A stretch of 25,782 nucleotides of DNA from a virus. The position numbers and the translations under genes were made by a program. The notes under the pieces are model-generated. The model was not told where the DNA came from. It saw nothing but the letters and a program-made list of their open reading frames with translations, and made no database searches. The stretch lies in the IMG/VR virus record IMGVR_UViG_3300045453_000012, positions 1-25,782 of that record; one strand, written 5' to 3'. Below, piece after piece: positions 1-25,782 of this stretch; positions within the stretch are counted from its first letter, which is position 1; every line of letters starts with the position of its first letter.

Positions 1-797
1 CGCAGCGTCGCCCGCAGCCGCGCCCCGTCGGGCCGCTCGTCGCGCCAGAAGCGCAGCGCCAGCAGCAGCGCGGTCGCGGCGGCCCCCGCGATCTCGACGT
101 CGCTCACGAGGTTGAGCAGCCAGATCAGGCCGAGCAGCGCCGCCGTCCACGCCGCGTCGTCGACCTTCTGCGCCGTCGACACCGGCACGCCCGCCTGGCG
201 CGCCAGCCGCCAGTAGATCGCGAGGTAGAGGACGTGGATCGGCATCTGCAGCACGGCCGAGCCCAGCCCGAGCTGGTTGGGCGGCAGCCCGGCCAGGGTG
301 GCGCCGACGGTGGTGCCGATGGCGAGCGCGCCCCACGGCACCAGCGACTGGCTGTAGAGGCCGAGCAGCAGGGCATCGAGCCCGCCGATGCCGATGCGGC
401 GCAGCGCGGTGAGGGCGATGATGTAGCCGATGCCGAATCCGGTCACCGATTCGCCGAACGGCGCCAGCAGGAAGCAGACCGCCCACAGGCGGCGTGGATT
501 GGCCTCGAGCGCGCCGCTCGCGCCGGCGGCACCATCGCGGGCCTGCAGGCAGCGATGGAAGAACATGCCGGCGGCGATGATGGCGACGACGTGCCAGGAC
601 AGCCACGCGCCGGCCGCCGTCTCGCGCAGGAAGAGCGCGCCGAGGTCCGCCGGCCCGCGCGCCTCGACCAGGATGACGAAGGAGGCGAGCAGCGTCGCCG
701 CCAGGCCGGCCAGCCCCGCCACCAGGGCGCTGGCGCGGCCGGAAGCGAGCAGGCCGAGCACCAGCAGCAGCGGCAGAAGGGCAAGAAAAGTCGTCAC
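1..797 (-). CDS. L-lactate permease family transporter, 5' part, cut by window edge
   Basis: A minus-strand frame starts at a GTG (795-797) and stays open to base 1, giving about 265 residues. An in-frame TAG lies a few codons upstream, which fixes the start region. The translation is very hydrophobic, with several predicted membrane helices, beginning MTTFLALLPLLLVLGLLASG. Residues near 115 read APFGESVTGFGIGY, which matches the conserved ESVTGFG-type signature of the LctP/LldP L-lactate permease family, a set of proton-coupled inner-membrane carriers. The following LGLYSQSLVPWGALAIGTT stretch also fits. No clear Shine-Dalgarno site is visible. This is host DNA outside the element, and Arg-rich overlapping frames in the same stretch are shadows. 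Family assignment is fairly secure; the actual substrate is not. Confidence 0.72.
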   Translation of the reverse strand, partial: MTTFLALLPLLLVLGLLASGRASALVAGLAGLAATLLASFVILVEARGPADLGALFLRETAAGAWLSWHVVAIIAAGMFFHRCLQARDGAAGASGALEANPRRLWAVCFLLAPFGESVTGFGIGYIIALTALRRIGIGGLDALLLGLYSQSLVPWGALAIGTTVGATLAGLPPNQLGLGSAVLQMPIHVLYLAIYWRLARQAGVPVSTAQKVDDAAWTAALLGLIWLLNLVSDVEIAGAAATALLLALRFWRDERPDGARLRATL

Positions 798-882
798 GGG
801 CCGCGCACTCTATCGCGCGATTTCCGCGGATGGCCGCATGTTTTCTCGGGGCAGCCCCAGGCGGGCGGCGGGGACGCGGCGC

Positions 883-911
883 TTGCGCCCCCGGGGCCTT
901 TCGCCTAGAAC
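883..911 (+). promoter_or_regulatory. Promoter of the tRNA-Thr gene
   Basis: A TTGCGC box (883-888) and a TAGAAC box (906-911) are separated by exactly 17 bases and end 9 bases before the tRNA. This is a normal housekeeping sigma-factor layout. It contrasts with the element's own promoters, which lack a recognisable -35 box. Confidence 0.55.
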
Positions 912-920
912 CCGCGCCGT

Positions 921-996
921 GCCCCGATAGCTCAGCTGGTAGAGCACGTCATTCGTAATGATGGGGTCGGCGGTTCGATTCCGTCTCGGGGCACCA
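921..996 (+). tRNA. tRNA-Thr, anticodon CGT
   Basis: A full cloverleaf can be drawn. The 7-bp acceptor stem GCCCCGA (921-927) pairs with TCGGGGC (986-992). The anticodon stem CGTCA/TGATG encloses the loop TTCGTAA with anticodon CGT, which reads the ACG threonine codon. The T arm has the normal TTCGATT loop, the discriminator is A, and CCA is encoded (994-996). It is the host gene flanking the element and the probable integration target, because the integrase follows directly and tRNA 3' ends are the usual targets of P4-type integrases. Confidence 0.96.
961..996 (+). other. Putative attL core in the tRNA-Thr 3' half
   Basis: P4-type integrases usually recombine within the T-arm/3' end of a tRNA gene, leaving a duplicated 3' end at the far border. 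Here the integrase reads away from the tRNA, as expected for the left junction. I see no second copy of the tRNA 3' end in the window, so the right attachment site must lie beyond base 25782. Exact core limits cannot be set without it. Confidence 0.55.
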
Positions 997-1025
997 TTAG
1001 CTTCCTCAGCGCTGCTCGCGGCTAC

Positions 1026-1062
1026 TCAAAATCTCAAGTGCGCCAAGCACTTACGATTTTGA
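1026..1062. repeat. Nested palindrome between the tRNA and the integrase gene
   Basis: The outer arms TCAAAATC (1026-1033) and GATTTTGA (1055-1062) are exact inverted repeats. Inside them AAGTGC (1036-1041) and GCACTT (1047-1052) form a second exact pair around the spacer GCCAA. There is no T-run after it, so a simple intrinsic terminator is unlikely. It may be an operator, an integrase or excisionase arm site, or an RNA hairpin protecting the integrase from tRNA read-through. Confidence 0.6.
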
Positions 1063-1156
1063 CGTGCTCAGCGTGAGGAGGTTCAGCTCACCGCTTCTTA
1101 GAACAAACAGGGTAGAATACTGGGTAGGCACATTCACACCCAGGAGGCAGTTACCC

Positions 1157-2356
1157 ATGCCCCTTACGCAGTACCAGATCACCAACGCGAAGCCGCGCGA
1201 CAAACAGTACAAACTGTCGGACGGCGAGGGGCTGTATCTCTTCGTCCAGCCGAATGGCTCGAAGTGGTGGCGCTTCCGCTACTTCTTCGACAAGAAGGAA
1301 AAGATGCTCAGCGTAGGCACCTTCCCGGAGGTGACGCTGGCCGAAGCCCGCACGAAACGTGAGGACGCTCGCAAGCTCGTCTCGAAGGGCATTGATCCGT
1401 CAGCGCAGCGCAAGACCGACAAGATTGCCGCGTCAGTCGCGGCATCAAACACCTTCGGCGCGATCGCCAAGGAGCGGCTGAGGAAGTCCGAAGACGAGGG
1501 GGCGTCAGTAGCCACACTGAAGAAAAACAGGTGGCTCCTCGAAGACCTCGCTTCCCCGCTCGCCGGCCGCCCAATTACGGAGATCAAGCCCGCCGAAATC
1601 CTGCAGCTCTTGCAGTGCATCGAGCGCACGGGGCGACGCGAGACAGCGCATCGTTTGCGCGAGGTGATCGGGAGCGTCTTCCGCCTGGCTATCGTGACCA
1701 TGCGAGCAGAGACCGACCCAACGGCTCCGCTGAAGGGTGCTCTGCTGAAGCCGCAGGTCGCTCACCGCCCCGCGATCACGGACGAAGAGCAGTTGGGCGC
1801 CCTGTGGGCGAACCTCGCTCAGTACGACGGCTGGCCAACGCTAAAGTCGGCCATCCAGTTTCTCGCGTTGACCATGACACGGCCGATTGAGACCCGCCTC
1901 ATGCGCAAGCCCGAGGTGGACTTCAAAAAGGCAGTGTGGAGCATTCCAGCGGAGCGCATGAAGATGCGCCTGCCGCACGAAGTGCCGCTCTCCCGGCAGG
2001 CTGTGGCTGTCCTAGAGGGTGTTTGGGATCTGACGAGGGGCGAGCTGGTCTTCCCCTCGATCCGCTCTGTCCTGCGCCCTCTATCGGAGAACGCCATGAA
2101 CAGCGCACTTCGGCGAATGGGCTACACCACCGACGAGATGACGGCGCACGGCTTCCGAGCGTCTGCCAGCACCATCCTCAATGACCGAGGCTTCGACCGG
2201 GATGTGATCGAGGCGGCATTGGCTCACCAAGATCAAGATGAGGTTCGGCGCTCATACAATAGGGCTCGCTATTGGACCCAGCGCGTCGCTCTTATGCAAT
2301 CTTGGGCTGACTTACTTGATGGATTTCAAGGGGTTACAGCCCTCGAGGCCGCCTAG
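1157..2356 (+). CDS. int: P4-type tyrosine integrase (399 aa)
   Basis: This site-specific recombinase should insert and excise the element at tRNA-Thr. The ATG at 1157 is chosen because AGGAGG lies at 1142-1147 at ideal spacing; the longer frame from 1064 lacks a ribosome site. The N-terminal part (LTQYQITNAKPRDKQYKLSD, then GLYLFVQPNGSKWWRFRY) is the DUF4102 arm-binding domain typical of P4 integrases. The C-terminal catalytic domain has R242 (TMTRPIET), H331 and R334 (AHGFRASA), H357 (LAHQ) and nucleophile Y367 (SYNRARYW). About 400 residues is normal for the family. A weak TAGAAT at 1113-1118 could be its -10 box. It has its own terminator overlapping the stop codon, so it is expressed separately from downstream genes. 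Confidence 0.96.
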   Translation: MPLTQYQITNAKPRDKQYKLSDGEGLYLFVQPNGSKWWRFRYFFDKKEKMLSVGTFPEVTLAEARTKREDARKLVSKGIDPSAQRKTDKIAASVAASNTFGAIAKERLRKSEDEGASVATLKKNRWLLEDLASPLAGRPITEIKPAEILQLLQCIERTGRRETAHRLREVIGSVFRLAIVTMRAETDPTAPLKGALLKPQVAHRPAITDEEQLGALWANLAQYDGWPTLKSAIQFLALTMTRPIETRLMRKPEVDFKKAVWSIPAERMKMRLPHEVPLSRQAVAVLEGVWDLTRGELVFPSIRSVLRPLSENAMNSALRRMGYTTDEMTAHGFRASASTILNDRGFDRDVIEAALAHQDQDEVRRSYNRARYWTQRVALMQSWADLLDGFQGVTALEAA

Positions 2357-2373
2357 CGCGGCCTCTTCCTTTT
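2345..2373 (+). terminator. Intrinsic terminator of the integrase gene
   Basis: GAGGCCGC (2345-2352) and GCGGCCTC (2358-2365) form an 8-bp perfect stem with loop CTAGC, followed by the T-rich tail TTCCTTTT (2366-2373). The integrase stop codon TAG sits in the loop. The loop and stem core closely resemble the terminator at 9672-9698. Confidence 0.8.
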
Positions 2374-2446
2374 GAGCAGCTCTGAGTACATCCGGTAGTT
2401 GCAGCCCGACGCGGACGTGCTCTACGCTGCCTGTGCTCAATGGGCT

Positions 2447-2470
2447 AGTCACTCACTGGGTCACGTGACT
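2447..2470. promoter_or_regulatory. Palindromic operator candidate upstream of the HTH gene
   Basis: GTCACGTGAC (2460-2469) is a perfect 10-bp palindrome. AGTCAC (2447-2452) upstream pairs with GTGACT (2465-2470), giving overlapping inverted repeats. The site is 22 bases before the AlpA-like start, a suitable place for an autoregulatory or repressor site. The factor is unknown. Confidence 0.4.
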
Positions 2471-2491
2471 CTCAATCCGGGAGTTCACGCG

Positions 2492-2692
2492 ATGGATGAG
2501 GAATTGGTGCCGAAGAAGCAGGCTTGTCACAAGGTGGGGGTGAGCAGAGCGACTATCGACAGATGGCGGGGTCTACCTGATAAGCCCCCAGCGGTGAAGC
2601 AGGGAAATCGCGTCTACTATCGCAAGTCCGATCTGAACAACTACATCTCGGGACTACCTCCGACTCCGGGTCCGAGGCCACGCCACAAATGA
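2492..2692 (+). CDS. AlpA/excisionase-like helix-turn-helix protein (66 aa)
   Basis: This small DNA-binding protein fits the MerR/AlpA excisionase class. The chosen ATG is at 2492, with a GGGAG-type site about ten bases upstream; the longer frame from 2399 has no good start. Residues 8-24 (KKQACHKVGVSRATIDRW) form the helix-turn-helix, followed by a wing-like segment ending VYYRKSDLNNYI, the usual layout of this family. A C-terminal tail rich in Pro and Arg follows. Its position just after the integrase fits a recombination directionality factor or a regulator of the integrase. It is also the only HTH regulator I could recognise in the element so far. Confidence 0.8.
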   Translation: MDEELVPKKQACHKVGVSRATIDRWRGLPDKPPAVKQGNRVYYRKSDLNNYISGLPPTPGPRPRHK

Positions 2693-2753
2693 CTTCCCAG
2701 AGATGGGCTGGAAGGGCCGGGTAACTCCGGCTCTTCTTGCGGGGGGCGCAGAG

Positions 2754-3533
2754 ATGAACGCAGTCCAATATTTGCGCGTCGCGTACAAGGAGGTCGGGCA
2801 GGCTCGCGAATTTCTAAGGGACCTCCCGATCTCTATGAACTTGCTGCTGGAGGATCTCGAAGCGGCTGCCAAGAATGTCTCTATCGCTCGCGAGATGGAC
2901 GCATCCGCTAGTTTTACCGATGAGAGCGGCCTACTCCAGACGTGCGATACCCTAGCCGCGCGCATCATCGACTATGAGGCTCGCGCGTGGGAAATAAGCA
3001 TCATTAGCGACGAGCAGGCCAACTTCCGATCCAACATGGAATCCGGGGTTGCTGCCCCTTTGCAAATCAACAACGTGGTAAGACCTAGCACCATCCGCGA
3101 GAAATTGGAGCGGGTGAGCGTGCTCGCGGAGAAACTGTGCGAATATGAACCGTACAACTACCAACACTATTTCCAACTTGCTCACGCTCACAAACGGCTT
3201 CAACACACAAAAGAGGCGCTGCAAGCCGTCGAGCGTGGCTTGGCTGTCTTCCCCGACGAGGTGGAGCTGCTGAAATTCAAACGCGATCTTGAAGCCGCTC
3301 CGCCGCAGTCTCCGCCGACTGCTTTCCAGATGTGGCTCAAAGACAATCCGGACGCGCTGTTTAACATACTCGCCTTTGCCGCTCCCATTCTAATCTTCGG
3401 CGGCGCTATATGCTGGCTGATTCTCTGGGCGGCAACGTCCGAGTTTATCAATCTCGGGACGCTCGCCACCGCGCTCGGTGGAGGCGCATACTTCAAGTTC
3501 AGGCGTATGTGCAAGGATAGAGGTCTGCCGTGA
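2754..3533 (+). CDS. Membrane-anchored TPR-like protein, partner of the coupling ATPase (259 aa)
   Basis: I do not recognise a named family. The N-terminal half is helical. Around residues 135-180 the pattern YNYQHYFQLAHAHKRLQ and EALQAVERGLAVFPDEVELL looks like one to two TPR units. After a Pro-rich linker, one strong membrane helix lies at about residues 200-228 (ILAFAAPILIFGGAICWLIL), with a second weaker hydrophobic stretch and a basic tail. A single anchor with a large cytosolic domain is inferred. The start could also be ATG 2703; both have weak ribosome sites. The stop codon overlaps the GTG of the next gene (GTGA), so the two are translationally coupled and the products probably interact at the inner membrane. 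Confidence 0.65.
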   Translation: MNAVQYLRVAYKEVGQAREFLRDLPISMNLLLEDLEAAAKNVSIAREMDASASFTDESGLLQTCDTLAARIIDYEARAWEISIISDEQANFRSNMESGVAAPLQINNVVRPSTIREKLERVSVLAEKLCEYEPYNYQHYFQLAHAHKRLQHTKEALQAVERGLAVFPDEVELLKFKRDLEAAPPQSPPTAFQMWLKDNPDALFNILAFAAPILIFGGAICWLILWAATSEFINLGTLATALGGGAYFKFRRMCKDRGLP

Positions 3534-5614
3534 AGCCGAGCGACTTTCTCCCGCCTCGGCCCGCCTTCGATGTTCGCGGACGCTCCAACCGTATACACGA
3601 GCTATGGGAGCGCTATCCGCTTCGCGACGAGGCAGCCTGCCGCGCTTGGCATGAAGACATCTTCAAACAGCTCATACGCAGTCTGAGCAGACGACCGCAT
3701 GAGTCGGTGCTGGTGGGTTCTCTTACGCTCATGGAAGACCTCGCAGCCGACAACGGTGTGTTTCTCACGTCCTACCCGCATCACATCTCGCTCGATTTTA
3801 CGCGTGATCCACAACTAGAATTCTCGACCATCCGCGCCGATGGTTTCAAGGAGTTCGAGCTTGGAAGCTTCAAGCAGATGCTCGCGGAAATCGCCATGCT
3901 GCCCATACCGCCGACCTCGATTGGCACCGTCCCTCTCATAGACGTTCTCCCGGCGCCCAAGCAGCTGATCCAAAAGATAGTATCCGCAATGGTGAACACC
4001 GAGGTTGCCACGCGGCCGGGCTTCCATATCTTCAGGGCTACCCGAGAGAAGATCGTCACGAATTTCAAGACCGCCTCGGGACATCGTGCGGATGCCAACG
4101 TGACTATCGAGAAGATCGTCATGGTGCATGAGTCGCGCCTGTCCGGAACAGCACTGGTCGATGCCTACCTTGGGGGTACGCCGTGGGCTGACTTCCTAAA
4201 GTGTCCTATCCCCTTCGAGATACCGATGGCCCGACGCCTGGAACACACGGTCATCGTCGCTGGTGCGGGATGGGGCAAGACCGAACTCTTAAAGTCGATC
4301 ATTCTCACGGACCTCAAAAAGCCCAATCCTCCCGCCCTGATCGTGCTCGATTCCACGGGCGCAATGATCCGCGACATTCAACAGCTCGCCCTATTCAACG
4401 GGCCACTGAGGGATCGCCTTGTCATCATTGATCCTCAGCACTCGCCTGCGCTCAACATGTTTGACGTGGCGACGCCCCGTTTCCAGACGTACAGCGAAGA
4501 GCAACGCGAAGATGTACAGTCCGAAATCATCTCGCTGTTCAACTACATCTTTGCCACCGAAAGCTACGGGCTGACGGCGCGTATGGACACGGCGTTTTCC
4601 TACGCAGTGAAGCTCATCATGTCGATGCCGAGCGCCACCATTACTGACTTGCGGCAATTGCTCGAAGAACCTGCCGCAAAGGTTGGCGGCTACCAACACA
4701 GCGCTTTCAAGCACTACATCGACCAGCTCGACCAGGACGCTAGGGATTTCTTTGCAACACACTTTTATTCGCAGAGCCTTACCGGCACACGCCTTAATGT
4801 CGCACAGCGTCTTCACAAGGTTGTCGGCGTCCCGGCTTTCCGCCGCATGTTCACGGCAAGTACTAACGTCCTCGACCTCTACGCCGACATGCAGGCGGGC
4901 AAGATCATCCTCGTAAACACCAATCAGCAGCTTCTCAAAGAGGATTCGCACATCCTTTTCGGGCGCTACATCATCGCCCGAGCGCTCGCTGCCGCCTTTG
5001 AGCGTGCGACGCTATTGCCCGAGCAGCGCAATCCCGCCTTCCTCATAGTTGACGAGGCCGCGCCCTACTTCGATCAAACCTTCGAGTCTCTCTTGACGCG
5101 CGTCCGACAGTTTAAGCTCGGGGTCGTCATCGCGTTCCAGCATCTAGAGCAGGCAAACGAAAAGCTCAGATCGGCTATTGCTTCGAGCACCGCCGTGAAG
5201 TTCGGCGCGAATGTCGGCTTTCAAGATCGTCGCTGGCTTGCGCGTGAGATGGAGACAACGCCGGAATTCATCCAAGGACAGCGGCAACGGATCAATGACG
5301 ACGAAAAGTGGACGCAGTTTGCCGCCCATGTTCGTAACGTAACCCCACACGCCCATAGCGTCACCGTCGAGATCGGCTTATTTGACAAAGAGCCGAAGAT
5401 GACCGAGTTAGAGCACCTAGACCTCATCCGGCGGTGCATGGAGCGCGTTGCCTTCGCCCCGTCGCCTAGCCAGCAGGAGGATCACGCTGCCGACGTTATC
5501 CAACCTTCGCCACAGCCCAACTCGCAGTCGTCTCAACCCAAACGGCAACAGCCCCCCGCCGTCATTCAGCTTCCTCACCATAAGCAAGACGACGGCGAAG
5601 GCGGTTGGACATAG
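3530..5614 (+). CDS. VirD4/TraG-type coupling ATPase (694 aa)
   Basis: This large P-loop ATPase resembles the type IV coupling protein/HerA superfamily, whose members push DNA or nucleoprotein across membranes in conjugation. The Walker A motif is GAGWGKTE (residues 245-252), followed by a strand LIVLDSTG. The Walker B motif is FLIVDEAAPYF with D508-E509. A motif typical of coupling proteins follows (RQFKLGVVIAFQHLEQANEK). A C-terminal Pro/Gln-rich tail begins near residue 645. The GTG start at 3530 overlaps the preceding stop and has AGAGGT upstream. No membrane helix is visible in this protein itself; the upstream gene may supply the anchor. A chromosome- or plasmid-translocating HerA/FtsK role is the alternative. 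It is not a phage terminase, because a bona fide terminase lies at 12324. Confidence 0.8.
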   Translation: MKPSDFLPPRPAFDVRGRSNRIHELWERYPLRDEAACRAWHEDIFKQLIRSLSRRPHESVLVGSLTLMEDLAADNGVFLTSYPHHISLDFTRDPQLEFSTIRADGFKEFELGSFKQMLAEIAMLPIPPTSIGTVPLIDVLPAPKQLIQKIVSAMVNTEVATRPGFHIFRATREKIVTNFKTASGHRADANVTIEKIVMVHESRLSGTALVDAYLGGTPWADFLKCPIPFEIPMARRLEHTVIVAGAGWGKTELLKSIILTDLKKPNPPALIVLDSTGAMIRDIQQLALFNGPLRDRLVIIDPQHSPALNMFDVATPRFQTYSEEQREDVQSEIISLFNYIFATESYGLTARMDTAFSYAVKLIMSMPSATITDLRQLLEEPAAKVGGYQHSAFKHYIDQLDQDARDFFATHFYSQSLTGTRLNVAQRLHKVVGVPAFRRMFTASTNVLDLYADMQAGKIILVNTNQQLLKEDSHILFGRYIIARALAAAFERATLLPEQRNPAFLIVDEAAPYFDQTFESLLTRVRQFKLGVVIAFQHLEQANEKLRSAIASSTAVKFGANVGFQDRRWLAREMETTPEFIQGQRQRINDDEKWTQFAAHVRNVTPHAHSVTVEIGLFDKEPKMTELEHLDLIRRCMERVAFAPSPSQQEDHAADVIQPSPQPNSQSSQPKRQQPPAVIQLPHHKQDDGEGGWT

Positions 5615-5616
5615 GA

Positions 5617-5622
5617 TATAAT
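5617..5622 (+). promoter_or_regulatory. Perfect -10 box TATAAT, six bases before an ATG
   Basis: TATAAT at 5617-5622 is followed by exactly six bases and an ATG (5629), so transcription would be expected to begin at or near that ATG. No -35 box is visible at 16-18 bases. It lies just after the coupling-ATPase stop codon and could drive the downstream genes independently. Confidence 0.45.
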
Positions 5623-5628
5623 TGCCTC

Positions 5629-5715
5629 ATGGCTCCTCGTGAGCATATGGCGGTATTGATGCCGCTCGTTATTCCCTCAACCTCTTTGAATGGACGACAG
5701 GCTACGGCTCAATAG
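5629..5715 (+). CDS. Possible 28-aa leader peptide ahead of the replication-relaxation gene
   Basis: An ATG six bases after the TATAAT box opens a 28-codon frame (MAPREHMAVLMPLVIPSTSL, then eight more residues), ending at TAG 5715. It overlaps the start of the next gene in a different frame. There is no Shine-Dalgarno site, so it could be read only as a leaderless message. It may be a leader peptide, or chance. Evidence is limited to position and the promoter. Confidence 0.25.
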   Translation: MAPREHMAVLMPLVIPSTSLNGRQATAQ

Positions 5716-6787
5716 GTTCAGCTACGACCCCATCATCGACAAAGATGGCAAGGCGCTGGTAGCTCGCATCACGCCGCACGACGAGAAGCGCTTCATTGCC
5801 ATTTCACCGTACGACTATCTCACGGCTGACTATTGGGCGGGACTGACAGGCGGCAAGGAAGATGCCGTTACAAACCGGCAAAATCTCCTGAAGCGCACTC
5901 CCAATCGCTGGGTCGATATTGCCGCGCCGCAGCTCGAGGATCAGTTCACCTACAAAAGCAGCTTCCTCGCATATACCAATTCAGCGCGCGCTAAAAAGTG
6001 GCTCGAAGACCACTGCCGGGCTCTCCCATCCCACGGCTGCACCGGCCCCTTCATTCACCGGCTCATGGCCGGCTGGATGCGAGCATCGTTCGACATCGCC
6101 GTAGAGCAGGAGCGTGTGAACGCCACCATCATCCCCTTCCATGAAATCATTAAGAGCGACAACACGCCGGAAGCGACTAGAAACGAGCGCACCGACGACC
6201 GCCACGACCACCGACATCAGATCCCTGTCACGTTCGACGGAAAGACGCGCCGCATCACGCCCGACGCCTTCCCCTTCGCAGTACGCGACAGCCAGGGCAA
6301 GCACTCGCTGATCTTTCTCGAAGCCGATTGCGACAGCGAAAGCATCGACACTCCCAACGGCCTCGATTTGAAGTTGAAGCAGTATCTCGAAGCCTTCCGC
6401 CGCCGCGACGGGGAGCACGACACGCGCCCGATATTCCGGCAGCGCTACGGCTTCCGGCAGGCGTATGTCGTCTTTGGCACACCAGGCCGTATCCACCTTG
6501 AAAACGTGATGGCGCACCTGGTCGAACTCACCAAAGACACTCCGAAGCTTCGCGAGCACTTCCTGTTCACCGAGCACCCGTCTCTAAAGTCGAAGAACCG
6601 ACCGTCAGCTACCGGCCACATGCTCACCAACCCGTACAGACGTGCAGGCCTACCCGATTTCAGTCTTCTAACCGGAGAAGAGGTGCCAAATGGACATCGA
6701 GAAATTAAAGGCCCTGATCGCAAGACGAGAGCAAATCGACGCCGAGATACGGGAGGCAGTAGGGGAGAAGAAGGAGCGCGCATCTAA
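5690..6787 (+). CDS. Replication-relaxation family protein (relaxosome-type, 365 aa)
   Basis: This resembles the Replic_Relax family of plasmid and conjugative-element proteins linked to relaxosome formation and replication. The N-terminal part contains a winged-helix-like segment (FIAISPYDYLTADYWAGLTG, residues about 35-55, then RQNLLKR). A HRLMAGWM stretch follows. The C-terminal half has a nuclease-like pattern: PD at residues 191-192 (ITPDAFPFAV), E211-x-D213 (IFLEADCD) and K228/K230-x-Y (LDLKLKQYLEAF). In-frame stops at 5657 and 5687 force the ATG at 5690, which has no Shine-Dalgarno site; CCTCAACCTC precedes it instead. The last 30 residues are basic and overlap the next gene, so the functional protein may end near residue 333. 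Adjacent to the coupling ATPase, it suggests a mobilisation module. Confidence 0.72.
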   Translation: MDDRLRLNRFSYDPIIDKDGKALVARITPHDEKRFIAISPYDYLTADYWAGLTGGKEDAVTNRQNLLKRTPNRWVDIAAPQLEDQFTYKSSFLAYTNSARAKKWLEDHCRALPSHGCTGPFIHRLMAGWMRASFDIAVEQERVNATIIPFHEIIKSDNTPEATRNERTDDRHDHRHQIPVTFDGKTRRITPDAFPFAVRDSQGKHSLIFLEADCDSESIDTPNGLDLKLKQYLEAFRRRDGEHDTRPIFRQRYGFRQAYVVFGTPGRIHLENVMAHLVELTKDTPKLREHFLFTEHPSLKSKNRPSATGHMLTNPYRRAGLPDFSLLTGEEVPNGHREIKGPDRKTRANRRRDTGGSRGEEGARI

Positions 6788-6854
6788 GAAGTGCTCCATC
6801 TGCCAAAGCGAAGAACACACGGCGCGTACATGCCCGCAGCGGCAGCAGCAGTAG
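6690..6854 (+). CDS. 54-aa coiled-coil protein with a CCHC zinc knuckle
   Basis: The ATG at 6690 has a good ribosome site (GAGAAGAGG, about seven bases upstream) and starts inside the 3' end of the preceding gene in another frame, overlapping it by 98 bases. Residues 1-30 are a charged helix (MDIEKLKALIARREQIDAEI). Residues 35-48 are CSICQSEEHTARTC, a perfect C-x2-C-x4-H-x4-C zinc knuckle, the motif of retroviral nucleocapsids and other single-stranded nucleic-acid binders. A short Gln-rich tail ends the protein just before a strong terminator. It was missed by simple frame calling because of its size. I infer a nucleic-acid-binding partner of the coupling/relaxation pair; the exact role is unknown. 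Confidence 0.7.
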   Translation: MDIEKLKALIARREQIDAEIREAVGEKKERASKKCSICQSEEHTARTCPQRQQQ

Positions 6855-6863
6855 ACAAAGGAA

Positions 6864-6899
6864 AAAGGCGACCAGAGGGAGGGGCTGGTCGCCTTTCTT
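6864..6899. terminator. Strong bidirectional intrinsic terminator
   Basis: AAAGGCGACCAG (6864-6875) pairs perfectly over 12 bp with CTGGTCGCCTTT (6885-6896), with loop AGGGAGGGG. The plus strand continues TTTCTT. The minus strand reads into TTTTT from the A-run at 6862-6866. It separates the coupling operon from the convergent minus-strand gene at 6942-7157. Confidence 0.9.
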
Positions 6900-6941
6900 A
6901 CGCTTTACGCTTACGCCACGCTCGGGGGAACTGGTGAACTG

Positions 6942-7157
6942 CTACTTCTGGTCGGCGATCCAGGCTTCCGCCCGCTCGGCCACCTTGGCTACGTTGAGGA
7001 GGTCGCCGTGGGAGAACGAATCGCCGTCCTTCCACTCGTCGCCGTCCTTGTACGCCCGGGTGATCGAGGTGTTGAAGAAGTTGTCGTTCTTCCACACGGT
7101 CGCCGTAACGAAGCCCACGCGAAACTTGGCAGCGGGCTGGTTGCTGGCCTTGGCCAT
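6942..7157 (-). CDS. Conserved small element protein (71 aa)
   Basis: The minus-strand ATG (7155-7157) has GAGG about four bases upstream, and the gene runs into the bidirectional terminator at 6864-6899. The protein begins MAKASNQPAAKFRVGFVTAT and includes the aromatic WKNDNFFNTSITRAYKDGDE and an acidic C-terminal helix (LLNVAKVAERAEAWIADQ). I recall very similar 70-residue proteins of unknown function on plasmids and prophages of Alphaproteobacteria. The N-terminal half looks like a small beta barrel or sheet. A nucleic-acid-related role is possible but unproven. It is transcribed opposite to its neighbours. Confidence 0.75.
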   Translation of the reverse strand: MAKASNQPAAKFRVGFVTATVWKNDNFFNTSITRAYKDGDEWKDGDSFSHGDLLNVAKVAERAEAWIADQK

Positions 7158-7264
7158 GCTTCCTCTTTCTCCCGCCTCTCAGTCGTGGGCGGGATTCGAT
7201 GCTGTCTTAGACCCAGCACCGTGTCCCGCGCGCGACCTACTCATGAGCAGCACTGAGCACATCA

Positions 7265-7281
7265 TACCATGGCGGATGGTA
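7265..7281. promoter_or_regulatory. Inverted repeat in the divergent intergenic region
   Basis: TACCAT (7265-7270) and ATGGTA (7276-7281) flank the spacer GGCGG. The site lies between the divergent genes at 7157 (minus) and 7321 (plus), where an operator controlling either would be expected. The 163-base gap contains nothing else I can name. Confidence 0.3.
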
Positions 7282-7320
7282 CGATTAGGGGCAGGCTCAT
7301 TCACAGTGGAGAGACCTGCT

Positions 7321-7953
7321 ATGCCATCAATCGACTTCGCAGCCGTGAAGGCTGCCGTGTCCATCGAGGACGCCAAGGACTATCTCGGCTTGAAAATGAA
7401 ACGGGAAGGCGACGCTTTCCGCTCCCCTTGCCCGACGTGTGGCAAGGGCGGCGACCGCGCTCTCGTCATCACACCCGCTAGATCGGCGTTCTACTGCTTC
7501 TCGGTGAAGCGGGGAGGAGATTGCATAGCCCTCGTCGCCCACATTAAGGGGTGTTCGCAACGTGAAGCGGCGACCGAGTTGCAAGAGCGCTTCATCGGCA
7601 ACGCGCCCAAGCGTATCGAGACGCGCCCGACCGAGACCGACGAGCTACAGCCGCTCGATCATCTCTCGGCCGACCATCCGGCGATCGACGCCCTCGGGCT
7701 GTCCGTCGCTGCCTGCGAAGCACTCGGTATCGGCTACGCGGCGAAGGGAATGATGCGAGGACGTGTGGCTTTTCCACTGCGGCTGCCCGACGGGACGCTA
7801 GTGGGCTACGCGGGTCTCGCCACATCGGGAGACCAGGCCCCGCTGATGCTCCTGCCGAGCAACCTGGACGAACGTATCGCCGCTCCTCCGAAGCAGGAGA
7901 TCGCCGACGACAAGGTGGTGGACTTCAAGAAGTTCTATCGCAACGCATCGTGA
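7321..7953 (+). CDS. CHC2-type primase-like protein lacking a TOPRIM domain (210 aa)
   Basis: The N-terminal part is a DnaG-type zinc-binding domain: SIEDAKDYLGLKMKREGDAF, then CPTCGKGGDRAL and FYCFSVKRGGDCIALV. Cysteines are at residues 37, 40, 59 and 68. The usual fourth ligand in CFxC is replaced by Val, and Cys68 is shifted. The middle region (AIDALGLSVAACEALGIGYA, then KGMMRGRVAFPLRLPDGTLV) resembles the start of the primase catalytic core, but the TOPRIM metal site is absent; primases are normally much longer. The start at 7321 has GGAGAG upstream. It may recognise or load at a replication origin, or be a primase accessory. Similar short proteins occur in other alphaproteobacterial phages to my recollection. 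Confidence 0.7.
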   Translation: MPSIDFAAVKAAVSIEDAKDYLGLKMKREGDAFRSPCPTCGKGGDRALVITPARSAFYCFSVKRGGDCIALVAHIKGCSQREAATELQERFIGNAPKRIETRPTETDELQPLDHLSADHPAIDALGLSVAACEALGIGYAAKGMMRGRVAFPLRLPDGTLVGYAGLATSGDQAPLMLLPSNLDERIAAPPKQEIADDKVVDFKKFYRNAS

Positions 7954-7959
7954 AGCCAT

Positions 7960-7984
7960 TTGAATTAGCTCGCTGCTAATTCAA
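7960..7984. repeat. AT-rich perfect hairpin after the primase-like gene
   Basis: TTGAATTAGC (7960-7969) and GCTAATTCAA (7975-7984) form a 10-bp perfect stem with loop TCGCT, seven bases past the stop codon. The downstream sequence is only moderately T-rich (GTTTGATTT after a few bases), so it may be a weak terminator, an RNA stabiliser or a protein-binding site. Confidence 0.5.
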
Positions 7985-8104
7985 GTCCGTTTGATTTGCC
8001 GACGCCCCCGCGTCCCATAAGAGGGTACGGCCGTGAGCGTATGACCTTATCGGCCATCCAGTCGCGACCATTGGGATAGCTCTATGCTGAGTGCCGAGTT
8101 CCTT

Positions 8105-8135
8105 GCCGCCATCCGAGTGGATGGCGGCTCTTTTT
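8105..8135 (+). terminator. Strong intrinsic terminator with no gene directly upstream
   Basis: GCCGCCATCC (8105-8114) pairs perfectly over 10 bp with GGATGGCGGC (8119-8128), tetraloop GAGT, followed by TCTTTTT. No coding frame ends nearby: the last stop is at 7953. It either terminates the primase-like transcript late or ends a small RNA made from 7985-8104. The stretch 7954-8280 has no supported gene; it holds this terminator, the hairpin at 7960 and the repeat pair at 8134-8216. Confidence 0.88.
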
Positions 8136-8216
8136 AAGTCTCACGCTTAGCATTGCTTTCAACACACGAGGGCTCAACGGAGCCATGCCTATATTGCTTT
8201 TAAGTCCCCGACTTAA
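8134..8216. repeat. Pair of related 17-bp palindromes (operator candidates)
   Basis: TTAAGTCCCCGACTTAA (8200-8216) is a perfect palindrome with a 3-base centre. TTAAGTCTCACGCTTAG (8134-8150) is a degenerate copy in the same orientation, 66 bases upstream. The first copy begins in the T tail of the terminator. Two spaced copies before the DUF3768-like gene suggest a repressor binding site. Confidence 0.4.
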
Positions 8217-8280
8217 CGCATGAGCAGCCCCGAGGACATAGCACCCTCGACTCATTTTGCCGCCGCGCTTCAATAGAGGC

Positions 8281-8580
8281 GTGACACGCGAGCAACGCAT
8301 CCTCCTCAACGACACGCTGCGGACGCAGTTTAGGGGCGGCGTCGTCCGGTACGGCTCCCAGGCCGCTCGCCTGCCCGCTCCCATTCGCGGTCGTGCTGCG
8401 ATCCGTCTCTCGAGACCGATGGAGTTTGCGGCCAACAGCGAGCACGACGCGGGCACCTTCATTTTCGCCGGGTATCTCTTCGAGTGGCACATCAGCGAGT
8501 GCCTCGGAGAGCGCACCCTCACACTCGAAGTCGCTGAAGACGTGCTCATCAACGGAGGTACTCATGCCGCCACTCGGTAG
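8281..8580 (+). CDS. DUF3768-like protein (99 aa)
   Basis: The protein has an N-terminal LLNDTLRTQFRGGVV segment and a C-terminal EHDAGTFIFAGYLFEWHI followed by RTLTLEVAEDVL. This order (LND-x-LR, then EHD-x-G-x-F with a WHI/WKI strand, then RTLT at the end) matches DUF3768, a family of unknown function common on plasmids and phages of Rhizobiales, but this copy is divergent. I chose the GTG at 8281, although its AGAGG site is very close; a TTG at 8257 is an alternative. Two very short frames, 8185-8223 and 8220-8276, overlap head to tail just upstream and may couple its translation. Its end overlaps the next gene by 17 bases. Confidence 0.62.
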   Translation: MTREQRILLNDTLRTQFRGGVVRYGSQAARLPAPIRGRAAIRLSRPMEFAANSEHDAGTFIFAGYLFEWHISECLGERTLTLEVAEDVLINGGTHAATR

Positions 8581-8755
8581 CAAGCCGTACACGCTCGTAT
8601 TCCACTGCGATTGCGGGACTATGTGGTTCGAGACTCGATGGGTCGGCGGCATCTTCGCCGGAGACATCGAGTACGCAGTAGCCGCCGAGATAGGCGACTG
8701 CCCCGACTGCGGCGAAGAGGTTTTCGATCCATTCGGAGAGCCGCTGGAGCCGTGA
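8564..8755 (+). CDS. Small zinc-ribbon-like protein (63 aa)
   Basis: The ATG at 8564 has a strong GGAGG site seven bases upstream, inside the end of the previous gene, so the pair is coupled. The protein begins MPPLGSKPYTLVFHCDCGTM and carries a second cysteine pair in CPDCGEE near residue 50, so HCDC and CPDC could bind one zinc. Between them is an aromatic strand-rich segment (WFETRWVGGIFAGD). I do not recognise the family. A small zinc-stabilised accessory protein is the most that can be said. Confidence 0.62.
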   Translation: MPPLGSKPYTLVFHCDCGTMWFETRWVGGIFAGDIEYAVAAEIGDCPDCGEEVFDPFGEPLEP

Positions 8756-8842
8756 CTGTCCCCACGCATCGCAGCGCATCGCCTAGCGCATGAGATGATT
8801 AGTGGCGGGTAATCCTGCCCTTTCAAAATCCGAAGGTGTCGC

Positions 8843-8923
8843 ATGAAACACCGCAATCGGGCGGCGCGTCGTCGCGTCCGCATGATGCTGTGGCTCGCCT
8901 TCCTTCACTGGAGGCGGCCATGA
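8843..8923 (+). CDS. 26-aa basic, tryptophan-containing peptide
   Basis: The ATG at 8843 follows GAAGGTG at good spacing. The peptide starts MKHRNRAARRRVRMMLWLAF and ends LHWRRP: strongly basic, with a central hydrophobic patch. Its TGA overlaps the ATG of the next gene (ATGA), so it could act as a leader peptide coupling translation, or be a real membrane-active or nucleic-acid-binding micropeptide. No homology is known to me. The good ribosome site and the exact overlap are the evidence. Confidence 0.5.
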   Translation: MKHRNRAARRRVRMMLWLAFLHWRRP

Positions 8924-9426
8924 ACCGCTGCGACTGGTGCGGCAATCTCCTCAGCACATGCCGCTGCGTCTACAAAGTCCAAGGCGAGGAGCGCTACTAC
9001 TGCTCACAGTCCTGCTTCCTGCAAGGCGAGGAGCGGCGGCTGCGCTATCGTGCCGCCCTCGCCGGAACTGTCCACGCACACTGGACGGCAACGCTCGTGT
9101 CAATCGCCGTACTTGCTTTCATCCTCTCGGGCGGAACGAGCGCTTTGGCGCACGATCCTCGCACGCACCAGGTGGACGAACTCGCCAACGCTCGCAGCAA
9201 GGCCGGCGGGCTGTGCTGCGATGGCAAGGACTACACCATTCCCTATTCGTGGGAACGCACCGAGCGCGGCTATCGCATCCATTTCGGCGGCCGGTGGGTT
9301 GACATCCCCAAGGACGCCGAGGTGAACAACATGCGGAACCCCGACGGCGAGGCCAAGGCGTGGCTCGCCTTCGACGAACAAGGGGAACCGTACGTACGCT
9401 GCTTCATGCCCGGCATGGAGGGGTGA
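8920..9426 (+). CDS. Membrane protein with cytosolic zinc ribbon and periplasmic domain (168 aa)
   Basis: The ATG at 8920 has GGAGG six bases upstream and overlaps the preceding stop; the longer GTG start at 8836 is not needed. Residues 1-35 hold five to seven cysteines (CDWCGNLLSTCRC, YYCSQSC), a zinc-ribbon-like module. A membrane helix spans about residues 57-78 (TLVSIAVLAFILSGGTSALA). The rest (GLCCDGKDYTI, RGYRIHFGGRWVDIPKDAEV, then AWLAFDEQGEPYVRCFMPG) matches a periplasmic family I recall from Bradyrhizobium and relatives, where a signal peptide normally precedes it. Fusion of the zinc ribbon to that domain is unusual. Function unknown. Confidence 0.68.
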   Translation: MNRCDWCGNLLSTCRCVYKVQGEERYYCSQSCFLQGEERRLRYRAALAGTVHAHWTATLVSIAVLAFILSGGTSALAHDPRTHQVDELANARSKAGGLCCDGKDYTIPYSWERTERGYRIHFGGRWVDIPKDAEVNNMRNPDGEAKAWLAFDEQGEPYVRCFMPGMEG

Positions 9427-9428
9427 CG

Positions 9429-9659
9429 GTGACCAGCATTCGCCTCACCGTCCTCGTGCTCCTCGCAAGTGTCGCCCAGACCTGGAGCAGCGCGCCGCGC
9501 TACGAGCGTCCGCAGAGCTACTGCGCCCTCGCCCTGCCGCCGTCGCAGGTCGTCAGCACGCCGCGTCTTGAAGCCGTGTACTGTTACGGCATCGAGGACG
9601 GCGACTGCCGCACCACCATCGGCTGGGTAGTCGTGTCAAAACCTGTGCGCTGCGACTGA
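9429..9659 (+). CDS. Small secreted Cys-containing protein (76 aa)
   Basis: The GTG at 9429 is chosen because GGAGGGG ends six bases upstream; the GTG at 9423 would be too close. The N-terminus (VTSIRLTVLVLLASVAQTWS) is a typical signal peptide. The mature part has four cysteines spread evenly (SYCAL, VYCYG, GDCRT, VRCD), suggesting two disulfides in the periplasm. It follows the membrane protein by two bases and forms an envelope cassette with it. No family recognised. The gene ends just before a terminator. Confidence 0.6.
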   Translation: MTSIRLTVLVLLASVAQTWSSAPRYERPQSYCALALPPSQVVSTPRLEAVYCYGIEDGDCRTTIGWVVVSKPVRCD

Positions 9660-9671
9660 CTATCCCCACTT

Positions 9672-9698
9672 GGCCGCTCTAGCAGCGGCCTTCTCTTT
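9672..9698 (+). terminator. Intrinsic terminator ending the accessory operon
   Basis: GGCCGCT (9672-9678) and AGCGGCC (9684-9690) form a 7-bp stem with loop CTAGC, followed by TTCTCTTT. The loop is identical, and the stem core and tail nearly identical, to the integrase terminator at 2345-2373. It insulates the tRNA from upstream transcription. Confidence 0.8.
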
Positions 9699-9706
9699 GG
9701 TAAAAT
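9698..9706 (+). promoter_or_regulatory. Extended -10 promoter of the tRNA
   Basis: TGG-TAAAAT (9698-9706) is an extended -10 element (TGn plus five of six consensus bases). Six bases separate it from the first tRNA base, so transcription could start at the mature 5' end. No -35 box is seen at 16-18 bases. Confidence 0.5.
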
Positions 9707-9712
9707 TGAATG

Positions 9713-9784
9713 ACCTCAGTGGAGCAGAAGTAGCTCGTCGCGCTCATAACGCGAAGGTCGCGGGTGCAAATCCCGCCTGAGGAA
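9713..9784 (+). tRNA. Element-encoded initiator-like tRNA, anticodon CAT
   Basis: All four arms pair. Acceptor ACCTCAG/CTGAGGA has six pairs with an A1:A72 mismatch. The D stem GAGC/GCTC has A11:T24. The anticodon stem TCGCG/CGCGA is perfect around the loop CTCATAA with anticodon CAT. The T stem GCGGG/CCCGC encloses TGCAAAT. The 1:72 mismatch and the purine 11:pyrimidine 24 pair are hallmarks of bacterial initiator tRNA, and the sequence GTAGCTCGTCG...GCTCATAAC closely follows bacterial tRNA-fMet. Odd points: the D loop is short (AGAAGTA, one G instead of GG), T55 is G, and the three G:C anticodon-stem pairs are GCG:CGC instead of GGG:CCC. CCA is not encoded. Alternatives are a decoy or a tRNA pseudogene, but perfect stems argue against decay. 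Confidence 0.85.
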
Positions 9785-9785
9785 C

Positions 9786-10103
9786 ATGGCTACGCCGGAA
9801 GGCGAAATCGTCAACGCAATCTGCGAATACCTGGCGCTAAAGAAGCGCTTCTTCTATCGCAACAACAACACCCCGATCTTTGACCCGACGCGCAAGGCGT
9901 TCCGGTCCATGCCCAAGTACACGATGCGGGGCATTCCCGACATCATCTGCGTTAAGGATGGGCGCTACATCGGCATTGAGGTAAAGACTGACAAGGGACG
10001 GCTGTCGGAGCATCAGCATGAGTTTGCCAGGAGCCTCATGTTGGCGGGAGGGGATTACGTCATCGCGCGCAGCATTGAAGATGTGCAGCGAGTTGGACTT
10101 TAG
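9786..10103 (+). CDS. VRR-NUC domain nuclease (105 aa)
   Basis: This is a stand-alone VRR-NUC protein of the PD-(D/E)XK nuclease superfamily, a type common in phages and related to Holliday-junction or structure-specific nucleases. The catalytic pattern is clear: E5, GIPD with D52, IEVK with E65 and K67, and Q77 (KGRLSEHQHEFARSL). Length is normal for the single-domain form. The ATG begins one base after the tRNA, so the gene has almost no leader once the tRNA is released. The only ribosome-like sequence (GAGGA) is inside the tRNA acceptor strand. The gene converges with the minus-strand gene ending seven bases away. A role in recombination or packaging of element DNA is likely. Confidence 0.88.
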   Translation: MATPEGEIVNAICEYLALKKRFFYRNNNTPIFDPTRKAFRSMPKYTMRGIPDIICVKDGRYIGIEVKTDKGRLSEHQHEFARSLMLAGGDYVIARSIEDVQRVGL

Positions 10104-10110
10104 GGGGCGC

Positions 10111-11184
10111 CTACTGGCATCGGACAGTCATGCCTGTCGGAACGCAGCGGTGCATGCACTCCGCATTAAACTTATTGGCGAGGGTCTGATCGAAGCCTAG
10201 CGACGCCGTCGCTCTACTTAGTGCTTCAGCGTGCAGGGCTTCACATGCACTTCCTGCATTGCCTCCAGTTGTTGGTGTGCGTTGCTGCTGCATTTTCGCG
10301 ACAGCATGCTGGTACAAAATGCCGCTTATCATCGCTTCTTGCGCGGCAGTCAGCGGGCCGCATTGCGATACGATCGAATGATACAGAGGAGTGTATCGGT
10401 TAGGATCATCGCCGTCCGACTGCGACCCTTGAAGGTGTCCATACCTAGACCACTGAGCGTCGCATTCCTGCGAAGACAATTTTCGTTGAGTTTGTGGCTG
10501 CCAATCAGCCCCCGCAGTAGCTTGTCCCGGGCATTGCGCCCGCGACCGTATTCCTTGTAATTGCCGCTGAGCCCATTGGCCGCACGTTCTTTGCTCGGCC
10601 GATGGACACTCCAAAGTCATACCTGCGCAAATGCCGCTATCAACGTAAACCGATCGCCTTGCCGAACCGTCGAAGCAGGATGGTCCGGCAGCCTGAGCTG
10701 TTAGGGCGCAAGAGGTGCCGGTTGGAACGCTTTGCCCGGTCGGAGCGCTTTGAGATGCTTGGTTTTGATGCTGAGGTGCCGCTGAATTAGCTGGCTGTCC
10801 CGATGTGCTCGATGTGAGGCACTGGGAGCGGTCCCTAATTCTGGCGTTCTGCCGGTTCGCCAATGCTTGGCACTGATCCAGCGTTATCGATGTGTCGCAC
10901 ACATATGACACCCCGTTACACGTACCACTTGAAACCGTCACCTGTTGCTGGCCCGTTGCGGGAGGCTGAAGCTTGCAATGTTCAATGAGCGGTTTGTAGT
11001 GATTCCGCCATTGTGTCAGGTAGTTGGCACACTCGCGCTGTCGTTCTGGTGTGTCTCCCACACATGGTGCAGGTGCGTACCGTGCTTCGCACGCCAAGTC
11101 CGCGTTGATGGCAACTTGAGCGGATGCTGAAGTCATGCAGGAGACCAAAATTGCGCACACGACGCCGAGCACGCGATTGAGCAT
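10111..11184 (-). CDS. Secreted Cys-rich protein with two internal repeats, likely cargo (357 aa)
   Basis: The minus-strand ATG at 11184 has GGGGAGG at ideal spacing; the ATG at 11205 lacks this. Residues 1-23 are a signal peptide (MLNRVLGVVCAILVSCMTSA...), so the protein is exported. Two repeats of about 40 residues align: residues 82-122 (SSGTCNGVSYVCDTS...IRDRSQC) and 179-218 (DSGICAGMTLECPS...IRSRAQC), each with four cysteines in the same spacing. They are separated by a Gln/Ser/Pro-rich linker. Further cysteine pairs flank them, suggesting many disulfides. No family recognised. Its orientation against the surrounding genes, its own ribosome site and lack of link to virion genes mark it as a lysogenic cargo gene. 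Confidence 0.78.
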   Translation of the reverse strand: MLNRVLGVVCAILVSCMTSASAQVAINADLACEARYAPAPCVGDTPERQRECANYLTQWRNHYKPLIEHCKLQPPATGQQQVTVSSGTCNGVSYVCDTSITLDQCQALANRQNARIRDRSQCLTSSTSGQPANSAAPQHQNQASQSAPTGQSVPTGTSCALTAQAAGPSCFDGSARRSVYVDSGICAGMTLECPSAEQRTCGQWAQRQLQGIRSRAQCPGQATAGADWQPQTQRKLSSQECDAQWSRYGHLQGSQSDGDDPNRYTPLYHSIVSQCGPLTAAQEAMISGILYQHAVAKMQQQRTPTTGGNAGSACEALHAEALSRATASLGFDQTLANKFNAECMHRCVPTGMTVRCQ

Positions 11185-11202
11185 GGCTGCCTCCCCAAGT
11201 GG

Positions 11203-11229
11203 CAATGCACCCTAGCATTGCACGCAATG
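11203..11229. promoter_or_regulatory. Three CAATGC-type half sites between divergent genes
   Basis: CAATGC (11203-11208), its inverse GCATTG (11215-11220) and GCAATG (11224-11229) sit in the 62-base gap between the secreted protein gene (minus) and the gene at 11247 (plus). The first two form an inverted repeat around ACCCTA. They overlap the expected promoter positions on both strands, so a shared regulator is plausible. Confidence 0.35.
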
Positions 11230-11238
11230 TGCTACAAT
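11230..11238 (+). promoter_or_regulatory. Extended -10 promoter, leaderless geometry
   Basis: TGC-TACAAT (11230-11238) is an extended -10 element. The ATG of the next gene lies eight bases after it, so the message should start at or beside the start codon. No -35 box is visible. Confidence 0.5.
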
Positions 11239-11246
11239 ATGGCTAT

Positions 11247-11582
11247 ATGACCAAACGCACCGTGGCAGGGCTGATCTCTGCCGCTTTATTGGCCTCCCCG
11301 GTAGTTGCCCTCGCTGATTTCACCGACGTCGCCCAGCGCGCCCAGGCGCAGGCAAACAGCCTTAGCCGCGAACAGCTCGACAACCTGAATACGCGCGTTG
11401 TGAACGACGCATTCGTCACAGCGCGTATCATTGGATACGACCCGGCCGAGATCAAAGCGCTCCGGGCAGAGGTAGCGCAGTTGCGTCAGGAGAACGCCGA
11501 TCTCCGTGCGGCTTTCAATGGAATCGAAGGCACATTGAAGCTTGTTGTTTCGATGCTGACCGCGCTGCTCGCTAAGCTCTAG
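11247..11582 (+). CDS. Exported coiled-coil protein (111 aa)
   Basis: The ATG at 11247 is chosen because it lies eight bases after a TACAAT box and starts a signal peptide (MTKRTVAGLISAALLASPVV, then ALA before ADF). The mature protein is helical, with a leucine-rich coiled coil at about residues 72-92 (EIKALRAEVAQLRQENADLR) and an amphipathic or hydrophobic end (LKLVVSMLTALLAKL). There is no Shine-Dalgarno site, as expected for a leaderless message. Such proteins could be envelope components or part of a lysis system, but nothing identifies this one. It is followed after two bases by the next gene. Confidence 0.6.
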   Translation: MTKRTVAGLISAALLASPVVALADFTDVAQRAQAQANSLSREQLDNLNTRVVNDAFVTARIIGYDPAEIKALRAEVAQLRQENADLRAAFNGIEGTLKLVVSMLTALLAKL

Positions 11583-11584
11583 CC

Positions 11585-11776
11585 ATGTCGGTGTCAGATG
11601 CCCAGCCGATCGCTAGAGGGAAGATTGCAAAGGGCGAAACGGAGCGCCGTATCATCGCTGCTCTTCCGCCACGGCATCGGCTTGTGCGCATCAACTGGAA
11701 GAAGGGCATCAAGCTGCACATCGTTGATGGCTTCGGCAAGCGCTCAATCATCACGCTTTCGCGTACGGTACAATAA
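11585..11776 (+). CDS. Small basic protein of unknown function (63 aa)
   Basis: The frame runs from an ATG two bases after the preceding stop to just before the terminase genes. The protein is basic and mixed alpha/beta in appearance: ERRIIAALPPRHRLVRINW, then KGIKLHIVDGFGKRSIITLS. The order helix, strand, strand with a His in the third element faintly recalls HicA-like double-stranded-RNA-binding folds, but the key GSH motif is absent, so I do not assign it. It has no clear ribosome site and probably depends on coupling to the upstream gene. Confidence 0.5.
   Translation: MSVSDAQPIARGKIAKGETERRIIAALPPRHRLVRINWKKGIKLHIVDGFGKRSIITLSRTVQ
11769..11774 (+). promoter_or_regulatory. -10 box before the terminase genes, leaderless geometry
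   Basis: TACAAT (11769-11774) is followed by eight bases and the ATG of the small terminase gene (11783), the same spacing as at 11230-11247. No -35 box and no ribosome site are visible. Confidence 0.42.
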
Positions 11777-11782
11777 GCAAAT

Positions 11783-12409
11783 ATGGTGACGAAGCGGGCG
11801 AAGCAAGACAAGGGACAGGAGGCGGAAGCGCTGAAAGCCAAGCGCGAACTGTTCTGCCGCTACTACACCCAGAACCAAGAGCTATTTGGCAATGCCACGC
11901 TCTCGTATGCCGAGGCCTTCGACTACAAGCTCGATGAGCTGTCCCGAGAAGGCGTCTACGAGGAGATCGAAAGCGAGGATGGCACCATCGAACAGGGGAA
12001 GCTGTTAGAACCGAGCGAATACGACAAGGCCTATCACACATGTTCCGTCCTGTCGTCACGCCTGTTGAGAAACGCTGACATCCAGGCTCGCATCACCGCC
12101 CTGTTGAATGAGCTGTTGAAGGACAACATCGTAGACAGTCAGCTTGCCAAGCTCATAACGCAGGACAGCGACAACACGGCCAAGATCGCCGGCATTCGCG
12201 AATACAACAAACTCCGCGGACGCATCATCGACAAGACGCAGAACGTGGACCGTCTGCCTTTCGGTGAGACCGACTTATCAGCCGTGATCGCGGCGCTCCC
12301 GCAGGAGCGTCAAGACTACTACTATGGCGTCATCCGTGAACTTGTCGCAGAAGCCGAGCTTTCAAGAAGCGCTGGCTCGGGTCAAAGCGGCGGCACTGGG
12401 CAAGCCTGA
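11783..12409 (+). CDS. terS: Small terminase subunit (208 aa)
   Basis: The small subunit recognises phage DNA and regulates the large subunit. The sequence shows the expected features: an N-terminal basic helix, RELFCRYYTQNQELFGNATL with SYAEAF (the F-x-x-x-Y-x...N-x-T-x-A-x-x-A-type helix-turn-helix found in TerS), then LLRNADIQARITALLNEL and a long helix ending in REYNKLRGRIIDK, which is typical before the C-terminus. The gene lies directly upstream of the large terminase gene, which it overlaps. The ATG lacks a Shine-Dalgarno site and follows a TACAAT box by eight bases. Ser/Gly-rich C-terminal residues (SRSAGSGQSGGTG) overlap the next start. Confidence 0.82.
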   Translation: MVTKRAKQDKGQEAEALKAKRELFCRYYTQNQELFGNATLSYAEAFDYKLDELSREGVYEEIESEDGTIEQGKLLEPSEYDKAYHTCSVLSSRLLRNADIQARITALLNELLKDNIVDSQLAKLITQDSDNTAKIAGIREYNKLRGRIIDKTQNVDRLPFGETDLSAVIAALPQERQDYYYGVIRELVAEAELSRSAGSGQSGGTGQA

Positions 12410-13958
12410 AGACATCCGCAGGAACTACGGCGCCAAGCCCATTTCCTTGCTCCAATACATCGACCCCTCAATGCGCTTCCCAAAGAAGCTGCGTCTGATC
12501 TTCGCGCTCATATGGCTGCGCCAGGACCAGCAAGGGAGGCCGGCAACCCGCTTCATCATCAAGGGGCCGCGCGGCGGCGGTAAGTCCAAGATCCTCGGCG
12601 CGCTCGGCTTCGTGAAGTGGTTCCTGCAATGCCTCAGCATCGTGGATATGGGCGGCTCCCTGCAGCAGGCGCAGGGCGTCTACAACTACTTCGTTGGGCA
12701 TATCTACGCGCAGCCTTCCATCGTCAACGCGCTCCCAGACGAGCCCACGATGAAGGAGACTAAGAGCGACAAGGGCAACTACTTCAAGGCGGTGGCCGCC
12801 TCCCCGAAAGCGGTGCGTGGCCCGCACCCGGACAACCTCTTCATAGACGAGGCATGCGAGACCAAGGACCAGCTCATCCTCGACGCCATGCCGATGGTGA
12901 ACACGTCGTCCCACTCGCTCGTGGTGATGACCTCCACCTTCCACAAGATCTTTGGCTACTTCCAGGAGACGTGGGACCGGGCAGACGATCTGGGTTGGGT
13001 ACGGCTCTCATGGGATAGCTTTGATGTCTGCAAGCAGTTCGACCCGGCCATCTGGGATGACCCGGAACTCAACCGGCAGATACCCGACCTTGCAAAGCTG
13101 AAGGCGCGCGCCGCCGGCCGCACGGGCGATCCCGAGGGCTGGATACCCGTCGAGAACCTGATCCAGGCTTGGCGCGAGCGAGCGAGCGACGACTACTTCG
13201 ACGTTGAGTACATGGGCTCCCGCCCGTCCGCCGAAGGCATGGTCAATGATCCCGAGGACGTGGAGGCCTGCGTCATCGACGAGCTGGGCGAGTACGCCTA
13301 CATCCCCGGCGCTGACGTCGCCGGCGGCTTGGACTGGGGCTTCTCCGGGCAGACTTCATGGGTGGCGCTCATGGCGCATAAGGACAACGTGAAGGTCCAG
13401 CTCAGCAACCGGCTGTACACGCAGGTGCGCAGCCAGGTCATTATCGAGGACATCGTGCAGGACGTGCTCGCCTACCGCATTTCGGTCATCCATGCCGATG
13501 CGTCCCATGGCTTCGAGAACCAAGCGCTGCGCGACGCCATAAAGAAGGCGATTAACGAGCTGCCCGAGGCAAACCAGTTTAGGTGCGCCGTCGTCGAAGT
13601 GCCGTTTGGTCGGCCGGTGCAGGTGGCGGCCAAAGAGGAGAAGGGGGCGAAGAAGGAGGTATCAAAGAACCTCGGCACCGAGAAGGAAGTCATGCTCGGC
13701 AACTACCGCGCCTATTTCCAGCGCCGCCTCATGCGCATCCTGCGCTCCGACCGCGTCGCCATTTGGCAGCACAAGCGCTACCGCTACCAGAAGAACAGCG
13801 ACAAGCCCGTGAAGGAAGACGACCACGTGCCGGATTCGACCATGCTTTGCCTGCGCCGCTGGATGCTGGGCAAGACAGTCGCGTCACTGTCCGACAAGGA
13901 GGAGCCGACCGCCCGCACGTCCACAGTCACAGGGGGCTTGATGGATATGCAGTTTTAG
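12324..13958 (+). CDS. terL: Large terminase subunit (544 aa)
   Basis: This ATP-driven motor and nuclease packages phage DNA into the prohead. The ATPase domain has Walker A KGPRGGGKSK (K87) and Walker B LFIDEACE (D175-E176). The RNase H-like nuclease has GLDWGF (D337) and a further acidic strand VIHADASHGFENQALRD. A third acidic region (KEDDHVPDSTMLCLRRW) fits the final nuclease motif. Size is normal. The ATG at 12324 lies inside the small subunit gene (86-base overlap) and has no nearby ribosome site, so coupled translation is likely; a GTG at 12336 is an alternative. It starts the morphogenesis block. Confidence 0.92.
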   Translation: MASSVNLSQKPSFQEALARVKAAALGKPEDIRRNYGAKPISLLQYIDPSMRFPKKLRLIFALIWLRQDQQGRPATRFIIKGPRGGGKSKILGALGFVKWFLQCLSIVDMGGSLQQAQGVYNYFVGHIYAQPSIVNALPDEPTMKETKSDKGNYFKAVAASPKAVRGPHPDNLFIDEACETKDQLILDAMPMVNTSSHSLVVMTSTFHKIFGYFQETWDRADDLGWVRLSWDSFDVCKQFDPAIWDDPELNRQIPDLAKLKARAAGRTGDPEGWIPVENLIQAWRERASDDYFDVEYMGSRPSAEGMVNDPEDVEACVIDELGEYAYIPGADVAGGLDWGFSGQTSWVALMAHKDNVKVQLSNRLYTQVRSQVIIEDIVQDVLAYRISVIHADASHGFENQALRDAIKKAINELPEANQFRCAVVEVPFGRPVQVAAKEEKGAKKEVSKNLGTEKEVMLGNYRAYFQRRLMRILRSDRVAIWQHKRYRYQKNSDKPVKEDDHVPDSTMLCLRRWMLGKTVASLSDKEEPTARTSTVTGGLMDMQF

Positions 13959-13962
13959 CGGG

Positions 13963-13971
13963 TGATATCAT
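13963..13971 (+). promoter_or_regulatory. Extended -10-like element before the portal gene
   Basis: TGA-TATCAT (13963-13971) matches an extended -10 element (five of six bases) and is followed by six bases and the portal ATG (13978). It lies just after the large terminase stop codon. No -35 box is seen. Confidence 0.38.
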
Positions 13972-13977
13972 TGAGCA

Positions 13978-16140
13978 ATGGAATTTCTCGGCGTCCACAT
14001 CGGACGCGCAGCAAAAGCCGCTGAGCCGAAGCCGAAGCGCGGCTTGGAGATTGGCGACAGCGGCACCCACATTCTCGACGGTTTCATTAACGAGGAATAC
14101 AACACCGAACTCGCCGGCATCAAAGCGTTCGCCAAGTATGACGAGATGCGCAAGTCGGACTCGACGGTTCGCGCCGCCGAACTCATGGTGCGCCTGCCGA
14201 TCCAGGCAGCGGAGTGGTACGTAAAGCCCGCGAGCGAGGAAGAAGCGGATAAGCGCATTGCGGAGTTTGTGCAGGCCGCGCTCTTCGAGCTGCACGACCT
14301 CTCGTTTGAAGACTTCCTGAGACAGGCACTCCTCTCGCTGCCCTATGGCGTGATGGCGTTCGAGAAGGTCTTCACGACACGCCAAGTAGAGGGGCAGACG
14401 CGCATCGTGTGGGAACGGCTTGCTCCTCGTCTGCCGAGCTCAATTCAGAAGTGGGCTATCGGCGACGCGAAGCTCGGCATCACGCAGCTCCGCTCAGACG
14501 GTAAGGTGGTCGAAATCCCGATGGAGAAGCTAATCGTGTTCGTGCATGAGCGCGAAGGCGACAACTGGAACGGCACCTCGATGTTCCGAGCCGCCTACAA
14601 GCACTGGTTCATGAAGAACGTGTTCTACAAGATCGACGCCATTGCGTTCGAGCGTCAAGGTCTTGGCATTCCCGATGGTCAGTTGCCCGAGGGCTATAGC
14701 GAGCGCGACCGCGCGAAGATGGAGTCGATCCTGAAGAACATGCGGGCGAATTCGCAGGCGTATCTCATCCGCCCCAAGGACTACGAGATTGCCTTCATGG
14801 ACATGAAGGCAAACACGACGCGCGACCCGCAGAACTCCATCAACCACCATGACAGGCAAATCATGAAAGCGGTGCTCGCCCAGTTTCTCGAGCTGGGCGC
14901 TGCCTCACAGGGCGCAAGCGGCAGCCGCGCCGTGTCGGAAGATCACTCGCGACTCTTCCTCCAGGCTGTTGAGGCCGAAGCCCGAGCGTTTGCCACCGCC
15001 GTCAACAAGCAACTCATCAAGCAGCTCGTGGATCTCAATTTCAACAACGTGGAGAAGTACCCGCACCTCGACTTCGAAGGCATTACGAAGGAGGACGTTG
15101 CCGAGCTTTCCGAGACCTACGCAAACCTCATCAAGGCCGGAGGCATGACGCCGCAGGATGCTGACGAGGCGGCTTTCCGCGAGAAGATGGGTCTGCCCGA
15201 GCTGGACGAGAGCGGTGTCCGGGAGAAGCCTGCCAATGACAATGAACTGCCCGACGATGAGAGACAGGAAGCCAGGGAGCCGAGGCTAAAAAAAAACTTC
15301 TCGGAGCCGCCTAAGCCGTTCCGCAAGCTGACGTTTGCCGAGCAGAAGGTCAACTTTCAAGCACTGAACGATAAGATGGACGAGCTGGAGGCCCAGTTCG
15401 ACCAGGTCACGAAGAAGCTCCTGCACGAAGCGCGCGACACCTACATGGCCGCGCTCACGCAAGCTGCCCATGCGGGCGATACCAAGGCCATCAAGGAGGC
15501 GACGCTCAAAGTCCAGTCCGACTATGCTCGGATCATTAAGGGGGCGATCAAGTCGGCGTTTGAATACGGGAAGAACAATGCAGCCAAGGAGATCGGCGTG
15601 GATGCACCGGCCAACCCGGCCGAGATGCTCCGGCAGATCGACATCCAATCAGATGCCATCGCGGACGCTCAGATTGCTCGGATCACGACGGATAGCAAGA
15701 ACGCCTATGTGCAAACCCTCAACAAGGGACTCTCGCTCACTGCCGCTCTTGGCGCGGCGGATGCTGCGGCAGCCGCTGCCATCGACCAGCTCACGAGCGA
15801 CGCAAGCGCCATCCTAGTCGCGGGCTACATCAACCATGGCCGCGATACTGTGTTCGAGAAGAGTGCAAAGGACATCTATGCGCTGCAGCGGTCAGAAATT
15901 CTCGACGCGCGCACCTGCCCCTACTGCCTGTCGGTAGATGCTCGTGTGATCGAAAGGGACGACCCATTCGGCCGCAACACCATCTTCCACTCAAACTGCC
16001 GAGGCATCTGGGTCGCCATTCTCCAGGACGAGGCGGAGAAGCCGAAGATCGGCGGGATTCCGCAGTCTGTCCGCGATAGATTCGGAGACACAGTGAACGA
16101 TCTCATCCAGCCGAAGAAGCCGACGCCCAAGAAGCGTTAG
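13978..16140 (+). CDS. Portal protein fused to a MuF-type minor head protein (720 aa)
   Basis: Residues 1-430 are a DUF935 portal (Mu gp29 family): RAAELMVRLPIQAAEWYVKP, SLPYGVMAFEKVF, NWNGTSMFRAAYKHWFMKNV and IRPKDYEIAFMDMKANTT. Residues about 445-720 end in a MuF/SPP1 gp7 domain with the zinc-type signature RTCPYC (C647, C650) and FHSNCRG (H671, C674). The portal is the head vertex through which DNA enters; MuF proteins are low-copy head proteins. In Mu they are separate genes, so this is a fusion. A nine-A run lies exactly at the junction. The ATG has no ribosome site and follows an extended -10 element. The stop overlaps that of the convergent gene. Confidence 0.92.
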   Translation: MEFLGVHIGRAAKAAEPKPKRGLEIGDSGTHILDGFINEEYNTELAGIKAFAKYDEMRKSDSTVRAAELMVRLPIQAAEWYVKPASEEEADKRIAEFVQAALFELHDLSFEDFLRQALLSLPYGVMAFEKVFTTRQVEGQTRIVWERLAPRLPSSIQKWAIGDAKLGITQLRSDGKVVEIPMEKLIVFVHEREGDNWNGTSMFRAAYKHWFMKNVFYKIDAIAFERQGLGIPDGQLPEGYSERDRAKMESILKNMRANSQAYLIRPKDYEIAFMDMKANTTRDPQNSINHHDRQIMKAVLAQFLELGAASQGASGSRAVSEDHSRLFLQAVEAEARAFATAVNKQLIKQLVDLNFNNVEKYPHLDFEGITKEDVAELSETYANLIKAGGMTPQDADEAAFREKMGLPELDESGVREKPANDNELPDDERQEAREPRLKKNFSEPPKPFRKLTFAEQKVNFQALNDKMDELEAQFDQVTKKLLHEARDTYMAALTQAAHAGDTKAIKEATLKVQSDYARIIKGAIKSAFEYGKNNAAKEIGVDAPANPAEMLRQIDIQSDAIADAQIARITTDSKNAYVQTLNKGLSLTAALGAADAAAAAAIDQLTSDASAILVAGYINHGRDTVFEKSAKDIYALQRSEILDARTCPYCLSVDARVIERDDPFGRNTIFHSNCRGIWVAILQDEAEKPKIGGIPQSVRDRFGDTVNDLIQPKKPTPKKR
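15288..15296 (+). promoter_or_regulatory. A9 slippage run at the portal/MuF junction
   Basis: In frame the run reads CTA AAA AAA AAC TTC. A -1 slip leads after five more sense codons to TAA (15312-15314); a +1 slip leads to TGA (15329-15331). Either would yield a portal of about 445-450 residues without the MuF domain. Runs of eight or nine A are known to promote transcriptional slippage, and A AAA AAC is a recognised ribosomal slippery heptamer. Confidence 0.5.
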
Positions 16141-16934
16141 TCCGCGATGTTTCGCAATTCCATTGCTTTACTTAGAATCTGCTTGTGGTCAGCGACCACA
16201 GCATTGTTGTCAAGATCCTCGACATGATCCAACAAGCGTTTCTCGAAATCCGGGTATGAAAAGCCTCTCAGAGCTTCGTTGTACTTCTCAACGAGCCACG
16301 CGCGCTTCTCGCGCAATTGATCTGTTCTTGGCATCGCCGCAATCGTCGTCTGCAACGCCAACCAGTATTCAGGCCAAAGGTAAAATTGCTTCCGCGGCTG
16401 AAAATAGTCCACGTAGAAAAGTCCGTCTTTGTCCAACGAGAGTAGTCCATTGAATTCAGACAATGCAGAGAGTTCAGGCAGCTCCGGGTCAAGAATGACC
16501 CTGGGTAGCTTGGCCATCTTGCTTTCCAATTGATACGCTCGATTCATTGCAGGTCCGAATAGTAACGTACCGTCGTGGATAAGCGGCCCTTTCGTAATCC
16601 CGCCGCGTAGCAGTAATCCAGAACTTAGAAAGTGATCAATCGTAGAAAGAACCGCGATCGCGAAGAAATTAAGCGTGAATTGCCCTTTGCCGGCGTCACA
16701 GCTAACGACAAACGAATCGGAGAATTGCGTGAACATTAGGTTCTTTAGCGCATGCAGCTCATGCAGGTCCTCTAAAGACCACAAAATGGCGTCGCCAATC
16801 CTCTTCTGGATCTGTGGATCTCCTCGATCCTTCTGGTGTCCTGAGGCCTCAACCAAGGCACCAAACCCCAAGACATCGATGAAGACGATCACGCGCTCGG
16901 CGTAGTCTGTCGGAGCCTTCTTTCCCTCTTCCAT
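16137..16934 (-). CDS. Class III nucleotide-cyclase-like protein, inserted cargo gene (265 aa)
   Basis: The ATG at 16934 has GGGGGAG just upstream. The order of motifs follows class III nucleotide cyclases: VIVFIDVLGFGAL with D20 (as F-x-DI-x-GF), FSDSFVV with D73 (second metal Asp), RGGITKG at 110-116 (as R-x-GI-x-x-G) and FGPAMNRAYQLES at 126-138, which aligns with GDAVNLAARLES. N131 matches the transition-state Asn, but the conserved Arg is Gln135, so activity may be altered. PRVIL follows. The gene is AT-richer than its neighbours, lies opposite to them between portal and protease genes, and shares overlapping stops with the portal gene. This suggests later insertion. Family members without proven activity exist, so cyclase function is not certain. 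Confidence 0.66.
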   Translation of the reverse strand: MEEGKKAPTDYAERVIVFIDVLGFGALVEASGHQKDRGDPQIQKRIGDAILWSLEDLHELHALKNLMFTQFSDSFVVSCDAGKGQFTLNFFAIAVLSTIDHFLSSGLLLRGGITKGPLIHDGTLLFGPAMNRAYQLESKMAKLPRVILDPELPELSALSEFNGLLSLDKDGLFYVDYFQPRKQFYLWPEYWLALQTTIAAMPRTDQLREKRAWLVEKYNEALRGFSYPDFEKRLLDHVEDLDNNAVVADHKQILSKAMELRNIAD

Positions 16935-17006
16935 TGCTCCCCCGGCGAAGTGCTGCTTATCCCCACGCGCACCGGGCACGGCGACATATAGCACAATCAT
17001 GGGCTG

Positions 17007-17012
17007 TATGAT
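17007..17012 (+). promoter_or_regulatory. -10 box before the protease/scaffold gene
   Basis: TATGAT (17007-17012, five of six consensus bases) is followed by six bases and the ATG at 17019. It restarts transcription of the head operon after the inserted minus-strand gene. The opposite strand of the same gap carries TTATCA and TATATG at 18-base spacing, a possible promoter for the cyclase-like gene. Confidence 0.4.
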
Positions 17013-17018
17013 AAACAC

Positions 17019-18236
17019 ATGAGCAAGGAACGTGATAGCAAAAAGCGAATCGCGTTTCCTATTCAGCTCTTCGACGAAGGGTCGGCTTCAGTCGAGATAC
17101 CGAGTGAAATCCATGTCGTCCCCGTGGGGGAGTGGGACCACTCGCTATACGGCCACATGAAGATCGACGCGGCCGCCATCCAGCAGTTCATCGCGAACTA
17201 CGAGGCAGGCATCCGCAAGGATCTCCGTGTCACGGCCGGCCACGACAACGGCATGAGCGGAGGCGAGCTGCCCGCTCTCGGCTGGTTCAAGAAGCTCTAC
17301 GCCAAGGAGGATGGCCTCTGGGCGCAGATGGAGTGGACCCCGGATGGAGAGGAGGCGATCAAGAACCGATCGTACAAGTACTTCTCCCCCGAAATGTTCC
17401 TTAACGGCGACCTGGCGTACGAGGACCCGGAGACGCACAACATCTACAACTACGTGTTGGATGGCGGCGCGCTCACCAACTTCCCGTATTTCAAGGAGCT
17501 GAATGCGGTCGTGAAGTTCAGCGATCCGCATCTTATGAATAAATTCAATAACGATATGCAATTGAAGGACATCCTCGCCAAGAAGCCGTCAGAGCTTTCT
17601 GAAGCGGAAAAGACCTTCCTCCGTGAGCACAAGGGCGAGCTGTCGTCGGAGCAGACCGCCACGTTTAGCAGCGTGTTCGAGGAACCGGCACCGGTCGAAA
17701 CGGTTGATGAGCCGGAACAGCCCAAGGCGCCGGAGACACCGGAAGAGCCGAAGGTCAGCGCCTCGGAGAAGAACAAAGTCGTCGTTTCCTCGGCGGAGTT
17801 TTCTGCTCTCCAGCAGATGGCGAACAAGGGCGCTGAAGCCCTGAAGAAGATCGAGGCGACCGAGCGCAAGGCGAAGATCGACAAACTCGTCTTCTCGGCC
17901 ACCAACACGGCCGGCCGCTTCCTTCCGAAGCACCAGAGCGCTCTCGAAGCGTTCATGGTCCAGCTATCTGAAAAGCAGCAGGGGGAATTCGTCGCTCTCA
18001 TCGGTGACATGCCGACCGCCAACACCAAGCAGCTCTTTGACGAGCTCGGTGACGGCGGCAAGAACCTCAACAGTGCCGCAGGCATCTACAGCGAGATCAA
18101 GAACCTCGCGGACGCGAAGGTCACGGCATCGCAGGGCAAGCTCTCCTTCTCGGATGCGCTCCGCCAGGTCTACAGCGAGAAGCCGGAGTTGAAGACTTCT
18201 TATGAGTCGGCGCTCGCCGCGGAGGGCAAGAATTAG
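17019..18236 (+). CDS. Mu gpI-like head maturation protease/scaffold (405 aa)
   Basis: The N-terminal 170 residues match the Mu-like prophage I protease: VPVGEWDHSLYGHMKID, DLRVTAGHDNGMSGGELPAL, GWFKKLYAKEDGLWAQMEWT and SYKYFSPEMFLNGD. This domain cleaves the scaffold and itself in the prohead. The C-terminal half is acidic, with a Glu/Pro-rich linker at about residues 225-250 (EEPAPVETVDEPEQPKAPET) and helical scaffold-like segments, as in Mu where gpI contains the scaffold gpZ. Position directly before the decoration and capsid genes fits. The ATG has no ribosome site and follows TATGAT by six bases. Capsid proteins probably are its substrates. Confidence 0.88.
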   Translation: MSKERDSKKRIAFPIQLFDEGSASVEIPSEIHVVPVGEWDHSLYGHMKIDAAAIQQFIANYEAGIRKDLRVTAGHDNGMSGGELPALGWFKKLYAKEDGLWAQMEWTPDGEEAIKNRSYKYFSPEMFLNGDLAYEDPETHNIYNYVLDGGALTNFPYFKELNAVVKFSDPHLMNKFNNDMQLKDILAKKPSELSEAEKTFLREHKGELSSEQTATFSSVFEEPAPVETVDEPEQPKAPETPEEPKVSASEKNKVVVSSAEFSALQQMANKGAEALKKIEATERKAKIDKLVFSATNTAGRFLPKHQSALEAFMVQLSEKQQGEFVALIGDMPTANTKQLFDELGDGGKNLNSAAGIYSEIKNLADAKVTASQGKLSFSDALRQVYSEKPELKTSYESALAAEGKN

Positions 18237-18256
18237 AACGTAATCTCTCAACATCT

Positions 18257-18637
18257 ATGAGCACAGAAAACATCGCGCTCGTCCGTTCCAAGGAAGCTGG
18301 AGAAGCAATGACGGACAAGCAGCACTACATCGTCCAGCTCACCGCGGCTGGTCTCATCGAAGTGGCGGAAGCCGCCACGGATCTCATCGTGGGTGTCCTT
18401 CAGAACACTCCGGCCGCAGGCGAACAGGCAACGTACGCTTTCGGCGGCGTAGCCAAGGTCAAGGCGGGCGGCACCATTGCCGTTGGCGCGTGGGTCACCT
18501 CGGACAGCAACGGCAAGGCCGTAGCGACGACCACGGACGGCGACATCGTGATTGGCCGATATGTCGGCACCGCGGCTGCGGCAGACGGCGATCTCATCGA
18601 AGTGCAGCTTGGTATTCAGCACCTCTACATCGCGTAG
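18257..18637 (+). CDS. Capsid decoration protein, DUF2190-like (126 aa)
   Basis: The sequence is a small beta-rich, Gly/Ala-rich protein: IVQLTAAGLIEVAEAATDLI, VGVLQNTPAAGEQATYAFGG, VAKVKAGGTIAVGAWVTSD and IVIGRYVGTAAAADGDLIEV. This pattern is typical of DUF2190/head-decoration proteins that sit on the capsid surface, and the gene lies between protease and major capsid genes, where they normally occur. There is no Shine-Dalgarno site: the 20 bases before ATG are TAATCTCTCAACATCT-like, with T at -1. Good confidence on role. Confidence 0.8.
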   Translation: MSTENIALVRSKEAGEAMTDKQHYIVQLTAAGLIEVAEAATDLIVGVLQNTPAAGEQATYAFGGVAKVKAGGTIAVGAWVTSDSNGKAVATTTDGDIVIGRYVGTAAAADGDLIEVQLGIQHLYIA

Positions 18638-18661
18638 TCTTATCCATTCATCCCAATTCTT

Positions 18662-19588
18662 ATGTCAAACCGTTACCAAGGCACTGATCCGATCCTCACA
18701 GACGTGTCGCTCGGGTACAAGAATTCTGCCTACATTGCCGACCTTCTGCTTCCCACGCTGAGCGTGAAGCACCAGAGCGGCAAGCACTTCGTCTACGACA
18801 AGGGCATGTTCCGCTCGGAAGATGCCAAGCGCGGTCCGGGTGCTCGTTCCAAGGAGGTCACGCACAACATCAGCACGGGGCTTACGTACTTCTGCGAGGA
18901 TCACGCCCTCAAGGAATTCGTCGCTGATGAAGACGTGGACAACGCACCGGCAGGTGTGGACCCGTACGTCGATGCCACGGAGAACGTGACGGAAAAGCTC
19001 ATCGTCTCCAAGGAGATCGAAGCCGCGTCTATTCTGCTCAACACCAGCACCATTACCCAGAACACGACGCTCTCGGGTACCAGCCAGTGGTCGGACCCGA
19101 ACTCCGATCCGGTTGCGGCGGTTCGCACCGCCAAGCAGACGGTCCGCGACAGCATCATGATCGACCCGAACACCCTCATGCTTTCGAAGAAGGTGTTCGA
19201 CAAGCTCGTGGATCACCCGGCTATCGTCGAGCGCGTCAAGTACTCGCAGCTCGGGGTGCTCAACACCGATCTTCTCGCTCGCTTCTTTGACGTCGAGCGC
19301 GTCATCATCGGCGCGGCTCAAAAGAACGGCTCTGTCGAAGGCCAGTCGGATTCCATGTCCGACATCTGGGGCAAGGATGCGCTTCTCGCCTACATCAACC
19401 CGCGCCTCGGGCAGAAGACGGTCTCTCTCGGCGTCACCTACCAGTGGAAGTCCCGTACCACGGAGCGCCTCAACGGCACCGACGAGCGCGATCGCCGCGG
19501 CCAGTTCATCCGCGTCGGCGATCACTACTACGATCAGGAATTGATCGCGGCAGGCGCGGCCTACCTCTTCAAGGCGGCAGTCGCTTAA
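18662..19588 (+). CDS. Major capsid protein (308 aa)
   Basis: Length, position after protease and decoration genes, and composition identify the major capsid protein. The N-terminal region DPILTDVSLGYKNSAYIADL with LPTLSV is like the start of many HK97-fold capsid proteins in this group. The middle (RGPGARSKEVTHNISTGLTY, then EDHALKEFVADED) and the C-terminal segment (ALLAYINPRLGQKTVSLGVT, ending in RVGDHYYDQELIAAGAAYLF) fit the A-domain and E-loop layout. I cannot prove the fold without a profile search. No ribosome site: CATCCCAATTCTT precedes ATG. A 15-bp hairpin follows the stop. Confidence 0.85.
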   Translation: MSNRYQGTDPILTDVSLGYKNSAYIADLLLPTLSVKHQSGKHFVYDKGMFRSEDAKRGPGARSKEVTHNISTGLTYFCEDHALKEFVADEDVDNAPAGVDPYVDATENVTEKLIVSKEIEAASILLNTSTITQNTTLSGTSQWSDPNSDPVAAVRTAKQTVRDSIMIDPNTLMLSKKVFDKLVDHPAIVERVKYSQLGVLNTDLLARFFDVERVIIGAAQKNGSVEGQSDSMSDIWGKDALLAYINPRLGQKTVSLGVTYQWKSRTTERLNGTDERDRRGQFIRVGDHYYDQELIAAGAAYLFKAAVA

Positions 19589-19594
19589 CAGATC

Positions 19595-19630
19595 GCTACC
19601 CAGCCCGGCCTCGCTGCCGGGCTGGGTAGC
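19595..19630 (+). repeat. 15-bp perfect hairpin after the major capsid gene
   Basis: GCTACCCAGCCCGGC (19595-19609) pairs perfectly with GCCGGGCTGGGTAGC (19616-19630), loop CTCGCT. No T-run follows, so it is more likely an mRNA 3' stabiliser or partial attenuator than a full terminator. It would favour high capsid mRNA over the downstream genes. Confidence 0.75.
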
Positions 19631-19644
19631 CCAACCTCATATCT

Positions 19645-20181
19645 ATGGCAGAAATCTTCAATAAGGACGTGCCGATCCAGGCCCCCGATTTCAAGGTCAA
19701 GAACCGCACGGGCATCACGCGCACCAAGCGTACCGGGGGTGTGCTGCGCGAGATGGTGGTCGCTGAGTTCAATCCCTCGGCCAATACCGGGGAGCGCACG
19801 GTTGCCGCGCATGGTCTTGGCGTCTTCATTCCGGCTAAGGCGGTCGTCACCCGCGTATGGATCGACGTGGTAACCACGTTTACCTCGGCAGGCGCAGATG
19901 CTGGTACCATCGCGCTCCACCTTCAGTCTGCAAACGACGTGGTATCCGCCATCGCCATTTCGGACGCGTCGAATGTCTGGGACGCCGGCATCCACGGCTC
20001 CAAGATCGGCTTCCCGGCACTTGCCGACACCGGCACGCAGACCGCCCTCGAAGTGGCGGCGCTCTTCGCAGGTTCTATGCTCAAGATGACGGCAGAGCGC
20101 GAGCTTACCGCCACGGTCGCCACCCAGGCGCTCACGGCGGGCAAGGCCAACATCTACGTTGAGTACGTTATCAGCGACTAA
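19645..20181 (+). CDS. Putative virion protein after the capsid gene (178 aa)
   Basis: I do not recognise a named family. The protein begins MAEIFNKDVPIQAPDFKVKN and is mostly predicted beta strand and loops (GVFIPAKAVVTRVWIDVVTT, TIALHLQSANDVVSAIAISD), ending in a strand NIYVEYVISD. Composition and position suggest a beta-sandwich structural protein, perhaps a second decoration or head-fibre base protein. ATG is preceded by AACCTCATATCT without a ribosome site. Tight spacing on both sides keeps it in the capsid operon. Confidence 0.6.
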   Translation: MAEIFNKDVPIQAPDFKVKNRTGITRTKRTGGVLREMVVAEFNPSANTGERTVAAHGLGVFIPAKAVVTRVWIDVVTTFTSAGADAGTIALHLQSANDVVSAIAISDASNVWDAGIHGSKIGFPALADTGTQTALEVAALFAGSMLKMTAERELTATVATQALTAGKANIYVEYVISD

Positions 20182-20193
20182 TCCCTCAATCGT

Positions 20194-20631
20194 ATGGAGT
20201 ACTACGTTCTCAGTAACATTGACCACGACGGCAAACGGTATGTTCGCGGTGATCGGATAGTGGTTTCGGACACCTTTGCCGCGGCGCTCATCGCTGCGGG
20301 GGCTATTCAGACGGAGCCTCTAGAGGCTGTCGAATCACTCCGGCAGCCCTCAGAACCGGCTCAGGAGGCCGATTCTGTCACGGTAGGAGGGAAGGCGCAG
20401 GGGACAGGAGAACCCTCCCTGGACGGCACCCAGGACCGCACAGGCGCGGATACGGCGGCCGACGTCACCCCAAAGGTAGATGAGCCGGAAGCACCGGCTC
20501 CCGTCGCCGCCCGTCCCGGCGTTCTAAGCAAACTCTTTGGCGGAGACGCGTCCAAGGATACCGCCGCTACTTCCACCGCGGTCACCCCGGAGGGGCAGGC
20601 GGCACCGGCCGACCCGTCAGCCAACCTCTAG
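20194..20631 (+). CDS. Small phage protein with N-terminal 'hydrated loop' domain and Ala/Pro-rich tail (145 aa)
   Basis: Residues 1-50 read MEYYVLSNIDHDGKRYVRGD, then IVVSDTFAAALIAAGAI, a domain often seen in small phage proteins encoded between capsid and tail genes, with the pattern hydrophobic strand, HDGK-x-Y-x-x-GD and an L-I-x-x-G-A-I end. The remainder is low-complexity, rich in Ala, Pro, Glu and Thr, and probably disordered. Function unknown. No ribosome site: CCCTCAATCGT precedes ATG. Confidence 0.58.
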   Translation: MEYYVLSNIDHDGKRYVRGDRIVVSDTFAAALIAAGAIQTEPLEAVESLRQPSEPAQEADSVTVGGKAQGTGEPSLDGTQDRTGADTAADVTPKVDEPEAPAPVAARPGVLSKLFGGDASKDTAATSTAVTPEGQAAPADPSANL

Positions 20632-20634
20632 CGT

Positions 20635-21066
20635 ATGATATCGACCGTACGCACACTCAGAGCATCGGCAGCCCAGGCGGCGGCGGGGACTGTCACGGGA
20701 AGTGCGGTAGCGTTGGGACGAGCCTTCCGAGAGCTGATCGTCCAGCTCGACGTGTCCGCAGCGGCTAGCGATGCCGGTGACACGCTCGATGTCTACATCG
20801 ACACTTCGTTCGATGGCGGCACTACGTTTGTCAACATCGGCCACTTCACGCAGGTCCTCGGCAACGGCGGCGCAAAGAAGTTCGTCATGTCCTTCTGCAA
20901 CGCCAATCCGGGTACGAGTGCCGTGGTCGCGGTAGGCAGCGACGCCGCCGCCGGGGCTACACGGCAGATCGGCTTCGGCGATCAAATCCGCTACCGCTCC
21001 GTCATGGTGGACGGCGATGCAAACGGCTCCTTTACGCACGCAATAACGGCCATGCTCAAAGAATAG
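20635..21066 (+). CDS. Beta-sandwich virion protein (143 aa)
   Basis: The core DTLDVYIDTSFDGGTTFVNI, then GHFTQV, is a pattern I recall from phage structural proteins with a jelly-roll or fibronectin-like sheet: a strand, DTSxDGG turn and a following strand. The end (IRYRSVMVDGDANGSFTHAI) fits the same fold. The gene starts three bases after the previous stop with GTATG and no ribosome site. Head or tail connector location cannot be told from sequence. Confidence 0.58.
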   Translation: MISTVRTLRASAAQAAAGTVTGSAVALGRAFRELIVQLDVSAAASDAGDTLDVYIDTSFDGGTTFVNIGHFTQVLGNGGAKKFVMSFCNANPGTSAVVAVGSDAAAGATRQIGFGDQIRYRSVMVDGDANGSFTHAITAMLKE

Positions 21067-21068
21067 CT

Positions 21069-21359
21069 ATGATCTCTATCAAGATTCAGGCAGCCGACAA
21101 GATCACCGTCCAGGACACAGGCGAGCAGTTGCTCTCCGTCCTCTTCGAGATCCGCTCCGGCGAGAAAGTATTGAAGACCGGCCGCCACGGGTTCCCTCTC
21201 GGCATCACTGTCCCTGAGCTCGAGGCCGAGATGCAAGCCATCCTCGCTGCCTTCACGAAGGATACCGATACAGCGGAAGCCAAGGCCGAGTTCGAGGCAA
21301 TGGACGCCCAGGCAGACGAGACCATCGCTGAGATGGTCGGAATAGAGATTACCAATTAG
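21069..21359 (+). CDS. Small acidic virion-operon protein (96 aa)
   Basis: The start lies two bases after the preceding stop. The first half is strand-rich (MISIKIQAADKITVQDTGEQ, LLSVLFEIRSGEKVL) and the second half is a long acidic helix (LEAEMQAILAAFTKDTDTAE, AKAEFEAMDAQADETIAEMV). No known family. The gene order places it among head or neck components. No ribosome site is visible. Confidence 0.55.
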   Translation: MISIKIQAADKITVQDTGEQLLSVLFEIRSGEKVLKTGRHGFPLGITVPELEAEMQAILAAFTKDTDTAEAKAEFEAMDAQADETIAEMVGIEITN

Positions 21360-21370
21360 TCCGAAAACCT

Positions 21371-22000
21371 ATGTTTCAGAAAGTTCAAATGGCAATGGCA
21401 GGAGCGATCCCGCTCGATGCCAACGTCGAATTCGTGCTGCGCGATGCCCAGGGCAACGTGAAGCCGATCTTTCAGGAAAACCGCCTTTGCACAGCGCTGC
21501 TGAAGAGGGGCTACCTGTCGCCCCTGTGGATCAATTGGCGCATAGCGCCACTTATTGCTCCGCTTCTCGGCTACTGGGCGACAGCAAAGGACGGCCGAAA
21601 TCTCATCACAAACGCGGGTAAAGCCGCGGCTGCCTCGCGTCTCAATGGCGCTGGCGGTGCCGCTGCATTCACCGCCATCGGTATTGGTACCGGCACGACG
21701 GCCGCTAATGCGGCAGACACGGCGCTTGAATCTGGCAAGGCTGCTGATGGTACGGCGGATTCAGGTGTCCATGCCCTCGCTACGGCCTCCGTCACTGCGT
21801 CGCGCGTCACCACGACCGTCACGAACGATACGGCCCAGCTCGTTGGTACGGTGACGTTCACGGGTACCGTTGCTGTTACCGAGTCCGGCGTCTTCAACGC
21901 TGATACGAACGGCACAATGATCGCTCGTCAGGTCTTCTCTGCGATCAACGTCGTGGCGACCGACACGCTGCAGCTCACCTGGAAGATCAAGGCTGCGTAG
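21371..22000 (+). CDS. Putative phage surface or fibre-type protein (209 aa)
   Basis: The N-terminal part (EFVLRDAQGNVKPIFQENRL) and the central TNAGKAAAASRLNGAGGAA, FTAIGIGTGTTAANAADTAL pattern are typical of phage surface proteins that begin fibre-like assemblies and contain the segment IGIGTGTTA. The C-terminal half is repetitive beta sheet (TASRVTTTVTNDTAQLVGTV and TFTGTVAVTESGVFNADTNG). I infer a head- or tail-attached structural protein. No ribosome site: CCGAAAACCT precedes ATG. It precedes the LamG protein and may form its base. Confidence 0.6.
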   Translation: MFQKVQMAMAGAIPLDANVEFVLRDAQGNVKPIFQENRLCTALLKRGYLSPLWINWRIAPLIAPLLGYWATAKDGRNLITNAGKAAAASRLNGAGGAAAFTAIGIGTGTTAANAADTALESGKAADGTADSGVHALATASVTASRVTTTVTNDTAQLVGTVTFTGTVAVTESGVFNADTNGTMIARQVFSAINVVATDTLQLTWKIKAA

Positions 22001-22051
22001 CGCCCTTGGGTCTTGTTTCGGCTCCTCACGGGGAGCCGCCCACACCACCTT

Positions 22052-24304
22052 ATGGCGCAGACACATTCTCTCGATCTCGAAGCAGGAAGCTCGCAGTACG
22101 CGTACATCAACGACGCTGCTGCGTTCGATCTCGGGTCCCATTCCATTGAGGCATGGGTGCGGCTTGAGAGCCTCCCGTCCGGAGGCAACTTCTCAATAGT
22201 CCAGAAGTACGTCTCCTCTGGCAATCAGCGCTCCTATGCCTTCTACATCACCGACGACGGAGGGACGCTGAAACTTGCTCACACTGTCTCTGGGGACGGC
22301 ACAGCAAACGCGAGTATCCTCGGCACCTTCCCGTTCCTTACAGGCGTCTGCTACCACGTCGCAGTCACGTATGCGTCGGGTACGGGAGCAACCGTTCTCT
22401 ACGTCAACGGTCGCGTCGTCGGCAGCGGCAACAACACACAGACTTCCGTATTCAACAGCACCGCACCGCTTCAGGTCGGTGCAGGGCAGGGAACGTCGTC
22501 ACCGGACAGCTTCTTTGATGGCCTCATTAAGGATGTGCGTCTCTTCAACGACGTACGTTCTGCATCCGAAGTTGCCGCAGATGCTCACACTGAGGATGTC
22601 TCAGATGCGAACCTCGTCGCCGAGTGGAACTTCAACAACTCCTACTCGGATAGCTCCGGCAACGGCCACACACTGACGGCGAGTGGGTCGCCGACCTTCT
22701 CGACGACCGTACCATGGACGGCGCCGACCGACGTAAGTGGAAGCACTCCCCTTACCACTAACCTCGTCTCCTACTACGAGATGGAGGAGGCGAGCGGCAC
22801 TCGCGCCGACAGTCATGGCACCAATGATCTTACGGACAACAACACCGTGGGAAGCGCCACTGGAAAAATCAGTAACGCTGCGGACTTTGAAGCGGCAAAC
22901 TCCGAATACCTGTCGATAGCGGACGCTTCGCAGACTGGCTTGGACTTCACGACAGCGTTCACAATCTCTGCCTGGATAAATCTCGAATCCGAACCAGCAG
23001 GAGCGAACTACTTCCGCATAGTGAGCAAGGGAAATACAGGTGCGGCAGAGAACAAGCAATACGCGCTTCTGGTTGGTAACTCCGACACGCTTGCTCTACA
23101 GGTCTCGGAAGATGGCACTGCCTTCACGCTCGTGGATACCGCTTTCGCTCCGTCTCTCTCGGCGTGGTACCACATCGTCGTTACTTGGGATGGGGGACAG
23201 AACAAGGCCACATTCTATGTCAACGGCGTACAGCAGGGTGCTGACAAGGCACCTGGCGTTACTGACATCCCTAACGGAAATCGCGCATTTCATATTGGCG
23301 CTTCGGATGATGCCGGAACTCCCAGTCAGTTCTTCGACGGTCTCATCGACGAAGTAGCCATCTATAGCCGCGCCCTTCATTACGGCGAGATCCTCGACCT
23401 CTATAACGCAGGCGCCGGCATCCCATACGCGGCCATCAACGAGTACGTGCTTACGCTGGATGAAACGGTCACGCTCACTGACACCATCGCCAAAGGACCG
23501 GGACGGCTGCTCGCTGAGACGATCGCGCTCACCGACGACCTTCTTCGCTCACTGGCGAAGAGCTGCGCCGAGGTCGTCACCTATACGGACACGTTCGCGC
23601 GCGCGATTGGAAGAGCGTTCGCCGATACCGTCACGCACACCGATATCCTTGCGAAGGGCACCGCGAGGTCGATCCTTGACACTGTGACCCTCACTGACAC
23701 GACGACCACGGTCACCGGCCATAACTACACCGCAAACGAGACAGTCACTCTCTCCGACACGTTGTTGCGACAAGCAAGTCGAATACTCGACGAAGCAATC
23801 ACCTTTTCCGACACTATGGCGCGCGCAACAACCCGCGCACTCTCGGAGACCGTCATTCTCACCGACAATCTATTGGCCTCGATGGGCCGCCAGCTTTCAG
23901 AAGCCGTGACGTTGACCGACACTATGATGAGACAGATCGCGCACGATCTGGCTGAGAGCATCACCTTCCACGACACGGTAACGCGGGCGGTATCTCGGGT
24001 GTTTTCCGAGACAATCGCCTACAGCGATGCGCTCATGCGATCGACCGGCCGCATCTTGGTTGAGACTGCCACGGTGTCCGACGTTCTGATCCGTCAAAGC
24101 ACGCGTGCTCTCATGGAAAGCCTATCGCTCATGGATACCATCGCCGCCGTACGCGCCCGTTTCCGGACGTTCACGGACACGGTGACCCTCACGGATACGT
24201 TCGCCTATCGCATCCTCACAAGGATGAAGAAGGGTATCGCGCTGCTGACGACGAGCACGAAGAAGACCGTGTTAGAATCGAAGGACGATCCCATCATTCT
24301 ATGA
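22052..24304 (+). CDS. Fibre-like protein: two LamG domains plus fourteen 18-residue repeats (750 aa)
   Basis: The ATG at 22052 begins the first LamG/concanavalin-A-like domain; the TTG at 22013 is unlikely. Domain 1 spans about residues 5-200 (SHSIEAWVRLESLPSGGNF, YHVAVTYASGTGATVLYVNG, FFDGLIKDVRLFNDVRSASE). Domain 2 spans about 230-465 (TISAWINLESEP, WYHIVVTWDGGQNKATFYVN, FFDGLIDEVAIYSRALHYGE). Such domains bind sugars on cell surfaces. Residues 471-726 hold fourteen tandem repeats of consensus E-T-V-T-L-T-D-T-x-x-R. The stop overlaps the next start (ATGA). Position among head genes suggests a head fibre or long neck fibre. No ribosome site within 15 bases. Confidence 0.85.
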   Translation: MAQTHSLDLEAGSSQYAYINDAAAFDLGSHSIEAWVRLESLPSGGNFSIVQKYVSSGNQRSYAFYITDDGGTLKLAHTVSGDGTANASILGTFPFLTGVCYHVAVTYASGTGATVLYVNGRVVGSGNNTQTSVFNSTAPLQVGAGQGTSSPDSFFDGLIKDVRLFNDVRSASEVAADAHTEDVSDANLVAEWNFNNSYSDSSGNGHTLTASGSPTFSTTVPWTAPTDVSGSTPLTTNLVSYYEMEEASGTRADSHGTNDLTDNNTVGSATGKISNAADFEAANSEYLSIADASQTGLDFTTAFTISAWINLESEPAGANYFRIVSKGNTGAAENKQYALLVGNSDTLALQVSEDGTAFTLVDTAFAPSLSAWYHIVVTWDGGQNKATFYVNGVQQGADKAPGVTDIPNGNRAFHIGASDDAGTPSQFFDGLIDEVAIYSRALHYGEILDLYNAGAGIPYAAINEYVLTLDETVTLTDTIAKGPGRLLAETIALTDDLLRSLAKSCAEVVTYTDTFARAIGRAFADTVTHTDILAKGTARSILDTVTLTDTTTTVTGHNYTANETVTLSDTLLRQASRILDEAITFSDTMARATTRALSETVILTDNLLASMGRQLSEAVTLTDTMMRQIAHDLAESITFHDTVTRAVSRVFSETIAYSDALMRSTGRILVETATVSDVLIRQSTRALMESLSLMDTIAAVRARFRTFTDTVTLTDTFAYRILTRMKKGIALLTTSTKKTVLESKDDPIIL
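23462..24229 (+). repeat. Fourteen tandem repeats (54 bp, coding 18 residues each)
   Basis: Twelve units are 18 codons and two are 20 codons, 256 codons exactly. The unit is [ED]-x-[VI]-[TA]-x-[TSH]-D-x-x-x-R-x-x-x-R-x-[LF]-x, for example ETVTLSDTLLRQASRILD. The DNA copies are diverged, so the unit is conserved at protein level, not as recent DNA duplication. This probably forms a long regular fibre or coiled shaft. Confidence 0.88.
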
Positions 24305-25197
24305 AGACTTTGCTTGCTGTTACTGAAGATTTCATCAAACGAGAGCGCGGATGTCTTAGAGACGCGGCGTCGGCAGGATCAAACGTAGCCATTCCGGTGG
24401 ACAGCGCCCAGGGCGTTGCGGCCGGCGACTACCTGGTGGTCGGCTTTGAAGGAAACGAGCTTGCCGAGATGTGTTTGGTCACGGACGTAACCAACACCAC
24501 GATCACAGTCGGAACGTTGAAATTCAATCACGTCGAGGGGGAGCCGTTCGTCGTCTACCGGTACAATAAGCGAAAGTTTTACGGCGCGACGAGTGCGGCC
24601 GGGAGCTACACCGAGCTTACTGCCGATGGTTCGCCCGCGGACATCTCCGTTGACGATCCGCAGGGCACGCTACTCGAGTACTCCGGCAGCACGTACACCT
24701 ACTTCAAGGCGACCTACTACAACAGCACGACGACCGAAGAGAGCGACATCGACGAAGCCGATGCCGTCTACGGCGATGAGAGCACGCGATATGCCTCCGT
24801 CTATGCGATCAGAAAGCACGCGGGGTTGGCTGGCAATCCACGCTATTCGGATCTTCGCATCGAGACCAAGCGAAAGCAGGCCGAGAACGAAATCAACAGC
24901 GTGCTCGCAGCCAAGTACGTCCTGCCTTTGGCAGAGGTACCGCCGCTCCTGTCCAACATCTGCGAGCTGCTAGCAGCCGGTTACATCGACTACGAGGAGT
25001 TCGGCAAGGACGGTGAGGGCGTGAAATGGCTGGGTGAGGGACGGGCGCTCCTCAAGACGATACAGAAGGGGACGCAGCTCTTGATAGGTGCGGACGGTAC
25101 CGAGCTGACACGTAATACGAAGGTGGGCGTACTCGACGGATACCCCAATAACGAAGACACCGACGAGGCACAGTTTTCGATGAATGACCGCTTCTAG
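24301..25197 (+). CDS. Head-tail connector with Mu gp36-like C-terminus (298 aa)
   Basis: Residues 1-100 are a beta domain (SNVAIPVDSAQGVAAGDYLV, then MCLVTDVTNTTITVGTLKFN) with a middle strand-rich segment. The C-terminal third (YSDLRIETKRKQAENEINSV, LAAKYVLPLAEVPPLLSNIC, ELLAAGYIDYEEF) matches the DUF1320/Mu gp36 family of neck proteins that join head and tail. DUF1320 proteins are usually about 140 residues, so this one carries an extra N-terminal domain. The ATG overlaps the previous stop and follows ATCATTCT. Confidence 0.75.
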   Translation: MKTLLAVTEDFIKRERGCLRDAASAGSNVAIPVDSAQGVAAGDYLVVGFEGNELAEMCLVTDVTNTTITVGTLKFNHVEGEPFVVYRYNKRKFYGATSAAGSYTELTADGSPADISVDDPQGTLLEYSGSTYTYFKATYYNSTTTEESDIDEADAVYGDESTRYASVYAIRKHAGLAGNPRYSDLRIETKRKQAENEINSVLAAKYVLPLAEVPPLLSNICELLAAGYIDYEEFGKDGEGVKWLGEGRALLKTIQKGTQLLIGADGTELTRNTKVGVLDGYPNNEDTDEAQFSMNDRF

Positions 25198-25202
25198 TAT
25201 GT

Positions 25203-25664
25203 ATGCAAGGCTTCCAGCTTCAGTGGGAGATCGAAGGCGAACGCCAATTGTCCCGTGTGCTTCTCGGGATGAGTTCCAAACTGACCGACTACACTCCCCC
25301 GTTCAGGGACTCCGCGAACTATCTTACGGGCCTGTTCTCCCGCGACGTGTTCTCTACCCAAGGCGCGGTGATTGGCGAGCGCTGGCAGCGCCTATCGCCT
25401 TACACGGTCGCGCAGAAGGCGCGGAGAGGTCATCCGTCAACGCCGCTTGTGGGCACGGGTGCCATGCAGCGAAGCTTTCAGAGTATCGTTTCGACAGACC
25501 AAGCGGTCATCTACAACACGGCCGCCTACTTCAAATATCACCAGTCAAACAAGCAGCCGCGCACAAAGCTGCCGCGCCGCGTAATGATGAGGATCCACGA
25601 CGGGCAGCGCGAGCAGATCGTCCGATACTTTCAGCAGTACATCCGCGAGTCGCTTTCTAGCTAG
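25203..25664 (+). CDS. Phage virion morphogenesis / tail completion protein (153 aa)
   Basis: The sequence has the hallmark of the P2 gpS / Mu gpG-type morphogenesis family: TPLVGTGAMQRSF in the middle, then YFKYHQSNKQPRTKLPRRVM, where the family has HQ-G-x...PxR. Such proteins complete the tail or the head-tail joint. Length is typical. Start 25203 is one of two closely overlapping ATGs (ATGTATG); the other is out of frame. It follows the gp36-like gene by five bases. No ribosome site. Confidence 0.78.
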   Translation: MQGFQLQWEIEGERQLSRVLLGMSSKLTDYTPPFRDSANYLTGLFSRDVFSTQGAVIGERWQRLSPYTVAQKARRGHPSTPLVGTGAMQRSFQSIVSTDQAVIYNTAAYFKYHQSNKQPRTKLPRRVMMRIHDGQREQIVRYFQQYIRESLSS

Positions 25665-25782
25665 TTTCTGTCTCGAAAGGGTCTTTTCTGGAGGGATTGC
25701 GGGCGTTTTTCGGTGTCGCGGTCGAGGGTGAAGGTTGGCTGCGGCGTGTCGAGTGGGTAAGTGCTGGCCGCTTGCGGTGGCG
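25665..25782. other. Unassigned 118-base end of window
   Basis: Both strands are partly open. On the minus strand a frame without start ends at a TAG (25661-25663) and would code a 39-residue tail (...TFTLDRDTEKRPQSLQ...). On the plus strand a frame starting near 25700 after GGAGG stays open. Neither can be favoured. The next phage gene, expected to be a tail protein, may begin here, or a convergent gene may end here. Confidence 0.3.

Follow-up and report, generated by a model that had tools for sequence, protein, structure and literature searches.

The window analyzed here, that is, the whole stretch of 25.8 kb corresponding to positions 1-25,782 of virus record IMGVR_UViG_3300045453_000012, begins with a flank of 73% G+C lying before a tRNA-Thr gene, as compared to approximately 58% in the element beyond. 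The features recognized are the following:

921..996, + strand: tRNA-Thr (CGT) gene
1064..2356, + strand: tyrosine integrase (Pfam Arm-DNA-bind_3, Phage_int_M and Phage_integrase)
2399..2692, + strand: small helix-turn-helix protein, AlpA-like (HTH_17 just under the cut-off; homologue in locus L010)
2703..3533, + strand: TPR protein with a C-terminal membrane hairpin (TPR_14 at 20.3 bits, which is under the Pfam cut-off; hydrophobic stretch beginning at residue 222)
3530..5614, + strand: VirD4/TrwB-like ATPase, putative coupling protein (TrwB_AAD_bind, AF2 fold match, Walker motifs)
5690..6787, + strand: Replic_Relax/MOBC-like (relaxase-like) protein (PF13814 via relatives, AF2 model, PD...ExD motif)
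6690..6854, + strand: zinc-knuckle protein of 54 aa, overlapping the relaxase-like gene in another frame (zf-CCHC 18.5 bits)
6864..6896, + strand: intrinsic-terminator-like hairpin closing the operon (12-bp perfect inverted repeat followed by TTTCTT; folding z = -3.0)
6934..7953, + strand: CHC2 zinc-finger primase-like protein (Zn_ribbon_DnaG; 3' of the module in related phages by synteny)
11783..13958, + strand: overlapping terminase small and large subunits
13978..16140, + strand: Mu-type portal with C-terminal head-morphogenesis similarity (Portal_Mu 196.7 bits; phrog_113, phrog_241)
17019..19588, + strand: phage head genes, namely Mu-like protease, cement protein and major capsid protein

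From the order of tRNA gene and integrase, the tRNA-Thr gene is the probable integration site of the element. The small helix-turn-helix protein is a probable excisionase. A Mu gp36-like protein is also encoded in the window, and the real start of the primase-like gene is probably near 7318. Outside the operon, a tRNA-Met (CAT) gene is found within the phage at 9713-9785, directly upstream of the gene for a small VRR-NUC protein (9786-10103) that is kept in several relatives. A convergent ORF of 71 aa (MAKASNQPAAKFRVGFVTATVWKND...; 6942-7157, - strand), situated between the terminator and the primase gene, reads like a genuine gene, and two - strand ORFs amid the phage gene order (10111-11205 and 16137-17018) are possible cargo genes; none of the three has a Pfam match.

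The four ORFs at 2703-6854, all on the + strand and with the terminator hairpin downstream, agree with the operon proposed in a first-pass annotation of this DNA, which comprised a TPR-like membrane protein, a VirD4/TraG-type ATPase, a replication-relaxation protein and a zinc-knuckle protein. The end given there, 6854, is retained, whereas the start at 2754 corresponds to an internal ATG (M18) of a gene beginning at 2703. The coupling described for the first two genes was likewise found, the GTG start of the ATPase overlapping the stop of the TPR gene as GTGA. Taken alone, the zinc knuckle scores under the Pfam cut-off; it is very probably a genuine gene of the operon, because a homologue directly follows the same two genes, for the ATPase and the relaxase-like protein, in Rhodoplanes elegans (locus L071). 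As had also been claimed, type IV channel genes are absent, since no match to VirB4 or TrbL/VirB6 (profiles PF03135 and PF04610) was obtained in the window, nor in seven related phage records.

The ATPase scores 23.7 bits with TrwB_AAD_bind, above the Pfam cut-off of 20.5, and carries a Walker A (GAGWGKT) and a Walker B (FLIVDE) motif, both present in all 28 rows of the alignment. TrwB-like coupling proteins are RecA-like NTPases with an all-alpha insertion, and for the AF2 model of the ATPase (pLDDT 78.6) TrwB is the best fold match (Z 26.8 over 344 residues, rmsd 3.8), other matches being DotL (Z 24.9), VirB4 and DndH (about 25) and the HerA proteins of defence and repair (17-21). Assignment to a non-transfer family, which the first-pass annotation had named among the outcomes refuting its reading, is thus not what was found. 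The predicted fold places the ATPase in the conjugative-type branch, function not being fixed by fold alone. A packaging or terminase ATPase was also considered and rejected, because a separate terminase is encoded by the phage and TrwB is the fold that matches. An N-terminal transmembrane domain is usual in VirD4/TrwB coupling proteins, yet not universal; in the window ATPase, residues 1-150 contain no transmembrane segment, and a hairpin is found instead in the upstream co-encoded protein. Because the ATPase has no such segment of its own, and this family of loci includes many relatives that likewise lack the domain and have their anchor in another protein, the label of putative coupling protein is applied to the ATPase domain only, in the sense that it works like one. 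PADLOC returned a weak mad8 match (47 bits) and only 13 bits for HerA, with no defence system in the window and no match for the partner proteins of the ATPase. A known HerA-nuclease defence system was accordingly discarded, as PADLOC recognized no effector; TrwB also fits better than HerA.

The label of replication-relaxation protein given earlier to the third product has no direct Pfam match behind it and is backed by its relatives: the window protein alone matches no Pfam family and the orthologue in L008 reaches 22.8 bits with PF13814, under the cut-off of 25.3, but 27 out of 30 aligned relatives match this family. The protein encoded beside the coupling protein of pTEF1, a plasmid typed as MOBC, also matches PF13814 over the cut-off (28.5 bits). 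In published surveys, PF13814 is taken to be the MobC relaxase family (PMC5357655), and a review of T4SS nomenclature describes MOBC as restriction-endonuclease-like, its members including TraX of pAD1 and MobC of CloDF13 (PMC12857230). In the AF2 model (pLDDT 87.9), an N-terminal MarR-like winged helix (residues 26-110, Z 7.8) is followed by a domain with a conserved PD...ExD motif (D192, E211 and D213), of which D192 is kept in all the phages compared, while L010 has Q at the E211 position and L098 shows altered residues. Winged-helix matches dominate the fold search with this model, the restriction enzyme SdaI being only a weak row (E 0.6), and SdaI itself carries a winged helix. Compared with TraX of pTEF1 alone, the relaxase-like profile gives a weak result (hhalign E 0.07). 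Based on its relatives, the protein is a probable member of the PF13814 Replic_Relax/MOBC relaxase type and a putative nicking enzyme. The search for oriT-like inverted repeats suggested in the first-pass annotation identified no oriT, as the repeats near the module differ among the phages and none is shared.

We propose that the TPR protein, which has one clear C-terminal hydrophobic segment starting at residue 222, serves as membrane anchor of the ATPase. It occupies the slot of a small partner gene in related modules; this small partner protein or domain is absent from the window in all frames searched, and the TPR protein has no homologue among the fetched loci, an independent TPR protein with C-terminal transmembrane segments occupying the same slot in L016. 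In a Rhodobacterales group the ATPase carries an N-terminal transmembrane segment and the partner (approximately 119 aa) has none; in a sphingomonad/rhizobial group it is the partner (approximately 171-206 aa) that has a transmembrane hairpin, the ATPase being without such a segment. Comparison by hhalign shows the two partner families to be homologous (96%, E 1.8e-9), and L106 and L071 carry the partner domain as a fusion with several transmembrane segments. A putative anchor is present in either the ATPase or its partner for most ATPases shorter than 800 aa, the clear exceptions in the tally being L008, L010, L018 and L096. In MobB of CloDF13, the transmembrane domain is essential for mobilization (PMC7431656). 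Several small partners encoded before the ATPase (L008, L009, L010, L014, L017 and L106) terminate in a conserved (T)FEL/FEI sequence, by which they may dock to the ATPase.

The retention of the module was assessed among relatives with 55-81% TerL identity, including six integrase-bearing records in addition to the window and two integrase-less ones (G008 and G009). The ATPase and the relaxase-like gene lie between integrase and primase in all seven integrase-bearing phages and are missing from both integrase-less records, G008 being maybe incomplete. This association of seven against two is drawn from a small number of records, of which one may be a fragment, and it says 'temperate' rather than 'transfer'. 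A chance or remnant insertion, the other outcome named in the first-pass annotation as refuting its reading, is ruled out by the occupation of the same slot in every sampled integrase-bearing relative. Since the complete-looking relative G003 (46.5 kb) encodes head-tail adaptor, minor tail, tape-measure and endolysin-like proteins, the lineage is a real tailed phage. Mean identity among the seven phages is 32% for the ATPase and 29% for the relaxase-like protein, as compared to 38% for the primase, 65% for the capsid protein and 75% for TerL; the slot is retained, whereas what it contains diverges or is exchanged, like the rest of the early region, and as this region is mosaic overall the module is not exceptional in its divergence. 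In the ATPase tree, the window pairs with L008, beside L009, L010 and the short contig L013, and L012, L096, L098 and L106 stand on long branches of uncertain placement. That allele identities do not track TerL would also be expected of a parasitic or neutral module, derived for instance from IMEs of the same integrase type and exchanged by recombination beside the integrase with no benefit to the phage, and the Rhodoplanes locus, in which these three genes accompany a related integrase and phage genes are not recognized, fits such a source, the three being those for the ATPase, the relaxase-like protein and the zinc knuckle; nevertheless, reading frames and Walker motifs are intact in each of the seven phages, which, together with the complete retention, argues for selection, and we consider this explanation very unlikely.

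Module relatives were recovered by an alignment-based scan, single-sequence scans of the collections having found nothing. They comprise 5 loci in viral and 80 in genomic records, the majority being alphaproteobacterial. The usual layout is small partner gene, ATPase, relaxase-like gene, the last being located directly 3' of at least 46 of the 55 ATPases shorter than 800 aa, or about 50 when L044, L069, L071 and L084 are included. An integrase or serine recombinase is encoded within approximately 10 kb in 26 of the 47 loci with full flanks, and the pair is also found on small plasmids and genomic islands. The neighborhood survey called for in the first-pass annotation shows a pair recurring in phages, small plasmids and islands, often beside integrases. 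Among 26 genomes carrying the relaxase-like gene, VirB4 is never encoded within 90 kb on the same contig, and 15 of them have VirB4 elsewhere. Four further observations were made on these loci. The Rhodoplanes elegans locus, an integrated element, encodes both ATPases, a relaxase-like protein and a zinc knuckle in addition to a related integrase, and is possibly a non-phage cousin of the window module. In phage G007, a second, short TraG/TraD-like ATPase of 412 aa is encoded at the other end of the phage (L113, 1621-2859), and many chromosomal islands have a similar one near the long ATPase, frequently accompanied by a serine recombinase; two different coupling-like ATPases thus travel together. 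Microcystis phage Mwe-JY31 (L006, 22 kb), a phage by record name, has a ParA-like gene along with the same pair and may be a plasmid. Finally, ATPases of approximately 900 aa form a class (L019-L041, for example 9404-12304 of L036) devoid of transmembrane segments, with a C-terminal extension that matches no Pfam family and in which a nuclease-like motif (VDV...CEIS) is seen by eye; possibly, these are coupling ATPases fused to their nuclease.

The longer ATPases, none of which (0/24) is followed by a relaxase-like gene, bear on a possible role in superinfection exclusion or defence, in which a membrane-anchored DNA pump and a restriction-enzyme-like partner would attack incoming DNA in the lysogen, as in HerA-nuclease systems. 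Their nuclease-core-like extra domain is consistent with such a role, and so are the mad8 match, the highly divergent alleles in one slot, the sharing of the ATPase superfamily with HerA-Sir2, HerA-DUF4297 and DndH, and the presence of the module only alongside an integrase, which a lysogen function predicts. HerA-nuclease systems (Sir2-HerA, HerA-DUF4297) and mad8 of MADS indeed resemble the window in combining a related hexameric-type ATPase with an effector partner; they differ in that the model scores lower with HerA than with TrwB and that no Sir2, DUF4297 or MADS partner is found, the partner being instead of the Replic_Relax type and assigned via its relatives to the PF13814 relaxase family. 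As the same pair also occurs on small plasmids and next to integrases, and its partner proteins have no PADLOC match, we regard a defence role as unlikely. Another reading is a plasmid-like one, with the relaxase-like protein starting or resolving replication once the phage is excised, and with segregation or positioning of the phage as the task of the ATPase. The phages have integrases, however, no par genes were recognized near the module, two integrase-less phages manage without it, and the coupling-protein fold is more specific than this function requires; these points outweigh, in our view, the adjoining primase gene in the window and its relatives, the plasmids on which related pairs accompany RepA and ParA/MipZ genes and the derivation of the Pfam name of PF13814 from plasmid replication, and we judge this reading unlikely too, ranking it after defence. 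Exclusion and partition, along with DNA entry, had been put forward in the first-pass annotation as reuses of the operon, and any of these may still apply.

Modules that combine a coupling ATPase with a relaxase let plasmids move through the conjugation machine of another element. The mobB/mobC genes of CloDF13, a MOBC1 mobilizable plasmid, resemble the window in that the element supplies its own coupling protein with a relaxase-type gene behind it, a MOBC relaxase in CloDF13, and has no T4SS, although CloDF13 is a plasmid and not a phage, and MobB has its own transmembrane domain whereas here a hairpin resides in a separate TPR protein. The order coupling ATPase-relaxase is the same in pTEF1 and, from our ORF reading, in CloDF13; no direct sequence match to CloDF13 was detectable, its mobC consisting of broken pieces in the public record. 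Likewise, class 8 of the streptococcal IMEs pairs VirD4 with PF13814/MobC, in a compact block of VirD4, PF13814 relaxase, excisionase and integrase to which the window, with its MOBC-like protein and probable excisionase, compares, but with a serine integrase, in Firmicutes and with no phage morphogenesis genes (PMC5357655). Among phages, gp17-gp18 of the Tyrovirus group (Bacillus temperate phages Thrax1-5) represents a published precedent, as a type IV secretion protein adjoins a replication-relaxation protein, a pair viewed as plasmid-derived (PMC9703825). The likeness is by published description; the Tyrovirus pair was acquired by part of the group only and with a ParM locus, in contrast to the window module, which occurs in all sampled integrase-bearing relatives and adjoins the integrase. 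Among P1-like elements, just two phage-plasmids possess a relaxase or oriT, features that do occur in plasmids derived from such elements (PMC10879196). The parts, and the pair itself from the tyroviruses, are thus already known; relative to the open-access literature, what is new is the lineage-wide retention beside the integrase in this clade and the exchangeable anchor, and earlier reports may exist.

Based on the TrwB-like fold, the 27 of 30 relatives matching PF13814 and the occurrence of the same pair on plasmids and islands, the claim that this pair is of conjugative or mobilization type is upheld. The window contains an integrase and a relaxase-like gene in the absence of a mating channel, the combination by which a mobilizable element or prophage is recognized. 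An ICE with its own channel was rejected, given that neither VirB4 nor TrbL is found in the phages and no VirB4 near the chromosomal copies. The proposal of a phage/ICE hybrid made in the first-pass annotation holds in so far as a conjugation-type pair resides in a real tailed phage; without channel genes, the element is rather the phage counterpart of a mobilizable element of IME or CloDF13 type. We therefore favor, with a probability of roughly 0.55, the hypothesis that the operon is a CloDF13-like or class-8-IME-like mobilization module (MOBC relaxase and VirD4-type coupling protein) kept by temperate tailed phages and acting on the excised prophage via a co-resident type IV channel. We infer that, after excision, the relaxase-like protein would bind a phage oriT through its winged helix, its presumed restriction-enzyme-like domain then making the nick. 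Tethered to the inner membrane by the TPR/hairpin protein, the ATPase would take the relaxosome and pump the strand to the type IV channel of a co-resident conjugative element, and the integrase would re-integrate the transferred DNA in the recipient. Counting against the mobilization module are the absence of an identified oriT, the lack of a direct Pfam match, the weak TraX comparison, the motif drift in L010 and L098 and the chromosomal copies, which never lie beside T4SS genes; moreover, we know of no helper element for the host of this phage.

The presence of a conjugative-type module points, short of proof, to a second route by which the phage may spread while dormant. More tentatively, and at somewhat less than even odds, these may be fully equipped temperate tailed phages with two transmission routes by design, virions on the one hand and conjugation via a borrowed channel on the other, the latter relying on a coupling protein with an exchangeable anchor in the form of a TPR hairpin, a multi-TM protein or a small two-TM protein. 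The results point to a coupling-protein family with detachable membrane anchors, and to a clade of phages with head, tail and lysis genes that keeps a mobilization-type module in one slot. If working, this module would allow the prophage to spread with neither lysis nor receptors and beyond the host range of the virion, and relaxase-based surveys of mobility should then cover integrated phages.

Follow-up and report, generated by a model that had tools for sequence, protein, structure and literature searches.

The three G:C pairs in the anticodon stem of the initiator tRNA and the G18-Psi55 contact at its elbow are textbook constants. To our knowledge, an initiator with its middle stem pair flipped to C30:G40 was known before only as a laboratory mutant. 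This mutant, M1, is an E. coli tRNA-fMet in which G30:C40 was changed to C30:G40 while G29:C41 and G31:C39 were kept, resulting in an about 20-fold drop of initiation in vivo and in the loss of discrimination against CUG in vitro (PMC11497404). At the elbow, Psi55 has been described as universally conserved (PMC4810234).

Phage-encoded initiator-type tRNAs are already known as annotations in named phages, including Sinorhizobium phage phiLM21, Pseudomonas phage PaMx74, Erythrobacter phage R6L and Caulobacter phage CcrSC, all with anticodon CAU. Terminase genes often adjoin these tRNAs (phiLM21, L461; PaMx74, L466; R6L, L465; DoCa5, L468), and in the first three phages the tRNA lies close to the terminase genes as it does in the DNA described here. 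A broad study of phage tRNAs published in 2026 says nothing about initiators (PMC13015707). Phage tRNAs have also been proposed to evade anticodon nucleases, and the phages examined in that work generally avoid encoding tRNA-fMet (PMC10264068). The tRNA-fMet is itself a toxin target, being cut by an alphaproteobacterial VapC (PMC8522696). Here, we describe a prophage-borne initiator-type tRNA(CAU) that, unlike the named-phage initiators read, carries the C30:G40 flip, together with an exchanged elbow contact. No report of natural C30:G40 initiators or of an A18/G55 elbow was found in the literature searched, whose coverage was partial; such silence is weak evidence of novelty.

An initiator-type tRNA inside a prophage

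The window, i.e. the whole stretch of 25,782 bases analyzed here, is an IMG/VR virus record that covers the left-hand portion of a prophage whose integration site is tRNA-Thr (Table 1). The host is an alphaproteobacterium; window bases 1-900 share 79% DNA identity with an alphaproteobacterial genome stretch in which the same permease gene lies beside tRNA-Thr(CGT). The initiator-type tRNA is located inside the prophage, 5′ of the terminase genes, and protease and capsid genes follow further on (Pfam/PHROG). As integration occurred at tRNA-Thr, the initiator-type tRNA is ruled out as the attachment site. A search of host-genus genomes with the region spanning the tRNA and the VRR-NUC gene gave no match, hence there is no near copy to compare. 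Closer to the integrase, window positions 2399-5614 hold an excisionase/HTH-like gene with a weak match to PADLOC mad1, a TPR-like gene and a HerA/TraD-like ATPase that matches mad8 (5e-13); this gene set is perhaps a MADS-like defense remnant. Beside the tRNA, PADLOC gave no defense genes except weak nuclease-fold matches of the VRR-NUC gene.

Table 1. Features of the window discussed in the text.
Feature	Position	Strand	Basis or remark
Host tRNA-Thr(CGT), integration site	921-996	+	tRNA call; same permease gene adjoins the tRNA in host relatives L449 and L450
Tyrosine integrase, after tRNA-Thr	1064-2356	+	Pfam/PHROG
Intrinsic-terminator-like hairpin, tail TTCTCTTT	9672-9690	+	would isolate the tRNA promoter from upstream genes
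Extended -10 promoter TGG-TAAAAT (predicted)	9698-9706	+	predicted +1 = 9713 = tRNA nucleotide 1
Initiator-type tRNA(CAU)	9713-9784	+	ARAGORN, Rfam, fold; best match is a host-relative initiator
Acceptor stem	9713-9719/9777-9783	+	
D arm	9722-9736	+	
A18 and G55, exchanged elbow contact replacing G18-Psi55	9729 and 9766	+	11/11 coupling
Anticodon arm	9738-9754	+	
C30 and G40, flipped middle stem pair (vs G30:C40)	9741 and 9751	+	sequence, recurrence, M1 literature
T arm	9760-9776	+	
A73	9784	+	
VRR-NUC domain nuclease gene	9786-10103	+	Pfam PF08774, 1.6e-5; PHROG 93, 2.6e-17
Terminase small subunit	11783-12409	+	PHROG; phage context downstream of the tRNA
Terminase large subunit	12324-13958	+	PHROG; downstream of the tRNA
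Mu-like portal	13978-16140	+	PHROG; phage context spans 11783-16140

The original prediction, made from the sequence, described a foldable tRNA with anticodon CAT, an A1:A72 mismatch and an A11:T24 pair, and these features stand. ARAGORN calls a tRNA-Met(cat) at 9713-9785, Rfam RF00005 scores 58.3 bits over 9713-9784 (cut-off 29, E 2e-10), and the full cloverleaf is the minimum-energy fold of this segment (z -2.3 vs shuffles). From 5′ to 3′ it reads ACCTCAG, TG, GAGC AGAAGTA GCTC, G, TCGCG CTCATAA CGCGA, AGGTC, GCGGG TGCAAAT CCCGC, CTGAGGA and A. Both initiator marks, a 1:72 position without a Watson-Crick pair (A1:A72) and a purine11:pyrimidine24 pair (A11:T24), can be read directly, and so can two oddities that had been pointed out, an anticodon stem of GCG:CGC rather than GGG:CCC and a G at position 55 (T54-G55-C56). 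The claim of a D loop with one G needs amending: G18 is gone and is now A18, but G15 and G19 are kept. CCA is indeed absent, A73 being followed by C and then ATG, but this is less odd than was thought, as CCA is encoded in only 82 of 200 distinct viral tRNAs (two flank classes, among the matches listed).

Compared with all 44 tRNAs of one host relative, the phage tRNA is closest to the initiator (55 matching bases), followed by another CAU tRNA (49), with the third CAU tRNA at 46. This difference in similarity, together with the initiator marks, rules out an elongator tRNA-Met or a tRNA-Ile2. The best overall match, the host-lineage tRNA-fMet (L529, L453), shares the CAU anticodon, the open 1:72 position, A11:U24 and the D stem GAGC/GCTC. 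Its anticodon stem is AGG:CCU (AGG:CCT in the gene) with G30:C40, whereas the phage tRNA has C30:G40, the A18/G55 elbow, no CCA and another acceptor sequence. The acceptor stem is in fact wholly unlike the CGCGGGG of the host relative, with pairing kept at 6/6 positions and 1:72 open. From the formylation determinants listed in PMC9976931 (A73, G2:C71, C3:G70 and G4:C69), A73 and C3:G70 are kept while C2:G71 and U4:A69 depart, and these two differences would count against its use as a substitute initiator. We regard 9713-9784 with high confidence as a putative working initiator-type tRNA; since its GCG:CGC stem lacks G30:C40, it would best be termed an initiator-type variant, not a canonical tRNA-fMet. 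A related phage (L019) carries another tRNA-Met(CAT) in a different place (2561-2634, - strand); its D arm is unusual, and its 1:72 mismatch is T1:T72.

Recurrence of the stem and elbow changes

The flipped stem is found in other initiators, most of them on viral contigs. When we scanned for initiator-type D stems and loops combined with a 30:40 pair lacking both G30 and C40, IMG/VR yielded 45 stretches but 84,980 genomes only 15, some of the 15 not being tRNAs. After parsing, the GCG:CGC stem was present in 36 distinct initiator-type tRNAs with a mean pairwise identity of 78% (minimum 64%), and A11:U24 was kept in every one of them. The 84,980 genomes contain about ten flipped tRNAs, of which five or more also occur in viral contigs; identical genome/IMG/VR pairs are L028/L024, L030/L048, L038/L057, L027/L083 and L039/L053. 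Several flipped tRNAs lie near portal, terminase, tape-measure or capsid genes. Most genomes with a flipped tRNA also carry a G30:C40 initiator, and in two incomplete MAGs the flipped tRNA was the sole match. About 140 alphaproteobacterial initiators (counted by eye among the matches listed) keep G30:C40, the exception being the flipped tRNA of the genome around which this comparison was centered.

Beyond the flip, phage initiators appear to be variable in the anticodon stem in general. In the sample of 200 distinct viral tRNAs, drawn among the matches listed from two flank classes that were chosen to avoid the usual host stem, GGG:CCC is kept in 26, and pair 30:40 is G:C in 174, C:G in 16 and something else in 10. 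Our Fisher tests ignore shared ancestry and use cellular counts made by eye.

The elbow had been predicted to show a matched loss of the G18-Psi55 contact. The change is matched, but it is a replacement rather than a loss, with A18 and G55 recurring as a unit: among 309 distinct initiator-type tRNAs, all 11 with G55 carry A18, across several stem classes and at identities down to 67%. Two other tRNAs were read as A18 without G55, at least one of which may be mis-parsed. Position 19:56 can be exchanged as well, as one tRNA has A19:U56 (L058) and one has C19:G56 (L161) in place of G19:C56. Going by these couplings, the elbow contact is exchanged, not lost, and the coupled 18:55 change argues for a maintained L shape. 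Because the same changes occur in the initiators of many unrelated phages, stem and elbow both look selected. Decay of the stem in close relatives had been named as one outcome that would undo the prediction, but decay does not account for oddities that recur, coupled and paired, in many distinct phage-borne initiators; with a host-relative initiator as the nearest tRNA, these findings support the view of an altered initiator supplied by the element itself.

Predicted promoter and neighboring genes

A promoter of its own seems to serve the tRNA. Its extended -10 site is one of only four of such quality on the + strand of the window, and a further one precedes the portal start codon by exactly 12 nt; a generic sigma-70 scan gave no two-hexamer promoter. 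The VRR-NUC ATG starts 2 nt after A73, a start site backed by homologs, and a protein search of genome contigs gave no VRR-NUC relatives. In the related phages L021 and L015, a terminator-like hairpin is also present 5′ of the VRR-NUC gene, and the same kind of promoter directly abuts the VRR-NUC start codon, as in leaderless mRNA. In the phage family, a -10 box lies 12 nt before the start codon in 9/12 portal and 9/12 protease homologs (in the window at 13966-13978 and in the region before 17019), which suggests that the portal and protease messages are leaderless. We infer that an insertion placed the tRNA right where transcription of a leaderless VRR-NUC gene begins, and a cut after A73 would, by further inference, restore a near-leaderless VRR-NUC message. 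Among phage initiators in general, a -10 box at exactly this 12-nt distance is only weakly enriched, and we therefore restrict the predicted start at nucleotide 1 to the present phage.

Shine-Dalgarno sequences were seen in 6/124 start regions of the phage family (window 5690-25664 and relatives L003-L023; the start regions are those of window genes and their homologs). Late structural genes have purine-poor, A/C/T-rich leaders with CT or TT right before the ATG. An AACCTC motif before several start codons, resembling the 5′ strand of the tRNA, was dropped as a candidate, as relatives do not generally share it.

Possible reasons for the altered build

Most likely, the prophage tRNA would act as a working substitute initiator. 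Our joint reading, a functional, self-promoted initiator-type tRNA that substitutes in phage growth and is built to escape toxins, is given a probability of about 0.45. The tRNA would be transcribed from its own extended -10 promoter, starting at nucleotide 1, and its 3′ end would be freed just before the VRR-NUC start codon. After addition of CCA, charging by MetRS and formylation to some degree, it would stand in for the host initiator while the phage grows. Toxins such as VapC, whose cut in tRNA-fMet falls within the anticodon arm, would attack host initiators, and the phage copy, with its different stem and elbow, would keep initiation going once the host copy is destroyed.

Escape from tRNA-fMet-cutting toxins may be the best-motivated reason for the altered build, because evasion of anticodon nucleases by phage tRNAs has already been proposed (PMC10264068), an alphaproteobacterial VapC cuts tRNA-fMet (PMC8522696), genes related to this VapC occur frequently across the host family, and one flipped tRNA directly follows an RNA-ligase gene. 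In this single case, the ligase gene (PF09414; L027 4128-5445, the same element as L083) ends 12 nt before a C30:G40 tRNA. The VapC model NF010285, which from its family name we take to be the plasmid-type, tRNA-fMet-specific VapC, matches 36/75 host-family genomes, two above the curated cut-off and most below it; among the nearest host relatives, no match was strong. Against escape, VapC cuts within the anticodon loop, and this loop is unaltered (CTCATAA). Like the phage tRNAs proposed to evade nucleases (PMC10264068), the window tRNA is a phage copy of a toxin-attacked tRNA, but it differs from them in that the changes lie in stem and elbow and not in the loop. It could also be a poor initiator, as the same flip lowers initiation in E. 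coli so strongly. Unlike M1, it is natural and phage-borne, and has further changes in acceptor and elbow.

Relaxed constraint offers another explanation that we consider possible but not probable. Here, the phage would gain a little from a spare initiator, and the stem would drift while the host copy does the essential work. The wide variation of 29:41 and 31:39 in phage-borne initiators and the scarcity of GGG:CCC in the two flank classes fit such drift, although drift alone should produce more mismatches than are seen, the changes being almost always paired, and it does not sit well with the invariant A11:U24 of the flipped tRNAs or with compensated elbow changes. Somewhat more doubtful is a working initiator for another kind of initiation, in which the flip makes the ribosome hold the tRNA less tightly, allowing phage messages that are weak, leaderless or Shine-Dalgarno-less to start more readily. 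The lost CUG discrimination of M1 in vitro (PMC11497404), the near absence of Shine-Dalgarno sequences and the 12-nt spacing of the portal and protease -10 boxes would agree with this. However, the conserved window genes start nearly always with ATG and at times with GTG or TTG, with no sign of CTG among their assigned starts; most close relatives that share the SD-less layout have no such tRNA, an SD-like GGGAG adjoins the next gene in a phage with a flipped tRNA (L024), and M1 lowers initiation overall.

That the tRNA is mainly a cis element, serving as the 5′ leader of the VRR-NUC gene and leaving a near-leaderless C-AUG mRNA when cut after A73, is improbable, even though it fits exactly between promoter and start codon, the promoter abuts the VRR-NUC gene in L021 and L015, and without CCA A73 adjoins C-AUG. 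An ORF start lies within 12 nt of nucleotide 73 in just 11/317 tRNAs, host relatives match RNase Z only weakly, and the stem and elbow changes would be left unexplained. Finally, the loss of the near-universal G18 and Psi55 and the missing CCA could be taken as signs of a decayed or spurious tRNA-like sequence, a view to which we give hardly any credence: the Rfam score, the full pairing and the coupled changes, present in ten other tRNAs, rule out chance or a pseudogene, and the putative promoter of its own points the same way.

The natural, compensated departures described here are concentrated in phage-borne copies, thereby providing ready-made variants to probe what had counted as constants of the initiator. 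They open the question of whether these constants serve P-site selection, proofreading or the recognition of the initiator by toxins. Tentatively, such tRNAs may form a distinct phage class in which the ribosome-read stem and the elbow were re-coded together under selection, making phage initiation partly separate from that of the host, either toxin-resistant or with an altered choice of start sites. The initiator would also join those tRNAs that may help phages to withstand tRNA-cutting defenses.

Follow-up and report, generated by a model that had tools for sequence, protein, structure and literature searches.

Most virion genes of a lineage of phages integrated in, or linked to, alphaproteobacteria start without a Shine-Dalgarno (SD) sequence and carry a T directly before the ATG, and this T(-1) is the sole conserved base of their leaders. 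A T that is kept in front of ATG where no ribosome-binding site is present points to an alternative start signal to the ribosome. The window examined here is the whole of the virus contig IMGVR_UViG_3300045453_000012 (25,782 bases), in which ten consecutive genes have such starts.

Ten starts without a Shine-Dalgarno sequence

As the sequence-only reading had claimed, all ten starts from 18257 to 25203 open a reading frame and have T at -1 (10/10), and at 10/10 there is no 4-base match to AAGGAGGTGA at -18 to -4. A purine-rich complement of the anti-SD 5-12 nt upstream, the mark of SD-led genes, occurs at 0/10 of these starts and at 5% of 141 genes of relatives, and the mark of leaderless genes, a -10 hexamer at a distance of 6-7 nt from the start codon, is likewise missing from the ten. 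T precedes 15.7% of the 351 plus-strand ATGs in the window, so that ten out of ten would arise by chance with a probability of 8.9e-9. The 20 bases upstream of the ten starts hold a mean of 2.8 G against 5.7 expected. For the last gene, homologs favour the start at 25203 over that at 25184. The starts are as follows.

18237..18259, plus strand: cement/scaffold gene 18257, SD-less leader, T(-1) and ATG; T(-1) in 14/14 orthologs, AT-rich records included
18638..18664, plus strand: major capsid gene 18662, SD-less leader with its last 20 bases G-free, T(-1) and ATG; T(-1) in 15/15 orthologs, AT-rich records included
19589..19647, plus strand: leader of gene 19645, a hairpin, then CCCAACCTCATATCT, then ATG; T(-1) in 13/14 orthologs
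20182..20196, plus strand: gene 20194, SD-less leader, T(-1) and ATG; T(-1) in 12/13 orthologs
20632..20637, plus strand: gene 20635, CGT and ATG, 3 nt past the preceding stop; 5/5 orthologs have T(-1), all with a gap of 3
21067..21071, plus strand: gene 21069, CT and ATG, 2 nt past the upstream stop
21360..21373, plus strand: gene 21371, SD-less leader, T(-1) and ATG; T(-1) in 5/5 orthologs
22001..22054, plus strand: leader of gene 22052, a hairpin, T(-1) and ATG; T(-1) in 5/5 orthologs
24282..24303, plus strand: gene 24301 (Gp36-like), SD-less, T(-1), start codon overlapping the preceding stop (ATGA); 9/12 orthologs have T(-1)
25198..25205, plus strand: gene 25203 (tail completion/neck), start with T(-1); T(-1) in 9/10 orthologs

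The observation of SD-less starts with T(-1) is confirmed, and it extends wider than first described. The ten had been called head genes, but 22052 encodes a laminin-G-type protein and 24301 and 25203 encode connector or neck proteins, and the trait reaches beyond head genes. The contrast drawn with the left side stands for the five genes named there, which have strong SDs (-6.4 to -10.8 kcal/mol), but not for the left half as a whole, which is mixed, with no SD at 5690, 8281, 11247, 11585 and 11783.

Two features within this gene cluster deserve mention. A strong hairpin (19595-19630, about -35 kcal/mol including flanks) lies in the gap between the capsid gene and gene 19645; it is predicted at the same place in 14/14 relatives examined, with a different sequence and without a U-run. 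The laminin-G-type protein (22052-24304) is large, stands among head genes with no assigned role, and consists of short degenerate repeats in its C-terminal half.

The right part of the contig encodes a probable small terminase (11783, assigned by position) and a large terminase, which has no Pfam match and is named from the gene order and from its conserved place beside the portal gene; further genes there encode portal, protease, cement, capsid and connector proteins. A search of 50,697 phage records gave no relative of the large terminase, and the best capsid match among them is about 31-35% identical. Between portal and protease lies a minus-strand gene (16137-17000) without a family match, and in other relatives this gap holds different minus-strand genes, or none. 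The left arm (2754-7953) has plasmid-like genes beside the integrase within a tailed-phage provirus, namely a TrwB-like ATPase, a DnaG-type zinc ribbon and a gene for which the ortholog in a relative has a Replic_Relax match.

The first kilobase of the contig has a GC content of 73% and is host sequence.

1..996, strand not assigned: host flank with a lactate-permease-like gene (minus strand) and tRNA-Thr(CGT), the site of integration

The flank gene, named L-lactate-permease-like from its sequence, has a homologue in 59/75 genomes of one alphaproteobacterial family, and the same tRNA-Thr adjoins this homologue at 7/7 loci examined. As the pair recurs in the host family, the element is a provirus at this tRNA-Thr. 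The partial 16S of one member of the family shares 90-91% identity with the rRNA of Azospirillum and Skermanella, so that the host is very probably an alphaproteobacterium; a related contig, L031, sits in a metagenome-assembled genome named Rhodospirillales.

Conservation of T(-1) in relatives and its absence from the host

I took the conserved virion genes without a -10 hexamer at their start from 12 records of 55-62% GC and refined the starts by ortholog alignments that were blind to the leader sequence; of the records used in this study, most are fragments. T(-1) is present in 123/141 of these genes and the start codon is ATG in 140/141, while an SD of at least 4 bases is found in 5%, compared with 22% at random positions. 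The genes were called with a simple script, not Prodigal, so that some starts are wrong and the T(-1) figures are lowered. Pairwise identity between orthologs is 0.85 at -1 and 0.31-0.43 across -2 to -20; these sequences share descent and are not phylogenetically independent, and the near-random neighbouring positions serve as the control. In four contigs added afterwards (L202, L204, L206, L207), T(-1) was counted by hand from a table in 27/31 genes predicted to be of this class.

The host could be responsible for the pattern, or the base composition, and in the clade's three AT-rich contigs T does stand before any ATG at a frequency of 0.28-0.32. In the GC-rich phages, however, T precedes any ATG in 19% and class starts in 87%, and genes of the same phages on the left side and the minus strand with an SD of at least 5 bases have T(-1) in only 12-14%. 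The sequence-only reading had proposed that the same context in host genes would make it a host trait. Three genomes of related alphaproteobacteria, two from the host family and all of them relatives of the true host rather than the host itself, have T(-1) in 22/250 well-defined starts (9%), alike with and without SD, when starts are restricted to those near an upstream stop with no competing ATG; under the same filter the phages have it in 130/176 (p 1e-45). A first host estimate of 2-4.5% was dropped, because the called starts carried codon periodicity. A host trait is thereby rejected, and an explanation by host or base composition is extremely improbable.

The capsid tree has a supported clade (100/99) of 17 sequences, all of them SD-less with T(-1), whose contigs span 33% to 64% GC. 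Most relatives outside the clade have SDs, as do the majority of distant homologs. The trait may predate the capsid clade, since some AT-rich neighbours are SD-poor (L114-L117 and L120 have few SDs or none) and some lean towards T at -1 (L116, L117, L110, L112). That SD-less AT-rich relatives branch near the clade would also suit a functionless relic of an SD-less ancestral host or phage, but the other leader positions have been randomised among orthologs and the T kept, which needs continuing selection, and I regard a relic as very improbable. In G004, G485, G487 and G488 the trait is also present in tail genes and in right-arm replication or recombination genes, the latter with RecT-, SSB- and Cas4-like labels read from their sequences. 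SDs are commoner among the left-side integrase and plasmid-like genes. A split into early and late classes was not upheld, as the right-arm replication genes carry T(-1) too.

The starts of this class lie in weakly folded RNA. The unpaired probability near the start is 0.53, compared with 0.45 at internal ATGs (p 2e-6), and both marks of non-SD leadered genes, an open structure near the AUG and no SD, are thus found. I looked for a depletion of TATG inside genes and found none, so that selection against internal TATG is rejected and the tetramer by itself is not a start signal. This suggests that U(-1) acts only jointly with an open leader or with some other feature.

The same result bears on the idea that RNA is cleaved right after the T (U^AUG), with a nuclease that would cut the polycistronic mRNA before each AUG and release leaderless messages. 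Such cleavage would leave the same sequence trace as a role of U(-1) in initiation, and it would account for the lone conserved base, for the absence of SD and for the T-independence of leaderless starts made by promoters. However, TATG is common and not depleted within genes, so that the cutter would need extra specificity, and no lineage-wide nuclease was recognised among the proteins run against profiles. Cleavage therefore seems unlikely.

A second, leaderless-type class of starts

In addition to what the sequence-only reading described, four genes of the window (11247, 11783, 13978 and 17019) have starts of a leaderless type, with a hexamer close to the ATG.

11233..11249, plus strand: gene 11247, TACAAT 8 nt before ATG, read from the sequence
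11769..11785, plus strand: gene 11783 (probable small terminase), TACAAT 8 nt before ATG, read from the sequence
13966..13980, plus strand: portal gene 13978, putative -10 hexamer TATCAT, 6-nt spacer and ATG; in 13/14 orthologs
17007..17021, plus strand: protease gene 17019, putative -10 hexamer TATGAT, 6-nt spacer and ATG; hexamer in 12/13 orthologs, mostly at spacing 6

Portal and protease genes have a TATNAT-like hexamer 6 nt (sometimes 8) before the start in nearly all relatives, and among late genes in the GC-rich records the hexamer stands 6 nt (n=31) or 8 nt (n=9) from the start, with other distances almost absent. At a spacing of 6, transcription is expected to start at the A of the ATG, and portal, protease and some tail genes consequently appear to be leaderless, as predicted from the hexamer position. 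The base at -1 is then C in 16, T in 13, A in 2 and G in 1, whereas 8/11 starts with a spacing of 8, which should give a leader of two bases, have T there. As T is not enriched over C at spacing 6, T(-1) is tied to leadered starts, which fits a base that acts in the mRNA. The tail family c28 is an exception, in which the spacing-6 promoter and the T co-occur.

Promoter-type starts in the same phages raise the question of whether TATG is itself a transcription signal, as its core is shared with the TATG late promoters of phiKZ. In phiKZ, however, transcription starts at the G of TATG and a multisubunit polymerase of the phage reads the motif (PMC4666361), while here, in phages of about 45 kb, the tetramer is found where coding genes have their start codons; a promoter of the phiKZ kind is rejected, as the geometry differs. 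No multisubunit RNA polymerase was recognised among the phage proteins run against Pfam and no further promoter element is conserved, which leaves a transcription signal highly improbable.

Recognition of the start codon

U at -1 is known to be able to pair with A37 of the initiator tRNA and lengthen the codon-anticodon contact. An extended codon-anticodon interaction of U(-1) with A37 was reportedly described by Esposito et al. in 2003 (cited in PMC9841429). The phages share with it the U at -1 (10/10 in the window, 123/141 in relatives) and an initiator tRNA with A37, the pairing here being presumed; that interaction is known from engineered or single cases, whereas here it would concern the virion genes of a phage lineage as a whole. 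The initiator tRNA loop is CUCAUAA, with A37, in G145, G447 and G001 (Pseudomonadota genomes, two of them from the host family), and no initiator tRNA was found in G433, an incomplete genome. In the host-family genome with a readable 16S end, the anti-SD is intact.

I consider it somewhat more probable than its negation that initiation is SD-independent, that it takes place on a leader poor in G and weakly folded, and that U(-1) strengthens recognition of the AUG, probably by pairing with A37. The host ribosome would bind the open AUG region without use of the anti-SD, and U(-1), in the mRNA track beside the P site, would pair with A37 of fMet-tRNA and so make a four-base start signal, UAUG. 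Genes that open a transcription unit, namely portal, protease and some tail genes, instead appear to be leaderless, with the -10 setting +1 at the A of the AUG and U(-1) unneeded. Maintenance and lysogeny genes of these phages (integrase, TrwB-like ATPase, primase-like) more often retain an SD. The absence of local structure by itself permits SD-independent translation (PMC3121790), and in the alphaproteobacterium Caulobacter leaderless and non-SD mRNAs are translated as well as SD mRNAs (PMC4117421). Pairing of U(-1) with A37, which the sequence-only reading had brought forward for head genes, too narrow a group, is partly supported. It would explain the one conserved base most simply, and it agrees with the A37 of the initiator tRNAs, with T alone being conserved and with T being unneeded at a -10 of spacing 6. 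Against it, genes of the host relatives, even those without SD, do not favour U(-1), which is hard to square with a general benefit; the non-independence of the phage counts, the undepleted internal TATG and the overlap in c28 also weigh against it.

Alternatively, downstream genes may be driven by termination-reinitiation coupling, with U(-1) merely aiding the arriving ribosome. A total of 108/145 T(-1) genes lie at most 30 nt from an upstream stop, and reinitiation does not require an SD (PMC2268962). However, gene 19645 keeps its T in 13/14 although it lies 54-64 nt from the upstream stop behind a strong hairpin, while reinitiation in E. coli is at background by 40 nt (PMC2268962), and ordinary operons are equally tight without T(-1). 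Coupling is rather unlikely as the explanation, but as most starts are within 30 nt of a stop, it may contribute at starts near one.

It is improbable, though conceivable, that a phage-encoded or phage-induced factor makes host ribosomes prefer UAUG and leaderless starts in the lytic cycle; if so, absence of SD and U(-1) would define a phage-specific class of translation that bypasses anti-SD-dependent initiation. A phage-encoded S21 system is rejected, as bS21 (PF01165) is absent from 14 phage records, some of them fragments, while control genomes gave matches. A phage initiator tRNA as the cause was rejected as well: a scan of records of the relatives gave no initiator-like copy, and contigs without this capsid gene also have tRNAs with an identical anticodon stem. 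The tRNA-Met(CAT) of the window (9713-9785) is itself initiator-like, with the same D-arm ends, a CUCAUAA loop and an unpaired 1:72, but it has an altered anticodon stem and, at T-loop position 55, G instead of the usual T. Its 3' end overlaps the ATG of a VRR-NUC gene at 9786, and its acceptor strand is the source of a GAGG SD-like site for that gene.

One of the closest known systems is non-SD leadered initiation (PMC3121790; Caulobacter, PMC4117421), with which the starts described here share the absence of SD, weak folding near the AUG and an alphaproteobacterial host; those surveys found no conserved motif, whereas here the -1 base is near-fixed and starts are almost only AUG. Leaderless mRNAs are matched by the portal, protease and some tail genes, whose -10 places +1 at the A of ATG, but not by the ten genes, which have leaders and no such hexamer. 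The B3-like and Xiamenvirus phages Rashabar and RDJL Phi 2 have capsid proteins about 31-32% identical, but they have SDs at 84-90% of genes and T(-1) at 1/29 and 5/24 ATG starts.

How starts are found on SD-less mRNAs is an open question, for which the surveys consulted give no motif or diffuse biases only. In these phages selection on a single leader base is visible, and the same genomes have leaderless-type and SD starts as built-in controls, so that the lineage is a clean natural system for testing the effect of U(-1). The T(-1) context would also aid gene calling in uncultured phages.
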